Assembly (NCBI GenBank): GCA_913777615.1
Contig: CAJYTK010000006.1
Location: 62,001-126,000, forward strand
Origin: an uncultured Agrobacterium sp.
GTDB taxonomy: Bacteria > Pseudomonadota > Alphaproteobacteria > Rhizobiales > Rhizobiaceae
Length of the DNA stretch: 64,000 nucleotides
Direction of reading: 5' to 3'
The notes under the pieces are model-generated. The model did not search any database. It was not told the DNA's origin and saw only the letters and a list, made by a program, of their open reading frames with translations. The position numbers and the translations under genes are program-made. How positions within the stretch are numbered: position 1 is the first letter of the stretch; every line of letters starts with the position of its first letter. Positions 1 to 64,000 of this stretch are shown here, piece after piece.

Positions 1-2
1 TC

Positions 3-179
3 TGCCGGCCGAACGGTCCACCGCGCTACGAACGCGAGTGGGGTCGTCGTGGAGATTGGGAAGCTCGTCGTGAGTGGCGAGAACGTCAGGCGCGGCGCGA
101 GTGGCGCGAACGAAGAGCCTGGGAGCGTGAGCGCGAATGGCGAAGAGGCGGGTACGATTACCGCGAGTACCGCTGGTAG
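3..179 (+). CDS. C-terminal end of an Arg/Trp/Glu-rich protein (partial)
   Basis: An open frame enters from the left edge and stops with TAG at 177-179, giving about 58 residues. It is made of repeated Arg-Glu-Trp-rich units (REWRER, REWRRG) and ends in YREYRW. I do not recognise a family, but rhizobial exported proteins often have such basic, aromatic tails. A terminator-like hairpin follows at 189-210, which supports this frame as the real gene. The other frames through this stretch look like shadows. Confidence 0.45.
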   Translation, partial: CRPNGPPRYEREWGRRGDWEARREWRERQARREWRERRAWEREREWRRGGYDYREYRW

Positions 180-188
180 CGTCGTTAC

Positions 189-210
189 GGCCCGCTGGAA
201 CAAGCGGGCC
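189..210 (+). terminator. Hairpin, probable terminator
   Basis: Stem GGCCCGCT at 189-196, loop of six bases, stem AGCGGGCC at 203-210, perfectly complementary. It lies ten bases after the stop of the edge gene. No strong T tract follows, so it may be weak or factor-assisted. Confidence 0.4.
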
Positions 211-306
211 CAACCCAGCGGTGGGCTTGGCCAGCATGCCGGTCGCGTCCTTTTATGATCGACTCCCAAACAATGCTGTGTTTTCTAGGATTCTCGGGAG
301 CACAAC

Positions 307-486
307 ATGCAAACGTTTCTTTCTCGATCCGTAGGGCTTATTCTCATCTCTTGTCTGATGGCGGCGTGCACCGCCACTCAGCGTCCCATAAGGTATCCTG
401 GCAACTGCTACTCGCCGTCCGATCTAGCCGCCGATGGGAGTCTTTGCGGCCGTCGTGCGGCGTCGCTGCGTCCAGGCGGCTACTAG
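307..486 (+). CDS. Small lipoprotein
   Basis: This is a 59-residue protein. It starts with a basic residue and a hydrophobic segment (VGLILISCLMAAC) that ends in a lipobox, so Cys21 is the likely lipidated residue and the mature part is about 39 residues. The mature part has two further cysteines and no domain I recognise. GGGAG lies six bases before the ATG. It is followed one base after its stop by the next small gene, suggesting coupling. It probably sits at the inner face of the outer membrane or in the periplasm; its role is unknown. Confidence 0.55.
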   Translation: MQTFLSRSVGLILISCLMAACTATQRPIRYPGNCYSPSDLAADGSLCGRRAASLRPGGY

Positions 487-487
487 G

Positions 488-682
488 ATGAGGATTTCTT
501 TCCCCTCTCCCGCCCCAACGTTGGGCAACGACATCGAAGAAGCCGTACGCAGCGTCGCCCAAGAACTCGGATGGAGCCGCGAAGAGATGCTGCGGGTTAT
601 TGTCAGAGAATGGTTGGAGCAAAACGCATACCTACCGGTCCTGGATCTAAACGACGAAGGTGAGGCTGGCGGCAATCCCTAG
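488..682 (+). CDS. Small helical protein of unknown function
   Basis: The ATG at 488 lies one base after the stop of the lipoprotein, giving a 64-residue product. Residues 14-45 read as two amphipathic helices (DIEEAVRSVAQELGW, REEMLRVIVREWLEQ), a pattern like ribbon-helix-helix or other small DNA-binding proteins, but the match is weak. The same frame is open upstream to 434 and could start earlier. It is kept because of the spacing and the helical pattern; the function is not known. Confidence 0.4.
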   Translation: MRISFPSPAPTLGNDIEEAVRSVAQELGWSREEMLRVIVREWLEQNAYLPVLDLNDEGEAGGNP

Positions 683-727
683 CGGCTGATGGCAGCCCGA
701 ATGAAGACCGCCATCCACCATCTCGGC

Positions 728-916
728 TCAGTTCACAGGCGTGGCGCCGGCAGTGCCGCATTTGGCGAACTTGCCTTTGGCATCCTTGCACTGGACCTTC
801 TTCTTAGTCGTCTCGCATTTGACGAACTTGCCTTTCGCATCGCGGCACTGCTCGGCGCTTGCCGGCGCAGCGGCGAAAGACGTGAGTGCGGCGACAATCA
901 AAACCGACTTCCACAT
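728..916 (-). CDS. Small secreted protein with CxDAKGKFxKC repeats
   Basis: This is a 62-residue protein with a classical signal peptide (hydrophobic core VLIVAALTSFAAAPA, then ASA before EQC). The mature part has two copies of a CxDAKGKFxKC unit separated by a lysine-rich linker. The four cysteines suggest disulfides in the periplasm. AGGAGG sits eight bases before the ATG, which fixes the start. Similar short cysteine-repeat exported proteins are common in Rhizobiales and generally uncharacterised. Confidence 0.65.
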   Translation of the reverse strand: MWKSVLIVAALTSFAAAPASAEQCRDAKGKFVKCETTKKKVQCKDAKGKFAKCGTAGATPVN

Positions 917-1079
917 TCCCGAATCCTCCTTGGCCGTAATTGGCCGAAGCCATGGTTACAACATGATCAGGAAAGCTCAAGCGGCGAGCGTGGTGCGATC
1001 AAGGATGCCTCTTGTAGACACCACGCCTTTCGGTTGGGGACTTCCAATAGGGATTCTGGACGCCCCCTTTCGCCAGCGC

Positions 1080-1877
1080 CTATTTGAAACGGTCGCGGAG
1101 AAAGATCGCGGCGTCTCGGGCTTCTTCCGAAGAGATCGTGTGACCGACGCCAGGATAGATTTTTGACGTCACGGGAAACCCCGCCGCTTTGAGTTGGTTC
1201 GCCGCAGTCGTCGTCGCAGCGGATGGTATGGTCCTGTCCGCAGAACCATGCATCATAAAGATTTCCGTTTCGACAGAAGACGAAGTCGGCGGCAACGGCA
1301 ACAGTCCGGCGAAGGTGACGAGAGATCCTACCTTCCAACGACCCGAAGCAACCGCATCCAGCGCCATGATGGCGCCTTGCGAGACCCCGACGAAGGGCAC
1401 CCGGTCGAGCGAGTTTTCGAACCCTTCCCGTTTGACGATCTCGGAGACCACGCCGTCGAACGCTCGACGCGCTGCGTCGATCCGCTCGGGACGCATTATC
1501 TGGTCATCGACGGCGAACCACTGACGACCGCCCGACCTATGCGGAAACGGCGCGTCAGGCGCGACGAATGCCGTGTCCGGAAGCGTCGCCTGCCAGGAAT
1601 TTCCCACCGCTTGCATAACGGACCCTCGTCCTCGGATCCCGTGGAACAGGATCACCAGATGATCGGCGCGAACCACTCCTTTTTGAGAGGCGGTTTGTTT
1701 CTGGGTGCGTTCCGCCTGCACAATTTGCAAAGGCTTCCCAGCAGGGTCGACCGCCTTGGACATAAGTCTGATTCCTCTGTCCGCAGCCAATACTCGATCC
1801 GGCTTCGCGACAAGGTAGATCGCGCCGACAAGGATGATGAAAAGAGAGACTAGGGTCGCGAGATGTGACGACGTCAT
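1080..1877 (-). CDS. Alpha/beta hydrolase, carboxylesterase/phospholipase-like
   Basis: This is a 265-residue serine hydrolase with an N-terminal membrane anchor or signal segment (LATLVSLFIILVGAIYLVA). The fold markers are visible: HGIRG (oxyanion-hole region), nucleophile elbow GVSQGA, the acid in HGSADRTIP and the base His in GVGHTIS. This arrangement is typical of the dienelactone hydrolase/carboxylesterase (phospholipase_2) family, which cleaves short esters. I chose the ATG at 1877 because AGGAAAG precedes it; the frame is open to 1910. The substrate is unknown. The anchor suggests it acts at the outside of the inner membrane. Confidence 0.75.
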   Translation of the reverse strand: MTSSHLATLVSLFIILVGAIYLVAKPDRVLAADRGIRLMSKAVDPAGKPLQIVQAERTQKQTASQKGVVRADHLVILFHGIRGRGSVMQAVGNSWQATLPDTAFVAPDAPFPHRSGGRQWFAVDDQIMRPERIDAARRAFDGVVSEIVKREGFENSLDRVPFVGVSQGAIMALDAVASGRWKVGSLVTFAGLLPLPPTSSSVETEIFMMHGSADRTIPSAATTTAANQLKAAGFPVTSKIYPGVGHTISSEEARDAAIFLRDRFK

Positions 1878-2063
1878 GGGGCTTTCCTGTTGCATCCAAT
1901 CAACCTGCATTCCGAATGTTCGTTCCGCTTCGCTGCCAGACCGGCACTGACATTCTCGTTACGGTCACGGTGTCCCTCAAAACGGCCGAGCCCCTGGATC
2001 GGGAACAACCCCGCATATCTCCCGTTCGAGCGGATGCACCACTGCGCACTCAAGGAGATTTCA

Positions 2064-2825
2064 ATGCAGCGATTTGCAGACAAGGTCGTCGTCGTGACTG
2101 GCGCAGGCTCAGGAATAGGTAAGGCGACAGCGGAGCGTTTTCTCGACGAAGGCGCTGTCGTGACACTGGTCGGCCGCACGAGATCGAAGCTCGAAGAGGT
2201 CGCCAAGCCTTTCCGTGATGATCAATTTATGATCGCCGAGGCGGACGTGTCGAATGAGGACGAAGTAAAGGAGCTGATTTCTCGCACCGTCGAGAAGTTC
2301 TGACGCTTGGACGTTCTCGTCAACAATGCGGGCGTCGTCGCCGAAGGCGACGTCGGCACCCTGACCACAGACGATTGGCGTACAGTAATGGCAACGGATG
2401 TCGATGGCGTCTTCTACGCCAGCCGTGCGGCGCTCCCGCATCTGAAGTCATCGCGGGGCTCCATCATCAACGTCAGCTCGGTATCCGGCACCGGTGGCGA
2501 TTGGGGAATGGCAGCCTACAATGCCGCCAAGAGTGCAGTGACCAATCTCACGCGGGCTGTGGCCATGGACCATGGCAAGGACTGCATCGGGGTCAACGCA
2601 GTGTGCCCAAGCCTGACGCGAACAGGCATGACCGAGGATATGATGGACGACGAGAAGCTGATTTCGAAGTTCAACGAACGCTTTGCGCTCAGGGGGCCCG
2701 GCGAGGCTGAAGACGTTGCGGCCGTAATCGCATTTCTTGCAAGCGACGATGCGCGCTTCGTGACCGGGGTCAACCTGCCTGTCGATGGCGGCATATCGGC
2801 GTCCAATGGTCAGCCGCCCCAGTAA
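2064..2825 (+). pseudogene. SDR-family oxidoreductase split by an in-frame TGA
   Basis: The reading frame encodes a classical short-chain dehydrogenase of about 252 residues. It has TGAGSGIG for the cofactor site, NNAG, the catalytic serine in NVSSVSG, YNAAK for Tyr/Lys, and a C-terminal LPVDGG motif. The codon at 2301-2303 is TGA, where the family has glycine (KFGRLDVLVNN). The frame continues without a gap on both sides, so one G-to-T change explains the break. The first part is 79 residues. The second could restart at TTG 2307, but that product would lack the nucleotide-binding motif. It is probably inactive unless the stop is read through. The upstream ATG has an AAGGAG site. Confidence 0.8.
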
Positions 2826-2891
2826 GCATCGAGCGGTACGTTCTATTCGACGGGTCTTCATTCTTCCACCGCCGGCCAGTCATTGGCCGGC

Positions 2892-3068
2892 TCATCGACG
2901 GCTTTCATAGTCAGCGGGATCCTGATCGTGCTCACGGGCCACCATGAGGGCGTTGACCTGCACGACTATCATACTGCAGGCGTCCTCGTAACTGACGCCG
3001 TTAGCGACCAGGCTATCAACCAATTGCTCCAGCCTGGCGCCAACCTCGCGCTTCCACTCGTCGATCAT
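2892..3068 (-). CDS. Small hypothetical protein
   Basis: A 58-residue ORF starts at ATG 3068 behind a GGAGAGA site and ends at TGA 2892-2894. It is acidic and helical (MIDEWKREVGARLEQL, then a helix ending in VNALMVAREHD), with one cysteine. I do not recognise a family. The good ribosome site and amphipathic pattern support it. It sits between the broken SDR gene and the xthA remnant; its start overlaps the tail of the remnant frame. Confidence 0.45.
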   Translation of the reverse strand: MIDEWKREVGARLEQLVDSLVANGVSYEDACSMIVVQVNALMVAREHDQDPADYESRR

Positions 3069-3316
3069 TTCTCTCTCCTTTTTTTGCAGTCTTCTCAGTC
3101 AGTTCAATCCATACTGGCGCGTGATCACTGGCGTGCTCCCAGCCCCGGACATGCTTGTCGACCTGGGCTCCCACGAGTTTTTCGACGGGATCCGGGCTAA
3201 GCAGAAAGTGGTCGATCCAAAGGCCGGCGTCGCGTGCGAAGGCATTTCTGAAGTATGCCCAAAACCTGTAGATGCGGTCGTCCGGATAGAGGTGCCGTAG
3301 TGCAGCATCCGATGTA
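3016..3316 (-). pseudogene. xthA: xthA (exodeoxyribonuclease III) C-terminal remnant
   Basis: About 70 residues match the C-terminal end of exonuclease III (AP endonuclease): LRHLYPDDRIYRFW, a FRNAF segment, the IDHFLLSP strand and SDHAPVWIEL, which holds the conserved Asp-His pair of the EEP fold. The N-terminal three quarters of the gene are missing. Similarity stops near 3311, next to the truncated rtcB-like frame on the other strand. After WIEL the frame runs on for about 28 unrelated residues. It cannot make an active enzyme. Confidence 0.8.
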
Positions 3317-3317
3317 A

Positions 3318-4199
<882 letters not shown>

Positions 4200-4304
4200 G
4201 AATCGGGAAGGTAACCAGGTTTGGTTGCCTCTCCTCCGATCCAATCTGTCCGTGACGTAGACGCCGGGTCACGTTTATCGTCCGTCACGTCGGTGGTCTT
4301 AGTC

Positions 4305-5116
4305 GGGCATTGCCAAGTTGTTTTGCGTTGGGTGCAGATGCGGCCGTGTCGCTAGTTTCAGACTGTCATTTCAGCGGCATAGTGCGCCCACAGGCTGAAC
4401 GCATCAGCCCGTGCATGGCGGTATGAAATGGCGGTCAGCGTGTAGCGGCGGGGACGGAAGATCGTGTTGATTTGATCGTGGGCCGACAGGAAGCGCTGTG
4501 CCTGTCGCGTCGACTTGAACCGACCCATGATCTTCTCGCGTTTTCGGGTCTGCCGGTGGGAATTTTCAATGCGGTTGTTCAGCCCTTTGTGCGCCCGGTG
4601 ATCGGCATTCGGAGCGATGACCTGGATCGCCGCGACGTAGCTGCCCAGTTTGTCCGTCACGACCACCCGAGGCTGACCAAACTGCCTGACCAGTCTGGAG
4701 AAAAAGCGCCTGGCAGCCCGGCTGTTGCGGCGAGTCTGAACCAGGATATCGAGAACATCGTCATTGGCATCAATGGCGCGCCAGAGCCAGAACTTCCTGC
4801 CGCCAATCGTGATGACGGCCTCATCGATGTGCCACTTGTCACCAGGTTTTGGCCGGTCACTGCGGATGCAGTTTGCGAAATGCCGACCAAAGCGGTTGAC
4901 CCAGAGGCGAACGGTCTCCCGGCTCACGATCACCCCGCGCTCGGCGAGCAGATCCTCCACGTCGGCCGTGCTCAGGGCAAAGCGGTGGTAGGCCCAGACC
5001 GCATAGGCGACGATCTCACGCGGAAAGCGAAACCCCTTCAGCCGGGGGAATGAGCAAGGCATCTTCATGCCAAACTGATAGCTGCAACCCGCCGATCAAA
5101 CAACTTGGCAATGCCC
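4305..5116. mobile_element. IS6-family insertion sequence
   Basis: This is an 812-bp element bounded by perfect 19-bp inverted repeats, GGGCATTGCCAAGTTGTTT at 4305-4323 and its reverse complement at 5098-5116. It carries one transposase gene on the minus strand. The flanking 8-mers (4297-4304 and 5117-5124) are different, so the target duplication expected for IS6 elements is missing. That points to recombination or an adjacent deletion after insertion. The genes on both sides are truncated, which fits that history. Confidence 0.9.
4358..5068 (-). CDS. IS6-family transposase
   Basis: This is a 236-residue DDE transposase. The N-terminal helix-turn-helix region includes SRETVRLWVNRFG. The DDE triad is seen in WHIDEAV, VVTDKLGSY and NNRIENSHR, followed by the REKIMGRFKS segment typical of IS6/IS26-like enzymes. 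The length is normal for the family, so it is probably intact. The first two methionines (5068 and 5062) are both possible starts. Confidence 0.9.
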   Translation of the reverse strand: MKMPCSFPRLKGFRFPREIVAYAVWAYHRFALSTADVEDLLAERGVIVSRETVRLWVNRFGRHFANCIRSDRPKPGDKWHIDEAVITIGGRKFWLWRAIDANDDVLDILVQTRRNSRAARRFFSRLVRQFGQPRVVVTDKLGSYVAAIQVIAPNADHRAHKGLNNRIENSHRQTRKREKIMGRFKSTRQAQRFLSAHDQINTIFRPRRYTLTAISYRHARADAFSLWAHYAAEMTV

Positions 5117-5310
5117 CCGAAAGGACTGAGTTAGCTACACCGTTGCTTGGGCTTTTGAGGAAAAGCCTGCGGCATCTGCCCAGCAAAGCAAGACCCTTTA
5201 CAGGGCGAGCTCGGTAACGATTTATGAGCAGCATCTATTTGAAGCGATTTTTCACCTATTTGCACAGTAGTTAAGGCCGCAGGCGAAATGATTTCGCTCA
5301 AGGGGGCAAC

Positions 5311-5502
5311 ATGAATGTTGGTAATAGGGTGCCGAACCCGATAGATGTCGCTGTCGGCGCGCGATTCCGTAAGCGGCGCAAAGAGTGCGGTATTAGTCAG
5401 ACAACGCTCGCGACAGAGCTCAAAATTTCCTTCCAGCAGATCCAGAAATACGAAAAAGGCACCAACCGCGTAGGGGCCGGCCGGCTGGCGACGATCGCCC
5501 AA
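5311..5502 (+). pseudogene. XRE-family regulator, 3' truncated
   Basis: ATG 5311 follows AAGGGGGC. The first 63 residues are a clear Cro/C1 helix-turn-helix of the rhizobial VPNPID type (GARFRKRRKECGISQTTLA, then SFQQIQKYEKGTNRVG). Similarity ends near LATIA. From about 5500 the frame runs into the antisense of the VOC gene remnant and ends at 5949 with no further regulator sequence. The C-terminal half was probably lost in the deletion that joined it to the VOC gene. Confidence 0.7.
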
Positions 5503-5616
5503 GGCAGCGAATGTGGCGTCGTAGAAGTTTCTGGCACGCTTCAGGTCATTGCTGCCAATCATGATGTGAGCGAACGTGCTTCGTCTCCAATCGGTTGCTT
5601 CTGTCAATGCGCTCAC
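5503..5616 (-). pseudogene. VOC (glyoxalase-like) protein, N-terminal stub
   Basis: The GTG at 5616 follows directly on the TGA of the AraC gene, so the two were translationally coupled. The first 39 residues match the start of a glyoxalase/VOC protein (FAHIMIGSNDLKRARNFYDATFAALG). After that the frame crosses into antisense xre sequence and ends at 5131 without VOC features. Only the first beta-alpha unit remains, so the protein is not functional. Confidence 0.7.
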
Positions 5617-6429
5617 TCACGTCCAACGCTCGAATTTCCGCAGATATCGCGCAGGCGATGTACCGAGTGCTTTCTTGAACATCGTAATGAACGCGGAAAC
5701 GGATTCATACCCGAGGTCACCCGAAACCTGCTGCACCGTCGCCCCGGCCGCAAGGCTTCGGATAGCAATAATCAATTGCAACTGCTGTCGCCAACGGCCG
5801 AAGGTCAGGCCGGTTTCCTGTTGAACGAGACGGGCAAGGGTGTTCTCACTCATTGCCACTCGCTGGGCCCATTGTGCCATGGTGCTTCGGTCGGAGGGGT
5901 CCTTCACCAGGGCAGACGCGATACGATTCAATCTTGCCTCGGCAGTTAGAGGCAGATGGAGGTCCTCTACTGGCATCCGCGACAACCCCGACAGAAGCAG
6001 CGTTGTCATCGTCTCCCCATAAGCAGACGCGACCTCGGATTGAGTAGCCATCTCGATGATGAGCTCCCTGACGAGCGGTGACAGCGAAAGAGTGCAGCAT
6101 CGATCCGGCAGATCGGCAGCATCTGGCTCGACAAAAAGAAAAAACAATCGCGCGTTCGCGGTCGCCACGTTGCTGTGCGGCATGCCACCAGGAACCCACA
6201 CACCGCACTGGGGCGGGACCATCCATATGCCGGTCGGAACACGACATGTCACGCCGCCCCGCGACGCCATGACCAGTTGCCCTTTTCTATGCCGGTGCTC
6301 AGGCGCCTCGCGTTCATTTTGCGAGACGTCGATCCTCACCGCATGCGCTCGCAGGCTCGATTGTTCCGGATCCTCCTCAACAAGAGCATCAGACAGGGAT
6401 AACTGCGATTGGTGGAATTTCGTCATCAT
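5617..6429 (-). CDS. AraC-family transcriptional regulator with cupin sensor
   Basis: This is a 270-residue protein. Residues 25-115 form a cupin-like N-terminal domain (HRHRKGQLVMA, WVPGGMPHS). Residues 160-265 are two AraC helix-turn-helix motifs (AQRVAMSENTLARLVQQETG and the second ending in ALGTSPARYLRKF). Family members sense a small ligand with the cupin and activate nearby genes. It was in an operon with the VOC gene that is now truncated, so its original target is partly lost. The divergently placed efflux operon at 6.5-10 kb is a plausible target. Confidence 0.85.
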   Translation of the reverse strand: MMTKFHQSQLSLSDALVEEDPEQSSLRAHAVRIDVSQNEREAPEHRHRKGQLVMASRGGVTCRVPTGIWMVPPQCGVWVPGGMPHSNVATANARLFFLFVEPDAADLPDRCCTLSLSPLVRELIIEMATQSEVASAYGETMTTLLLSGLSRMPVEDLHLPLTAEARLNRIASALVKDPSDRSTMAQWAQRVAMSENTLARLVQQETGLTFGRWRQQLQLIIAIRSLAAGATVQQVSGDLGYESVSAFITMFKKALGTSPARYLRKFERWT

Positions 6430-6499
6430 CAGATGATATCTCTAAATTCCGCTAGGCGCTTTGTCGATAGTGTCCTCCGAAAGAATTCGGAGAATGTCG

Positions 6500-6865
6500 A
6501 TGGCACTATACGACCCGTCCTCCCACTGGTGGTCTGATATCTTCCAGACCGATTTTCGCCTGCCTCAGAAGCGCAATCGTGGCGATGGCATCCTGCCTCC
6601 AGACTATCGGCGCAACCGGTTCCGGTTCATCGCCGCTGCACGAAAGATGAGGAAAATCATTCTTGCAAAGCTTCAAGCGTCCTTTGCCCACCGGTCGCCG
6701 GCTGGAACGTCTGTTTCATACGCAGACCCAGTCGAAGCCTATATGCATGCCTGCATCGCGGCGACGTTCTTCTGCTACGTGTCTCCCGAACTCTACGGTC
6801 TTATCGACCCCACAGATGAGCAGGGCGCCTCGCGAAGGAACCACCAGTCCGGAGAGGACTCATGA
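6500..6865 (+). CDS. Hypothetical protein at the head of the efflux operon
   Basis: The frame is open from 6461. I prefer ATG 6500 because GGAG lies seven bases before it, giving 121 residues. It has basic central helices (FIAAARKMRKIILAKLQ) and a hydrophobic stretch near residues 83-98 (AYMHACIAATFFCYV). I recognise no family. The stop overlaps the FUSC gene start by four bases (ATGA), so it is likely co-translated with the pump. Confidence 0.45.
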   Translation: MALYDPSSHWWSDIFQTDFRLPQKRNRGDGILPPDYRRNRFRFIAAARKMRKIILAKLQASFAHRSPAGTSVSYADPVEAYMHACIAATFFCYVSPELYGLIDPTDEQGASRRNHQSGEDS

Positions 6866-8892
6866 GCGCTCGACCGGTTGTCACCACCGGGAACGTGCTC
6901 TTTTCGTTGAAGACATTCATGGCGGCCATGCTCGCCTATTACATCGCCATCCGGTTCGACCTTCCGCGACCGTTCTGGGCGGTGGCAACTGTCTACATCG
7001 TCGCTCACCCGCTGTCCGGCGCAATCTCTTCGAAATCAGTTTATCGACTCCTGGGGACGCTAATCGGTGGCGTTGCGACACTTATTCTAGTCCCGAACCT
7101 CGTGAACGAGCCGATCCTGTTGTCAGCAGCGATCATCGCCTGGGTGTCAGGATGCACATTCATCAGCCTTCTCGATCGCACGCCACGCAGCTATGTGCCA
7201 CTCTTGGCCGGTTACACCGTGCTTCTTGCCGGCTTGCCATTGGTCACGGCGCCGGAAAATACGTTTGATACGGTCGTCGCCCGCATCGAGGAGATCGGGC
7301 TTGCCATCCTGTGCGCCGCGATCGTCAGCCACGTTGTTCTTCCGGTTCACGTTGGAACAATCCTTATTGCGCGGGTCGATGGCTGGATGACAAGGGCGCA
7401 AGCGCTCCTTGCCGCGACCGCAACTGCCGAGCAGGACGAAGCTCGATGCAGAGCGGAACGATACGCTTTGGTAGCGGACGCGACAGACCTGCGGTCATTC
7501 GCAACCCACCTTCAGTATGACGGATCTCGGTATCGCCATGCCGTTACGCTGGTAAGATCGCTACAGCAACGCATGGTGTCCTTCCTTCCATTGCTCAGCG
7601 AGATCGAGGATCTGCGACGTGCACTGGCCAAGCTAGACACCTCGCAGGCAAAGCAGGCCATGTCCGTGATCGATACACTTGGATCGTCGCCTACAAGCGC
7701 ATTTGGAATCTTGACGGCCAAAACTAATCTGCCGCCCTCTTTCGAAGCGCCTCGATCATGGGACGCTCTGCTCTTTGCCAATGTTGCGCGCAACCTGCGG
7801 GATGTTCTTGAGGTCTCCCGCGCGTGTCAGTCCCTGCGGGGCGCATTGCTGAAAGACAATGCAGCAAGGGCCGCGCTCCGCGTTACATCTCCCGACCCTG
7901 TTCCCCCACCACATCGTGATATCGGCATGGCATTGCTATCCGCGCTGACGGTCGCGATCTGCCTATCGACATCCATGGCATTGTGGATTGCAAGCGGCTG
8001 GACCGACGGAATGACCTTCGCACAGATTTCGGGCGTGCTGTGCTGCCTCCTTGCGACCGTGGACGATCCAGTTCCAGCCATGCGTAAATTCGTCAGCGTA
8101 ACGATCGGTTCGATCATCGCAGCCTTCGTCTACGGTTTCGCAGTTCTGCCAACGATCGACGGCTTCTTGACCCTCGTAGCTGCCCTCGGGCTGTTCCTCA
8201 TCCCGGCGGGAATTTGCCTTGCTGTGCCTTCGCTCGCGGTCGTCGGGATGGGGCTATGCATAAACTTTCCCCTTCTGCTCACCCTCCAGACGCACCAGAA
8301 TAGTGAGTTCGCGACCTTTGCAAATTCGAGTGTCGCAACTGTTCTCGCGATGGTCTGGACGATCGTGGTCTGCAGCATCTTCCGATCAGTCGAGGCTGAG
8401 ACAAATGCTCGGAGGCTGTTTTCAGTAGTCCAGCGGCATATCGTCAGCATCGCGTCCGGCAGGCACACCGATCCGTATGTCACACACCACCGCGTCATCG
8501 ATGTGGCGGGCCTGTTCGCCGCCAGAGCGGCAAGACTGCCTCCCACCTCAGACACCGCCGACGCCGACCTCATAAGAGATTTGCGGACAGGACTAAATAT
8601 CAACGCGATGCAAGAGCTGTCTGAAGAAGCGTCAACGCTACCCCGCCTCAAGGCGGAGTCGATCTTCTCGGGCCTTGAGATCCTTTACCGGCTTGCGCCC
8701 GCCGAACGTGGTGAAGCGCTGAGACATACAGTGAAGTTGCTGGACGACCTTATTCTTTCGTCTGCGGATGCGACCGCAACCGACGCCGACACGGCACTCT
8801 TCGTGTACGCGGCCGCTCTTCGTGTATGCCTCGCCCCGGAGGCGGATCCGCCGGCCTTAATGATGCCTCCCTCAAAAAGGAACGCCGCGTGA
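6862..8892 (+). CDS. FUSC-family efflux protein, AaeB-like
   Basis: This is a 676-residue membrane protein of the fusaric acid resistance / aromatic acid efflux family. There are two sets of membrane helices. The first is near residues 15-165 (AMLAYYIAIRFDLPRPFWAVATVYI, a family hallmark) and the second near 350-510, separated by a cytoplasmic domain and followed by a C-terminal soluble region. Downstream come a DUF1656 protein and an HlyD adaptor, each overlapping by four bases, which is the classical AaeBXA layout. It probably exports aromatic acids or phenolics across the inner membrane. Confidence 0.88.
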   Translation: MSARPVVTTGNVLFSLKTFMAAMLAYYIAIRFDLPRPFWAVATVYIVAHPLSGAISSKSVYRLLGTLIGGVATLILVPNLVNEPILLSAAIIAWVSGCTFISLLDRTPRSYVPLLAGYTVLLAGLPLVTAPENTFDTVVARIEEIGLAILCAAIVSHVVLPVHVGTILIARVDGWMTRAQALLAATATAEQDEARCRAERYALVADATDLRSFATHLQYDGSRYRHAVTLVRSLQQRMVSFLPLLSEIEDLRRALAKLDTSQAKQAMSVIDTLGSSPTSAFGILTAKTNLPPSFEAPRSWDALLFANVARNLRDVLEVSRACQSLRGALLKDNAARAALRVTSPDPVPPPHRDIGMALLSALTVAICLSTSMALWIASGWTDGMTFAQISGVLCCLLATVDDPVPAMRKFVSVTIGSIIAAFVYGFAVLPTIDGFLTLVAALGLFLIPAGICLAVPSLAVVGMGLCINFPLLLTLQTHQNSEFATFANSSVATVLAMVWTIVVCSIFRSVEAETNARRLFSVVQRHIVSIASGRHTDPYVTHHRVIDVAGLFAARAARLPPTSDTADADLIRDLRTGLNINAMQELSEEASTLPRLKAESIFSGLEILYRLAPAERGEALRHTVKLLDDLILSSADATATDADTALFVYAAALRVCLAPEADPPALMMPPSKRNAA

Positions 8893-9098
8893 CCGGACAA
8901 CTCGACCTCTATGGTGTCTTCCTGCCGGGGCTTTCGGCGCTTGCTCTTGGTGGCTACGGTCTCTTCCGCATGATGACGTCGCTTTTCACGCGGATCGGTC
9001 TTTATCGGGCCGTGTGGCACCCATCCCTGTTCAATCTCGCACTCTACGTCACCCTCGTTAGCGGGCTATCCGCCATTCTCAACTGGTTGCATTCATGA
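8889..9098 (+). CDS. DUF1656 (AaeX-like) small membrane protein
   Basis: This is a 69-residue protein starting at GTG 8889, which overlaps the FUSC stop. It has two predicted membrane segments (DLYGVFLPGLSALALGGYGLF and LALYVTLVSGLSAILNWL), matching DUF1656 proteins, which always sit between FUSC and HlyD genes. Its exact role in the pump is unknown. Confidence 0.85.
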   Translation: MTGQLDLYGVFLPGLSALALGGYGLFRMMTSLFTRIGLYRAVWHPSLFNLALYVTLVSGLSAILNWLHS

Positions 9099-9973
9099 AG
9101 AACCTCACGATCACCTCGGGCAGAGCCCTTTTGACCTTGTCCATGGCGAGCTGCGCGGCAGTTCTCAGCTGGCACCTGTGGTCATTCTATATGGAAGCAC
9201 CGTGGACGCGGGATGCTCGTGTCCGGGCGGATATTGTCCGACTGGCACCGGATGTTTCTGGACCGGTTGCGGCGGTTCTGGTCACCGACAATTCTCAGGT
9301 CGAGAAAGGAATGCCCTTATTTCGGATCGAAACGGACCGCTTCGAACTTGCGGTGCGAGAGGCAGAGGCTCAAGTAGAAAGTACGAAAGCTGCGGCGGAT
9401 CTCGCCAGAATTGACTTTGAGCGATATCAGCTGCTCGTGTCGAAAGAAGCAGCGAGCTTGAAAGAGCGGCAACATGCAGAAGGCCAGATGAACCAGGCAG
9501 ATGCCGCCCATCAATCGGCGCTCGTCGCTCTTGATCTGGCGAAGCTAAATCGTGACCGGACACTTGTGAGAGCCCCGGCCTCGGGGAAAATCACGAACTT
9601 CGCTCTCCGTGCCGGCAATTATGTCTCCGCCGGAAATGCGGTCGGAGTGCTGATCGAAAACCAGGCTGTCTACGTGGCGGGGTATTTTGAGGAAACGAAA
9701 ATACCAAAGATCCATATCGGCGACCGGGTGAAGGTCGATATTATGGGAGAGCCGCAATCAGTCGGCGGCCGTGTCGCGGGTATCGCAGCCGGCATCGAAG
9801 ACCGGGAGCGAAGCGAAGCTACGGGCTCGCTTGCAAGCGTGGCTCCGACATTTTCCTGGGTCCGTCTCGCCCAGAGAATTCCAGTGCGTATTGAAATCGA
9901 CAATGTCCCAGACGCCGTTCGGCTAATTGCTGGTAGGACCGCAACGGTATCTGTTGAACCGAATAGCAACTAG
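9095..9973 (+). CDS. HlyD-family periplasmic adaptor (AaeA-like)
   Basis: This is a 292-residue membrane fusion protein. It has an N-terminal anchor (LTLSMASCAAVLSWHLW), a biotinyl-lipoyl-like half motif (VRADIVRLAPDVSGPVAAV), an alpha-helical hairpin near residues 85-150, the second lipoyl half (VRAPASGKITNFALRAGNYV) and a beta-barrel domain. It connects the FUSC pump to an outer-membrane channel. No outer-membrane factor gene is nearby. The start overlaps the DUF1656 stop by four bases. Confidence 0.88.
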   Translation: MKNLTITSGRALLTLSMASCAAVLSWHLWSFYMEAPWTRDARVRADIVRLAPDVSGPVAAVLVTDNSQVEKGMPLFRIETDRFELAVREAEAQVESTKAAADLARIDFERYQLLVSKEAASLKERQHAEGQMNQADAAHQSALVALDLAKLNRDRTLVRAPASGKITNFALRAGNYVSAGNAVGVLIENQAVYVAGYFEETKIPKIHIGDRVKVDIMGEPQSVGGRVAGIAAGIEDRERSEATGSLASVAPTFSWVRLAQRIPVRIEIDNVPDAVRLIAGRTATVSVEPNSN

Positions 9974-10351
9974 GAGGCGCCGCCATCTTACGCTTGGAAC
10001 TGTGATCGCATTCCTACAGCTACGTCACCCTTCGTCCAGCTAACGCTGGATTCGAGGGCTCTACTGCGATGGTCCCTCAATTATGCGGATTTGAGGCATC
10101 TGCAGTGATGGCTTCTATCAATCTGTTAGCCCCCACGGTACAGGGCTCAAACCTTCGACTTGAAAGGAGTCGAACCGAAGACGTGTTTCTGTTTTTGTTT
10201 TCAAGATAGGTAAGAGATTGAAGTCACTTCACAAACGCTTATCCGATATTAATATTGGAACTCGCGTCGCGAAGTGGCTTCTCCCGCTACAATTCAACAG
10301 TCCGCGTGTTCAAAAACGGCATTCGGACACGATGTTGCCCACTATGGTCAC
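9974..10351. other. Intergenic region, 378 bp
   Basis: It separates the efflux operon from the convergent end of the SMC-like gene. I see no convincing gene. A stretch at 10155-10173 resembles a tRNA T-arm complement but does not fold as one. A T-rich segment at 10187-10202 could help termination of the plus-strand operon. Confidence 0.4.
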
Positions 10352-13300
10352 TCATCCAGCCGATGCTGAACGCCCGCCCGCTGAGGCCGAGGAATGCACA
10401 GACCACTCCACGCCGTCCTTCCCGAGACCTAGCAGGCTCAGGGTCACAAAGGGTATCCGACGCGATCGAAACTTTCGCTGCAGAAATTCGGCTTGAGCGA
10501 CGTCATGGGTAGATAACAAAACCTGATATCCCTCACCGGCGACGAGATTACCCATCAGATCTGCGAAGGCCGCGGCGTGGATTGAGTCATTGTGCTGCAA
10601 AGGGTCGTCAAGAATAAGTGCCTTCCACCGCGACCAAGGGAAAGTTAGGCTCGCGGCGCATAACATGCTAACCGCTAGAGCCGCCATTTGACCTTCACTA
10701 TGGACGAGCACCGGATCGATCTCTCCGACAGCCTTCGGCACCTCACCGCCCTTTACAGCGCTCTGCTCAATCTTTTTCCTTTTTACGTGCAGATCGATCC
10801 CTACGCGCGGGTCGCAAAGAATTGCTTGATTAATACGTGACATCAGGAAGCCCAAGGGCTTGATGTATTCGGAGTTAAAGTCTTCCAGCTCAGCGCTAAT
10901 ATCGGCGCTCGCGGCCTTGGCAATCTCTTTGACCTCACGAACGGCGTCCGCGCCGGCCTTTTTCTCGGCTTGAAGCGCCGCGGCGCGCGCCAGTACCTCG
11001 TCGCGTGTCGCGTTGGGAGGGCCATCAACCTGCTCTCGAATTTGGTCGAGCACCGCCCTGTGGCTGACCTGTCGTGACCAAGCCAGACGCCCTTCACGCA
11101 GGCGCCCAAGGTTCGCTGCCGCCTCTTTTACGGCAAGTCTCAAAGTGCCGATGGAGCCCTCGACAACTTGAACCGCCGCAAGATCTGGGACCGGGCCAAA
11201 CTGTTTAAGACCAAGCCAATCGTCGCTGACCCTGCGCTGCGCCTCATCAAGGTCGTGCTTACGAGTATCAATCTCGCCCATCCGCGCTCTTAAGCCGGCG
11301 AACTCCCCCTCCAAGGCACCAGCAGCGGTGTCGGCCTCGGTTAGTGCCCTTGATGCAGAAGCGAACGCCTCCTCCCTCCGCAGTTTTTCTGCCTCGGCCT
11401 CCCGAAGCATCCTCGAAAGGTCGTGGGGCTCGATAGCATCCTCCGTCCCCATAGCAGAAGTGGCGCTTCCCTCGTCTACCCTGGCCCGCTCGAGCGAAAC
11501 GGCAAGATCTGCTGCCGCGCGAGTGGCTGCATTGAGTCTCCGTTGGGCTTTATCTCTTTCGCGAACTGCGCGAGAGTAGTCGGCGCTCGATGTCTGAGCG
11601 TCAAGGGCGGGGTGTGTTTGCCAACGCTGCTTTAGCCGGCGCCTCGCACTTACGGTGGCGATCATTTCAACCAAATGCCCCCGGGTCACGGCAAGATCGA
11701 TTGGCGTTTCACTCGGACCGCCATCAAGTCGGGAAATCAGCCTAACTAGCTGCTCTCGCTCGACGTTCAAGTCTGCGCGCGCCGAACGGATTGCCGCGCG
11801 CGCGACACGCAATTGTTGGAGCTCGGAATTGCGAGCCGCTAGAGCGGCGGACAGGCTCTTGAGTGTCTCTTCTTGTGCAAAAAGCGCAGGTGCAAGGCGC
11901 TCCGCAGCAGTCGAAACCCGAGCCTGCAACGCCGCCGCGTCGTCAAAATGAGTTGCGCAAACCGGGCAGTCGCACCCATCAGAGGGCAGATGGCTAGCGA
12001 TTGATGCGATTGCAATCGACATTGTGTCGACTGTCTCCCGAAGACTTTTGACGACAGCATCTTGTGCGTTGACGCTGTCAGTCGCGGCTGCCACCATTTG
12101 TTCGCTACGCGTCAGGGCCGCATCAACGTCCGGATTGCTCGCTTCAAGTTCAGCGAGCGCGGCCGACGTTCCCTCAATATTGTCTTTACAGACAACTGCC
12201 TGCTCGACTGTCGACACCTTGTCACGTAAGCGATCTATCTCTTTATCGAATTGCTCGATCTCACCACTTACCCGTTGCGAGATCTGTCGCCTTCTCTCGG
12301 CAATCGTGACCTCACTCTCCGTTGATCTCTTCGCCTGATCGGCGTCCGCTCTTGCAATCAATGCGTCGCGATACTCACTATCCAGCCGGACAACAAGGGT
12401 TCGCGCGTCATGCAGAGCGCAAAGTCGGGATAAGGCCGTTGATGCGCTGACAACCCGCTGCTGATGGGTCGCAACGTCGTTTCTGCGATCGCTTTGTAGC
12501 TTTCGCGCCTGCGCTAGCTGGTCTCCAAGCGCATCAATTCGTTTCTGCGTCGATGCGCGTGATGCTGCCACTTCGGCAAGGTCCGTCAGAACGCGCTGAA
12601 GCTCACCGTGAAGCCGCCTCGCATCCTCGATCTGGGCCTCTGCCGAAAAACAGTCGCGCTCGATGCGATCGATCGTAGCTTGTAGCCTCTCAATTGTCGG
12701 CACGTCGAGATCAGCAGGCGATGCGTCAACCCCTTGAGCGTCGAATTGGGCCCGCGCGAGCTGCACCGCAATCCGCCGAGCCTCCGCTCGCACAGCGGCA
12801 TCATCCAAAGCGCCTGAAATCCGTGCTTCAAGCCACAGCGCGGACTCCTGCTCCACAAGATCGCCCAAGCTCTTCGCGTCTCGCTCAAACGCTTCTATTT
12901 GCCGAGCGTAGGCGCGAACAACCGATGTATTTCCCTGACCGTGCAGAGCATTGGAAATTGCTTCGATTGCTGTGCTCTGCGCGGCCTCCTTAAGAATATC
13001 GAAGCGTTCGCTCGACTTGCGATAGGTCAACCGCGAAAGTGTCGACTGCCCGAGAAAATGGGTCAGCAAGAGATAGCGCTGCAGCTCCGAGATACGTTGC
13101 TGCCATGCAGGAGCGCGCAGAAAGCCAGTGATATCAGGAACGTTGCCGCCAAGCTGTGAAGCAGTCGATTTAGCGGACAGCAAGCTTCGTTCGATGGTGC
13201 TTTCGTCCGAAAAGACCATCGTCGTACTTGTCGGCCCTGGTTCTCCCTCCCGCCACCGGCACAGGTAAGTGCCTGGCTTGTTCACGCCGGTCGCATCTCG

Positions 13301-13477
13301 GAAATGGTCGATGCGGTCGGAGAGAGCCCATTCGAGCGCATCGAACAGAGAGGATTTGCCTAGGCCGTTACTGCCATGAACGATAAGCACTCCCGGCTCA
13401 GGCGGGAGCTCCACATCGAGCGTGGCGAAACTGCGGAACTGCCGAAGTGAGACTTGCTTCAGATATAGTGGTGTCAT
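10352..13477 (-). CDS. SMC/Rad50-like ABC ATPase (ABC-3C-type candidate)
   Basis: This is a 1041-residue ATPase. The N-terminal head has LRQFRSFATLDVELP and Walker A GSNGLGKSS (residues 35-43). Long coiled coils flank a hook-like CDCPVC motif near residue 500. The C-terminal head has Walker B ALILDDPLQHND and an H-loop STHDVAQAEFL. This is the SbcC/Rad50/SMC layout with a short Zn-hook-like apex. It is the last gene of a three-gene operon with four-base overlaps (ATGA at 13474-13477). Rad50-like ATPases in such operons usually sense or clamp foreign DNA. SbcD nuclease is absent, so it is not ordinary SbcCD. Confidence 0.85.
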   Translation of the reverse strand: MTPLYLKQVSLRQFRSFATLDVELPPEPGVLIVHGSNGLGKSSLFDALEWALSDRIDHFRDATGVNKPGTYLCRWREGEPGPTSTTMVFSDESTIERSLLSAKSTASQLGGNVPDITGFLRAPAWQQRISELQRYLLLTHFLGQSTLSRLTYRKSSERFDILKEAAQSTAIEAISNALHGQGNTSVVRAYARQIEAFERDAKSLGDLVEQESALWLEARISGALDDAAVRAEARRIAVQLARAQFDAQGVDASPADLDVPTIERLQATIDRIERDCFSAEAQIEDARRLHGELQRVLTDLAEVAASRASTQKRIDALGDQLAQARKLQSDRRNDVATHQQRVVSASTALSRLCALHDARTLVVRLDSEYRDALIARADADQAKRSTESEVTIAERRRQISQRVSGEIEQFDKEIDRLRDKVSTVEQAVVCKDNIEGTSAALAELEASNPDVDAALTRSEQMVAAATDSVNAQDAVVKSLRETVDTMSIAIASIASHLPSDGCDCPVCATHFDDAAALQARVSTAAERLAPALFAQEETLKSLSAALAARNSELQQLRVARAAIRSARADLNVEREQLVRLISRLDGGPSETPIDLAVTRGHLVEMIATVSARRRLKQRWQTHPALDAQTSSADYSRAVRERDKAQRRLNAATRAAADLAVSLERARVDEGSATSAMGTEDAIEPHDLSRMLREAEAEKLRREEAFASASRALTEADTAAGALEGEFAGLRARMGEIDTRKHDLDEAQRRVSDDWLGLKQFGPVPDLAAVQVVEGSIGTLRLAVKEAAANLGRLREGRLAWSRQVSHRAVLDQIREQVDGPPNATRDEVLARAAALQAEKKAGADAVREVKEIAKAASADISAELEDFNSEYIKPLGFLMSRINQAILCDPRVGIDLHVKRKKIEQSAVKGGEVPKAVGEIDPVLVHSEGQMAALAVSMLCAASLTFPWSRWKALILDDPLQHNDSIHAAAFADLMGNLVAGEGYQVLLSTHDVAQAEFLQRKFRSRRIPFVTLSLLGLGKDGVEWSVHSSASAGGRSASAG

Positions 13478-14121
13478 TCGGCGTCCCCCCGAGCGGCAAC
13501 CAACTGCGAGATCAGTCCGTCAGGGTCATCCTTGTAGGTATCGGCAAGTTCGACCCATCGTCCGGCCGCTGGCTCGGACAGTCCATGTCTGACGAGGATC
13601 CGCTCAGCCAGCCCTTGGTTATGGTCGAGTGGCGCGTTAAGTACCGCGTCAAGCGAGCGCCAGGGTTGAGCCAGGAATGTTCGTGCGAGGAAATGCTCGT
13701 AGGAAGCATCCAAATCATCGGTGTCTGGCATCCAGATCACTTTCCGACAGACCGTCTCGTCCCTTTCAGCCAGGTCGATGATACCGCGCCAGTCAGCTTG
13801 CGATCCAGTCGTTGTCACGCACAACATGATGTGTGCGTTGATCACCTCCTCAGCGCGCATGTAGGATCGCGCGATCACCATCTGGTTATGCAACGCCTTC
13901 AGCGATATCTGCATTTCCTCGCTGCTTTTAAGCGCAATCGGAGCGACCAACGCCGGGTAGGCGCCAAGCCGCAGCCCGATCGCGTTTTCAGGAAGCGATG
14001 CAGCAGATGCGTCCTGTCGTCCTCTGAATTTGGGCGAAACGAAATCTGTCTCAATCGCTGCAAACCATCCAATTCTTTGGGCTGACGCAATCAGCTTGTC
14101 TCGAAGAATGTCAGGAGTCAT
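13474..14121 (-). CDS. Small middle component of an ABC-3C-like operon
   Basis: This is a 215-residue alpha/beta protein starting at ATG 14121, which overlaps the upstream stop by four bases; it overlaps the ATPase start likewise. It has no catalytic motif I can name. The run IIDLAERDETVCRKVIW looks like the conserved D-x2-VCRK segment of ABC-3C middle component 1 proteins as I remember them; that assignment is tentative. By position and size it would be the adaptor linking the ATPase to the large third component. Confidence 0.6.
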   Translation of the reverse strand: MTPDILRDKLIASAQRIGWFAAIETDFVSPKFRGRQDASAASLPENAIGLRLGAYPALVAPIALKSSEEMQISLKALHNQMVIARSYMRAEEVINAHIMLCVTTTGSQADWRGIIDLAERDETVCRKVIWMPDTDDLDASYEHFLARTFLAQPWRSLDAVLNAPLDHNQGLAERILVRHGLSEPAAGRWVELADTYKDDPDGLISQLVAARGDAE

Positions 14122-16490
14122 TTGGCAAGCTCCTCCAATTCCTTGTCTTGCCTCGCGCGTAGCGCTGCAAATTCGACTTCCACGGCGGCTCTCCAGACCG
14201 TTACATCGTCCGTCAAACGTGCACGCCATTGCTTGTCATTACGAATCACCACGGGGCGTACGCGCCTCGCCGCCGCCATTCCCAACGCGGGCTTGCCACC
14301 ATCGAGAACACGGCCGGGTGGATCCAAAACTTCAACTTCGGCCGAGCCCGACAGTATCAGTGCATCGACATCCCACTGATCGGGCTGGTCCCAAATCGCG
14401 ATAGGCTGCTGCCCAACCATCTGGCAACCCGAGCCCAACGCCACCGCATTGTGGCTGAATTTAAGATTGCCACGATCAACAAGGGCCGGCTTGAGAGGCT
14501 CTCCGTAATGCGTCGCGAGCATCAGCACGAGTGCCGTCGCGAGATACTGAATCGTAGCATGATCGCCGCTCCAAGGCGAACGCTCATCCTGTTCGACATT
14601 CGCGAGCCATCGAAGAAAAGCGGCCAGAAGCGCCTTGTCGGCACGCAAAGAGGCATGCCAAGCTGTCCAAGTCGGTTCGATCGCATCCGCGATCGACGCA
14701 TGAAGCGGACCCAGTGTCTCGCATTGCCGGCTGACTAAGGCCGCTCTGACCCGCTCGTCCAATAAACGAAGTAGGCAGGCGTCGATGGCCTGGTCCAGCC
14801 CCGTAACGTCAAGCGTGATCGCAGGATAGTGTGACACTGCAGACGGCACGGGATCAATCGTTGGAACGAGCTTCTGCCACTCAACCAGCCCATCCGGCCC
14901 GGCCACGAGCATAATGCGGCCACCGCTTGCTCGCGCCAGCCGAACAATGTCAGAAGAGCCCGCGATCTTGTCCGGCGTCACGGCGAGGTGCAGAATGACA
15001 TTACCAGCCAGTCGTTCGCATTGCTCGGCGATTTCCAAAAGACGCCGACTTCCTCGCTCGATCGGAACGTGAGCAGCCGGGTCGCTGCCGATCACTAGCG
15101 TCGCCCGTGCTGCAGCAAGATTGGCTAGCGAGGCCTGCTGCGATGCGTGGTCCTCGAGCTTCGCGATCCGCAGCGCCTCGAAGAAATCGTAGGTTTCGCT
15201 GTCAAGAACCGGGGGCAAATTGAGGTGCGGCTGTGCCGCCAATAGCTCCGTCACATGCGCCTTGTATGCCTGGAAGTGTGCGCCAGCAGCGGCGTAGCGC
15301 ACTGCCCGATTAGGACCGTGACGCAGGATCACATGCTCATGCGTTTCGGTCAGCGGTACTCCACCGACAGTGAGTCCGCTGACCTGAAAACCTTCCGCGC
15401 TCGCAACGACATCTGTGACTTGTCCAGCACTGCGCTGCACTGGACGATCCGCCTGCTTCGCGGCCTCCAGAACCGCAAACACCATCACCTGATTGAGCTG
15501 CGATGCTTTTGTCGCAGCAAACAGCGGACCCGAACTGTTTATGGTCACCCGGCGATCAGATCGCAAGATTTGGCTGAGTCTATCGATTACGCCCCACTCG
15601 TCGAATAGCGGAAGGAGTTGGGCCTTAAACGCTGGCTCTAGGTCAGCTCCAACAGCGGCGCCGGCACATGCCGCTTCTGTCGTGACGCGAAGCGCATCGT
15701 CAGAAAAGTAATTCAAGAACCGTCGCGTAAAGCCGACATGGTCAAAATCCTGAACCAGGAGATTCAATAGGTCAGTAAGCCCTCCATCTCCATTGCCACT
15801 GACGATGTAAGTCGCTGGGCTGTGCGGTTCGGCTGCCGCTGACCCAGTCGAATTCTGTTTCCAATAGTGAACGGGTACAGCCGCCCCGCAAGAGATCTCG
15901 TCGCCGAAACCGATCGCGAGGACGACATGGTCAAATTGGCGATAATTGACGGCGCCGTTGAACGTCAGTCCAAGCCGCCACCGTGCACCTACCTTATCTA
16001 AGGATGTAAGAAGGTGCGCCGACTTGAACTCAAGGTTTTTCAGGCGTGCCACTGCGGCATCAAAATCGGCCTGAAGTCGCGCGCAAACCGCACCGCCATT
16101 GTTCGCCGACCAATCCAAAATCGGTAAACCGGCTCGATCATCCAACGATCCGAGGCCCGGCCACTCATAGATATGGGGATGAAGCAGTCGCGGGGACGCA
16201 CTTTGTAGCTGTAAAATCGACGCCGCCGGGTCGTACAACATCACGTCATTGCCAAGGAGTGCTAAACCAAGCGCTGCAGTCACGCCTGCAGCGCCGGCAC
16301 CAACGACGGCAATGTTGTCGTTGGCCTTCAGGTTGCCTGGACGGCTTAGAGCGTGTGCAAGGCGTAGCGCGCGCACCTGTTGCGAGTAAAATGTGATACG
16401 CCTATCGAATGCTCCAATGAAATGGAGGCCGTTCTCGGCAGGACTCTGTGCAACCTGAAGCCAGTCATCAAACGAGATAGGGACTGTCAT
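14118..16490 (-). CDS. Large FAD/NAD(P)-binding protein, third component
   Basis: This is a 790-residue protein from ATG 16490; the frame is open to 16517. The region around residues 59-85 has a textbook dinucleotide-binding fold, IAVVGAGAAGVTAALGLALLG, followed by an acidic end of strand 2 (LYDPA). VVLAIGFGDE near residue 190 is the second half of an FAD domain, so the first 400 residues look like a flavin-dependent oxidoreductase or an NAD-binding fold derived from one. The remaining 390 residues match no domain I know. First gene of the operon with the middle component and SMC-like ATPase. Whether it oxidises a substrate or cleaves a cofactor cannot be told from sequence. Confidence 0.7.
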   Translation of the reverse strand: MTVPISFDDWLQVAQSPAENGLHFIGAFDRRITFYSQQVRALRLAHALSRPGNLKANDNIAVVGAGAAGVTAALGLALLGNDVMLYDPAASILQLQSASPRLLHPHIYEWPGLGSLDDRAGLPILDWSANNGGAVCARLQADFDAAVARLKNLEFKSAHLLTSLDKVGARWRLGLTFNGAVNYRQFDHVVLAIGFGDEISCGAAVPVHYWKQNSTGSAAAEPHSPATYIVSGNGDGGLTDLLNLLVQDFDHVGFTRRFLNYFSDDALRVTTEAACAGAAVGADLEPAFKAQLLPLFDEWGVIDRLSQILRSDRRVTINSSGPLFAATKASQLNQVMVFAVLEAAKQADRPVQRSAGQVTDVVASAEGFQVSGLTVGGVPLTETHEHVILRHGPNRAVRYAAAGAHFQAYKAHVTELLAAQPHLNLPPVLDSETYDFFEALRIAKLEDHASQQASLANLAAARATLVIGSDPAAHVPIERGSRRLLEIAEQCERLAGNVILHLAVTPDKIAGSSDIVRLARASGGRIMLVAGPDGLVEWQKLVPTIDPVPSAVSHYPAITLDVTGLDQAIDACLLRLLDERVRAALVSRQCETLGPLHASIADAIEPTWTAWHASLRADKALLAAFLRWLANVEQDERSPWSGDHATIQYLATALVLMLATHYGEPLKPALVDRGNLKFSHNAVALGSGCQMVGQQPIAIWDQPDQWDVDALILSGSAEVEVLDPPGRVLDGGKPALGMAAARRVRPVVIRNDKQWRARLTDDVTVWRAAVEVEFAALRARQDKELEELAK

Positions 16491-17195
16491 ACCATACCAA
16501 CAACATGAGGCTTGCACATTAGCAATGTCACCAATTCGAACCTCGATTGCCTCGTATGTCCCGAAATCCCAGTCATCTCCACTCCCTCTCGGTTATGAGC
16601 TTGCGTTATTCCCTCAAATGGCAATGTCCATACAACGCTGCTTGGGAGGTAAATTTATCCAGGCTTCTTCCAAGAGAAACCGTCGATGATTACTTCGCCC
16701 TAGTCTTCCTGCTGTATTGTAGAACCATCTCTGTCGGGCAAACTTTCTCAGATCGAGATTCTTGTAAGGTGACTACAGGTTGTTTTTCAAGGTGGTAAAG
16801 GGCCAAGTTGAACAATTTCTGAGTACTGGAACGGCATTAAGCGCTGGTGGCTTGACAGTGCATCGAATGCTTGTTTTCTTTTAGCATGCTCACTTGCGCT
16901 CCGCGAAACGAGTAGTCGATACGATCCCCGACAACATTGAGCGAGTGAACTTCCGTTTAAGAATCCGGGAATTTCGGCAAAGGCGGGATCCGGAAGGCGC
17001 AAAGAAGCGACCGAGACTAAGGCGCGGTCTTCTGAACTATTGCAACAGGCTAAGCCAATCTGTGGAGCTGCGGGTCGGACACGAACCTTTTGATGTTCAG
17101 GTCCGATTTCGACCGCTAAAGTGGTCAGTCCAGCGGTTGCAATGGCGGCCGGTTTTGGGATGGCTTAGAATGGGCCGTAATGCAAGGAGATCGGT
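16491..17195. other. Intergenic region, about 700 bp
   Basis: It lies between the start of the FAD-protein operon (minus) and acpS (plus), so it must hold divergent promoters. TTGACA at 16852-16857 is a possible -35 box for rightward transcription; the -10 is not clear. Frames of 70-120 codons exist on both strands (for example 16894-17256) but show no family features. The DNA is more AT-rich than its surroundings around 16600-16900. Confidence 0.35.
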
Positions 17196-17570
17196 TTGGC
17201 AGTCATCGGACACGGCGTTGATCTCGTTGACGTTGAGGAGGTCGCGGCACTTCTGAAATTGTCAGGCGATTTTCTTGATCGATGCTTCACGGAGGCCGAA
17301 CGTCGGCGCCTCACCGAGATTGCGGCTTCTCCCGAGCGTATCGCAGCAAGATTTGCAGCGAAAGAGGCAGTCCTAAAATGTCTCGGAAAGGGATTCGGGG
17401 ACGGCATATCCTTTCAAGATGTCGAGGTGTTCACCCATCAATCTGGAGCACCATTTGTGGTCCTCCACGGCAAGGCTCGCGAACTTTCTCAAAGTCTCGG
17501 AGTGGGTACTTGGTTCGTGAGCCTAAGCCACGATGGGGGGAAAGCCATTGCCAGCGTTATTGCCACCTAA
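17196..17570 (+). CDS. acpS: Holo-ACP synthase-like phosphopantetheinyl transferase
   Basis: This is a 124-residue AcpS-type PPTase. The motifs are GHGVDLVDVEEV near the N-terminus (Mg-binding Asp) and FAAKEAVLKCLGKG (Glu/Lys of the active site), with SLSHDGGKAIA at the end. It transfers 4'-phosphopantetheine from CoA to a carrier protein. The start is TTG 17196, preceded by AAGGAG at good spacing. It is an accessory copy; no carrier protein or synthase gene is near. Its last 48 bases overlap the convergent MazG gene. Confidence 0.85.
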   Translation: MAVIGHGVDLVDVEEVAALLKLSGDFLDRCFTEAERRRLTEIAASPERIAARFAAKEAVLKCLGKGFGDGISFQDVEVFTHQSGAPFVVLHGKARELSQSLGVGTWFVSLSHDGGKAIASVIAT

Positions 17571-18485
17571 TTCAGCAAAATTGCCTTCATCGCGGTCGTC
17601 ACCATCAATCGGCGCACTGTAAGCGATGACGCGTGCGTCAAGATCAATATGAACCGAACCGCCTCGGTTCGCGAACATCAGCCTCCAGATTTCAAAACCC
17701 TTGAAGATCGCGGCTTCCCAGTCGGCCAGAGCGCAGTGGCCGACCTCAAGGTGGCCGACCATGCTCTTAATCGTTTTCAGGAGGCCATAGTCGACCTGAT
17801 CAACACCCGCCAAAAAGTTATGGTCGCGTGCGTAGTCGAAAGTCAGCGCGACAACGGCCTCTTCAAGGATGCGTGCACGTCCACCATCTTCCACCTCATC
17901 CAACAGGGGCTGGCTCTTCCGTTTGCGCTTCAGGAAGGCCCTTAAGTTAGGTGACCAGCCAAGAAAGGCTGCATATGCAAGGTGGAACACGTCATGGTAT
18001 CTATATCCGTCAGAGTCATAAGCATTATCGCCTAATGGAGAGCCAATGCGCTCGCCGTTGACTGAAATCTCTACCATCGGACGACCGCCGATGGTTATTT
18101 CTGTAAATTGGACATCCATCTGACGCGGAAGTCGCTCAGTCTCAATGCAAGCCTCATCGAAGCTGGGTTTATGGTTGTTAGCCGCATTCCAACGCTCCCT
18201 AACCTTCACGAGATTAAGCCTTGCGACATCATCGAGGTCGAGATCGAATTTGCTTGCTACGTTAGCGAGATACCACAATAGGTCGCCCAACTCTTCGGAT
18301 ACTCGGTCTTTGAAAAGCCTATGCGCCTCCCCGTCACGCAGGTGCTTCTTATATTCGCTTAGAAGCTGGCCAGCCTCCCCCGCCAGTCCAAGCATCGGTA
18401 TAATCAAGGCATCAGGGCCGAGTTTTCCGGTTGCGGCTGACACGTCGGTACTTAGTGCTTCAACTTGATAGGTTCTGAAGTCCAT
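17523..18485 (-). CDS. MazG-like NTP pyrophosphohydrolase with C-terminal extension
   Basis: This is a 320-residue protein. Residues 30-100 are a MazG-type all-alpha NTP-PPase (GLAGEAGQLLSEYKKHL and SEELGDLLWYLANVA, the EExxD metal site). Residues 115-300 form a second domain with DGYRYHDVFHLAYAAFLGW and LKRKRKSQPLL, which I associate with the MazG_C extension found in phage and bacterial base-modification clusters. It probably hydrolyses a (modified) dNTP to the monophosphate. AGGAG precedes the ATG. It is 66 bp downstream of the HMUDK-like gene in the same direction. Confidence 0.8.
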   Translation of the reverse strand: MDFRTYQVEALSTDVSAATGKLGPDALIIPMLGLAGEAGQLLSEYKKHLRDGEAHRLFKDRVSEELGDLLWYLANVASKFDLDLDDVARLNLVKVRERWNAANNHKPSFDEACIETERLPRQMDVQFTEITIGGRPMVEISVNGERIGSPLGDNAYDSDGYRYHDVFHLAYAAFLGWSPNLRAFLKRKRKSQPLLDEVEDGGRARILEEAVVALTFDYARDHNFLAGVDQVDYGLLKTIKSMVGHLEVGHCALADWEAAIFKGFEIWRLMFANRGGSVHIDLDARVIAYSAPIDGDDRDEGNFAELGGNNAGNGFPPIVA

Positions 18486-18551
18486 TCCTCGCTCCTAACG
18501 AATATTGTTGAACGGAGGCCTCTTTCATCTGTTAATCGAGCGGCTCGCGAT

Positions 18552-19748
18552 TCAGTCGGAAACCTCGTTTGGAAAGGCACCTGCCTGAATCCGCTCGTTT
18601 AGACCCCATTTAGGGGGGTAAAAGAACACTATAGGTTCGACGTTCTTGGAAAATTTTTGCTTTATTCGCATGCGGCCGGTCCTTCCAGGGATGTCCGGAT
18701 GTGCAACACGAGAGAATTTATCAACCTCGCAAAACAGGTTCTGGCAGTCGATAAGCTGCAGCCGCCGCCCCCATAGAGAAGGAAAGTTGATACCAAGGCG
18801 TTCGAACTCTTCTTCCTGCTTATCAGCGACGAACTTAATAAGCTCAGGCTCGCTCAATCCACCAAAGTCGGCGAAGCATTTGCGAAGACCATCCCGGGCG
18901 CCAGGTCCGGGAACAACGAAATCCATTTCTGAGAAGTTTGTGATTGTGCTGTAGTTGATGTCCGTCGCGAACTGGTAGGCAAGGAAATCACCGATCGTCT
19001 GATACCCTCGAAAAAGCTCGAAGGCCGTTTGCATGCAATTTGCGTCCTGGAGCTTGTCCGGGAGGCGGTCCTTCATCATTTCTTCGAGCAGCCGCAAATG
19101 ATTCTGGTGCTTTGCCGGATAACCGAAGGCGGCGCTCCCGGGCGGCATGATGTAGGCGGCAGAATAGATTGTTTCGCCGCGCCGCATGGCACGCCCTAGA
19201 ACATCGCAATATCGTTCGAAATTGTACTCAGAGTAAGCCACAACCCCAAACTCTTTTTCCAGCAACTTCCAGGTTTCAATTTTATTGAATAGCTTGAACA
19301 GGATGATGCGGAAGAACACCTCGCCATTCGAGCTTGGTAGATCCTCGCGGTAGATGACGTTGCGGATCAAATACTGGCTAACCCGGTCCGAAGCGCGATA
19401 TGCATTTGTGAATTTATACGTTGAAAGTACGGAATTCCTTGTCCAAGGCTGAGCTGCTTGTTTCGCACGTTTAAAAAAGATGTGCTGACGCTCGGCGGCA
19501 AACCGCCAATAACTCTCATACGCAGCCGTCACCTTGAGGGGACTAAGGTGCTGCACGATGATGGTCGGTGTGTGTAAGCGTCCCTGCTCACCGACAGCCG
19601 TTTCCCATAGAAGGCTCTTTCCTGCGCCGTCGATGTCCAGTGGGAGCTGCGCTCCCATTTCAACAGACGTGCCACGAGGAAGCGGCGACTTGCGGTTATT
19701 TTGTTTTTTGATGTCACTTTTCACGTCGTCAATTCGCTGTCGCGGCAA
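18552..19748 (-). CDS. HMUDK/aGPT-pyrophosphorylase helical-domain-like protein
   Basis: This is a 398-residue protein starting at TTG 19748 or, with better spacing after the upstream stop, at GTG 19724. The core (about residues 78-290) is largely helical, with YWRFAAERQHIFFKR, PWTRNSVLSTYKFTNAYR, DRVSQYLIRNVIY, and a later FELFRGYQTIGDFLAYQFATD. I associate these signatures with the helical domain shared by 5-hydroxymethyluracil DNA kinases and glutamyl/putrescinyl-thymine pyrophosphorylases of hypermodified-base phages. No P-loop kinase domain is fused here, so it may be the pyrophosphorylase-like type. It follows a thymidylate-synthase-like gene, which supports a pyrimidine-modifying role. 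The assignment is from memory of the motif. Confidence 0.65.
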   Translation of the reverse strand: MPRQRIDDVKSDIKKQNNRKSPLPRGTSVEMGAQLPLDIDGAGKSLLWETAVGEQGRLHTPTIIVQHLSPLKVTAAYESYWRFAAERQHIFFKRAKQAAQPWTRNSVLSTYKFTNAYRASDRVSQYLIRNVIYREDLPSSNGEVFFRIILFKLFNKIETWKLLEKEFGVVAYSEYNFERYCDVLGRAMRRGETIYSAAYIMPPGSAAFGYPAKHQNHLRLLEEMMKDRLPDKLQDANCMQTAFELFRGYQTIGDFLAYQFATDINYSTITNFSEMDFVVPGPGARDGLRKCFADFGGLSEPELIKFVADKQEEEFERLGINFPSLWGRRLQLIDCQNLFCEVDKFSRVAHPDIPGRTGRMRIKQKFSKNVEPIVFFYPPKWGLNERIQAGAFPNEVSD

Positions 19749-20562
19749 AGTGCAGATTTTGCCCCGCAGTGCCCAATTCTTGTGTTTCGCTGATTGCGGC
19801 CTCAGCGGCCGCGATGACGGGTTTCAACCCGGCGTCCGTCTTAGAGATTCGCTCCAGCTTTGCTACCCCGACGGTGACATTGAGGCGGACGAAGGGCATT
19901 TTGAGCTGAAATGCCATGAACTCCCCGAGTTGTTTGAGCCCGAGGTAGTTTCCGTAAGCCTTGTCGAATATCTGCTGAGTTGCATAAAAGGCATTGAGTA
20001 CAAGTCCGCTCTTGGTAGGAACGAACGTGACGTGTTGTAAACAGGGGAAGCCCAGTTGCGCGCTTGGAGTGTGATCGCGTTCCGGGTCGAAGGTAGTAAC
20101 CTGCATCATGGAGTCGCGAACTCCGTCACGCCCATCATACTGCGAAATAACGTACTCAAGCTGGTTGCCATCGCACGGTCCCCGCCCGTACATCATCATC
20201 CGTTCGAAGTACAGTCCTCGACCGTTTGCGGTTCGGTTCATGGCCTGATACGCGGGAAAGGCCATCTTGTAGAAACTGAAAAGCTTGGCCCGATCACCCT
20301 GCGCCATCAGCCAAAGACGTTCAGGGAAGATTGTGTAGGCCACATCTTCAACAACGCATTTGCCCTTGCTCTGCAATAAAATGTCGAGCGCGTCTCGCAG
20401 TCTGTTATCCTCGCTTTCGAACTCTGAGATCGACAAGACCAGAGGACTGACCTCCTTGCCGCTCCCTTGGGTCACGCGAAGCAAGATTTTTGCGTATGCG
20501 CGCGAAACACTCGTTTCGGTGACGATAAATGGCTCCATTGCAATGCTATTTGATTTACTCAT
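19729..20562 (-). CDS. Divergent thymidylate-synthase-like protein
   Basis: This is a 277-residue protein from ATG 20562 (GAGGAAG seven bases upstream; overlaps the peptidase stop by eight bases). The C-terminal half follows the thymidylate synthase fold: a cysteine in FPCLQHVTF takes the place of the nucleophile (PCH in TS), then strand GLVLNAFYATQQIFDKAYGN with an Asn where TS binds dUMP, then helix LGLKQLGEFMAFQL. The phosphate-binding QRSxD motif and the HxY motif of ordinary TS are not conserved. It could methylate or hydroxymethylate an altered pyrimidine or act on a modified base. Its neighbours fit nucleotide modification. Confidence 0.7.
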   Translation of the reverse strand: MSKSNSIAMEPFIVTETSVSRAYAKILLRVTQGSGKEVSPLVLSISEFESEDNRLRDALDILLQSKGKCVVEDVAYTIFPERLWLMAQGDRAKLFSFYKMAFPAYQAMNRTANGRGLYFERMMMYGRGPCDGNQLEYVISQYDGRDGVRDSMMQVTTFDPERDHTPSAQLGFPCLQHVTFVPTKSGLVLNAFYATQQIFDKAYGNYLGLKQLGEFMAFQLKMPFVRLNVTVGVAKLERISKTDAGLKPVIAAAEAAISETQELGTAGQNLHFAATAN

Positions 20563-21421
20563 CGGCGTCTTCCTCAAGGTGACGAAACTCGGCCAGTCCT
20601 ATATATTGCTTTCGGGCAATCCGTACGAAGGCAGCCCAACCGGTATCGGGCTGAATGACCCTGACGATGCCCGGAGTACCTGCTTCGAAAAGGCGACCTG
20701 CAGGCAAATCCTTGACGAAGGTGATTGCTTCACTGTCTGGCTCGGTATCTGAAGGCAGCAGCACACTCATGCCAACTTCCACATCGATGACGGAGGTGCT
20801 CCAGGCATTGTCAACCAACACGAGCGGCTCAGCAGATAAGGATCCAAGAATAGCCGCTCGGATCGCCGCCGGCTTTTGCTTCTTCAACACTGTAGCGCGA
20901 GGGCGGGAGATCATGTTCAAGGACTGGGAAAGATGTGTGATGAGCGTCGTGTATCCAACGCCATATTCACTCGCGATTTGAAAGATCTGCACGGGCGTTG
21001 CCGAGTTCGGCTCCCAGTCTCGCTTTGCAAAGGCCTGCCTCATACCCAAGGTCGGCATCAACACGAAACCAGCAAAGCTGTCCGCCAGAAACTCTTTCGG
21101 ATCTTCCCACGGATTTTCCTTCGCGTCCTCACGCAACTCGTCGATCGACGAGCCATGTCCGAAGACATGGTGGCCCAATTCATGAGCACAATTATAGGCT
21201 CGCCGCGGAAGAGGTCGACGAGCCGACAGATGAATTCGGGAAGGGGTACCGCGCTGGTACATTCCTTCCATGTTTATAGCGTTGAAACGTACCTGAACTT
21301 TATGGGCCTTGCAGAGTGCGTAGATGCAAATCGGATTGATCAGGTCCAGCCCAGCTTTGGTGCGAGCGGCAATTGAAGCCGTCATAGCCCGGTTTGCCAA
21401 AGCATTGCGATCGGGCATCAT
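20555..21421 (-). CDS. ImmA/IrrE-family metallopeptidase
   Basis: This is a 288-residue protein. The zinc-peptidase motif CAHELGHHVFGH and the third ligand region KEFLADSFAGFVLMP are intact. The C-terminal part (about 190-288) is extra and may bind a partner or ligand. Family members cleave XRE-type repressors to derepress mobile or conflict genes; the XRE gene just upstream is the obvious substrate. The start at 21421 is chosen because AGGAG sits seven bases before it; ATG 21442 is the alternative. Confidence 0.85.
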   Translation of the reverse strand: MMPDRNALANRAMTASIAARTKAGLDLINPICIYALCKAHKVQVRFNAINMEGMYQRGTPSRIHLSARRPLPRRAYNCAHELGHHVFGHGSSIDELREDAKENPWEDPKEFLADSFAGFVLMPTLGMRQAFAKRDWEPNSATPVQIFQIASEYGVGYTTLITHLSQSLNMISRPRATVLKKQKPAAIRAAILGSLSAEPLVLVDNAWSTSVIDVEVGMSVLLPSDTEPDSEAITFVKDLPAGRLFEAGTPGIVRVIQPDTGWAAFVRIARKQYIGLAEFRHLEEDADE

Positions 21422-21446
21422 ATTTTCGCTCCTGAGCTTCATAGAG

Positions 21447-21809
21447 TTACTGTTCCTTCGGGTCAGACGTTTCGTCACGCATCGCCGCAAGCAGCTTCAG
21501 CAGACGCTCTAGATCATCAGGTTTCAATTTGGTCAGTTCGCGTGCCGCGAGCTGCAATCGTGGATCCGCCGCATCCACCGTGTCGGGGACATCCCCCATC
21601 AGCCAAGCGACACTCACGTCATACAGTTCCGCCAATTGCGAAAGCTCCTCGGCCGATACGCGCCGATTGCCCGCTTCGATTTCCGTTACCGAAGGGCGAT
21701 GGAGGCCCAAGAGTTTCGCTACCTGGCCCTGCGAGAGACCCGCGAGCTTGCGCGCCTCCTTCAAGCGTTCGGCCAGATACGTACGCCGGTCGGTCGGGTT
21801 GTCCGTCAT
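21447..21809 (-). CDS. XRE-family repressor
   Basis: This is a 120-residue protein with an N-terminal Cro/C1 helix-turn-helix (AGLSQGQVAKLLGLHRPSVTEIEAGNRRVS) and an acidic helical C-terminus. ATG 21809 overlaps the stop of the preceding gene by four bases. It pairs with the ImmA/IrrE peptidase downstream, a common repressor/anti-repressor arrangement. The three CTTAC-type half-sites upstream of the operon (22132-22156) are the likely operator. Confidence 0.85.
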   Translation of the reverse strand: MTDNPTDRRTYLAERLKEARKLAGLSQGQVAKLLGLHRPSVTEIEAGNRRVSAEELSQLAELYDVSVAWLMGDVPDTVDAADPRLQLAARELTKLKPDDLERLLKLLAAMRDETSDPKEQ

Positions 21810-22117
21810 GCTGCTGCCACCACCGCCGCCTGTGCGTCGAGTTCCTTGATCAAAGTGCAAACCAACGCGACGGTTTGCGCGATTGTCAGCGCTTGCTTCG
21901 TGGCATCGTCGACGAAAAGATTGAGCTCTGGCGGGATGTCCTTGCCGAGTGCGGCGCCAAGCATACCGGCCGCAACCGGCCAGACCTTGCTATTGAACTT
22001 CGGCAATTCCTCTGCAGGTCGAGCCGTCGGATCGAGCACTGGGCAGGCTTCCTTGCTGATCGTCTGAATCGTCGTCAGAACGTCCATCAAATGCTTTTGA
22101 ACATCGGTCGGATCCAT
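21806..22117 (-). CDS. Hypothetical first gene of the XRE/peptidase operon
   Basis: This is a 103-residue helical protein rich in alanine (ITKQ-like helices and a C-terminal ALVCTLIKELDAQAAVVAAA). No family is recognised. GGAGGAAG precedes ATG 22117, and the stop overlaps the XRE start. As first gene under the putative operator it may be a small partner of the repressor. Confidence 0.6.
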   Translation of the reverse strand: MDPTDVQKHLMDVLTTIQTISKEACPVLDPTARPAEELPKFNSKVWPVAAGMLGAALGKDIPPELNLFVDDATKQALTIAQTVALVCTLIKELDAQAAVVAAA

Positions 22118-22131
22118 AACTTCCTCCGTTT

Positions 22132-22171
22132 CTTACATGCAGTAAGATAATCTTACACAACGTAGAGTCAA
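22132..22171 (-). promoter_or_regulatory. Promoter overlapped by a three-half-site operator
   Basis: CTTAC (22132-22136), GTAAG (22142-22146) and CTTAC (22152-22156) are spaced exactly five bases apart, alternating in orientation. On the minus strand a promoter TTGACT (22166-22171), 16-base spacer, TATCTT (22144-22149) overlaps them. A repressor bound here would block the promoter of the XRE operon. The first start codon is 15 bases away. Confidence 0.6.
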
Positions 22172-22397
22172 GGCCTAGGCTTTTGACAATCGGAAAAAAG
22201 AGCGTTTCTATTCAGAAATTCGTCGCCCCACACAACCGTTCCAGTCTCAGTCGAAAGAGTTGATTTCGCGCATTGTGACACTATGCGCTCGGCAGATAGC
22301 GTAGCGTTGTTGATTTATGCACTGATGATCGCCACTTTGATCGGGTGATCATAATTGAAAGCCGGAAATTGCGCGGGACTAGGCGGAAGGACGTAAG

Positions 22398-22901
22398 ATG
22401 AGCCAGCAATACGATTTTTTGGCGATGCAAAAGGCGCAGTTCCGTCACGATCAGGGCAACCATTCGGACATCATATGCCTTCCAAAATCAGACCGGCTGA
22501 AGCACTACGGCCTCCATTTTGCGAAGTATGTTGGTCGGTTTGCGCGAGGTGGTACCGAGACAAAATCTGCCGATCGAACTTTGGTTGACATGGCTTTGGT
22601 ATGCCTAAGCGCGGCAAACGCTTTGCATCAAAGCATCCAGGAGGATATGGTGAATTTCCCGCAGAACCCATTTGATCAGCTGGATCCGCTTCGCTCCCTT
22701 GCGGACGCGGCTGGCCGGTTCGCCGATGCCTGTGAAAAGATCGACCACCTGGAAGACTTTCTATCGATCGCTCGGCCCGCCAACCTCGACGTATTAAACT
22801 GGACGCTGCGCACTGCGACCGAACGCGGGCTTGATCTGAACGTTGCAATTGCTGAGCGGCGTAGAGAGCTGGTAGCGCGACAATTTTACGTCGAGGGTTG
22901 A
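22398..22901 (+). CDS. Possible MazG-like helical protein
   Basis: This is a 167-residue, mostly helical protein. AAGGA precedes the ATG. The stretch LKHYGLHFAKYVGRFARGG followed by DRTLVDMALVCLSAANALHQSI looks like the first helices of MazG-like NTP pyrophosphatase relatives, but the acidic metal site is not clear, so this is tentative. It is followed after four bases by the dCTP-deaminase-like gene, with which it probably forms an operon transcribed away from the XRE operon. Confidence 0.5.
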   Translation: MSQQYDFLAMQKAQFRHDQGNHSDIICLPKSDRLKHYGLHFAKYVGRFARGGTETKSADRTLVDMALVCLSAANALHQSIQEDMVNFPQNPFDQLDPLRSLADAAGRFADACEKIDHLEDFLSIARPANLDVLNWTLRTATERGLDLNVAIAERRRELVARQFYVEG

Positions 22902-22905
22902 TGTT

Positions 22906-23655
22906 ATGGCATTTTGGAGCAGTCAGACCCTTGAAAATCGGCTTGGTGCGTTGATTGCGGGTGCAGGAGCACCCAAAGTTGACTGCAATGCTATCGAGTT
23001 GACGATCGGGCGCGAGGTCTACGTCACGCCAAATCTCACCGATATCTACACCACTACGAAGCAACAGTTGCAGCTAGAAGAGGCTTTTCAGATTCCTCCC
23101 GGTCAATTTGCTTTCCTTTTGACTGAGGAGATTGTGAAGGTGCCAAAGGCCGCCATGGCCTTCATTTCCATGAAGGCGACATTTAAAATGAAGGGCCTGA
23201 TCAATGTTTCCGGCTTCCACGTCGATCCGGGTTGGGAAGGACCACTTGTTTTCGCCGTGTTCAATGCTGGTCCTGCACCTGTACACCTTCAGCGCGGGCT
23301 TCCACTTTTTTTGATTTGGTATGCTGATCTCGATCAACCATCTGAGAAGCATAAATCTACGCCCGGCGCAGCCACCATACCACCGACATTGATTAGTAGC
23401 CTTACCGGAGGAAACGACACGCTCTTTGCACTGGACCAGCGGCTAAAGGACGGGATTAAAAGGCTGGATGAGGAAGACCGAAAGCTAGATAGTCGAATTC
23501 ACGAATTGCGGAACGCTCAAACGCGAAACACCGTAATGATCTCGGTAATCGCTCCGATCTTGCTGGGATTGGTAGCGCTTGCCTTCAAGGATTCGATCGT
23601 GTCGCTGCTGCCGACGCGATCGACTAGCATTTCACAGCCGCATACCGGCCCATGA
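22906..23655 (+). CDS. dCTP deaminase/dUTPase-fold protein with C-terminal membrane anchor
   Basis: This is a 249-residue protein. Residues 25-150 follow the dCTP deaminase/dUTPase trimeric fold: NAIELTIGREVYV, a FAFLLTEEIVKVP strand, GFHVDPGWEGPLVFAVFNAGP, then the HLQRGLPLFLIW strand. The usual SSxxR motif is replaced by MKATFKMKG and the catalytic Glu before Asn is an alanine/valine position (VFAVFN). Deaminase activity is therefore doubtful. Residues 165-205 are a charged coiled coil and 207-230 a membrane helix (VMISVIAPILLGLVALAF). It could be a nucleotide sensor at the membrane. Confidence 0.7.
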   Translation: MAFWSSQTLENRLGALIAGAGAPKVDCNAIELTIGREVYVTPNLTDIYTTTKQQLQLEEAFQIPPGQFAFLLTEEIVKVPKAAMAFISMKATFKMKGLINVSGFHVDPGWEGPLVFAVFNAGPAPVHLQRGLPLFLIWYADLDQPSEKHKSTPGAATIPPTLISSLTGGNDTLFALDQRLKDGIKRLDEEDRKLDSRIHELRNAQTRNTVMISVIAPILLGLVALAFKDSIVSLLPTRSTSISQPHTGP

Positions 23656-23798
23656 CCACACAGCAAACAAAGAAGTGGTTTCTATCACCAGCCGCGAACC
23701 TGCGGTCAAGCGATTGCAGAAATCTCTCGAACCGCTCGTTAGTCTTCGCTCAGGCCGAGGCTTCCGCGCCGTGGCCAACGGCGGCATCTAAGGCATAA
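23652..23798 (+). CDS. Possible 48-residue ORF
   Basis: ATG 23652 overlaps the stop of the deaminase-like gene by four bases (ATGA) and the frame ends at TAA 23796. The product is polar with no recognised motif. Only the overlap supports it; it may be noise. Confidence 0.2.
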   Translation: MTTQQTKKWFLSPAANLRSSDCRNLSNRSLVFAQAEASAPWPTAASKA

Positions 23799-23828
23799 CA
23801 TGCCGATGAACAGGTAGAAGAAGCATAC

Positions 23829-23890
23829 TCAAACGATGCCCCATGCCCGAAACCTCCCCCTCCCCGTCATCTCACGCAAGCCCAGTTCCA
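23829..23890 (-). pseudogene. RHE_PE00001-family 3' remnant
   Basis: Read on the minus strand, this encodes [19 protein letters not shown] and a stop, almost identical to the last residues of the intact RHE_PE00001-family gene at 62577-63692 ([19 protein letters not shown]). Only the C-terminal end of a second copy is left. It abuts the DUF3991 remnant on the same strand in a different frame. Confidence 0.7.
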
Positions 23891-24141
23891 AAACGATCCG
23901 CCGCGATTGGGAACGTGACGTTCTCAAGAATCATGGCGAGGCCGAAGACATCGCCTTTGTCGTCACTGAGAGGATCGAACCAGCCTCGTCCTTCATGGGT
24001 CACAATGATGATGCTACCACCATGCCGGTATTTGACGGCTCGGCGGGTGCTTTCTCTTAAATCGAGTTCGTATCCGGCCCTCTCCAGCAGGGCTTCACAA
24101 CTGACGCTGGCGCGCAGCGCCTCTAAGTCTTTTCGTTCCAT
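23872..24141 (-). pseudogene. DUF3991/toprim-type protein, N-terminal fragment
   Basis: From ATG 24141 the frame gives 89 residues. The first 80 match the N-terminus of rhizobial plasmid DUF3991/toprim proteins (LRASVSCEALLERAGYELD, then VKYRHGGSIIIVTHEGRGWFD and SDDKGDVFGLAM). The full proteins are several times longer and contain a primase-like toprim domain. The gene is cut near 23890, where the RHE_PE00001 remnant begins. A GC-rich hairpin (24151-24167) lies just upstream of the start. Confidence 0.65.
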
Positions 24142-24324
24142 ATTTTTCTTCGGCCGCGTGGCGGCCGTCCTTTCATTTTCCCGCAATGCGCGGGAGACCT
24201 CCTTCCCGCCGCGAAGAGCGGAGGGTGCAAGGGCGCAGCGCGCAACTGACAAAAGTTGCAGCAAGCGCTGCGGCGGCGCTTCCCTTGCGGCCGACAAGTC
24301 GCCAGCGGCAGGAACAGGCGGGTC

Positions 24325-24516
24325 TCAATGAGACCCGCGCGGGAAGTATTCGTGCACGATCTCAAGATCGTCTTCGTCATCGAGTTCGTCGGACGGAAGG
24401 ACGCCGAATTCGTCGCCGGACTTGAACAGGGTGATGGGAACCATCAGATCGTTGCAGAGGTGGAAGGCGTGAGATTGGGCGAGAGAAAGATCGTGTGCCA
24501 TCTTGAGGTGCTCCAT
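24325..24516 (-). CDS. Small acidic plasmid protein
   Basis: This is a 63-residue protein (LSLAQSHAFHLCNDLMVPIT, then acidic SDELDDEDDLEIVHEY). It resembles small proteins found beside DUF3991 genes on rhizobial plasmids, as far as I recall. It is transcribed toward the DUF3991 fragment. The function is not known. Confidence 0.45.
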   Translation of the reverse strand: MEHLKMAHDLSLAQSHAFHLCNDLMVPITLFKSGDEFGVLPSDELDDEDDLEIVHEYFPRGSH

Positions 24517-25022
24517 CGGAAGCGGGCCAATTCCCGCTGATGGCTCCTCGATGGAACAGGGACGGTCGCGATCACCGCGAAGGCGAAGACGGAGCGGCGG
24601 CAGCTTGCTAGCCGACCCCTTGAGGGTTGATCGACGGAGATCCGAACCTGGTCCAGGACGCCATCACAACTAGCGGGTTTTGGGGTGCCGTCGATGCTGC
24701 AATGTATCGGCAGGCGACTTATCGCCTTTGCGCTGCCGTCGCCTTACCCACATTGGTGAACTTGATGGTCAGGCACCGGGACTGATGCCACATTCACCCA
24801 AGGCTATAACTTTGGTATTGCCGGTTGCGCTGTTAGACCCCCAACAGCAGAATTTTTCCAGTAAGATTGCACGAGTTTGGGTAACTTTCGTGATGTACTG
24901 CGCCGGATCAAGTTGTGGCGCTTGAGAAAATAAGAAACCTAGGCCGACGCAGATTTCATGCAAGGCAGGAGGCCTGTGAGTACAGCTCCCTGCCTCCCTT
25001 CCTAGGTCCCCATCCTCGAGTA
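24517..25022. other. Intergenic region, about 500 bp
   Basis: No convincing gene. Frames of about 80 codons on both strands (24680-24925 plus, 24769-25026 minus) lack family features and ribosome sites. It probably holds a degraded boundary between the plasmid-type genes and the CMD/TetR module. Confidence 0.35.
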
Positions 25023-25589
25023 TCAATCGACCGAATACGGAGCAAAAACCGCATCAACCGGTGTCCCCGCCAAGTGATTGACGTAGTTGGAGAATGTCTT
25101 CGCAGCGATCGCCAACACAATGCCAAAGACGTGCTGCTCGGTATAACCTGCCGCAAGGAAGGCCTCGATCGAGGCCTTCCCGGGATTTCCTCGTGAAACG
25201 ACCATCGCTTCGGTCATGGCTGCGACAGCCTGAAGTTTCGCATCCGGCAATTCTTCCCCGGATCTCAGCGCATCAAGAGATGCCGATGGAACACGCGACT
25301 TTTTGTCGGCGATCATCGAATGAGCAGCCATGCAATAAGTGCAGCCGTTCACGCGGCTGATTGTAAGAAAGACTGTTTCCTGCTCGGCAGACGTGAAGCC
25401 GGACTGGCTGCGGAAGGCGTCATAGCTCGACATGTAGTTGGCGAGAACCGGTGGCAACTTGGCCATGTATCCATACATGTTAGGTACAAAGCCGAGTTTG
25501 GCCTTGGCTGTCTCCAACAAGGCGTGAGCCTCGCCGGTGGAAGTTTCAAGTGTTTCGGGCTGCATATCGAGAAGCGGGATACGTGCCAT
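25023..25589 (-). CDS. Carboxymuconolactone decarboxylase-family protein (AhpD-like)
   Basis: This is a 188-residue protein of the CMD/alkylhydroperoxidase superfamily. The redox motif is complete: VNGCTYCMAAHSM, with CxxC and the downstream His. The frame from residue 30 (LGFVPNMYGYMAKLPPVL) is typical. It likely reduces peroxides or acts on a small organic substrate. It is divergent from a TetR gene that probably controls it. A paralogue lies at 45727-46293. Confidence 0.85.
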   Translation of the reverse strand: MARIPLLDMQPETLETSTGEAHALLETAKAKLGFVPNMYGYMAKLPPVLANYMSSYDAFRSQSGFTSAEQETVFLTISRVNGCTYCMAAHSMIADKKSRVPSASLDALRSGEELPDAKLQAVAAMTEAMVVSRGNPGKASIEAFLAAGYTEQHVFGIVLAIAAKTFSNYVNHLAGTPVDAVFAPYSVD

Positions 25590-25611
25590 GGAAAATCTCC
25601 TCTAATTTTCG

Positions 25612-25623
25612 GAACACTCGTTC
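25612..25623. promoter_or_regulatory. Candidate TetR operator
   Basis: GAAC-ACTC-GTTC is a short inverted repeat in the gap between the divergent CMD and TetR genes, 22 bases before the CMD start. The arms are only four bases, so this is a weak candidate. Confidence 0.25.
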
Positions 25624-25687
25624 TTTAAATTGAATTCGCGAGATTGGACAGCTATTTTAGAATGGTCGGTTCAGAATTAGGTGATCA

Positions 25688-26317
25688 ATGTCAGCAACCA
25701 GCCCAACAATACGTCAGCGGGGCCGTCCGAGCGGCTTCGATCGACAAACTGCGTTGGAAGCGGCAATGCGGTCTTTCTGGGCAGAAGGCTTCGAAGCGGC
25801 TTCAATTGACAGGCTGTGTCGGGCAATGAATATGCCTCGTGCCAGCCTCTACCAGCTCTTCGGAGACAAGCAGGGTCTGTTTATGTCGGCGCTTGATCGA
25901 TATGGCGAAACGCGTGTGTCGCGTGTCATAGCGGCGCTGGGACCTGTGGGGTCTCTGGCTGAGGATTTGTCCGCTTTTTTCGATGAAGTGATCCATCTTG
26001 CCACTTCGGATCGAGGCACTCCAGGGTGCCTGATTTCCTGCGTATTGGCAGATGCCGCTGGAACCAACCCGGTTTTCACGGCAGAACTTGATCGTCGCTT
26101 TACCGCGATGGAACATCGGATAGAAGAACGCCTTCTGCTGGCCCGGTGGCCAGTCGATGCGAAGATCTCGGCTAGTGCTGTGGCCGGAATGATCGCATCA
26201 GTGGCGCGGGGGATGACCCTCAAGGCGCGCTCTGGCCAGACGGCTGATGAGCTTCTGCCTATCGCCCGAACAGCGCTCATGGCGGTAACGAGGCTAGCTG
26301 ATCATATAGAAAAATAG
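25688..26317 (+). CDS. TetR-family transcriptional regulator
   Basis: This is a 209-residue protein. Residues 12-60 are the TetR helix-turn-helix (GFDRQTALEAAMRSFWAEGFEAAS, then MPRASLYQLFGDKQGLF). The C-terminal ligand domain contains GCLISCVLADAAGTNP, as in the AcrR/TetR_C_16-like group. Divergent from the CMD gene and likely its repressor. Confidence 0.88.
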   Translation: MSATSPTIRQRGRPSGFDRQTALEAAMRSFWAEGFEAASIDRLCRAMNMPRASLYQLFGDKQGLFMSALDRYGETRVSRVIAALGPVGSLAEDLSAFFDEVIHLATSDRGTPGCLISCVLADAAGTNPVFTAELDRRFTAMEHRIEERLLLARWPVDAKISASAVAGMIASVARGMTLKARSGQTADELLPIARTALMAVTRLADHIEK

Positions 26318-26380
26318 TCACTCTGTTTGGCGTCCCGCCGCGCCCGAGAAAGATCTCCAGCGATTTTTTTCTCCCTCCTT

Positions 26381-26407
26381 TGTAACAGATCGAACGCTTA
26401 ATAGTCC
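26381..26407 (+). promoter_or_regulatory. Candidate ECF promoter of the flavoprotein/CDP-transferase operon
   Basis: TGTAAC (26381-26386), 16 bases, AGTCC (26403-26407), placed about 45 bases before ATG 26453. The same arrangement occurs at 29265-29292 and 32459-32484, all upstream of genes in the cluster that contains an ECF sigma factor. Confidence 0.5.
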
Positions 26408-26452
26408 TTGGTACAGCCGGCCGTTTTGGCCGAAGTCTGACAAGGAGCTCGC

Positions 26453-27964
26453 ATGGCGTCGACCGACCAAAACTCCGCATCCACCAACAGCGATTGGAAA
26501 CGACCCAAGCGGTTCGATCGCAATCTGATTGTTATTGGAGCAGGTTCTGCCGGTCTGGTCTCTGCCTATATCGCTGCTGGCGCAAAGGCGAAGGTGACCC
26601 TGATCGAGGCTCACAGGATGGGCGGCGACTGCCTAAATTTCGGGTGCGTGCCCTCGAAGGCACTCATTAAAAGCGCTAGGATCGCTCACCAGATGCGCCA
26701 TGCCGTCCGCTACGGACTTGAACCGGTTGAGCCCAAGGTGCTTTTTTCCTCGGTGATGGAGCGCGTTCATAACGTCATCGCCGAAATAGAGCCGCATGAC
26801 AGTGTGGAGCGCTACACCTCATTGGGAGTTGAAGTTCTTCAAGGATACGCAAAGCTCATCGATCCGTGGACGGTTGAAGTCGCCCTTAACAATGGGGGCA
26901 GTCAACGACTGACCACGCGTGCGATCATTATTGCGACCGGCGCACAACCCTTCGTTCCACCCATTCCCGGTATAGACGAGGTGGGTTACCTCACCTCCGA
27001 CACCCTATGGGATCGTCTTCGGGACCGCCCCTCGGCGCCTAAACGGCTGGTGGTGCTGGGCGGCGGGCCTATCGGCTGCGAGTTGGCGCAAAGTTTCGCA
27101 CGGCTGGGGTCAGAGGTCATCCAGATCGAGATGGCACCGCGCCTGATGATCCGAGAGGACGAAGATGCAGCCTCATTGGTGGAAGCCTCCCTCAAGTTCG
27201 ACGGCGTCCAGGTGCTTACAAACCATAAGGCGGTCGCCTGCGGGGTCGAGGCAGGTGAGAAGTGGATCGAAGTCGATCATGGCGGCGAAAAGCGGCGAAT
27301 TGCTTTTGACGAGATTATCGCGGCTGTCGGGCGCGCGCCGCGCCTAAAGGGTTTTGGGCTGGAAGAGCTTGGCATCAAAGTCGATCGTGTGGTCGAAACG
27401 AACGAATACTTGCAGACGCTCCACCCGAATATCCTGGCCGCCGGCGATGTGGCCGGGCCCTACCAATTCACCCATGTGGCAGGACACCAAGCCTGGTTTG
27501 CGGCAATCAACGCCCTTTTCGGCGATCTTAAGCGTTTCAAGGCCGACTATTCTGTGATCCCCTGGGCCACCTTCACTGATCCGGAAGTGGCCCGCGTAGG
27601 GCTGTCGGAAGCCGAGGCTAAGCAAAAAAACATACCCCACGAGGTGACACGCTTTGGAATAGATGATCTCGATCGGGCGATCGCCGATGGATCCGCCCGC
27701 GGCTTCGTCAAGGTGCTGACAGTGCCGGGCAAGGACAAGATTCTTGGTGCGACTATCGTCGGTGAGCATGCCGGTGATCTGCTTGCCGAATTCGTCTTTG
27801 CCATGAAACATGGGCATGGCCTTGGCAAGATCCTCGGTACGATCCACATCTATCCGACGCTCGCCGAGGCAAACAAGATGGTCGCCGGCCAGTGGCGCCG
27901 CGACCACATCAACGCCTTCCTCCTGTCGCTGCTTGAGCGCTTCCAGACCTGGAGGCGTGGATGA
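26453..27964 (+). CDS. Mercuric-reductase-like pyridine nucleotide-disulfide oxidoreductase
   Basis: This is a 503-residue flavoprotein. It has the FAD site LIVIGAGSAGLVSAYIAA, redox disulfide GGDCLNFGCVPSK, NAD site VVLGGGPIGCELAQSFARLG, the second FAD motif ILAAGDVAGPYQFTHVA, and the C-terminal dimer motif HIYPTLAEANK. The N-terminal metal-binding domain and the C-terminal cysteine pair of true MerA are absent, so mercury reduction is not supported. It is first in a two-gene operon with a CDP-alcohol transferase, overlapping by four bases. Confidence 0.85.
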   Translation: MASTDQNSASTNSDWKRPKRFDRNLIVIGAGSAGLVSAYIAAGAKAKVTLIEAHRMGGDCLNFGCVPSKALIKSARIAHQMRHAVRYGLEPVEPKVLFSSVMERVHNVIAEIEPHDSVERYTSLGVEVLQGYAKLIDPWTVEVALNNGGSQRLTTRAIIIATGAQPFVPPIPGIDEVGYLTSDTLWDRLRDRPSAPKRLVVLGGGPIGCELAQSFARLGSEVIQIEMAPRLMIREDEDAASLVEASLKFDGVQVLTNHKAVACGVEAGEKWIEVDHGGEKRRIAFDEIIAAVGRAPRLKGFGLEELGIKVDRVVETNEYLQTLHPNILAAGDVAGPYQFTHVAGHQAWFAAINALFGDLKRFKADYSVIPWATFTDPEVARVGLSEAEAKQKNIPHEVTRFGIDDLDRAIADGSARGFVKVLTVPGKDKILGATIVGEHAGDLLAEFVFAMKHGHGLGKILGTIHIYPTLAEANKMVAGQWRRDHINAFLLSLLERFQTWRRG

Positions 27965-28578
27965 TCGACGCTCGCATCCTGCCACTGCAACGTGCCGCCC
28001 TTCAGCCGGTCGCCGAATTTCTGGCCCATCGCGGCATAGGGGCAGACCAAATCAGCCTTACGGGGTTTGTGGCCGGCTTCGGTGCATTTATCGCCTTATG
28101 CTTCGGACAATGGCCCGTGGCCCTCTCGCTCATCCTCCTCAATCGCCTTTTGGACGGTCTCGACGGCGCGGTCGCGCGGATTGCGGGGCCAACAGATCGA
28201 GGAGCGTATCTCGATATTGCCTTCGACATGGTGTTTTACGCGCTCATCCCACTCGGATTTGCGCTGCAGGCACCCGAAACGCATGCGCTGCCGGCCGCCG
28301 TGCTGATCGTATCCTTCGTGGGGACGGGCTCCTCATTTCTCGCCTTTTCTGCGGTTGCGGCAAAGCTCGGCAGGAAGGCCGCAGATTTTCCGACCAAAGG
28401 CATCTATTACTCCGGCGGACTGGCAGAAGGTTTCGAAACGATCGCCCTCTTCGTTGCCATGTGCCTCCTGCCGGCGAGCTTCCCGGTGATCGCTTATGGA
28501 TTTGCAGCGCTATGCGCCGTTACCACTCTCATTCGTTGGCGACAGGGGTGGGTCGCCTTCTCCGAGGCTGAGCACTAG
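27961..28578 (+). CDS. CDP-alcohol phosphatidyltransferase-family protein
   Basis: This is a 205-residue inner-membrane protein. The signature DGAVARIAGPTDRGAYLDIAFD follows the CDP-OH-P pattern DG-x2-AR-...-G-x3-D-x3-D, with seven instead of the usual eight residues between AR and G. Several membrane helices follow (ALIPLGFALQA, VLIVSFVGTGSSFLAFSA). It would join a CDP-activated group to an alcohol to make a phospholipid. The acceptor is unknown. Confidence 0.8.
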   Translation: MIDARILPLQRAALQPVAEFLAHRGIGADQISLTGFVAGFGAFIALCFGQWPVALSLILLNRLLDGLDGAVARIAGPTDRGAYLDIAFDMVFYALIPLGFALQAPETHALPAAVLIVSFVGTGSSFLAFSAVAAKLGRKAADFPTKGIYYSGGLAEGFETIALFVAMCLLPASFPVIAYGFAALCAVTTLIRWRQGWVAFSEAEH

Positions 28579-28628
28579 CCATGCGAAGCGTGGCGCCGGT
28601 TTGGGATTGTACATGGCCAAGCACCTTG

Positions 28629-29237
28629 TCAGAGGCTTTTGTTAAGCTGATCGAGGGCGTTGCGAATGCTCACCCGCGCGCGGTGGAGGAGCACGCGCAT
28701 GTTGCCTTCGCTCATATCCAGAAGAGCACAAACCTCTTTGGGATCGAGTTCCTGCTGCCCACGCAGCATCAGCACCGCGCGCTGTGCCGGGGGCAGCGCC
28801 TCGATGGCTGTCTCGACATGCTTGAGGACGCTGCGACCCTCAACGTGTCTGTCCGGTGTCAACTCATCCCAAAGTTCGGGCAGATCTCGCCAGCGGCCGC
28901 GGCCGTCGAAGGCGTTTGCAAGGCCGTCGCCGTCGGTTGCATCGTCGAAAAACACGGTTCTTCCATCACGTTTCGCGAGGGTTCGGGCCTTGTTGAGGAG
29001 GATAGTGTAGATCCAGCCAGCCAGGGAGCTTCGTCCCTCGAAGAGATCGATCCGGCTGAGCACCGAGACCCACGTATCCTGTACGACTTCTTCGGCCACA
29101 TAACGGCTTCTGACGATGCCGGTCGCAAAACGAATCATCGCGGCATTGTGCCGCCGAAACAGGTTCTCGAACGCAGCCTGATCCCCTTCGATCAGCCGTC
29201 GCAGCAAGTCCTGTTCATCGATTTCCGATTTCCCCAC
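28629..29237 (-). CDS. ECF-type RNA polymerase sigma factor
   Basis: This is a 202-residue protein with region 2 (FENLFRRHNAAMIRFATGIV, AEEVVQDTWVSVLSRIDLF) and region 4 (LPPAQRAVLMLRGQQELDPKEVCALLDMSEGNMRVLLHRARVSIR). It lies between the flavoprotein operon and the divergent DUF547 gene. A zinc-finger protein at 32518-32763 is a good candidate for its anti-sigma factor. The shared TAAC-N16/17-AGTC boxes are its possible targets. Confidence 0.9.
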   Translation of the reverse strand: MGKSEIDEQDLLRRLIEGDQAAFENLFRRHNAAMIRFATGIVRSRYVAEEVVQDTWVSVLSRIDLFEGRSSLAGWIYTILLNKARTLAKRDGRTVFFDDATDGDGLANAFDGRGRWRDLPELWDELTPDRHVEGRSVLKHVETAIEALPPAQRAVLMLRGQQELDPKEVCALLDMSEGNMRVLLHRARVSIRNALDQLNKSL

Positions 29238-29264
29238 AGCCCCTCCGAACAGTGTCCGAGAGGT

Positions 29265-29292
29265 ATTAACAGAATAATCGTTCTAAAAGTCC
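29265..29292 (+). promoter_or_regulatory. Candidate ECF promoter before DUF547
   Basis: ATTAAC (29265-29270), 17 bases, AGTCC (29288-29292). It matches the boxes at 26381 and 32459 except for one base in TGTAAC and one base of spacing. DUF547 starts 88 bases downstream. Confidence 0.4.
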
Positions 29293-29379
29293 AGCAAGTT
29301 TTGCTCATATCAAGCCATCGTGACGCTGAAACCGATGGGTCCCGAGCGAAACTCGCAAGAAAACAAGAAGGAAGGCAGA

Positions 29380-30204
29380 ATGAGCCCGATGCACGACAAC
29401 ATCTCTCGTCGCGGTGTACTGAGCCTCGCTGGTGCCGGCCTGGTTGCGATCACATCCCGACCCGCAATTGCCTCAAGCTTTTCAGCTTTGGCACCGGTCG
29501 GCACATCGAGTGCCGATCACAGCAGCTTCGATCAACTGCTCCAACGTTATGTCAAGCCGGACAAAAGCCGCTATAACCGCGTCGATTACAACTCGTTGCG
29601 GCGCGAGGGCGCCACCGCGCTAAAATCCTATCTCGACGGACTATCCCGTATCGACGCCAGTCGTCTCTCACGCAATGAGGGCCACGCGTTCTGGATCAAC
29701 CTCTACAATGCCAAGACCCTTGAGGTCGTAATCGATCATTATCCCGTGGCCTCTATCAAGGACATCAAGCTCGGCGGCGGCGGTCTATTCAAAACCGGCC
29801 CCTGGTCGAAGAAGATCATCATGGTCAGCGGGACGGAGCTGTCGCTGGATGATATCGAACACGAGATCGTCCGGGGCTTGTTCAAGGATCCGATGAGCCA
29901 TTACGGCTTGAACTGCGCGTCCTACTCATGCCCGAACCTGTCAGCGACGGCTTACTCCGGCGGCAATGTCGATGCCCTGCTCGCTGAAAACGCCCGCGAC
30001 TACGTCAACCACCCGCGCGGCATAACTGTGTCGGATGGCGAGATCACCGCGTCGAAAATCTATTCCTGGTACGCCGATGACTTCGGCGGCAAGGGCGCAC
30101 TCAAGGCCCACTGGAAATCACTTGCAAGCGTCGATCTGGCAAAACGGATCGATACAGCCTCTGTCGGCTCTTTTGTCTACGATTGGTCACTCAACGATGT
30201 CTGA
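29380..30204 (+). CDS. DUF547 protein with Tat-like signal
   Basis: ATG 29380 (AAGGAAG nearby) gives 274 residues; the frame is open to 29320. The N-terminus has a twin-arginine type signal (ISRRGVLSLAGAGLVAIT), so it is probably exported folded. The DUF547 core is seen in YNSLRREG, GHAFWINLYNAKTLEVVIDHYP and HYGLNCASYSCPNLSATAY. DUF547 proteins are of unknown biochemical role but have a papain/transglutaminase-like pattern. It overlaps the TVP38 gene by eight bases. Confidence 0.8.
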   Translation: MSPMHDNISRRGVLSLAGAGLVAITSRPAIASSFSALAPVGTSSADHSSFDQLLQRYVKPDKSRYNRVDYNSLRREGATALKSYLDGLSRIDASRLSRNEGHAFWINLYNAKTLEVVIDHYPVASIKDIKLGGGGLFKTGPWSKKIIMVSGTELSLDDIEHEIVRGLFKDPMSHYGLNCASYSCPNLSATAYSGGNVDALLAENARDYVNHPRGITVSDGEITASKIYSWYADDFGGKGALKAHWKSLASVDLAKRIDTASVGSFVYDWSLNDV

Positions 30205-30964
30205 TGAGAACTCCAGCAACCACATGTCAAACAAGGCCACGTCTCTACATGAACGCCTCATACGACTCGCCCCCGTTGGGATTCTCGTGCTGGGCCTAGC
30301 GGTTGGTTATGCCCTGGGCCTGGAGAAGTACCTCAGCCTCGGCTATCTTGCCGAGCAAAGGCAGGCAATGAGAGCATATGTTGACGGTAATGCGGTTTGG
30401 TCTGCACTGTTATTCGTCGGCGCCTACATCCTTGCCGTCGCCTTCTCGTTCCCGGCCGCATCCGTCCTGACGATATTCGGCGGATTTCTGTTCGGCTGGC
30501 TGTTAGGCGGTGCGCTTGTCGCCGTTGGAGCAACCATCGGGGCGTCCATTCTGTTCCTGGCTACTCGCTCAGCCTTTGGGAGCTTCCTACGCCAGAGGGT
30601 CGACGGAGTGGTCAAAAAGCTCGCCGACGGCTTTCGCAAAAATGCCTTCAGCTATCTCTTTGTCATACGTCTTGCCCCCGTCTTCCCCTTCTTCGTCGTC
30701 AATATCGCAGCCGCTCTCTTCGACATCAGCCTCGGACGCTTCGTCGCCGCAACATTTCTCGGGATTTTACCCGGCACATTCGCCTATGCCTATCTCGGCC
30801 AAGGCGTGGACAGCGTGCTGGTAGCCGCGCAGGCCGCCGGACGCGAGGCACAAATATCGGATCTGGTAACGCGGGAAATCACGATCGCATTTTTTACACT
30901 TGCCGTCGTCGCGCTCATCCCAACGGTCGTCAAGCAGGTCCGTCAGCGCAGGGGTGGCGTTTGA
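30197..30964 (+). CDS. TVP38/TMEM64-family membrane protein
   Basis: This is a 255-residue protein with about six membrane helices. The SNARE-associated (VTT/DedA-like) core is visible: SFPAASVLTIFGGFLFGWLLGG and FPFFVVNIAAALFDISLGRFVAAT. DedA/TVP38 proteins are thought to move lipids or ions across the membrane. The start at ATG 30197 overlaps DUF547, and the stop overlaps the next gene (TTGA). Confidence 0.85.
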   Translation: MSDENSSNHMSNKATSLHERLIRLAPVGILVLGLAVGYALGLEKYLSLGYLAEQRQAMRAYVDGNAVWSALLFVGAYILAVAFSFPAASVLTIFGGFLFGWLLGGALVAVGATIGASILFLATRSAFGSFLRQRVDGVVKKLADGFRKNAFSYLFVIRLAPVFPFFVVNIAAALFDISLGRFVAATFLGILPGTFAYAYLGQGVDSVLVAAQAAGREAQISDLVTREITIAFFTLAVVALIPTVVKQVRQRRGGV

Positions 30965-31680
30965 CCACGCATCGATCGTCACGTGCCCCCATATCCTATT
31001 TCGTAACTGGCGCCTCGTCGGGCATCGGGCTGGAAATTGTTCGCCTGCTTGATGCCCGTGGCGAGCAGGTCATTGCAACAGGACGGCGACAGTCAGCAGA
31101 CCTTCCTGCAGGCTTCCCGGATGTGCCGTATCACGTGGCGGATCTCGCCGATGTGGCTGCACGCACGCGGCTGGTCGAGGCTCTGCCCGCAACGCTTGAC
31201 CGCGCCATCCTGTGTGCCGGGAAAGGTCACTACAGGGCGTTGACTGAAGAAGTCGATTCCGAAATGGCCGACGTGGTCGAGGTCAATGTCAGAGCGAACA
31301 TACATCTGACACATGGCCTCTATCAGCCACTCGTGGCCGCTAGCGGTCGGATCGCACTTGTCGGCTCGGTTGCAAGAAAGGGGGCTTCCACTATGCCCAT
31401 CTATTCGGCAAGCAAGGCGGCAATCGATGGTTTGGCACGGTCCCTCGCACTGGAATGGCAGGGGAGAATAACCGTGAAGGCGCTGCATCCGGGACCGACC
31501 GCGACAGGCATGTCGGTCCGCTCTGGTCGACCAGCGGATTTTTTTGATCGGATCATGCTTAAGCCTGAAGCGGTCGCGAGCACGATCCTGGCGATGCTCG
31601 AGGAGAATGGCGGTTATCGCAGGACGATTTCCTATCCTCGCATCCTGACAGATACCCTCTTGCGGAGGTCGACGACATGA
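30961..31680 (+). CDS. SDR-family oxidoreductase
   Basis: This is a 239-residue classical SDR starting at TTG 30961, which overlaps the previous stop. It has VTGASSGIGLEIV, a CAGKG replacing NNAG, the serine in LVGSVARKG, and YSASK for Tyr/Lys. The substrate is unknown. The downstream SDR overlaps by four bases. Confidence 0.85.
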   Translation: MTTHRSSRAPISYFVTGASSGIGLEIVRLLDARGEQVIATGRRQSADLPAGFPDVPYHVADLADVAARTRLVEALPATLDRAILCAGKGHYRALTEEVDSEMADVVEVNVRANIHLTHGLYQPLVAASGRIALVGSVARKGASTMPIYSASKAAIDGLARSLALEWQGRITVKALHPGPTATGMSVRSGRPADFFDRIMLKPEAVASTILAMLEENGGYRRTISYPRILTDTLLRRSTT

Positions 31681-32414
31681 AGGTGCTTGTCGTAGGTGGC
31701 GCTTCTGGTCTTGGCCGGGCACTCGTTGAGATCGCGATACAGCGTGGAGACGAGGTCAGCGTGCTTGATCTGGACGCAAGGGCGCTGGAAGCCCCGGCTG
31801 ACAAAGCCGTGATAGCAGTTTGCGACATTTCCAATAGCGAAAGTGTGGGCGCGGCACTTGCTTCACTTGCAAGCCGATCGCCATTTGACCTGGTCGTTCT
31901 TACCGCCGGCATCAGTGCCGTCGGCAGGTTTGAGGAATTGGAGTTGTCCGAGATGTGGCGCGTCGTGGCTGTCAACCTGACCGGGACGATGATTGTCACG
32001 AAAGCCCTTATTCGCGGCGAGATGATTGCACGCGGTGGCCGCCTGGTGCTGACATCGTCGCTCTCGCATTTCGTAGGCTATCCTGGCGCCAGCGCATATG
32101 CGGCCTCTAAGGATGGTGTCACCGCCTTCGGCAAGAGCATTGCAGCCGAGTTCATGCGCAGACATTCGATCACAGTACAGATTGCGGTTCCAGGTCCAAT
32201 GGACACGCCACATGCCGAACGCCATGCACCGCCTGGCAGCAAACGCGATCGACGCGCAAAACCGGAACTGATAGCGGCCGCGATCCTAAATCGCCGCCGC
32301 GCAGGGATCTTCGTGCCGGGTTTGGCGGCGCGTCTCATGGCAGGTATCGGCCGTTTCTTTCCGGGGTTATCCGGGCGCCTCATGCTGAGCGCAATCTATA
32401 ACCGTCTGCCATGA
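31677..32414 (+). CDS. SDR-family oxidoreductase
   Basis: This is a 245-residue SDR. It has VVGGASGLGRALV, TAGIS in place of NNAG, TSSLSHF for the serine, and YAASKDG for Tyr/Lys. It is the last of the DUF547-TVP38-SDR-SDR operon. The C-terminus is longer and basic (LAARLMAGIGRFFPGLSG), possibly membrane associated. Confidence 0.85.
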   Translation: MKVLVVGGASGLGRALVEIAIQRGDEVSVLDLDARALEAPADKAVIAVCDISNSESVGAALASLASRSPFDLVVLTAGISAVGRFEELELSEMWRVVAVNLTGTMIVTKALIRGEMIARGGRLVLTSSLSHFVGYPGASAYAASKDGVTAFGKSIAAEFMRRHSITVQIAVPGPMDTPHAERHAPPGSKRDRRAKPELIAAAILNRRRAGIFVPGLAARLMAGIGRFFPGLSGRLMLSAIYNRLP

Positions 32415-32458
32415 CCGGTGCGCGATATTTTAAATCATCAGAAAAAAGACGCGTCAGC

Positions 32459-32484
32459 TGTAACGGATCCCCCCGGATCGAGTC
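32459..32484 (+). promoter_or_regulatory. Candidate ECF promoter before the anti-sigma/ABC operon
   Basis: TGTAAC (32459-32464), 16 bases, AGTC (32481-32484). A transcript would start near 32492, after the first possible ATG at 32485, which supports ATG 32518 as the true start of the zinc-finger gene. Confidence 0.5.
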
Positions 32485-32517
32485 ATGTCCAACAGGTCCA
32501 GAATAAGGATTGATCTG

Positions 32518-32763
32518 ATGTTCAGATGCAGTGAAGTCGCCGAACGCGCCAGCCTTCTCATCGATGGCGAGCTCGGACCATGGCAACGCTTCAACATGAA
32601 GCTGCACCTCGCCATGTGCCGCGGATGCCGGGCGTTCATCGAGCAAATGCGGATTACCCGCGACCTGACGCGCGCGGCGGTTGCGTCGGAAGATCAACAC
32701 ATCGGCCCAGAGATCGAGGCCGCTCTCGCGTTGAGGCGAGCGCGATCCATCGGCAAAACCTAA
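32518..32763 (+). CDS. Zinc-finger protein, candidate anti-sigma factor
   Basis: This is an 81-residue protein with a zf-HC2-like motif HLAMCRGC (H-x3-C-x2-C) after a helical lead RCSEVAERASLLIDGELG. This is the ZAS fold of anti-ECF factors, here without a membrane domain, so it would be cytoplasmic. ATG 32518 is chosen over 32485 because of an AAGGA site and the promoter position. It is likely the partner of the ECF sigma at 28629-29237. Confidence 0.75.
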   Translation: MFRCSEVAERASLLIDGELGPWQRFNMKLHLAMCRGCRAFIEQMRITRDLTRAAVASEDQHIGPEIEAALALRRARSIGKT

Positions 32764-32852
32764 GTGTCCGAGAGGGCCTCAGGAGTTAAATCACATGTGG
32801 AACGTGACTCCGAGTGAGCTCGGTCCGATCCGAACGAAGGAGATAGTCCCGA

Positions 32853-34082
32853 ATGCGCTTCATCAAGAGTGTCTTGGCAGCCAGCCTTATTACAGCGATC
32901 AGTGGCCTCAACGCAGTGGCGGCTGAACGCGATGTAAAGGACTGGAGCGCCATCGAGAAGGCCGCATCCGGGCAGACGGTCTATTTCAACGCCTGGGGCG
33001 GATCTGAAAACATCAATGCCTATCTCGAATGGGTTGGCGCCGAAATGCAGTCGCGCTACGGCGTCACCGTCTTGCAGGTGAAGCTCGAGGATACCGCAAG
33101 CGCCGTCGCCAAGGTGATCGCCGAAAAGGCGGCCGGCAAGAACGAGGGTGGCTCGGTCGATCTCATCTGGATCAATGGCGAGAACTTCGTCTCGATGAAG
33201 CAGCAGGATCTGCTTCTGACGCCGGGCTGGGCAACGGCGCTGCCGAACTGGCAATATGTCGACGTCGAGAACCAGCCGACCATCCTCACAGATTTCACCG
33301 AGCCGACGGATGGGCTGGAAAGCCCTTGGGGCGGCGCGAAGATGGTCTTCTTCTACGACAGCGCCAGGACTGACTCAGCCTCGTTGCCCGATAATGCGGT
33401 CCAACTGCTAGATTGGGCGAAGAAGCATCCGGGACGTTTTTCCTATCCGGCGCCTCCGGATTTCATCGGCTCGTCCTTTTTGAAACAGGTGTTGAGCGAA
33501 GTCATCGATGATCCTTCCAAGTTGGCAAAGCCGGTCGATGAGAAAACCTTCGAGCGGGATGTCGAACCGCTCTTTGCCTATCTTGATCAGCTGCACCCGG
33601 TGGCCTGGCGTCAGGGCAAGGCCTTTCCGCAGAACTACCCGGACATGAAACAGAAGCTCGCGGACGGCGAACTCGACATCATCTTCGCCTTCAACCCGGC
33701 AGAAGCCTCAGCAGGCATCAAGGCAGGCGAGCTTCCTAATACCGTGCGCTCCTTCACGTTTTCCCACGGCACCCTCGGCAACACGCATTTCGTCGCCATC
33801 CCCTACAATGCCAATGCCAAAGAAGGGGCCCTTTTGACGGCGAACTTCCTGATTTCGCCCGAAGCACAACTACGGAAGCAGGATCCGACCTACTGGGGCG
33901 ATCCGACCGTTCTCGCCATGGGAAAACTGCCGGAGGAGGATCGTGCCGCCTTCGCCGCACTCGACCTTGGTGTGGCAACGCTTGCGCCCGATCAGCTCGG
34001 ACCGGTCATTGCAGAACCCCATGCGAGCTGGATGGAGCGTATCGAAGTCGAATGGCGCCGACGCTACGCCAGCGGCAACTGA
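32853..34082 (+). CDS. ABC transporter substrate-binding protein, YnjB-like
   Basis: This is a 409-residue periplasmic binding protein with a signal peptide (VLAASLITAISGLNAVAA). The family markers FNAWGGSENINAYLEW and SPWGGAKMVFFYD match the YnjB group. It delivers a substrate, not known with certainty, to the YnjC permease. The permease follows four bases later. Confidence 0.85.
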   Translation: MRFIKSVLAASLITAISGLNAVAAERDVKDWSAIEKAASGQTVYFNAWGGSENINAYLEWVGAEMQSRYGVTVLQVKLEDTASAVAKVIAEKAAGKNEGGSVDLIWINGENFVSMKQQDLLLTPGWATALPNWQYVDVENQPTILTDFTEPTDGLESPWGGAKMVFFYDSARTDSASLPDNAVQLLDWAKKHPGRFSYPAPPDFIGSSFLKQVLSEVIDDPSKLAKPVDEKTFERDVEPLFAYLDQLHPVAWRQGKAFPQNYPDMKQKLADGELDIIFAFNPAEASAGIKAGELPNTVRSFTFSHGTLGNTHFVAIPYNANAKEGALLTANFLISPEAQLRKQDPTYWGDPTVLAMGKLPEEDRAAFAALDLGVATLAPDQLGPVIAEPHASWMERIEVEWRRRYASGN

Positions 34083-34085
34083 GCC

Positions 34086-35810
34086 GTGGCAGTTGAAGCG
34101 GTAGATCGCATGTTCAGGAACGGCTTGACCACAGTCTTTCCGAGGGCTGCGGTCGCACTCACGCTGGGTTTCCTGCTTCTGCCGATCACCTTCGGCTTGC
34201 TCGGCACGCTCCTTCCGGCCTTCGGCTATCTGCCAGCTCTTGGAGGCTTTGAGCTGGGGCTCGGGCCCTTCCGAGATCTCTTCGCCACGCCAGGGCTGGT
34301 TGCCGCCGCAGCCTTGAGCGTGGCGACGGGTCTTGCCGCGTCGCTGATCTCTGTCGGAATTACGCTGGTGTTCGTCGCGAGTTATGCCGGCACGCCGACG
34401 CTCTCTCGCCTGCAGCATCTGCTGTCGCCGCTGCTTGCCGTTCCCCATGCTGCCGCGGCCTTTGGCTTCGCCTTTCTGATCGCACCGTCCGGCTTTCTGA
34501 TCCGCCTGGTCGCCCCCGTCTTCGGGATCGATCGGCCGCCGGATGTTCTCATTCCCCATGATCCCATGGGGCTGGCGATGATCGCGGGGCTGGTGATCAA
34601 GGAGACGCCCTTTCTCTTTCTCGTGACGCTCGCCGCCCTGCCACAGGTCGACCTCGTCGCTGCCCGCAGGCTTGCAGCCTCCTTCGGCTATGGCCGGATC
34701 GCCGGCTTCGTCTACCTGCTCTGGCCGGCGCTCTACCGCCAGATCCGCTTTGCCGTCTATGCCGTGATCGCCTATTCGTCTTCCGTTGTCGATGTCGCCC
34801 TGATCCTCGGTCCCAATTTGCCCGGCACGCTTGCGACACGGCTCGTCCAGTGGATGAACGATCCGGATCTCTCCGCCCGCTTTCTCGCTTCGGCCGGCGC
34901 CGTGCTGCAGCTCGGCGTTACCCTCGTGGCACTGATATCCTGGTTCGTCCTGGAGCGTCTTGCGTCCAGTGCGCTCAAGACTGTGCGTGACAAAGGCTGG
35001 CGGTTGGTGGCCGACAGGTTCGTCCGCCGCGTGTCGATCCTCCTCGTCGGCCTAATTGGCACCATCGTTTTCGCAGGTCTTGCCATCCTCGCCATTTGGT
35101 CGCTGGCCGGCCTCTGGCAGTTTCCGGACATCCTGCCGCAGAGTTTCACCTTGCGAAGCTGGATGAATGCCTGGCCGCGCATCGGCGATCCCCTGGTCAC
35201 CACGCTGCTGACGGGCCTTGCCTCGGCCCTGCTCGCCATCCTGCTCACGATCGGTTGCCTGGAGCGGGAGCTTCAAACGGGCCGCAGCGTCGACGAAAAG
35301 GCGCTGTTGATGCTCTATCTGCCGCTGATCGTGCCGCAGATCACCTTCGTCTTCGGCCTGCAGTTGCTCTTCATCGGCAGCCGCAGCGAACACAGGCTGA
35401 CGGCGCTGGTGCTCGTTCATCTGGTTTTTGTGCTGCCTTATGTTTTCCTCTCGCTGGCCGACCCGTGGCGCTCGCTCGATCGTCGATATGAGACCATCGC
35501 CACCGCTCTTGGCCGGTCGCGACTGTCTGTGCTCATATCGATCCGCCTGCCCATGTTGATCCGCCCGATCCTGACGGCCATGGCAGTTGGCTTCGCCGTC
35601 TCGGTCGGGCAATATCTGCCGACGGTTCTGATCGGCGAGGGGCGGCTTTCAACCATCACCACGGAGGCGGTCGCACTCGCCTCCGGCAACAACCGCCGTG
35701 TCATCGGAGTCTATGCCCTGCTGCAGACCATCCTACCTTTCCTCGCTTTCGCCCTCGCGGCCTTGATCCCCGCAGCGCTGCACCGAAACCGCCGTGAGAT
35801 GAAGGTCTGA
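34086..35810 (+). CDS. ABC transporter permease, YnjC-like (fused)
   Basis: This is a 574-residue permease starting at GTG 34086, made of two binding-protein-dependent permease halves (about 60-280 and 350-560). Each has an EAA-type loop (AARRLAASFGYGRIAGF, then TIATALGRSRLSVLISIRLP). This fused layout is that of FbpB/YnjC. The last base of its stop is the first base of the ATPase gene. Confidence 0.85.
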   Translation: MAVEAVDRMFRNGLTTVFPRAAVALTLGFLLLPITFGLLGTLLPAFGYLPALGGFELGLGPFRDLFATPGLVAAAALSVATGLAASLISVGITLVFVASYAGTPTLSRLQHLLSPLLAVPHAAAAFGFAFLIAPSGFLIRLVAPVFGIDRPPDVLIPHDPMGLAMIAGLVIKETPFLFLVTLAALPQVDLVAARRLAASFGYGRIAGFVYLLWPALYRQIRFAVYAVIAYSSSVVDVALILGPNLPGTLATRLVQWMNDPDLSARFLASAGAVLQLGVTLVALISWFVLERLASSALKTVRDKGWRLVADRFVRRVSILLVGLIGTIVFAGLAILAIWSLAGLWQFPDILPQSFTLRSWMNAWPRIGDPLVTTLLTGLASALLAILLTIGCLERELQTGRSVDEKALLMLYLPLIVPQITFVFGLQLLFIGSRSEHRLTALVLVHLVFVLPYVFLSLADPWRSLDRRYETIATALGRSRLSVLISIRLPMLIRPILTAMAVGFAVSVGQYLPTVLIGEGRLSTITTEAVALASGNNRRVIGVYALLQTILPFLAFALAALIPAALHRNRREMKV

Positions 35811-36484
35811 TGATGCTGCAAAGACAAAGCTCGACCGGCCTCTCGCTTTTTGGCGTCCTGATCCGCCTGAGAGGCATGACCCTGATCGATCTGAGTGCCG
35901 ATGTGGCGCCCGGTTCGGTGCTGACCGTCATGGGGCCGTCCGGCTCGGGTAAATCCACCTTGCTGTCCTATATCGGCGGCTTTCTTGATCCGGCATTCGA
36001 CGCCCGGGGCGCCGTCTCCGTCGATGGTCTCGATCTCCTGTCGCTTCAGGCAGAGGCCAGACGGGCCGGCATTCTCTTCCAGGATCCGCTGCTTTTCCCC
36101 CATATGTCGGTCGGTGCCAATGTCGCCTTCGCCATCCCGGCCGATGTCGCAGATCGCCGGCAACGTCGACAGATGGCTGCGGAGATCCTGGCCGAAATGG
36201 ATTTGGCCGGGTTTGCCGAACGCGACCCTGCGACCCTGTCCGGCGGGCAGAAGGCACGCGTGGCGCTCGCCCGCGTTCTCGTGTCGCGACCACGCCTCCT
36301 GCTGCTCGACGAACCTTTCTCCAAGCTCGACATGGAGTTGCGCGCCCTGATGCGGCTGCTGGTTTTCGAGCGCGCAAGAACCGCCGGCCTCCCGGTCATC
36401 CTCGTCACCCATGACGAGGCAGATGCCGAGGCCGCAGGCGGTCCCGTCCACCGTCTCGGCTCCAGGGGAGCGCCACATGATTGA
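35810..36484 (+). CDS. ABC transporter ATP-binding protein, YnjD-like
   Basis: This is a 224-residue ATPase. It has Walker A MGPSGSGKSTLL, Q-loop LFQDPLLFPH, signature LSGGQKARVALAR, Walker B LLLLDEPFSKLD and H-loop VTHDEADA. It is short, as expected for YnjD. It overlaps the flavoprotein gene by eight bases. Confidence 0.88.
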   Translation: MMLQRQSSTGLSLFGVLIRLRGMTLIDLSADVAPGSVLTVMGPSGSGKSTLLSYIGGFLDPAFDARGAVSVDGLDLLSLQAEARRAGILFQDPLLFPHMSVGANVAFAIPADVADRRQRRQMAAEILAEMDLAGFAERDPATLSGGQKARVALARVLVSRPRLLLLDEPFSKLDMELRALMRLLVFERARTAGLPVILVTHDEADAEAAGGPVHRLGSRGAPHD

Positions 36485-37586
36485 GACGGGCGATGCCGTG
36501 CCGATCCTCCTTCTGGGAGGGGGCCACGCACATGTGGAAGTCATTCGCCGACTGGGAGAACTCGGTCTCGGCACACAGATCACACTGGTCTCGCCCTCTC
36601 GCCACGCGCCTTATTCCGGCATGCTTCCCGGATATGTGAGCGGACAGTACAGTTTTGACGATTTCCACATCGATCTTGAGAAGCTGTGTACCCGCTATGG
36701 GGTCACCTTTATCGCCACGAGCGCCACGGCGATCGATCCGAACACTAGGCGGGTCAGCCTGGCTGACGGCATGTTGCTCGACTATTCGATCCTCTCAATC
36801 GACATTGGATCTACGCCAGCCCTGCCGCCCGGTGTGTCCGGAGGGATATCGGTCAAGCCGATTGCGAGTTTTACGCTGCGGCTGGAAGCACTCGACGCTC
36901 GGGCTGCTGAAAAAACAAGGAGGTTGCGTCTCGCCGTGGTTGGACAGGGTGTTGCAGGTGTCGAGATGGCTTTTGCCCTGCAGCGAAGACTAGGCCGCGA
37001 CCGCGTAGACATCTTGCTCGCCGGTCGGGCTCATGATGTTGTGACAGAGCGCAGTCGTTTGGCGCGATGGATTTTGCGGCGGGAGCTGAACGCGGCCGGG
37101 ATCATGAATTACCCTAATTTTGAAGTCACCAGCTTTGAGGCAGGGGAGCTCGTGGCCCGTGACGGACGAAAGCTCTTTGTGGATGATGTGGTCTGGACGA
37201 CCTCGAGCGGAGCGCCAACCTGGCTTGGCAAAACCGGCCTCACGCTCGACGCAGGCGGGTTCATCCGGGTCGACCATTTCCTGCGATCAATATCGCATCC
37301 AGAGATTTTTGCGGCCGGGGATGTAGCCAGCCTTCCCGACCCAAGACCCAAGGCCGGAGTTTTCGCGGTCCGGCAGGGCCCCGTTTTGGCCGAAAACATC
37401 CGCCGCTGCCTCTCCGGCGAAACGTTGCAGCCGTTCCGGCCACAGCGGAGATGGCTTGCACTTATCTCATTGGCGAACGGGCGGGCAATCGCCGACAAAT
37501 GGGCGCTCGCGGGATCAGGGCGATGGGTTGCGAGGTGGAAAAACTGGAATGACACGCGGTTCGTTAAGCGATATCGTGGTCGCTAA
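36477..37586 (+). CDS. FAD-dependent oxidoreductase, NDH-2/SelD-N-like
   Basis: This is a 369-residue flavoprotein with ILLLGGGHAHVEVIRRL as FAD site, LAVVGQGVAGVEMAFALQRRLG as NAD site and IFAAGDVASLPD as second FAD motif. The GGGHAHV start is typical of the flavoprotein domain that is fused to SelD in some bacteria; no selenide kinase part is present here. It ends the YnjBCD operon, so it may process the imported compound or supply electrons. Confidence 0.8.
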   Translation: MIETGDAVPILLLGGGHAHVEVIRRLGELGLGTQITLVSPSRHAPYSGMLPGYVSGQYSFDDFHIDLEKLCTRYGVTFIATSATAIDPNTRRVSLADGMLLDYSILSIDIGSTPALPPGVSGGISVKPIASFTLRLEALDARAAEKTRRLRLAVVGQGVAGVEMAFALQRRLGRDRVDILLAGRAHDVVTERSRLARWILRRELNAAGIMNYPNFEVTSFEAGELVARDGRKLFVDDVVWTTSSGAPTWLGKTGLTLDAGGFIRVDHFLRSISHPEIFAAGDVASLPDPRPKAGVFAVRQGPVLAENIRRCLSGETLQPFRPQRRWLALISLANGRAIADKWALAGSGRWVARWKNWNDTRFVKRYRGR

Positions 37587-37884
37587 CGACATAACGATGC
37601 ATTGAGACTCGGCTGGAAAATGCCTTAATGCCAATTACTTCGCCGGAAGAACGCACTCATTGCTGGTCACGATGCCGGACCGGAGATTAGAGCTGAGATC
37701 GCCTTGCTGATCGAAACAGATAGCTCTTTGCCGTCGTTGCACAGTCCGACCTTATTGCGGAGTAACAGGCAACTGTGGGGTGGCTGATGGCTGAGCACTA
37801 AGATACGCAGCTACCACGTTGTTCAGTGGAAAAGATGTGCCGCAGACACCTTGACTAGTTTGCGCAAAATTGGACGTAATCATT
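37587..37884. other. Intergenic region, about 300 bp
   Basis: No gene seen. TTGACT (37851-37856) followed after 17 bases by ACGTAA (37874-37879) is a possible promoter for the leader at 37885-38030. Confidence 0.35.
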
Positions 37885-38030
37885 TGCCCGTCGCTGACGA
37901 TGGTGATAAAGATGCACAATGGAATTTGTTGGCGCTTTCACTGTGATTATTATCACCATTCATCGAGTGGTGGGCTAAGCACGTCATATTTCCAGACAAA
38001 GCAACCCGCCGCGAGGCGGGTTTTGTTTTT
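37885..38030 (+). ncRNA. Structured leader or small RNA
   Basis: A 10-bp inverted repeat, ATGGTGATAA (37900-37909) and TTATCACCAT (37950-37959), encloses a 40-base loop and is followed by an intrinsic terminator at 38003-38030. The terminator is only 28 bases before the next start codon. This could be an attenuating leader of the SnoaL-like gene or an independent small RNA. I do not recognise a known riboswitch class. Confidence 0.4.
38003..38030 (+). terminator. Rho-independent terminator
   Basis: Stem AACCCGCC (38003-38010), GCGA loop, stem GGCGGGTT (38015-38022), then TTGTTTTT. It is a strong hairpin with a U tract. It lies directly upstream of the ribosome site of the SnoaL-like gene. 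Confidence 0.75.
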
Positions 38031-38057
38031 CCGCTCGCGGCCATTTTGGAGTCCAGA

Positions 38058-38453
38058 ATGTCTGACCATCCCTTGAAAGCCCTTATCGAATCTGCAGACC
38101 GTTCCATATCGGCCAAAGACTTCGACAGCTTGATGCGATTCTACACCGATGATGCCACCTTAGTGGTCAAAGCAGGCATGTACGCCAAAGGCAAAGACCA
38201 GATCAGGAAAGCGTTCGAAGCAATCTCTGCTCATTTCCAAGGTAAATTGAAAGTCCGCCAAGGGCGGATGGAGGTGATCGAGGGCGGAGACACAGCGTTG
38301 GTCATCATGGAAACGTGGTTGGATGCCGTCGACGAAAGCGGCATTGCGACGTCGACGGTACGACGTGCCACCTATGTGTTTCGTCGGGACTCGTCTGGCA
38401 CCTGGCTATGCGCTGTAGACAATTCCTACGGCACGGCTGTCCTCGATAGCTGA
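38058..38453 (+). CDS. SnoaL-like/DUF4440-type protein
   Basis: This is a 131-residue protein of the NTF2-like fold: LIESADRSISAKDFDSLMRFYTDDATLVV, then GKDQIRKAFEAI, and the end VFRRDSSGTWLCAVDN. Members are ketosteroid-isomerase-like and usually of unknown substrate. ATG 38058 has GGAG six bases upstream. The terminator just before it suggests control by attenuation. Confidence 0.8.
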   Translation: MSDHPLKALIESADRSISAKDFDSLMRFYTDDATLVVKAGMYAKGKDQIRKAFEAISAHFQGKLKVRQGRMEVIEGGDTALVIMETWLDAVDESGIATSTVRRATYVFRRDSSGTWLCAVDNSYGTAVLDS

Positions 38454-38529
38454 GAAGGCTCCCGGCCCGGTGCCCACGGTGGGTCAGAGACAGCGCTGCG
38501 GTTGGCGCAGATTACGTTGCCGCATTCCT

Positions 38530-38640
38530 TCACGGCAGAAGCTCATTGATCCGGCTCAGTTTATGGCCGTTGGCAATGACGGTCAGGGCGGCCGTCAGTT
38601 GGGCGAAGGGATCATTCACCGTCGTGCGCAGCCGGAAGCT
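38530..38640 (-). pseudogene. IS66-family transposase C-terminal remnant
   Basis: About 30 residues (FAQLTAALTVIANGHKLSRINELLP) match the very end of the IS66 large transposase, with a premature stop after LLP. The rest of the element is gone. The region 38641-38821 contains no gene I can support. Confidence 0.6.
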
Positions 38641-38821
38641 CTCAGACACAATCTGTGCTTGATCTAGTCTAGCGATTGGCGATGGACATCTCGCCGTCCA
38701 CGGCGCGCTGTGAGAACCTTCAACGTGGTCTCCATGGAGACACTCCTTCCCGCTCATCTATGCGACCTCGATCACAGGTCAGACGGCCACGTCCAACGTG
38801 GGAAGAAAATAGCGGGTACGT

Positions 38822-40309
38822 TCAGTGTAGGGAAGCGCTTGCCGCAAGCCGCTCATCCTTATCGTGCAGCGCGAAGCGGTCAATCATGTCAGCACTCGCT
38901 TCGTTGAAGCCGATAACCTCGACCTCGTCACCTGCTTGGCGGAACTTCAACACGATCTTGTCCAACGCGCCAATCGCGGTGATGTCCCGGAGGTGGGCCT
39001 TCGTGAGATCGATGATGATCCGCTTCCCCTTATCCGTGAAGTCAAACGCATGGATAAAGGCTTCCGCCGACGCAAAGAAGACCTGCCCGACAACTGCATA
39101 GGTGACACTGTTTTGTTCGGCATCCTCCAGGCGCGTGACGCTGAACAGACGGGCTACCTTGCCAGCAAAAAAGATGCCGGACAGCAGGACGCCAACGATT
39201 ACGCCTTTCGCGAGATCATGCGTTGCTACAACGGTGATGACAGTCGCCAGCATGACGACGGAGGATGGAAGCGGATGGCGTCTCAGGTCGAGGATCGATC
39301 TCCAGGAGAAAGTGCCAATGGAAACCATGATCATAACCGCAACAAGCGCGGCCATAGGGATGATCTGGACGAGGTCGTTGAGAACGACGATCAGGAATAG
39401 TAGGAAGGCACCTGCTACGAACGTTGAAAGCCGTCCTCGACCACCCGAGGTTACGTTGATGACCGATTGGCCGATCATGGCGCAGCCGCCCATGCCACCG
39501 ATCAGCGCCGAGGCGATATTCCCTGCGCCCTGACCAACGCATTCCTGGCTCTTGTTGCTGGGCGTATCCGTCATATCGTCGACGATTTGCGCGGTAAGCA
39601 GCGATTCCAGCAGGCCTACGGCAGCGAGCGTCACTGAGTATGGGAAGATGATCTGCAGAGTCTCCCAGGTCAACGGAACCTGCGGCAGCATGAGGAATGG
39701 GATCGAAGACGGAAGTTCACCGAGGTCGCCGACGGTGCGTAGGTCCATGCCAAACCACCACGCCATGGCCGTCAGGACCGCAATGGCCACGAGCGGCGAT
39801 GGAATAGCCTTAGTCACATATGGAAAGAGGTAGATGATGGCGAGGCCGCCTGCGATCATCACGTAGGTGAGCGTCGGAACCCCAACGAGTTCGGGCAACT
39901 GGGCCATGAAGATCAGGATCGCAAGCGCGTTGACGAAGCCTGTAATGACGGAACGGGAGACGAAGCGCATCACGCGGCCGAGCCTGAGCCATCCCGCGAC
40001 GATCTGGATGATACCCATGAGGATCGTGGCGGCGAACAGATACTGAAGGCCGTGCTCCTTGACCAGCGAGATCATGACAACAGCGGTCGCGGCTGTGGCG
40101 GCAGAGATCATGCCGGGTCGGCCGCCCACAAAGGCCGCCACGCAGGCGATAGCGAAGGAAGCGTAGAGGCCGACCTTAGGATCGACGCCCGCGATTACGG
40201 AGAAGCCTATCGCTTCCGGGATAAGCGCGAGAGCGACGACGATACCCGAAAGCACGTCGCCACGGATGTTGGAGAACCACTCCTGACGGTAGTTTGAAAA
40301 AATTGGCAT
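38822..40309 (-). CDS. SulP-family anion transporter with STAS domain
   Basis: This is a 495-residue protein from ATG 40309; the frame is open upstream to 40609 but only residues after [12 protein letters not shown] fit the family. There are 10-12 membrane helices with the SulP hallmark [25 protein letters not shown] and [16 protein letters not shown]. The C-terminal STAS domain (about 390-480) contains [23 protein letters not shown]. It imports sulfate, bicarbonate or another anion. A perfect hairpin lies about 185 bases upstream. Confidence 0.88.
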
Positions 40310-40641
40310 CGATGAATTTTCACAGTTGATGCAACGGGCCGAGCGAAACTCGGTCCTCGAACAGGGTTGCGTTGCTGTGTTGTCTGGCGGATCGGCGGCC
40401 AGAAGAGCCACCCGGAGTTTCACCAGGTCCTTGTGGATGAAGCTAATTAGCTCACACTGTCCGTTTTTGCAATTAGATCTCGCTCTGAACTCGTCACGTC
40501 CAATAGGACGTGACGGGCTAGGTGCGGGTGGGACAATGGCTACTGTACAGACGCTCATAAGCGGGTGGTGAAATGCGCCAGCCAACTGCCACGTGGGATG
40601 ACGTAGCAAGGGCCGACCAGCACCCAGCCGGCCCTTGCATA
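40310..40641. other. Upstream region of the SulP gene
   Basis: About 330 bp with no gene I can support. It contains the hairpin at 40493-40514 and GCCGAGCGAAACTCGGTC (40338-40355), a small stem-loop nearer the start. Either could be part of a 5' regulatory leader. Confidence 0.3.
40493..40514 (-). promoter_or_regulatory. Perfect 9-bp hairpin upstream of SulP
   Basis: GTCACGTCC (40493-40501), AATA loop, GGACGTGAC (40506-40514). It could be an operator palindrome or an RNA hairpin. There is no U tract on the minus strand side, so it is probably not a terminator. Confidence 0.35.
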
Positions 40642-40932
40642 TTACTCGACGATGTATATCTCCATCTGCTCGAAACCCTTACCTCGAAGGGCCACTAGCT
40701 GCTGATAGGCTTCCTGACGAAAAAAAGCCGAAGCCGAAGCCGCATCTGGAAAATCGAGAACCATGACGGTCTTTGGAGCCGGCCCTCCCGCTACAACTTC
40801 GACAACAGGACCGCGAAAGGAAGGCTTGATTCCGGCGGCCGCCAGCAGTGGCTGTACCCCCTCGGAATATTTCCGAGCATTTTCCTCGGCGCCAACCCGT
40901 GGAGTAGCAAAAACAACGACGTGAGAGGACAT
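40642..40932 (-). CDS. DUF1330-family small protein
   Basis: This is a 96-residue protein with the alpha-beta dimeric barrel pattern: [21 protein letters not shown], then [32 protein letters not shown]1330 members are unassigned but often lie in catabolic clusters. It is nine bases downstream of the SMP-30-like gene. Confidence 0.8.
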
Positions 40933-40941
40933 GCAGAACTC

Positions 40942-41910
40942 CTATTTCGAGCGGTAGTCTTGGGGCAGATCAAGCACCAGGATACGGTAGGGATCCGCAG
41001 GGCCCGCAGATGGGTCAAACAGGTGGTCGAGTTGACCTTCGACCACGTAGGCAGCGTTGTCCTTCACGGCCACGGTGGTCGGAACATTGAGGTCCGAGGC
41101 GATAACCTCCATCGTTGCAGCCCCACCCTCTACCTTCACGCCCAATAGTGCGCCCCGCGCACCGGCTGTGAGCCCGCCCCCAGATACGATCAGGAAGCGA
41201 CCGTTACCCAAGGCCGTCAGGCCGTCGGCGCCTGTGGCGGGCTTCGGGAGGGCAATGTCGGCGACTTCACCAGCAGTCCCATCTGCCTGGACTGCAATCC
41301 TATGCAGGGTGCCGGTCTGATACCGCAGGACATAGATCGCTCCATCGTCGTATGCGATACCGTTGAGATTGAAACCTTCGCCAGCGAATTTGTCACTTTC
41401 GAACCAAACCGTAAGGGCCTTCGAACCCGGATGAAGGGCGTAGATCCGAGGAACGAAGCTGTCCGTCGCAAGGATGGTGCCATCCGGCAATTCGGTGATG
41501 TCGTTACAGAAGGCCCCCCCGTTCGGCAGCTCGTATCTGCCGGCATTCGCGCCCGTGGCACGATCGAAAGCCAGCAAGGCCGAAGGTGCACTCTTCGTTC
41601 TGACGCTTGCTCCAGGATCGGAGGAGCACGCGTAGAGACGGTCGGCGGTAGCGTGGAGCCCGATGGTCGAGACCATCCCATTGGCGCCAGGCGGCACAAA
41701 GTCCTCGACCTGCTTGCTGTCGGAATTGATGCGAACGATCTGGCCCTGAGTCAGGCTGCCGACATAGAGACTGCCGGCAGAGTCAACTGCAATTCCCTCT
41801 GGCGCGAAGGCCGGATCTGGAAGAAGGATTTCGGATTGCGCCATCGCAGCGCCGCTCACGATAAGACTCAGAATCCCCATCGCAGCGATTGTCTTGAGTA
41901 CGTTTTTCAT
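40942..41910 (-). CDS. Periplasmic SMP-30/NHL-type beta-propeller protein
   Basis: This is a 322-residue protein from ATG 41910 (AAGGAT site), with a signal peptide (IAAMGILSLIVSGAAMA). The mature part is a repeated propeller pattern (FAPEGIAVDSAGSLYVGSLTQGQIVRI, PDGTILATDSFVPRIYAL, NGIAYDDGAIYVLRYQTGTLHRI). It resembles gluconolactonase/strictosidine-synthase-like proteins. The substrate is unknown. Confidence 0.75.
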   Translation of the reverse strand: MKNVLKTIAAMGILSLIVSGAAMAQSEILLPDPAFAPEGIAVDSAGSLYVGSLTQGQIVRINSDSKQVEDFVPPGANGMVSTIGLHATADRLYACSSDPGASVRTKSAPSALLAFDRATGANAGRYELPNGGAFCNDITELPDGTILATDSFVPRIYALHPGSKALTVWFESDKFAGEGFNLNGIAYDDGAIYVLRYQTGTLHRIAVQADGTAGEVADIALPKPATGADGLTALGNGRFLIVSGGGLTAGARGALLGVKVEGGAATMEVIASDLNVPTTVAVKDNAAYVVEGQLDHLFDPSAGPADPYRILVLDLPQDYRSK

Positions 41911-42100
41911 GCTCATCCTTTCGATATAAGCGAACTTGGACAAGCTATGAGTGTTGGCGCCTAACTGCTCGCTCCCGGCAGCCAGAATCTAGCCTCGATC
42001 AATCATCAAATGCCAACGAGTGGTGCAGCCCCCTATGCACGCGTCAAACGTGGCCGTCCTCGATGGGAATGTTGTGTCCAGTGAGCAGAGATACGCAGCA

Positions 42101-43030
42101 TCAGCTACGCGTCAACGAGGAAACCCGAACCACGTTGTCTCTTGGTGATTGGCTTTCATTTCGCGTGTTGCGCAGCTCGATTGGGGTCACTGAAAAGCGT
42201 AACTTAAACCGCTCGGCGAAGCGAGACTGGGAGAGGTATCCGCAGGCAAGAGAAATCTGGCTAATGGGCATGTCGCTTTCCATGACGAGGCCCATGCCCT
42301 TTTCCAGACGTACTTCTTCAAGCAGGGCGCGGAAGCTGGAATTTTCCGCACGTAGATGCCGGCGAAGCGTACTCTCGCTTGCTGCCAACTTCCGACAAAC
42401 CGCGTCAATCTGCCAATCTCTCGAAGGATCCAGAGAGACCAGTTCCTTCACTTTCTGTCGCCAACTGCGGTGTTGCGACATGAGGAGATTGCCGGCGAGG
42501 CCGTACTGCGCATACAGGAGTAACACTTCGACCATTCTGTGCCTGATCTGTGTTACATCAGGCGAGAAACGGCGAGTCCAGCGTATCCAGTCGACTAGAG
42601 CCATAATGGGCTCGACCTTCCCCGCGACATGCCATTGTGGCGTTAGGTTCCAGGTATCGAACTGGCTACCGTAAAGCTCGACAAAAAGCTTCACAGTCTC
42701 AGGGTCAAACCGCACCGCAATCCCCAAATAGTAGGATAGGTTGGAACTGGGGGCGTTTTCAACGTCGAAACTGACCCCCGCCGGAAGCTGGAGAAGGCTT
42801 CCGGGGCGACAGACAAATTCATTGCCATCTACCAACACGGTCTTGGTACCGACCACAGGCAGCATAATTGTTGGGTGCCAGAAACACATCCGGGTGAGCG
42901 ATTGTTTTGACTTACACCGATTGAAACCGAGATGACCGGAGCTTGCCTCCTGATTGGGTTCCCCAGTGAGGGCTAGACGCAAGTCATCCACCGCGCGCAT
43001 CAACTCATCGGACTTTCCCAGACTGCTCAT
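42101..43030 (-). CDS. AraC-family regulator
   Basis: This is a 309-residue protein. The N-terminal half (about 35-190) is the AraC-type ligand domain of the AraC_N group. The C-terminal 200-300 has two helix-turn-helix motifs (VCRKLAASESTLRRHLRAEN, and QISLACGYLSQSRFAERFKLRF). It sits between the SMP-30 gene and the divergent hydrolase and probably controls one or both. Confidence 0.88.
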   Translation of the reverse strand: MSSLGKSDELMRAVDDLRLALTGEPNQEASSGHLGFNRCKSKQSLTRMCFWHPTIMLPVVGTKTVLVDGNEFVCRPGSLLQLPAGVSFDVENAPSSNLSYYLGIAVRFDPETVKLFVELYGSQFDTWNLTPQWHVAGKVEPIMALVDWIRWTRRFSPDVTQIRHRMVEVLLLYAQYGLAGNLLMSQHRSWRQKVKELVSLDPSRDWQIDAVCRKLAASESTLRRHLRAENSSFRALLEEVRLEKGMGLVMESDMPISQISLACGYLSQSRFAERFKLRFSVTPIELRNTRNESQSPRDNVVRVSSLTRS

Positions 43031-43290
43031 CCCGGCAGATCCCTCTCAGCTTCGACCTCACCGGCGGCGCAAATCAATCTACACAATGAGCCGCCCCTTC
43101 CACCACAGTAAAAGTACTGGCAATGCCGGATGACCGGAGACAGTCATTCTCTGGCTCGAAACGGTCAAATCCTTCGGCATGTGCTTCAACATGAACGTTT
43201 CAGGCGAGACTTTAGCCGGAACAGGGCCTTCGCCCATCCGCCGTGCCGCTATTGTCAACGCATATAAGGCTGAATGGCAGGGAGGAAACA

Positions 43291-44055
43291 ATGCCAATTG
43301 CATACAATACCTACGGTCAGGGACCGATCCACGTCATGATGTTGCACGGGTGGCTAAGCGACTGCTCGATCTTCGACGCGATCAAGCCTCTGTTTGATCC
43401 GGAGACATTTACGCTCGCGCTGGTTGACTATCGTGGATATGGATCGTCGACAGCGCTCAGCGGTGAATACACGATCCCAGAGATCGCGAGCGATGCGCTT
43501 GAGATCGCCGATAATCTGCATTGGGATCACTTTCATATCGTGGGCCATTCGATGGCTGGCACCGTCGCCCAGCGAGTTTGCCTCGCGGTTCGCGGCAGAG
43601 TTCGGTCGGTGGCTGCAATCACGCCGGTCTCTGCGGCGGGCTTTGCCGTCGACGAGCCCACGCTCTCATTTTTCCAGTCGGCAGCAGACGACGACGCGGC
43701 CTTGGCGGAAGTATTCAATACTCTGACCGGTCATCGCCATGCGCGCTCTTTCCTTAACTACTTGGTTCGAAAGGCGCGCGCAGGGACAACAAAGGCGGCC
43801 TTCCTTGGCTACCTGGATGCTTGGACTACCGCAGATTTCTCTGCCGAGGCGGCCAAACTTGATGTGCCTTTCCTTGTCGTTGCCGGAACACATGATGAAG
43901 CTCTGGGGCCGCAGCACCAGCGCGAGACCTACCTCAAGCACCTTTCCAATGTTCGGATGCAGGTGCTGGAAGGGGCCGGTCACTATCCCATGCTCGAGAC
44001 GCCGCCGGAGCTTTTCACAGTGGTTGAGGCATTTCTGACGGAAAATGCCGGCTAG
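43291..44055 (+). CDS. Alpha/beta-fold hydrolase
   Basis: This is a 254-residue protein from ATG 43291, preceded by GGGAGGAA. It has the oxyanion motif MLHGWLSD, nucleophile GHSMAG, acid in VVAGTHDEALG and base His in GAGHYPMLE. It is an epoxide-hydrolase/esterase-like enzyme of unknown substrate. It is 65 bases before the aldehyde dehydrogenase, probably in the same operon. Confidence 0.85.
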   Translation: MPIAYNTYGQGPIHVMMLHGWLSDCSIFDAIKPLFDPETFTLALVDYRGYGSSTALSGEYTIPEIASDALEIADNLHWDHFHIVGHSMAGTVAQRVCLAVRGRVRSVAAITPVSAAGFAVDEPTLSFFQSAADDDAALAEVFNTLTGHRHARSFLNYLVRKARAGTTKAAFLGYLDAWTTADFSAEAAKLDVPFLVVAGTHDEALGPQHQRETYLKHLSNVRMQVLEGAGHYPMLETPPELFTVVEAFLTENAG

Positions 44056-44120
44056 CTTGGAAACCTCTCGGTTGACGGAACCACCACTGATTACCCCGCC
44101 CACGGAAAGAAGATTGCGCA

Positions 44121-45575
44121 ATGCGGCAGTTGAAAGACCCCGAGCTTCTCAGGACACTGTCCTACATGGATGGCGCATGGCACGCTCCAGAAGCTACATT
44201 CGTCGTCCGCAATCCTTCCACCGGCGAGGAGATTGCGCAGGTCGCGGATGTCTCGGCTGACGACTTCAGCCATGTCATAGCCGCGGCCAAGACCGCGCAA
44301 GCTGCGTGGGCTGCTTGCACCGGTAAGGAGCGTGCTGCCGTGTTGAATAGATGGTATCGCGAGATCGTAGCGAATGTCGATGATCTCGCGACCATCCTGA
44401 CTTCGGAAATGGGCAAGCCGTTTGCTGAAGCTAAAGCTGAGATACTCTACGGGGCCGGGTACATCGAATGGTACTCTGAAGAGGCGAAGCGCATTTATGG
44501 AGCAACCATTCCCGGTCATCAGCGTGACAAGAGGATCCTCGTACTGAAGCAGCCGATAGGCGTTGTAGGAGCGGTCACACCTTGGAACTTTCCAAATGCC
44601 ATGGTGACCCGCAAGGCGGGCCCGGCCTTGGCTGTCGGCTGCGCAATCGTTCTTCGTCCATCGGAGTTTACGCCGCTCTCTGCCTTGGCCCTGGCGGAAC
44701 TAGCGGAGCGTGCGGGGCTGCCTAGAGGTGTTTTCAACGTGGTGACCTGCCTGGACGCCGAAGCGTTCGGCAAGGCGCTCTGCACCCATCCTGACGTCGC
44801 CAAGATCTCCTTCACGGGATCTACAAAGGTCGGGCGGATCCTGATGCAACAGGCCGCTGGCCAAATCAAAAAGCTCTCACTCGAACTGGGAGGGAATGCC
44901 CCTTTCATCGTCTTCGACGACGCTGATCTCGACGCAGCCGTCGAAGGCGCCATTGCTGCTAAGTTCCGCAATGGTGGTCAAACGTGTGTCTGTGCCAATC
45001 GGATATATGTTCAAGACGGAATTCATGACCGATTTGCAGATAAGCTGGCTCGACGGATCGGCGAACTAAGGGTCGCTGACGGTTTTACTGACGGTGCGGA
45101 TATCGGACCGATGATCAATCGGGCCGCAGTCAGGAAGCTCGACGAGCTTCTTGAGGATGCGCTGAGCAAGGGCGGGACGGTTGTCGCCAGCACTGATGGC
45201 ACCGATGTTTCAGGTACGTTTTTCAAACCGACCCTTGTCACCGGCGCATCCGCCGACATGCATCTTGCACGTTACGAGATCTTCGGACCCCTGATCCCGC
45301 TATTTCGTTTTCAAGGAGAATCAGAGGTCCTGCAATTGGCCAATGCAACCGAATTCGGGCTTGCCGGCTACTTCTATTCTCAGGACATCACGCGCATCTG
45401 GCGCATGGCCGAAAAGCTCGAAGTCGGGATGATCGGAATCAATACCGGCCAGATATCCACGGAGGTTGCTCCGTTCGGAGGTATCAAGCAGTCGGGGCTT
45501 GGCCGCGAAGGCTCGTTCATGGGCGCGGACGATTACCTCGAAGTGAAATACCTCTGCTTTGGAGGCGTCGAATGA
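44121..45575 (+). CDS. NAD(P)-dependent aldehyde (succinate-semialdehyde) dehydrogenase
   Basis: This is a 484-residue ALDH. The motifs are complete: TPWNFPNAMVTRKAGPALAVGC (active-site Asn), FTGSTKVG, ELGGNAPFIVFDDAD (general base Glu), and the nucleophile in GGQTCVCANR. The length and the VCANR motif are those of the GabD-like succinate-semialdehyde dehydrogenases. It converts an aldehyde to the acid using NAD(P). The aldehyde may come from the adjacent hydrolase/CMD pathway. Confidence 0.88.
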   Translation: MRQLKDPELLRTLSYMDGAWHAPEATFVVRNPSTGEEIAQVADVSADDFSHVIAAAKTAQAAWAACTGKERAAVLNRWYREIVANVDDLATILTSEMGKPFAEAKAEILYGAGYIEWYSEEAKRIYGATIPGHQRDKRILVLKQPIGVVGAVTPWNFPNAMVTRKAGPALAVGCAIVLRPSEFTPLSALALAELAERAGLPRGVFNVVTCLDAEAFGKALCTHPDVAKISFTGSTKVGRILMQQAAGQIKKLSLELGGNAPFIVFDDADLDAAVEGAIAAKFRNGGQTCVCANRIYVQDGIHDRFADKLARRIGELRVADGFTDGADIGPMINRAAVRKLDELLEDALSKGGTVVASTDGTDVSGTFFKPTLVTGASADMHLARYEIFGPLIPLFRFQGESEVLQLANATEFGLAGYFYSQDITRIWRMAEKLEVGMIGINTGQISTEVAPFGGIKQSGLGREGSFMGADDYLEVKYLCFGGVE

Positions 45576-45726
45576 CAGACCGGACCGCGCCGCGCGCCTG
45601 GTTCTCAAGACAGGCCGAATGAGCGGCTAACCAGCCACTAAGCAAGCTGAATGATCACCGATTCCCTATCCCGCCGGCCAGACACCGGCGGCGTCCCACC
45701 TCGCTCGAAATGAAAGGACCCAAGCG

Positions 45727-46293
45727 ATGACTTCCAATGCCCTACTCGATATCAACATGCTGTCGGTGGAAGATGCCGCACCCGAAGCGGCGGATATAAT
45801 GAGAGATGCTCAGAAGAAATTCGGTTTCTCGCCGAACATGTATGGGTATATGGCCGCACTACCGTCGCTGCTAACCACTTATGCGAAAGGCTATAGCGCC
45901 TTCCGCACCAGCGCCGGCTTCTCTCCCCTCGAACAGGAGGCTATTTTCCTGGCGATCAGCCAGACCAACTCATGCCACTACTGCACTGCCGCTCACTCGA
46001 TGGTCGCCGCCATGGTCTCGGGCGTTCCCAGCGACGTCATCGCACAGCTGCGCGCGGGCGAACTGCCTGCCGATCCAAAGCTGCACGCCCTTGTGTCGTT
46101 GACCAGAGAAATGGTCGAAAGCCGCGGACGTCCGTCACAGGACACCCTCAACGCGTTTCTCAACGCTGGCTACACTGAAAACCACGTGCTTGGTATCATT
46201 CTGGCGATCTCAGCGAAGGTCATCTCCAACTACACGAACTACCTGACGGACACGGAGCTGGATGCAGCATTTAAGCCCTATGCAGTAATGTAA
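45727..46293 (+). CDS. Carboxymuconolactone decarboxylase-family protein
   Basis: This is a 188-residue paralogue of the 25023-25589 protein, the same length and with the same landmarks: KFGFSPNMYGYMAALPSLL, then NSCHYCTAAHSM with CxxC and His. ATG 45727 follows GAAAGGA. It probably acts with the ALDH and hydrolase upstream. Confidence 0.85.
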   Translation: MTSNALLDINMLSVEDAAPEAADIMRDAQKKFGFSPNMYGYMAALPSLLTTYAKGYSAFRTSAGFSPLEQEAIFLAISQTNSCHYCTAAHSMVAAMVSGVPSDVIAQLRAGELPADPKLHALVSLTREMVESRGRPSQDTLNAFLNAGYTENHVLGIILAISAKVISNYTNYLTDTELDAAFKPYAVM

Positions 46294-46306
46294 TGTGAGA
46301 ATTTGA

Positions 46307-46336
46307 TACAGTCCTCAGATGATGATGGGGACTGTA
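46307..46336 (+). terminator. Hairpin after the CMD gene
   Basis: TACAGTCC (46307-46314) pairs with GGACTGTA (46329-46336) over a 14-base loop. It lies 14 bases after the stop. No clear U tract follows. 46337-46575 holds no gene I can support. Confidence 0.4.
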
Positions 46337-46575
46337 TTGCTTCTCGATGCCGGTTCGGACACATCTGAACTTGCACGCCGAGCCCATCGTCATGCCACAG
46401 GATCGATCATCCAGCCGGCTATCGACACCACGACATCTGCCGGTCCCAGAACCTGCAGAAACTGACCTATCGCCCTCTGATCGACCCGTCGAATGTAAAC
46501 CTTTTTAGCCGAAATAGGGATGCCAACGGTAGAAAACCTCAACCTCATCGCCGACATGGGCAGAATGAACGGGGG

Positions 46576-46788
46576 ATGGCTCTGAACCGGAAGAACGCGC
46601 GCTTCGCGGGGCACGACGCAGGAGCCGAGAATTGGGCGATTATCGCCTCGCTGGTTGAGACCTGCAAACTCAACGGCGTTGATCCGCAGGCTTGGCTAAC
46701 CGCTACGCTCACCGCAATCGTCAATGGCCATAAGCAGAATGGGATCGACGAGTTGCTGCCGTGGAAATTCCTGTCGCAGGACCGCTGA
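46576..46788 (+). pseudogene. IS66-family transposase C-terminal remnant
   Basis: Seventy residues (KNARFAGHDAGAENWAIIAS, then CKLNGVDPQAWLTATLTAI and IDELLPW) match the C-terminal end of the IS66 TnpC transposase. The catalytic part is missing. It is more intact than the remnant at 38530 and comes from a different copy. Confidence 0.8.
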
Positions 46789-46819
46789 AGATCATGCGAC
46801 TACGGGCAGACGCTGGTGA

Positions 46820-46983
46820 TCACGCGTGCCGCCATTCCTTGATCGCGGAGATCACGAGGATCAAAGCGAGGCCTGGCAGCAGCACGGCGCTCGGAACAAT
46901 CCCCAGAAGCTGTCCGCCGATGAACACGCCAAGGATCGACCCGGCGGCCATGACGAGCAAGAACATCCGGTTGCTGGAACGTG
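46820..46983 (-). pseudogene. TauE/SafE-type exporter, C-terminal remnant
   Basis: Minus strand: about 54 residues (RMFLLVMAAGSILGVF, GGQLLGIVPSAVLLPGLAL, ISAIKEWRHA) and a TGA at 46820-46822. This is the last two helices of a DUF81/TauE family sulfite-exporter-like protein. The 5' part is missing. It meets the MFS remnant head to head. Confidence 0.6.
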
Positions 46984-46984
46984 G

Positions 46985-47269
46985 CTTCCCGGCGCTATCG
47001 CGTTCGCGATCTGCCTTGGCTTGGGTTCGGGCATCAACAGTATCGCACAGGGAAACCTACCGCTCTATCTGTTCGGCTCGGTCACGGGCAAAATGACGGC
47101 GGCGCGACTGGCAGTAGGTGCGGGAGCACCGTTCATATTTGCCGCAGTGACAGAGTACCTGGGTCTGAAATTTGCGCTCGCCGCGAACATCTTTCTTGCG
47201 ATCATCAGCGTACTGGCATTCATCGCGGTTGCCGCAGCGTCGCGCAAACACGCGACTGCGTCGGCATAG
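46985..47269 (+). pseudogene. MFS transporter, C-terminal remnant
   Basis: The last 95 residues of a major facilitator: GLGSGINSIAQGNLPLYLFG, then LAVGAGAPFIFAAVTEYLG and a final helix ANIFLAIISVLAFIAVAA. Only the last helices of the transporter remain. The preceding frame, which runs back to 46826, is antisense to the TauE remnant. Confidence 0.6.
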
Positions 47270-47710
47270 ACGTCCGAGCGTCAACATGATTTCGCTGACC
47301 CCAAATGTCGAAAGTCTGCCGCACCGCCTTAAACGCGCCCTCGTCGATCAGAACCTGCGGGCCTATTCTCTGCGTCCAATGGACATGATGTGCCACGGCT
47401 GACTTTCAAGCGTTCGCCAGCCGATCCGGTCGCCGGCCCCAAACGAATAGCGGCTCTTGTAGCCGACTGCTCAAGCCTCCAACGTCAGAAACGAAGGCGC
47501 ACAGGCGACGTGACGTTGCCACGGGGATATGTTCGCTTTAGGGTACCAGCGATCACAACCTTTACGACCGAATTTTGGGGCGCAACGCGTGTCATAGCCT
47601 CGCCTTGAAGGGAGTCGAACCGTCAACCCGTTATTTCCGAGAGCCTGACTCGAAAAGAACTCAACAGACGCAATATCTTGCGAGCCTTCGGCTGAGAATG
47701 CGGATGTGGG
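47270..47710. other. Intergenic region, about 440 bp
   Basis: No gene seen. A stretch at 47604-47622 resembles a tRNA T-arm complement but has no cloverleaf. The IS3 element begins at 47711. Confidence 0.35.
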
Positions 47711-47768
47711 TGAATAGCCCCTAGATTTGTAGACGCCTTCTCCCCTAAATTTGAGGCAGGAGGCCTAC

Positions 47769-48038
47769 ATGGGCAAAGGCAATTTCACGGAAGATTTCAA
47801 GCGCGACGCGGTGCGTCAGATCACCGAGCGGGGCTACCCGGTAGCGGAGGTTTCGCAGCGGCTCGGTGTCAGCCAGCATTCACTCTACGAGTGGAAGAAG
47901 AAGTTCGGCACATTGAACGTCAAGGCTAGCGACGAGGCCGAGGAGATCAGACGGCTAAAGAGAGAACTGGCCCGCGTCACCGAGGAGCGCGACATCCTAA
48001 AAAAAGCGGCCGCGTACTTCGCCAGGGATGCAAAGTGA
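47769..48038 (+). CDS. IS3-family OrfA
   Basis: This is an 89-residue protein with an N-terminal helix-turn-helix (YPVAEVSQRLGVSQHSLYEWKKKF) and a leucine-zipper segment (EEIRRLKRELARVTEERDIL). An A7G run at 47999-48006 near its end is a typical slippery site. A -1 shift there leads into the OrfB frame, so the active transposase is an OrfAB fusion. Confidence 0.88.
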   Translation: MGKGNFTEDFKRDAVRQITERGYPVAEVSQRLGVSQHSLYEWKKKFGTLNVKASDEAEEIRRLKRELARVTEERDILKKAAAYFARDAK

Positions 48039-48786
48039 AGAACGCGTTCATAGCCCTGCATCGCCTGAGCTTCTCTGTGCGGACGATATGTCGGCTTCTC
48101 CATGTTCACCCGAGCGGGTTCTACGCTTGGCTGAAGAACCCGTTGAGCAAACGGGCCAGTGACATACGGCAGACCGATCTCTTTTTTCAGGCTTGGCAGG
48201 AGAGCGGCAAGGTCTATGGCTATAGCAAGCTTCATGATGACCTTCTCGACCAGGGAGAGATGTGCTGCCCGAACCGCGTCGCACGTCTGACACGCCTTGC
48301 CGGGATCAAGGCTGAGATCGGTTACAAGCGCCGTCCCGGCAAATATGGCGGCCGACCCTCGGTCGTGGTCGACAATACGCTCGACCGGCAGTTCGACGTC
48401 GAGGCTGCGGACAAGGCTTGGGTCACCGACATCACCTACATCCGGACCTGCGAGGGGTTGCCTACCTTGCCGTCGTTATCGATCTCTATTCCCGCCGGGT
48501 GATTGGCTGGGCAATGCAGAACCGTCAAACCACGGACGTCGTGCTGCAGGCGTTGCTTATGGGGGTGTGGCGACGCAAGCCCAAGGATCAGGTTCTGGTC
48601 CATTCGGATCAGGGCTCTCAGTTCACCAGCATGGACTGGGCTTCGTTCCTGAAGCACCACAATCTGGTCCACTCAATGAGCCGGCGTGGCAACTGCCACG
48701 ACAACGCGGTCGTCGAAAGCTTCTTCAACCTTCTGTGTCAATACCGGTTGAATTTTCCCCAGAAGCGCCGAAGTAAAATTCCCCAA

Positions 48787-50945
<2,159 letters not shown>

Positions 50946-51262
50946 CGGAAAGAGTATCGGCGATGACGCGCCGCCGGTCTTCCGGGGCGCGCCCCGGAAG
51001 ACCGGCAGTCGCAGCACCTGGGGAAGATTCAAACGGCACTATTGGGGAGTATTGATCCGGTAGTGACATTCTGAAGCGCGAACGCATACGCCGCAGGGTC
51101 TATCGATCACGCGACGAAGCCCGCCTGGACGTGTTCGATTACATCGAAATGTTCTACAACCCGAAACGGAAGCATGTCAGAAACGGAATGCTGTCCCCCG
51201 TCGAGTTCGAGAAACAGCAGAAAATCTAACTCGAGGGTGTCTACGAAACTCGGGGCTATTCA

Positions 51263-51509
51263 GGGCGATGAGCATCTAGGCTTCGGCGGAAGCGATTGAC
51301 TTCTCCCACTCGATTATTTCCTGCATGCATAACGCTCTGAAATCATGAGGAAATAAATTTTTCACGTTTCGCTATACCGTAAGCTAACCCGTCAGAAAAT
51401 CACGCTGCTGAAATCATTGGCTTTTTAGGCCGTCCCCGAGAAATGCACCTTCCGCCATCTATCGCCCATGACGCTTTAGAAGCGTCTCCGCATCGTAGCT
51501 CAATCGCCG
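51263..51509. other. Intergenic region
   Basis: About 250 bp between the IS3 element and the end of the defence operon. AT-rich; no gene seen. Confidence 0.4.
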
Positions 51510-52412
51510 CTAAAGATTAAGGTCCCGCACAGCAACGAACGCCCGGTTCGTCTCGGCCGCACGGCGCTCCTTGGCTTCCAAAACCGTTATCAGTGACACC
51601 TTGCGCGACAGCACCTCATACAGGTCAAGTCCGTCCGCACATACCAGGTTGGTCTGGCGTCCACGAGAGAACGCTTCCAACCCGTCGGCTGTGAAGCCAG
51701 AATTGCTCACGAACAGGCCGCGCGCCCAGGACGCTTTCCCACTGACCTTACCGGAAAAGGTCATCAGGTCGGCGAAGCCGATTTGAGGCCCATGCCATTT
51801 GGCTTCAACCAAGTAGGTTTGACCGTGAAGCCTGAAGCTTCCATCGATTTGTTCGCCTACGAGCCGAAAGGAGCCGCGCGGCGCCAGCCCGAAGCCTGCG
51901 AACAAATCGTTCAGAAAGCCCTCGAAACGTAGACCACGTGCTTGAGGGTCGAGCTTGGTGATCTCGATCAGGTGGGCGGCCAGCTCCTGCGCCTCTTCAG
52001 CATTCAGGGTCGACGCCTGCGGCGCTGGTTCTGCCGCCTTGGGCGAACCAAAGCTGCTTAGGAAGCTTGGATCAAGTAGCTCAGGGATCTTGAATTGCAC
52101 CCCGGGTAAAAGACTGTTGAGACGATCGATCTCTTCACGACTGAGGGGATTGCCCTTCCCACGCCGGTAGGTCATCGCTTGGCGAACGATCGCCACGATC
52201 AATTTCGTAAAGTGTGACCTTCGCCTCTCCAGCGTCGCGGTCAGGAGCTGAACAATGGCAGGTCGCTTGCTCCCAGGGACCCATAAGTCGCCAACACCAG
52301 CCTGTGCGGCGGCAAGCGGAAATGCTGTTTTGGTGTTTCCGCTACCGGGAAGAAAATCGTAGAGGAGATCTGCCAGGTCCTCAATCGCCTGAGCTTCACT
52401 GAATGATATCAT
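51510..52412 (-). CDS. Mrr-like restriction endonuclease
   Basis: This is a 300-residue protein. The N-terminal 130 residues are helical. The C-terminal 155-270 carry a PDDEXK nuclease of the Mrr_cat type: [17 protein letters not shown], then the Asp in EQIDGSF and ExK in YLVEAKWHG. Mrr nucleases cut modified or foreign DNA. It is three bases downstream of the helicase gene, last in the operon. Confidence 0.82.
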
Positions 52413-52415
52413 AGC

Positions 52416-54233
52416 CTACTCGTTCTCCGCCTCCTCCATGCGCGCTTCGAGCTCATCGAGGAAGGGAGAGCGCCCCCAGCGCATTCTCCCGCGGGGCGTA
52501 TCGACGTAGCCGGAATAAAGCATGTGAATCTCGTCTCGAGCGCGCGTGAGACCGACGTAGAAGAGCCGGCGGCTCTCCCGCCGAGCAGCGGGCAACTCAT
52601 TGCGCCACGGCAGGCTGCCGAGATCCAGTCCGACCATGATCACGACGTCATATTCGCACCCCTTTGCGGAGTGAAGCGTCAGGAGATTCAGGTGCAATGG
52701 TGAGCCATCACGACCGCCCAAACTTGCCAAATCGAGATCGGCAAGCGCGCCTCCGACAGCTAGGGCCGACGTCATGCGATCCACCTGCTCGCCCTGGTCG
52801 GCAAGGCTGGGCTCGCCAGCCATTAGCGCATCGAGCATCCCGACGCGGAGCGCCGCCACGAAATCCCGAGCGATCCCCTGCTCGACGCGAAGTGACCAGA
52901 GAAGCTGCGTAAGCCGCTGCGCTTCATCACGCGCCTGGGCTTCCGGTACTCGCGTGCGATGGAAGCCCAACCAACGATCCAGAAGACCGCGCAATTGCGG
53001 GTGGGCCTCGCGCCAGCCGCCCGCGCACCATGCAGCACAATCTTCGATCCAGCTCGTAAGAGCGACCTTCCGGTAAGGGGCGGCAGTATCGACGCGGACA
53101 AAGTCGAGACCTGCGGCGGCGACCGCTTCAGCCACAACGTCGCCCGCCCGGTAGTCACGATAAAGGATGGCAATATCGCCAAGGGCTCGTCCTGGCTTCG
53201 CCGCGAGCGCCGCCGGAATTATATCTTCGATCGCATGCGCGGCCTGCCCTTCGAGACCGCCCGCGCATTGCGTGAACTCAATAACCGCCTGCCGGTCCGG
53301 ATCGTTTGACTGGTAGCCGCGCGGTTCGCCTAGCGCCATCTCAGAAGTGCTGACGATCCGCGACGCCGAACGATAGTTTAGCTGGAGCTGCACCCGCTCA
53401 ACGTCGTCACGCTCGGCAAGCTCCTGCAGGAGCGCTCCATCGGCGCCGGTAAAGCCGTAGATCGATTGGTCAGGATCTCCGACCGCAAAGAGCCGAACGC
53501 CCCCGTCGAAGGCTACGCGCTTGACGATGCGGTGTAGTGCCACGCCGAGGTCCTGATATTCGTCGACGGCGAGGACGGGAAATTTCGCTTGCAGCAGAGG
53601 AAGCACCCAATCGTGTTCCGAGACGAGCCGCTGCCCGAAGACGACGAGATCATCAAAGTCGATAAGGCCCATCCGCCGCAGCTCGGCCTCGTATCCTTCT
53701 GCCCACGCAGCGAGCTCCGCCTCGCTCGTCCAGGCAACCGAGGCTCGATCGAGAACCGATCGCCTATGCCGCCCAAGGTCCATCGTCTTATTCGGGTGAC
53801 CGACACCAAACAGCCTATCGCCCACCCGCTTCATGGCACGGTCGCTCTGCCGAGTCGTGGCCACCGTGAGAGGGAAAGGCACCGGCAAATCGGCAAGCCG
53901 ACCATACGGCATGAGGAGATGGCGCAAACAGAAACCGTGAACGGTGCCGATGAAGAGATTGGAAGCCTCGCGAAGGCCCAATCGCTCGAGCCGACGCGTC
54001 AGTTCGCGAGCGCATTCCTGACTATAGGTGATGCACGCGGCGCCGCGTGGCGCGCGCACATCCTCGGCCATGATCCTCGCCAGCTTAAGTACCAGCGTCT
54101 TAGTCTTGCCGCTGCCGGGGCCTGCCAGCACGACACAGTTGCCAGTCGAGTCGTAGGCTGCTTGCTGACCCGGGTTGCCAGCAAGATCACCTGCTTGGGC
54201 GAGGTATGCAGCGCTGACACTACGCAACGGCAT
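52416..54233 (-). CDS. UvrD/Rep-type helicase, Gabija GajB-like
   Basis: This is a 605-residue SF1 helicase from ATG 54233, which overlaps the OLD-family stop by 14 bases. It has motif I LAGPGSGKTKTLV, motif II VDEYQDLG, GDPDQSIYGFTGA, motif IV LNYRSASRIV, motif V LTLHSAKGCEYDVV and motif VI RLFYVGLTRARDE. It is somewhat longer than the Bacillus GajB. An OLD nuclease plus UvrD-like helicase in this order is the Gabija layout. The frame is open upstream to 54335. Confidence 0.85.
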   Translation of the reverse strand: MPLRSVSAAYLAQAGDLAGNPGQQAAYDSTGNCVVLAGPGSGKTKTLVLKLARIMAEDVRAPRGAACITYSQECARELTRRLERLGLREASNLFIGTVHGFCLRHLLMPYGRLADLPVPFPLTVATTRQSDRAMKRVGDRLFGVGHPNKTMDLGRHRRSVLDRASVAWTSEAELAAWAEGYEAELRRMGLIDFDDLVVFGQRLVSEHDWVLPLLQAKFPVLAVDEYQDLGVALHRIVKRVAFDGGVRLFAVGDPDQSIYGFTGADGALLQELAERDDVERVQLQLNYRSASRIVSTSEMALGEPRGYQSNDPDRQAVIEFTQCAGGLEGQAAHAIEDIIPAALAAKPGRALGDIAILYRDYRAGDVVAEAVAAAGLDFVRVDTAAPYRKVALTSWIEDCAAWCAGGWREAHPQLRGLLDRWLGFHRTRVPEAQARDEAQRLTQLLWSLRVEQGIARDFVAALRVGMLDALMAGEPSLADQGEQVDRMTSALAVGGALADLDLASLGGRDGSPLHLNLLTLHSAKGCEYDVVIMVGLDLGSLPWRNELPAARRESRRLFYVGLTRARDEIHMLYSGYVDTPRGRMRWGRSPFLDELEARMEEAENE

Positions 54234-56004
54234 CGCGGATGTACTCCAGCGCCTGCCGGATGTAGTCCGGACATGTATTTTCATCGGCGTGGCCCGCGAG
54301 CGCCTGGGCAAAGCGTCCCTTGCCGACCCGTTCAATGAGCGCGATCAGCGAATCCTCGTCGAGCGTGTCTGGGTCATCCACCCATCCTTGCAGCTCCTCG
54401 CGGGTGCCGTCGCCGATGCTCAATTCTTCTTCGATGACCTCCTGCATGGCCTCGGCAAGCCCGCCGGTGAACAGCTCCGGTTCCAGCGTGTTGCTGTTGA
54501 CGAAGTAGCCAAACGGCTCGGCGCGCGCGATCACAGCGTCCGCATCAAGACGCCTGTAAGTGACACCTTGCTCCCGCAGTTGCAGCACATTGATGAGCCG
54601 CCGTCGAACGCGCGGATGGCTCTCACCGTTGGGGTCGCGGTCCGTCAGGATCACGTGCGGGATGTTCAGGCCGGCCGGGCCTAGCAGCTTCACGTAGGGC
54701 GTGAAGTTCGTGCCGCTGACCGAACAAACCGTGATGCCGAGCATGTCGAGCGGTATGCCGAGCGCCTCGGCAAAAGCCGGCACCAGAAAGCGCTCCGCGT
54801 CGCCCTCGACAAGGATAACACCGCGCGCGAAGAAGATCTCGCCGCGGCTCACATCGATGTAGCGCTGAAGGTCCGCTTCGTCGCGCTCGGTGAACGGCGC
54901 TGTGGCAGTCGAGACGGCGATCGTAGCATTCGTCTCCGCGTCATGGCGAAGGAGGACGATCGAGCGGATCGGCGTGACGCTGGCGATGTGGGGGGAATGC
55001 GTCGTGAGGATCGTCGTCAGCGGTGGCGTATCCTCCTCCTCTTCTGCACCCGTGCCGAGGAAATAACGGTAGACGAGACGCTGGACGTGTGGATGTAAGT
55101 GCGCCTCGGGCTCTTCGACGACGAAGAATGTGTGGTCTCGTTCACCGTCGGTGACGAGCCGATCGAGTTCGAGACTTTTTAGCGCCATGAAAATCAGATT
55201 GGCCGTGCCGAGGCTGGCGTCGGCGATGCCACGCGCACCATTGTCGATCAGGAGGCGCAGACTGCGTAGCAACGCATCGATCCGGGTCGGCGAAAGACCG
55301 AGCGTTAGCGGAACGGCATGCTGCTCGCCCGCGATGGCAATAAGCCGTTCGCTGATCCGCTCTGCCGTGGCGAGGACTTCGGCATGGCCCTCCAATTCGG
55401 CCTGCGCCTCGTTAACCTGCTCCTGAATCTCAGCACGCGCATCCGCATCCAGGGATGTCGAAAGCTCTTCGATCAAAGGCCTCAGCGGCGAGTTGCGCCA
55501 GCTTGCCAGATCTTTCTCCGCGTCGCGCAAAGCAACCTGCACGTCGAGCGGCAGCATCCGCCGTAGCGACGGCGCAATCGACATCTCGGGATCGTCGCCG
55601 CCAAAGATGATGTATTCATAGTCCGCTAGGCTCTCTGGATCTCGTCCGAGATTCGCCTTGGGTTGAAAGCGGTAGGTAAGCCGCGCGACCATCGGCGGCC
55701 CGGGGTCGACCACGCAGTCATTTAGATGCGCCATCAGTCGCGCATCGTCGGTGAAGTCTGTCAGCTCGACGGCGATCTCAATCGTTTCGCCAAGCTTGTC
55801 TTCGCCTAAGCCATCCCAAAAATGCTCCAGACCGAGCTGACGGTCGCGTTCAGACAGACCAGGGTCGAGAATGAGTTGTAGAGCGCGAATGAAATTGCTC
55901 TTGCCGACCTTGTTCTCCCCGACAATGACGATATTTTCGCCCGTCTCGAGATCAATCTCTGAAAAGTTCGCGAAATTGCTTATTTTTATGCGCGAAATCC
56001 GCAC
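54220..56004 (-). CDS. OLD-family ATPase-TOPRIM nuclease, Gabija GajA-like
   Basis: This is a 594-residue protein. The N-terminal ATPase has IKISNFANFSEIDLETGENI and Walker A GENKVGKSNF. Walker B FFVVEEPEAHLHPHVQ and TTHSPHIA lie near 295-345. A C-terminal TOPRIM domain shows VILVEGDAERFLVP and LTDRDPNGE (the acidic metal site). This is the GajA domain order; in Gabija the nuclease nicks DNA when nucleotide levels fall. The start is 36 bases after the ietS stop. Confidence 0.88.
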   Translation of the reverse strand: MRISRIKISNFANFSEIDLETGENIVIVGENKVGKSNFIRALQLILDPGLSERDRQLGLEHFWDGLGEDKLGETIEIAVELTDFTDDARLMAHLNDCVVDPGPPMVARLTYRFQPKANLGRDPESLADYEYIIFGGDDPEMSIAPSLRRMLPLDVQVALRDAEKDLASWRNSPLRPLIEELSTSLDADARAEIQEQVNEAQAELEGHAEVLATAERISERLIAIAGEQHAVPLTLGLSPTRIDALLRSLRLLIDNGARGIADASLGTANLIFMALKSLELDRLVTDGERDHTFFVVEEPEAHLHPHVQRLVYRYFLGTGAEEEEDTPPLTTILTTHSPHIASVTPIRSIVLLRHDAETNATIAVSTATAPFTERDEADLQRYIDVSRGEIFFARGVILVEGDAERFLVPAFAEALGIPLDMLGITVCSVSGTNFTPYVKLLGPAGLNIPHVILTDRDPNGESHPRVRRRLINVLQLREQGVTYRRLDADAVIARAEPFGYFVNSNTLEPELFTGGLAEAMQEVIEEELSIGDGTREELQGWVDDPDTLDEDSLIALIERVGKGRFAQALAGHADENTCPDYIRQALEYIRDAVA

Positions 56005-56040
56005 GATTATTCCCCCCCGCCTCGTTTCTGCATCGACGTG

Positions 56041-58593
56041 CTAACCGAGTAGAACCTCGATCTCCTTATTCTCGACCAGTGTACTAATCTCGGTGTAGAG
56101 ATCGATTTCCTGACCGGGCGCGGAGATTGAAATGACCAGAGCGTATCGCGCTTTGTCAGCCACGCGCTTTTGGCCGACGTGCGACTTCCACCACCCCCCA
56201 ACCGGATAGACCGCGATGGCGTCGTGCCCTGCCAGTTCGATCGCCCTGCCGCGCCACAGGTCGCAATGCAGCGATCCCGCCTGGATAGCTTTTGGCCCTA
56301 GAAGCCAGCAACTGGCCTCGCCATCTGCTTCAGTGCCGTCCTTGGCCTGACTCGCGGAAATCCGGCTACGAAACCGAGCTGCCGTCTCGGTGCGCTTCTT
56401 CATGTCAAACCGCAACCCGAAGGAACGATATGTGTCAGGTCGGGTTGCCGCCTTGCCCGCCAAGTTCGGCTCTACGAAATACGACAACGTCACCTTCATC
56501 GTGACAATCTCGTTTTCGAGCTGCTCCAACGCGGCTTTTGGCCAAGGCAGATCGTAGAAATGCATCTCGTTGAACACGCCCGTCCGGCCGTCCGCACCGA
56601 TCTCGAAGGGCTGAATCTCAGCCTGCGCGACAAGCGTGGCGTCGTTGCGCGCTGACAGGATCGCTCGGTCGATGTCTGGCACGCCGTATCCGAACTCGCG
56701 AAGCATCTCCTGCTTCTTGCCCTTGGTGGCCGCTTTCCCGGTCTTCCAGTGGGCTCCGGTGCCGATGAACTTTTTCCGTATCGGCTCGGGCCATCGGGCC
56801 GAATCCACGGTCAGCGCGCGATGCGTCTCTGCCCACAGGTCGGGCCGAGCCGCTTGAAGGCGACCGATGAAGTTTCCGGCCATGCCGGCGGCAGCGCTCG
56901 TTGCCCAGAACGGGACGAGCGGTTCAGCCGCGACATCGGAGCCGGCCGACAGGAGGGAGACCGCCGGGTCCCAGCCGCAGAAGCCGGTTGCGTCCGACAT
57001 CATATTGCCGGCCTCGAACAACACTTCCGGCTTTATAGGCGTCAGGTCGTCGGGGAGCGACTGTGACCCGCGACTGAACGGGCTGCGGTGATTGGCCGGG
57101 ACCGCGGCCTGCAAGACGGGCGGCGGAGCCGGCGGCTGCTCCTTGCGTGTAAAGCCGCCGATGGTCAGGGCGTTCCAGCTCTGTGATGGGTCTTCCAAGG
57201 GCTGCGAAGGCAAAACGTCCACCGCCATGCCACCCGAGACGTTCCCGGTGGCGACAACGATCAGTCTCTTGGGGCGTTCGGCCGCCGGGACCGCGTCATC
57301 AGCCTCGCCTGGCATGGCACCGGCTGCAATCTGGTCAATTGCACCGCTCCAAGTCGATGGCCGGCTCGGTGGAAAATCGGTGGCGGACGTCGCGATGCAA
57401 AAGCTTCGCACCGCATCTGGCCGCTCAATCTCGACCGAGCTAACAGCGCCTTGTGTCACCACCCCATAGCTGGGCGGCTTTGTTGGCGGAAAACCGCCGG
57501 GCGGCAGCAGTTTCATGGATTCCGCGCCGTGGGTGAGCTCGACAGGACGCGCATCGTTCATCAAAGGTTCGAAGTCGCCGTAGAGGACGAGTCCGGCAAG
57601 CGGAGTGCCGTGACCGCCATGCGGGTGATGGTCGTCCGCGCCCCAGGCAGGATCGTAAGCCCAAGCGCCGCGCAGACCAGGCGCAATCAATGGATGGGCC
57701 GCCATGACACCCGTGTCGAGCGTACAGACCACGGGAGCATCAGCAGACGGCGGGTTCACGCGCTGCGCCAACTCGGCCACCCAATCATGCTGTCCAAGAC
57801 CGGTCTCGCCGCGGTCGAGAAATGGCTCGATCGTTCCTGTCGCGCGGCGAATTTCGGTGATGGCGCCTGGCACGCGCGCCGCGAACGCTGCTACTTCCGC
57901 AGCGGCGGCATGAAGGAAAACGACGGTGGTATCGGGAAATATCAGGCGATCATCGTGCACATCGATGTTCGCATTGCGGGCCGCCGCCGCCAGGCGATCG
58001 GCCAGCGCGATCGGTTGGCGAACCCACAGCTCCCACCACAGGATGTCCGGTGCAGCCAGGTCCACGGCGCCGGTGAACAGCGATACGGCTTCCACGGCCC
58101 TGACTTCCTCGATCACCTCGAACCGCTCGACATCGGGGCGTCTCTGGTTGCCCGGATCGCGGCCATAGTCAGTGATGCGATTGCGTAGGAAGGTGCGTGC
58201 ATCGTCCGGCACGAACACCAACGCGCTTTCGGTGCGATCCGCGTTACGCTCCGATCGCAGGATCACCACGTCCTGGGTGGGAAATTCCAGCGCCGCGGGC
58301 ACCTTCACCGCCTTGGTCCGAGAGCCCTCTGCCGGCGGCAGCGTCGTGACCTCCACAACAGTGCCTGATTTCAGCCCCTGTACGGACAGCCGCGGGTCAA
58401 CGGCGGCAGCCGGAACCGTCCCCAGCGCCACGGTGAGCTGATCGAGGAGTTGCGTCGCATGCGCCGCGTAGTCACCCCGGAGGGGTTTGCGTTCCTGATT
58501 GCGTGAGGGGAAAGTGTAGGCTGCTGTTTCACGAAAGACGTCGATCGAGATATGCGCGCGGTCTCTCGTGTCGAAATTATCAGGCTCCGCCAT
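56041..58593 (-). CDS. ietS: Subtilase IetS-like
   Basis: This is an 850-residue S8 peptidase. The triad is visible: Asp293 in CTLDTGV, His328 in GGHGTPLAG and Ser566 in WATSAAAGMAG, with oxyanion Asn451 in VVATGN. No signal peptide is evident, so it is intracellular. The long N- and C-terminal extensions are typical of the IetS type, which pairs with an AAA ATPase (IetA) in an anti-phage and plasmid-incompatibility system. AGGAG precedes the ATG. Confidence 0.85.
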   Translation of the reverse strand: MAEPDNFDTRDRAHISIDVFRETAAYTFPSRNQERKPLRGDYAAHATQLLDQLTVALGTVPAAAVDPRLSVQGLKSGTVVEVTTLPPAEGSRTKAVKVPAALEFPTQDVVILRSERNADRTESALVFVPDDARTFLRNRITDYGRDPGNQRRPDVERFEVIEEVRAVEAVSLFTGAVDLAAPDILWWELWVRQPIALADRLAAAARNANIDVHDDRLIFPDTTVVFLHAAAAEVAAFAARVPGAITEIRRATGTIEPFLDRGETGLGQHDWVAELAQRVNPPSADAPVVCTLDTGVMAAHPLIAPGLRGAWAYDPAWGADDHHPHGGHGTPLAGLVLYGDFEPLMNDARPVELTHGAESMKLLPPGGFPPTKPPSYGVVTQGAVSSVEIERPDAVRSFCIATSATDFPPSRPSTWSGAIDQIAAGAMPGEADDAVPAAERPKRLIVVATGNVSGGMAVDVLPSQPLEDPSQSWNALTIGGFTRKEQPPAPPPVLQAAVPANHRSPFSRGSQSLPDDLTPIKPEVLFEAGNMMSDATGFCGWDPAVSLLSAGSDVAAEPLVPFWATSAAAGMAGNFIGRLQAARPDLWAETHRALTVDSARWPEPIRKKFIGTGAHWKTGKAATKGKKQEMLREFGYGVPDIDRAILSARNDATLVAQAEIQPFEIGADGRTGVFNEMHFYDLPWPKAALEQLENEIVTMKVTLSYFVEPNLAGKAATRPDTYRSFGLRFDMKKRTETAARFRSRISASQAKDGTEADGEASCWLLGPKAIQAGSLHCDLWRGRAIELAGHDAIAVYPVGGWWKSHVGQKRVADKARYALVISISAPGQEIDLYTEISTLVENKEIEVLLG

Positions 58594-58646
58594 AGGCTCC
58601 TACTTCTTCATACGTGTTCCATTTCGATCAGATCGGCGGAGCCTGC

Positions 58647-59657
58647 CTAACGGCCGGATTGGCGACGGAACTTGCCCTTCAAAGTCTGTCGATTTTCAAG
58701 CGCGTCGTACAAGGCACCAGGCGACACCTTCGATGCGCCTTCCAGAATGGCGTCCCTGACGACCGCATCGGCCGCGCGGACCAGTTCGCCCTGGCTCAGC
58801 CCTTCGAGCACGCTTTCAATGCCAGCCCACGCCTTCGACGCGAACTTGAACTTACCTAGCCGGCGTTCAATGATCGCCCGCGCAGAGGCCGTGTCCGGCA
58901 GTGTGTATTCGATCACTTCGTCGAAACGACGCGCCAGGGCTTCATCCAGAATCTCGACATGGTTTGTCGCAGCCAGCACGAGACTGTCGGTTGAATTAGG
59001 CTCCTCCATGAAGGCCAGCACCGAATTCAGAACCCGGCGTATTTCGCCAACATCGTTAGGGTCGCCTCGGCGAGAACCGATCGCGTCGAACTCGTCAAGG
59101 AGATAGACGCCACGCGTCTGCGCAATCTGGTCGAACAACAGGCGCAGCTTGCCGGCGGTCTCGCCAAAAAATCGGCTGAAAAGCGATTCAAGCCGTACAG
59201 TGAACAGCGGAAGCCGCAATTCGCCGGCCAGAGCCGAGGCTGTCATCGTCTTGCCCGTCCCCGGCGGGCCGACGAGGAGCATGTGCGTGGCGGGCGTCTG
59301 TCCGTGCTCGCGTAGCGTCGCACGCTCCTGTTGCTGCCGGACAACGCGCCTTAGCCGCCTGGCGATCTCGTCGGAGAGCACCATGCTCGAGAGCGCAACC
59401 TTGGGATAAGCGCTCTCGACGAGGCCCTGCAATTCGCCGCGCGGCCGGGCGAGCGGGATCGGAGTTTGGCCACCGGCAGGCTTGCCTGTGCCCCGCTGGT
59501 CACGCGCTTTTTGGACGAGTCGTTTCAGCTTCTCGGCGTCTTCGGGACGGCCCTGACGAGCCTCTTGGGCGGCGATCTGCAAGGCGATCGACAGGAGCTG
59601 GTCCTCATCCCCGTCGATATGCGAGTTCAGGAGGGCGAGAATTTGCTTAGTGGACAT
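58647..59657 (-). CDS. ietA: AAA+ ATPase IetA-like
   Basis: This is a 336-residue AAA ATPase. It has Walker A LLVGPPGTGKT (residues 127-137), Walker B VYLLDEFDAIG, sensor ATNHVEILDEAL and arginine finger region RRFDEVIEY. The N-terminal 90 residues are helical and may bind the protease. The first gene of the operon, behind AGGAGG. In IetAS both genes are needed for defence. Confidence 0.87.
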   Translation of the reverse strand: MSTKQILALLNSHIDGDEDQLLSIALQIAAQEARQGRPEDAEKLKRLVQKARDQRGTGKPAGGQTPIPLARPRGELQGLVESAYPKVALSSMVLSDEIARRLRRVVRQQQERATLREHGQTPATHMLLVGPPGTGKTMTASALAGELRLPLFTVRLESLFSRFFGETAGKLRLLFDQIAQTRGVYLLDEFDAIGSRRGDPNDVGEIRRVLNSVLAFMEEPNSTDSLVLAATNHVEILDEALARRFDEVIEYTLPDTASARAIIERRLGKFKFASKAWAGIESVLEGLSQGELVRAADAVVRDAILEGASKVSPGALYDALENRQTLKGKFRRQSGR

Positions 59658-59926
59658 GCTCGCCTCCTTTCTTCGGTTGGGCCTCGCTATATTGTCGCCT
59701 GCTCAGACGCTTTTGGCTTCCGCTTGCTTCGCTAACGCTATCGGAATCCGTACCAAAGTGCCATCGATTCCTCTCTACCATAGAGGTTCCTAACCATTCT
59801 TTTGCCCGGTGGGACGCGAAGCTGCGGCAGTCGGCCCGCCGAGCGGCCGGGCGACAGACATTTTTGGCGCTAGGAGGTTCCGTGGGTGACGTCACGACTG
59901 GGCCTTGACTCTCTCGATTAAAATTA
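59658..59926. other. Intergenic region upstream of ietA
   Basis: About 270 bp holding the promoter of the minus-strand defence operon. No gene seen. A GC-rich segment at 59812-59857 could fold but has no clear function. Confidence 0.35.
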
Positions 59927-59941
59927 GAACAAATAAGGAAC
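59927..59941 (+). promoter_or_regulatory. Alphaproteobacterial LexA (SOS) box
   Basis: GAAC-AAATAAG-GAAC matches the reverse complement of the GTTC-N7-GTTC LexA site known in alphaproteobacteria. It stands 38 bases before the imuA remnant, and imuAB operons are LexA controlled. The box has outlived the genes. Confidence 0.65.
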
Positions 59942-59978
59942 ATGATGCCGAATCCGATCCCGGAGGTCAACAGGAAGC

Positions 59979-60133
59979 TTGCGGCTCGAGCCCGCCATAG
60001 AGTCATTGCACGCGCAGATCGAAAAGATCGAAGGCCGGAGCCGGCGCGAGAAATCGGTTCTCCCTTTCGGGATTGCCGAAGTCGGCTCGCGGCTCCCAGG
60101 CGGCGGCCTCGCTCTTGGCGCGTTGCATGAGAT
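59979..60133 (+). pseudogene. imuA: imuA N-terminal remnant
   Basis: From TTG 59979 about 50 residues match ImuA, the RecA-like helper of the SOS mutasome: IESLHAQIEKIEGRSRR, VLPFGIAEVGSRLPGGGLA, LGALHEI. After this the frame is lost and imuB sequence follows in another frame. An internal deletion removed the rest of imuA and the start of imuB. Confidence 0.65.
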
Positions 60134-60135
60134 AC

Positions 60136-60324
60136 CGCGGCGCAGACGCCGGCCTGCGCGCCGGCATGCCTGTAACCAAGGCGCAGGTCCTCGTGCCTGA
60201 CCTCATCGTGCAGGACGCTGATCCCGCTGCCGACGCCGAGGCCCTTGAGCGTCTCGCCGTATGGCTCCTTCGGTATGCGCCCATCGTGGGGCCCGATCCG
60301 CCCGACGGTCGGCGACGCTGCTGA
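60136..60324 (+). pseudogene. imuB: imuB internal remnant
   Basis: About 60 residues match the N-terminal part of ImuB, the Y-family polymerase-like protein: GLRAGMPVTKAQVLVPDL, ADPAADAEALERLAVWLLR, then PIVGPDPPDG. The rest is absent. It is not functional. Confidence 0.65.
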
Positions 60325-60384
60325 CCTTGTTTGTTCTTCCCACTCTCTATGCCCGGTTTGGGCAACGCGCTGCTGATCGCAACG

Positions 60385-60607
60385 AACGTCCGGCAGGCCA
60401 ATATGAGGAGATGCCCCACGGCGCATGACCATCAAGGTGCCGGCTACAGTCACGATCACACTGCCGGCGCGAACGCGAAATGTTGGGGTGGGCGCTTGCG
60501 CTCACCTCGACCTACCTCGTCGCCGAAGTAATCGGCGGGTTGGTTTTGAAAGCTTGGCGCTGCTCTCCGATGCCGCGCACATATTGAAGAACCGCAACTT
60601 TCGCTGA
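60385..60607 (+). pseudogene. Cation diffusion facilitator (CzcD-like), N-terminal remnant with frameshifts
   Basis: Three adjacent frames together spell the start of a CDF transporter: the His-rich HDHQGAGYSHDHTAGANAK, then MLGWALALTSTYLVAEVIGG, then SLALLSDAAH. Two frameshifts, near 60480 and 60550, separate them, and the gene ends at 60607. It is a decayed metal exporter. Confidence 0.6.
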
Positions 60608-60643
60608 CGAACGACCACACCTCAATCACCCGGCCGAGCGTGA

Positions 60644-61672
60644 CCGAAGGGTGAACACGGCACGACCGTTTTCATCCCGCTCAACAAGCTCAAGAAGCAC
60701 CCCAACAATGCCCGCAAGACCCCGCACAGCGAGGCGTCTATCGAAGCGATGGCGGCGAGCATCGCCGCCAAGGGCATCCTGCAAAATCTAGTGGGGGAGC
60801 CTGAAACGAATGGCGAAGGCGAGCCGATCGGCTTCTATCTCGTCAGCATCGGGGAAGGCCGCAGGCTGGCGCAGATGCTGCGCGTGAAGCGCAAGCAGAT
60901 CAAGAAGACCGGACCCATCCGCTGCGTCATCGATACGGCGAACGATGCCGCCGAGATCAGCCTTGACGAGAACGTCACGCGCGAAGACCTCCACCCCGCT
61001 GACCAGTTCGAGCGCTTCCGCGAGCTTTTCGAGGACCGGGGATGGGGCGCGGAGGAAATCGCCGCCCGGTTTGGCGTCACCGCGCATGTCGTCAAGCAGC
61101 GTATGCGTCTCGGCGCTGTCAGCCCCAAGCTGTTGCAGGTCTATCGAGATGGCGGCCTGACCTTGGACCAGTTGATGGCCTTCGCCATCACCGACGACCA
61201 CACGCGGCAGGAACACGTCTTTGAGAACCTGTCCTGCAACCGCGATCCGTCCATCATCCGGCGCAACCTGATTAAGATAAACGTGGCGGCGACGGATCGC
61301 GGCGCGGTCTTGGTCGGCGCGCAAGCCTATACCGAGGCAGGCGGCACCATCATCCGCGACCTGTTCACCGAAGATCGTGGAGGGTTCTTTGAAGACCCCG
61401 CCTTGCTGGAACGGCTTGCCATCGGAAAGCTGGAAGGGATCGCGGCGCAAGTGCAGCAGGCCGAGGGCTGGAAGTGGACCGCCGCCGATCTCGACTTCTC
61501 CCACGCCCACGGGATGCGCCGGGTCTATCGGCATTCGGTGGAGCTTTCCGAGGAAGACGCCACGGCTTACGATGCGGCGCAGGACGAGCTTGAGCGCCTG
61601 AAGTCGATGGGATGGCTGGCGAGGAAGACCTTTACACCTGCGGGGATCATGCTTAGCGAACCGCGCGGATGA
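60644..61672 (+). pseudogene. Plasmid-type ParB-like protein without a start codon
   Basis: The open frame runs from after TGA 60641 to TGA 61672. The ParB nuclease-like domain starts FIPLNKLKKHPNNARKTPHSE, well before the first ATG at 60749. The IGEGRRLAQMLRVKRKQIKK and DENVTREDLHPADQFERF segments and the helix-turn-helix AARFGVTAHVVKQRMRL follow. No start codon lies in the first 35 codons. The C-terminal part, normally over 600 residues in total, is replaced after about 61650 by IS66 sequence. A shorter product from 60749 is possible. Confidence 0.7.
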
Positions 61673-62033
61673 CACGCTGCAGATGCGCTTCTTCGACATG
61701 CCGGTCGGCCCGCACGACGATATTGCCAATCATGATCTCAACGACGGAGTCGTGGTCAGATCCGCCGATCTGCGGATCGGCTACCACTGCTGCTTGCCCA
61801 GGCTCATCACTGCCCAACAGTTCTCTGCGCCACCGGTAGAGTTGAGACGGCAGGATCCCGATCTGCCGCGCGATTGCCGACATGTTCACGCCGGGCTGAC
61901 AGGCCTGCTCAACCGCTGTGGCCTTGAACTCGTCAGACCAGAAACGCCGCAACTGTCGCGGCGAGCCCTCAAGACAATCAGGCACCGCCTCGATCATCCG
62001 CATCAATCCAAGGCTAGCCGCAGGTTTAGACAT
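61653..62033 (-). CDS. IS66-family TnpA accessory protein
   Basis: This is a 126-residue protein with a helix-turn-helix (RRFWSDEFKATAVEQACQPGVNMSAIARQIGILPSQLYRWRREL) and the C-terminal VVEIMIGNIVVRADRHVEEAHL, the pattern of IS66 TnpA. TnpB and TnpC are not next to it; its 3' end abuts the parB frame, so the element is incomplete. Confidence 0.8.
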   Translation of the reverse strand: MSKPAASLGLMRMIEAVPDCLEGSPRQLRRFWSDEFKATAVEQACQPGVNMSAIARQIGILPSQLYRWRRELLGSDEPGQAAVVADPQIGGSDHDSVVEIMIGNIVVRADRHVEEAHLQRVIRAVR

Positions 62034-62126
62034 AGATCATCACATTCAGAGAATTCGTATGTCCGAAATACCCTGCCCAGCATCCGCAGCGCCAGATGGG
62101 GTCTCCTTGCCGCTTACAACTCGATC

Positions 62127-62516
62127 ATGGCGCGCGCACAGGAGTTCGACGACTACCTACGGGAGGCTGGTGATATAGAGCTGGAAAATCGCTTTAACAC
62201 TGTTGTCGGGGCCCTGATCACATGTCTGATCGAGACACCAAATTGGGTCTCGTCGGTATAAGCGAACCGCGGCGAATTAGACCTCGGCGACTACGACTCT
62301 GCCGGCTTCGGGAATGTCACACCATATGGCGAGTATGCTCTGCTGCAACGCGAATTCAAAAACGTCGCTATGTATAGTAGGCTATGCTATGGAGGGCATG
62401 TCCTCGAAGTTTTGGTCGATCGTAACAGCGATGTGACGGCCAGAATACGGGTCGCGGACGTTGCCGACTGGGATGCAATTGCTAGAGAGCCTTATCCGCC
62501 CAAAAAGCGGCGATAG
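62127..62516 (+). pseudogene. Small ORF interrupted by in-frame TAA
   Basis: Reading from ATG 62127, 44 residues (EFDDYLREAGDIELENRFNTVV...) end in TAA 62259-62261. The same frame then continues for 84 codons with coding-like content (GELDLGDYDSAGFGNVTPYGEY, CYGGHVLEVLVDRNSD, PYPPKKRR). I do not recognise a family. It is probably a gene broken by one stop. Confidence 0.35.
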
Positions 62517-62576
62517 ACTCTGTCCTGAATACGGCTTCGCAAAGCCCCGCCGAGGGGGTACGCCAGCGCCTGCGAA

Positions 62577-63692
62577 CTAAAGTATCCCCCACGCCCGAAA
62601 CCTCCCCCTCCCCGTCATCTCCCTCAAACCCAATTCCTGCACGAAGCGCCTCGCCCCTTGCGGCGTGACCTCAAGCGTCTTCGCCACCATGCCGGCGGAA
62701 ATCAGCGGCCGCGCCATGACGAGCTCAACAAGCTCCGGCAGCCTGGACGACGTTCGCCGCCCCTCCAGCTTGCGCATCATCATCTGCCGCGCGAGCACCA
62801 ACCGGTCATGTTCTTTCAGCCCCGTCTCGGCGGAGATTGTTAGCGCCCTTGCGATCGCGAGCAACCGCGTCTCCCGATCTCGATGCCGGCGCCGATCGAC
62901 GGGGATGGCCTTCAGCCCGAGATTAATCGCCGCGAGATGCACGCCATTGGTAATGCCGCCCTCACGAAGGATTGAGGCGGCCAGCAGCCTGCCGAGCCAG
63001 GGCGCATGCTGGAGCACAGCGATCTCATTCCAGGCATCGAGGGCGACGGTTGCCTGCAGAACCGGCGGCAGATCCTGGGCGCGCGCCAGCACGGCCTGCC
63101 ACTCCGCCAGCCGCTCGTCCTCATCCCAGTCAAGGTCGTAAACGAACGGATTCTTGTCTGGAGCCGCTTTGACACGCCCCGGCGCCTTCGCCTCCTCGAT
63201 CGCGGCCCCGGACCGGGCGAGCACCGCATCGATCGCGGCAAACGCATCACTCAGACCGTCGGCATCAGGATCTTCGGCCTCCCCTAGCCCAGCCCCAGTG
63301 CCGCCCACCTCAACATTCCCATCTGGCACCCCCTCCCCGTCTCCTCCCGATGATGCCGCGGGCCACGCCCGCCCGCGAAGGGAGGCGAGGCCTTGGGCCG
63401 AGAGAGCCCAGGCGGGTGGATGGGCGGCAATGCGGCGGCGTGTTTTCAGGATGTCGCGGGCGATGTTGAGTTCGTGGGTGGGGGCGCGGATATCTCGAAG
63501 CCCATCATGCAGGACGAGGTCTTCGAGATGAACGAGTTCGCCATCGACCCAGAGCGAGGCATGCGCGTCGAGGAAATGCGCGCGCTCGAGAAAGCCCTCA
63601 CCGACGGGGGAGCGGGCAATGCGCTCGTCGAGGCGGGCAAGCGCGACGGCGGTGTGGCTTTTACTTTGAGGTTTCAAACTGGAAATCGTCAT
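62577..63692 (-). CDS. RHE_PE00001-family (DUF1612/HTH_13) plasmid protein
   Basis: This is a 371-residue protein typical of rhizobial plasmids. The N-terminal region has [43 protein letters not shown]. The middle holds the DUF1612 domain ([19 protein letters not shown]). The C-terminus is a winged-helix type HTH ([37 protein letters not shown]). The role is unknown; it may be a transcription factor. A second copy is reduced to its tail at 23829-23890. Confidence 0.8.
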
Positions 63693-63723
63693 TAGGCTGT
63701 TAGAGTTAGGCGTTATTGGTAGG

Positions 63724-63743
63724 AACGATTATCGCTAACGATT
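63724..63743 (+). repeat. Short direct repeat before the transposase gene
   Basis: AACGATT (63724-63730), six bases, AACGATT (63737-63743), directly upstream of ATG 63747. It could be an operator or the inner part of a transposon end. Confidence 0.4.
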
Positions 63744-63746
63744 TCG

Positions 63747-64000
63747 ATGAGGCCAGATGTGCCAAATCCATTTCAATATTGCCGATCGACACCTGCCCGT
63801 GAATCTACTGAAGCCGATTGGGCGGCTGCGCGCAGGCTCGCGGACCAACTGGATCGCATCCTGGAAGGATACGGTTCGCGCAAATCGGCCATTGACCGCG
63901 CTGCTGCGGAATTGAGGCTGTCGTCCCGACAAATATACAATCTCTTGGCCCGATATCGAACCGACAGAACGGTGACCGCGCTCCTGCCGCGCACATCCGG
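63747..64000 (+). CDS. Mu/TnsB-like transposase, N-terminal part (partial)
   Basis: The first 84 residues are in the window. The segment RLADQLDRILEGYGSRKSAIDRAAAELRLSSRQIYNLLARYRTD is the N-terminal helix-turn-helix of the Mu-type/TnsB/TniA transposases. The DDE domain would lie beyond the edge. The start ATG 63747 is the first in frame. Confidence 0.55.
   Translation, partial: MRPDVPNPFQYCRSTPARESTEADWAAARRLADQLDRILEGYGSRKSAIDRAAAELRLSSRQIYNLLARYRTDRTVTALLPRTS

Follow-up and report, generated by a model that had tools for sequence, protein, structure and literature searches.

Immune operons of several kinds, CBASS among them, are preceded by a CapH+CapP pair, in which an XRE repressor and an M78 protease are encoded upstream. 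CapP and PprI are activated by single-stranded DNA and then cut their repressors (PMC13373217, PMC10904395). The DefensePredictor study reports validated E. coli defence units with thymidylate synthase (TS) and 5hmdU-kinase domains, and predicted systems with MazG, MazG_C and aGPT-Pplase (PMC13092281). In phages, the 5hmdU hypermodification pathway (5-HMUDK) combines the HMUDK_hel family with TS-superfamily and MazG proteins. Here we compare with these systems a cassette from an uncultured Agrobacterium sp.; the window below is the whole 64,000-nucleotide stretch of DNA that was analysed. The combination of a carrier protein, a protease-repressor switch and enzymes resembling phage thymine-modifying enzymes suggests inducible anti-phage chemistry.

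The cassette occupies positions 17523-22117 of the minus strand as six tightly packed open reading frames, all of which were found where the initial annotation had placed them. Gene starts were picked by comparison with homologues, and the junctions along the order ACP, XRE, ImmA, TS-like, HMUDK_hel and MazG measure -4, +4, -8, +4 and +66 bp. The initial list of six genes stood, although it had missed a holo-ACP synthase (AcpS), orf167 and a DCD-like protein (the latter two at 22398-23655, plus strand) and an operator. The ACP, AcpS, the DCD-like protein and the operator are what alter the picture most. The second and third genes encode an XRE repressor of 120 residues (21809-21447, minus strand; HTH_3, 1.4e-15; PADLOC capH, 8e-18) and an ImmA/IrrE metallopeptidase of 295 residues with an HExxH motif (21442-20555, minus strand; Peptidase_M78, 4.1e-14; PADLOC capP, 1.1e-12). 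The two PADLOC models were the best named matches of the pair, the HELGH of ImmA is invariant in 16 sequences, and the ImmA family profile found solved CapP as its best PDB match (E 3e-8). As in CapH+CapP, the repressor and the HExxH M78 protease lie ahead of the operon; unlike those systems, the cassette has an ACP gene before the pair (26 of the 29 loci described below) and its operon is not CBASS.

The repressor-protease switch that had been proposed was supported, and it comes with a dedicated operator. The palindrome GTAAGATTATCTTAC (22142..22156, read on the minus strand) has the consensus GTAAGA-N3-TCTTAC; it is preceded by TTGACT at 22166-22171, and a third half-site lies at 22130-22136. 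The operator probably overlaps the promoter. The consensus occurs once in the host genome, ahead of the ACP gene, and is found upstream of ACP in 12/29 loci; all 11 upstream regions that were aligned keep its GTAAGA and TCTTAC halves unchanged. The operator call rests on this conservation and uniqueness and not on palindrome scores of single upstream regions. A scan of the latter kind was dropped because the top score was reached by over 5% of shuffles in most regions, and by all 200 at L029.

The first gene (22117-21806, minus strand) had been noted as coding for a small helical protein. The reading frame exists, and its 103-residue product is by its sequence an acyl carrier protein (ACP) in which the serine for phosphopantetheine is retained. 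The only invariant residues across 17 ACP-like proteins are Met1 and Ser43, and Ser43 lies at the phosphopantetheine serine position of a DSL-like motif that reads NSK in the window protein (within FNSK). The family profile found solved ACPs from E 1.3e-6. PP-binding was matched at E<=0.1 by 4 of the 17 family members (L019 above the Pfam cut-off, L016 and L030 below it), and the window protein searched singly against Pfam gave no match. A helical protein of unknown kind was rejected as the identity of this product on account of Ser43 and the profile matches. Convergent with the cassette, and overlapping the 3' end of the MazG gene, is the AcpS gene (17196-17570, plus strand; PF01648, 1.5e-19). 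Its family profile found solved AcpS at 1.1e-35, and D9 and E57, which we take to be the functional Asp and Glu of AcpS, are invariant in eight sequences. Elsewhere in its genome the host has ThyA and two more PF01648 matches, so the cassette AcpS and TS-like genes are extra copies.

The TS-like protein (277 residues; 20562-19729, minus strand) gave no Pfam match at E<=1, PF00303 included, and matched TIGR03283 weakly (2.9e-8; 33.5 bits against a cut-off of 174.55). That match and the TS fold predicted by an AlphaFold2 model agree with the initial assignment. A Foldseek search with the model (E 1.8e-9, TM about 0.5) returned as its top structural match MilA, the CMP hydroxymethylase of mildiomycin biosynthesis. 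The nucleophile Cys and the base-reading Asn are present at all 29 loci, and the base pocket is of the uracil type. MilA shares the Cys but has Asp at the base-reading position, and its Arg, Ser and His contacts are lost in the window clade. The phosphate Arg and ribose His of canonical ThyA are replaced by Ala and Val in the window protein, which by its predicted fold and its Cys belongs to the TS superfamily but is not a canonical ThyA.

The next gene (19724-18552, minus strand) encodes a protein of 390 residues, or 398 from an upstream TTG, that the initial annotation had described as HMUDK/aGPT-like. A profile search upheld the first name, with PF18723 matching at 7.3e-110 (367 bits against a cut-off of 25; model positions 2-279 of 281) and phrog_2396 at 2.3e-53. 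The second name was dropped, as the 398-residue protein has no aGPT-Pplase Pfam match at E<=1. HMUDK_hel was in fact the sole Pfam match at that threshold; the kinase domain by which a 5hmdU DNA kinase is recognised was not found. A search for solved relatives gave one chance-level match (E 0.12), and kinship between HMUDK_hel and MazG_C was discarded after a negative profile comparison. The assignment of the last gene (320 residues; 18485-17523, minus strand) to MazG with a MazG_C domain held as well (PF18722, 3.1e-75; PF03819, 3.1e-5). The N-terminal part of its family profile found solved MazG-fold proteins from E 5.1e-5, and E37, E64, E65 and D68, which presumably play the roles of the MazG acidic residues, are invariant in 15 sequences.

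On the other side of the operator lie orf167 (22398..22901, plus strand), a helical protein of the conserved set with tblastn relatives at L004 (80% identity), L002 (53%) and L025 (57%) and a counterpart annotated as hypothetical at L012, and the DCD-like gene (22906..23655, plus strand; PF22769, 1.6e-13). The DCD-like protein has a C-terminal membrane helix as judged by eye. The Glu of the solved Dcd 4xjc (in TLELFN), which we assume to be the general base, is Ala in the window protein, and across eight DCD-like proteins the position is Ala in six and Ser in two; an active dCTP deaminase was rejected because of this replacement. Two solved entries named dCTP deaminase carry Met at the same position, so that name does not settle the matter by itself.

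To count how often these genes travel together, 29 non-redundant loci were defined by a TS-like match at E<1e-40, with further copies of the same DNA removed (L001, L002, L008-L011, L024, L035-L038, L056, L057, L062, L074, L099-L101, L103 and L181). XRE and ImmA were present in 29/29 of these loci, AcpS in 11/29 and DCD in 9/29. ACP was missing at L080, where the contig ends in XRE, and at L098 and L102, where a 97-residue reading frame with an ACP-like motif lies directly before XRE (PP-binding at 0.046 for L098, no match for L102). Among control loci, ACP was found at 0/20 ImmA loci, many of which share the protease region only and some of which lie on short contigs, and at 0/75 MazG loci. 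Left out of the count as shorter or divergent were L003/L028 (E 7e-33; no ACP, XRE or ImmA match) and L021 and L076, which have partial TS-like matches along with AcpS, XRE, ImmA and HMUDK_hel (ACP in L021 only). Judged from these counts, ACP-XRE-ImmA-TS is a conserved module. The cassette gene set and order were found again in distant genomes, and of 18 gene comparisons one was saturated and the other 17 gave a dN/dS of 0.03-0.09; the set is for these reasons more than a chance association. The initial annotation had named two outcomes that would tell against it, the lack of a match to HMUDK/aGPT families and the lack of a conserved gene set; both checks were run, and the HMUDK_hel match and the conservation were found.

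A TS profile matched 16/398 genomes, own included, with full-length matches besides the own genome only in G296, G736 and G532; the other 12 were weak partial matches and were excluded, and three of them (L081-L083) had no XRE or ImmA match. In an unselected MazG_C sample of 14 places, 13 of them outside the own genome, XRE-ImmA was present at 5/13 (L070, L071, L074, L076 and L077) and absent from L066, L067, L068, L069, L072, L073, L075 and L078, of which L068, L069, L072 and L073 come from short contigs or the ends of contigs and span less than 10 kb.

Lamassu, Gabija and IetAS also lie in the window, and PADLOC placed Lamassu, Kiwa, Shedu or AbiE next to four relatives. A defence-island setting was likewise supported, as were the gene assignments, conservation and switch of the initial annotation, with the aGPT assignment as the exception. 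These neighbours are chosen examples without a measured background, and of 10 neighbour proteins searched against PADLOC, L013:9525-11243 and L033:4167-6089 gave no match at E<=1e-10. In PADLOC-DB 2.0.0 the ACP, TS-like, HMUDK_hel, MazG_C and DCD proteins gave no match at E<=1. The DefensePredictor units overlap the cassette in domains, and one of the predicted systems could be this cassette, although the available main text does not mention ACP, phosphopantetheine or ImmA (PMC13092281). Compared with the phage 5-HMUDK pathway, the cassette showed no kinase domain at E<=1, adds ACP and AcpS, and is bacterial-borne and under a repressor. Among the matches listed for open-licence PMC papers, none linked ACP, AcpS or phosphopantetheine to phage defence, and none described a comparable cassette save the DefensePredictor and Brig papers. 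TS and 5hmdU-kinase domains in defence are known, and those listings showed no account of the carrier-protein module.

A sister type has a papain-like protease in addition, adjoining an ImmA that bears an I42 inhibitor domain, and a UDG-annotated protein at the place of HMUDK_hel. The UDG name is weakly supported, with a Pfam match above the cut-off at L029, just below it at L033 and none at L031. Brig1 and Brig3 are DNA glycosylases that place the UDG superfamily in defence (PMC11078745, PMC13160076); the window cassette has no UDG, and the likeness lies in the superfamily annotation of the sister type.

We favour, with middling confidence, the explanation that the cassette is inducible and counters phages by acting on 5-modified pyrimidines. 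At rest, XRE would sit on GTAAGA-N3-TCTTAC at the promoter and hold down expression of the operon and with it that of the XRE gene. On infection ImmA would be activated by a signal, for which single-stranded DNA is the likeliest candidate by analogy with CapP and PprI, and would then cut XRE and release the operon. The TS-fold enzyme, with its uracil-type pocket, may make or capture a 5-substituted pyrimidine, and holo-ACP charged by the cassette AcpS may, as a guess, be its partner in that step. HMUDK_hel would act on a 5-modified pyrimidine in DNA, as might the UDG-annotated protein at the same place in the sister type, while MazG_C (again a guess) and the DCD-like protein would trim or read the dNTP pool. 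Phage DNA would be damaged or blocked as a result. Sequence supports the parts of this scheme, their conservation, the operator, the residue patterns and the defence-island neighbourhood; its signal, the cleavage, the part played by ACP, the substrate and protection are inferences. Arguing for this explanation are the strong HMUDK_hel and MazG_C matches, the ACP with its AcpS, the counts over 29 loci, the operator, the TS Cys and Asn, the precedents of CapP/PprI and of the validated TS and 5hmdU-kinase domains, and the Lamassu/Gabija/IetAS setting. Arguing against it are the lack of a PADLOC model for the enzymes, the modest share of MazG_C places with XRE-ImmA, the AcpS and DCD counts, the chosen defence neighbours and the weak sister-type UDG.

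It is unlikely that the cassette serves self-modification. On this reading a plasmid or conjugative element would, like a phage, evade restriction by producing 5-modified thymine in its own DNA and decorating it, with induction at transfer or damage. Such a role would fit the conjugative typing of several carriers (of 22 plasmid records that match HMUDK_hel, 7 are predicted to be conjugative), the relaxase-like and TraG-like reading frames seen by eye next to L004, the polymerase genes that HMUDK_hel adjoins on sphingomonad plasmids, and the 474 phage records with HMUDK_hel relatives. However, no kinase domain turned up with HMUDK_hel (E<=1), no amino-acid transferase was recognised in the cassette, and both the dedicated repressor-protease switch and the defence-island setting point elsewhere. 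We also doubt that the cassette resembles a nucleoside-antibiotic pathway, with ACP, AcpS and the TS-fold enzyme producing a nucleoside-type small molecule that serves as chain terminator or messenger: the match to MilA, the ACP-AcpS pair and the nucleotide-binding MazG and DCD folds speak for such a product, but no adenylation, ketosynthase or transporter gene was recognised next to the cassette, and the base-reading Asn is of the uracil type where MilA has Asp. It is quite improbable that mobile elements carry the cassette as a toxin-antitoxin or addiction module in which ImmA/XRE provides the control and the toxin is either one of the enzymes or the protease of the sister type; XRE-ImmA pairs, carriage on plasmids and the protease beside an inhibitor-bearing ImmA are what one would expect of such a module, yet a protease gene is absent from the window type, and ACP, TS-like, HMUDK_hel and MazG_C exceed the needs of a toxin pair. 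Nucleotide-pool housekeeping under stress, unrelated to phage, would suit the pool-cleaning folds of MazG and DCD but is very improbable given the patchy spread (HMUDK_hel at E<=1e-20 in 4/397 genomes of the order and a TS-like match in 3/101 relatives, own included in each), the defence-island setting and the missing Dcd Glu.

Within the anti-phage explanation, a bolder and in itself improbable proposal is carrier-protein-dependent immune chemistry. The TS-fold enzyme has kept its Cys and uracil-reading Asn and would have lost its grip on the nucleotide phosphate. The thiol of the dedicated ACP might join its reaction, adding to the exocyclic methylene of the uracil ring and loading the pyrimidine on protein; loaded ACP might then supply HMUDK_hel or UDG for their reaction on phage DNA, or else signal to ImmA and so release the repressor. 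We know of no defence system with a carrier protein. One ACP serine and one TS-like cysteine offer clean test points, and the sister type, with its TS-like protein, UDG, papain-like protease and I42 inhibitor, offers an easy comparison with the window type.

If the anti-phage explanation is true, bacteria would defend themselves by a regulated pyrimidine chemistry of several enzymes that includes a phosphopantetheine carrier. HMUDK_hel and MazG_C, whose Pfam names come from phage base modification, would become testable parts of an immune pathway, and phage-type thymine chemistry would have been turned to host use.

The six genes of the cassette (ACP, XRE, ImmA, TS-like, HMUDK_hel and MazG in transcription order; 17523-22117, minus strand) are joined by junctions of -4, +4, -8, +4 and +66 bp when gene starts are chosen from homologues. 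Because these junctions are so tight, the genes are likely to form a single transcript. Domain searches matched XRE to an HTH repressor (1.4e-15), ImmA to Peptidase_M78 (4.1e-14) and the fifth protein to HMUDK_hel (E 7.3e-110), and placed MazG (3.1e-5) and MazG_C (3.1e-75) in one protein. In PADLOC the two regulators match capH and capP best, and CapP is the closest solved relative of the ImmA family (E 3e-8). PADLOC has no models for the ACP, TS-like, HMUDK_hel, MazG_C or DCD proteins.

The product of the first gene is a predicted carrier protein. Its equivalents in Allocoleopsis and Streptomyces are annotated "acyl carrier protein" in RefSeq, and the family profile retrieves solved ACPs, from E 1.3e-6. 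Met1 and one serine (Ser43 in the window protein) are the sole invariant residues among 17 aligned members. Pfam PP-binding is detected at E<=0.1 in 4 of the 17, the window protein not being among them, and of three members re-scanned against Pfam, only that of the homologous stretch L019 exceeds the cut-off. A holo-ACP synthase gene (AcpS, 17196-17570; PF01648, 1.5e-19) converges on the cassette, overlapping the last part of the MazG gene; the AcpS family profile retrieves solved AcpS at 1.1e-35. Since two further PF01648 matches and one ThyA are found elsewhere in the host genome, the cassette copies are extra. That genome holds two adjacent PF00303 matches, one full and one spanning model positions 1-178 (G000 C4:29146-30868), and a C-terminal piece of a PF00303 match (G000 C16:17107-17385), possibly reflecting a thyA duplication or broken copy.

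All nine genes of the region (the six plus AcpS, orf167 and a DCD-like gene on the plus strand) are present on a Mesorhizobium contig, at 79-93% protein identity, and on a Sinorhizobium fredii plasmid. In these two comparisons dN/dS was 0.03-0.09 for 17 of 18 gene pairs, the 18th being saturated. Large parts of the module occur in Shinella, Tardiphaga, a Rhodospirillaceae MAG, Rhizobium rosettiformans, Nostoc, Allocoleopsis and Streptomyces. To quantify co-occurrence, 29 non-redundant loci with a TS-like match at E<1e-40 were collected via TS-like, HMUDK_hel, MazG_C or ImmA similarity, never via ACP. XRE and ImmA lie within 9 kb at every locus (29/29 each), on the same strand and <=2.5 kb upstream; the same 9 kb contain ACP at 26/29, a MazG profile match at 25/29, HMUDK_hel at 17/29, AcpS at 11/29 and DCD at 9/29. 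ACP was detected in 10 of the 13 loci from which its profile was not built; two of the remaining three contain an ACP-like ORF that falls short of the threshold; in the third the contig ends first. The same profiles gave no ACP or TS-like match at 20 other ImmA loci or at 75 further MazG loci on viral contigs. XRE-ImmA was found at 5 of 13 MazG_C-family places outside the window's own genome, a sample less favourable to the module. As judged from these loci, the ACP-XRE-ImmA-TS-like module is conserved.

The switch also has its own putative operator. GTAAGA-N3-TCTTAC, upstream of ACP, is invariant in 11/11 aligned regions, cyanobacteria included, despite a mean column identity of 47%. A search of 211 sequences (2.39 Mb) returned 16 matches, every one at a cassette locus (12 different loci, plus four repeat copies of that DNA), and the host assembly (4.55 Mb, 91.85% complete) has the palindrome once, at the cassette. 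In the window it is preceded by TTGACT and followed by a third half-site, and probably overlaps the promoter. It is absent from the 17 other loci of the 29; upstream regions of the related, protease-containing type have other palindrome-like sequences, few of which score better than shuffles.

In domain searches the TS-like protein gave only a weak match, to the thymidylate-synthase family TIGR03283 (2.9e-8, far below the family cut-off). The top seven structural hits of its AlphaFold2 model (mean pLDDT 80.4, pTM 0.82, 10 sequences) are to the CMP hydroxymethylase MilA (best E 1.8e-9, TM about 0.5), followed by a phage dCMP-modifying enzyme and then thymidylate synthases. The nucleophilic Cys and base-reading Asn are present in 29/29 proteins. 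At the phosphate-Arg position 14 of them keep Arg and 15 have Ala or Pro, and in the window clade Val occupies the ribose-His position, with residue roles taken from the E. coli enzyme. The MilA paper associates uracil substrates with Asn at the base-reading position, and cytosine with Asp (PMC5175136). Judged from the alignment, base chemistry therefore looks kept and the hold on a free 5'-monophosphate looks lost, suggesting an unusual substrate, for example a nucleoside, DNA or a group on a carrier. A short TS-like protein of 210 aa from the genus of the window's host (L028:7302-8880) lacks the ACP switch and adjoins a protein with membrane stretches, judged by eye. In a metallophosphoesterase (L005:502-2817, minus strand), residues 464-589 match a TS-like domain (E 9e-4, under the Pfam cut-off); nearby are ORFs that look by eye TS-like and dTMP-kinase-like.

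The protease-containing sister type, found on six plasmids (two from Bradyrhizobium, and one each from Sulfitobacter, Burkholderia glumae, Rhizobium leguminosarum and Sinorhizobium fredii), has the order ACP-XRE-ImmA-papain-like protease-TS-like. A gene annotated uracil-DNA glycosylase (UDG) lies opposite, mostly with MazG_C and sometimes with DCD and AcpS; the Pfam match to UDG holds in L029 (3.4e-8), falls just short in L033 and is lacking in L031. In stretch L183 the protease type is accompanied by HMUDK_hel, so HMUDK_hel and UDG look exchangeable. This exchange suggests that HMUDK_hel also acts on a modified pyrimidine in DNA; the UDG-superfamily proteins Brig1 and Brig3 are described as excising modified cytosines from phage DNA (PMC11078745, PMC13160076). 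ImmA of this type, beside the C1 protease, can have a chagasin-type I42 inhibitor domain at its C-terminus (Pfam 4.5e-6 for the L183 protein), and the ImmA family profile matches solved amoebiasin (9e-5); a single protein may therefore cleave the repressor and also hold the protease in check. The same pairing of I42-bearing ImmA and papain-like protease gene was seen in L029-L034. On two sphingomonad plasmids, from Erythrobacter (L018) and Sphingosinicella (L020), HMUDK_hel adjoins DnaE and an exonuclease gene, and a SAM methyltransferase is encoded close by, apparently another use of the family. On a Gloeothece plasmid (L014:114-3225) a patatin gene annotated as a CBASS phospholipase directly precedes HMUDK_hel and MazG_C. 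TIR genes lie close to them, and that stretch gave no match for ACP, XRE, ImmA or TS-like.

The cassette adjoins a Lamassu-type set (10352-16517, minus strand) of LmuB (1e-258), LmuC (3.4e-66) and an LmuA with a FAD-binding-like N-terminus and CTD2 (1.5e-219). The window also encodes Gabija and IetAS (52416-59657, minus strand; GajA 1.2e-236, GajB 6.9e-242, IetA 4.4e-71, IetS 1.2e-28, partial). Relatives lie beside Lamassu (L012), Kiwa (L004), Shedu (L029) and AbiE (L006), neighbours that are examples hand-picked for testing.

For CapP and PprI, activation by ssDNA followed by repressor cleavage has been described (PMC13373217, PMC10904395). By our proposal, infection would activate ImmA, which would cut XRE and derepress the operon; holo-ACP and the TS-fold enzyme would produce or hold a pyrimidine substituted at position 5, HMUDK_hel would act on such a pyrimidine in DNA, and MazG_C and DCD would shape the pool. 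The parts, order, conservation, operator and residue patterns of the cassette are read from sequence. We consider it as likely as not that it serves as an inducible anti-phage system along these lines, an idea that the initial annotation had raised as a possibility; the carrier-loaded pyrimidine is improbable. In the DefensePredictor study, E. coli units carrying a TS domain and units carrying a 5hmdU-kinase domain were validated, and its MazG, MazG_C and aGPT-Pplase systems are untested predictions (PMC13092281). One of its predicted systems may be the window cassette. ACP and ImmA, both present here, are not named in its main text (PMC13092281). Among the matches listed from open-licence PMC papers, none concerned a carrier protein in phage defence. 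As proposed, the cassette would be a variant within inducible nucleotide-directed defence, and one component may make it more than that.
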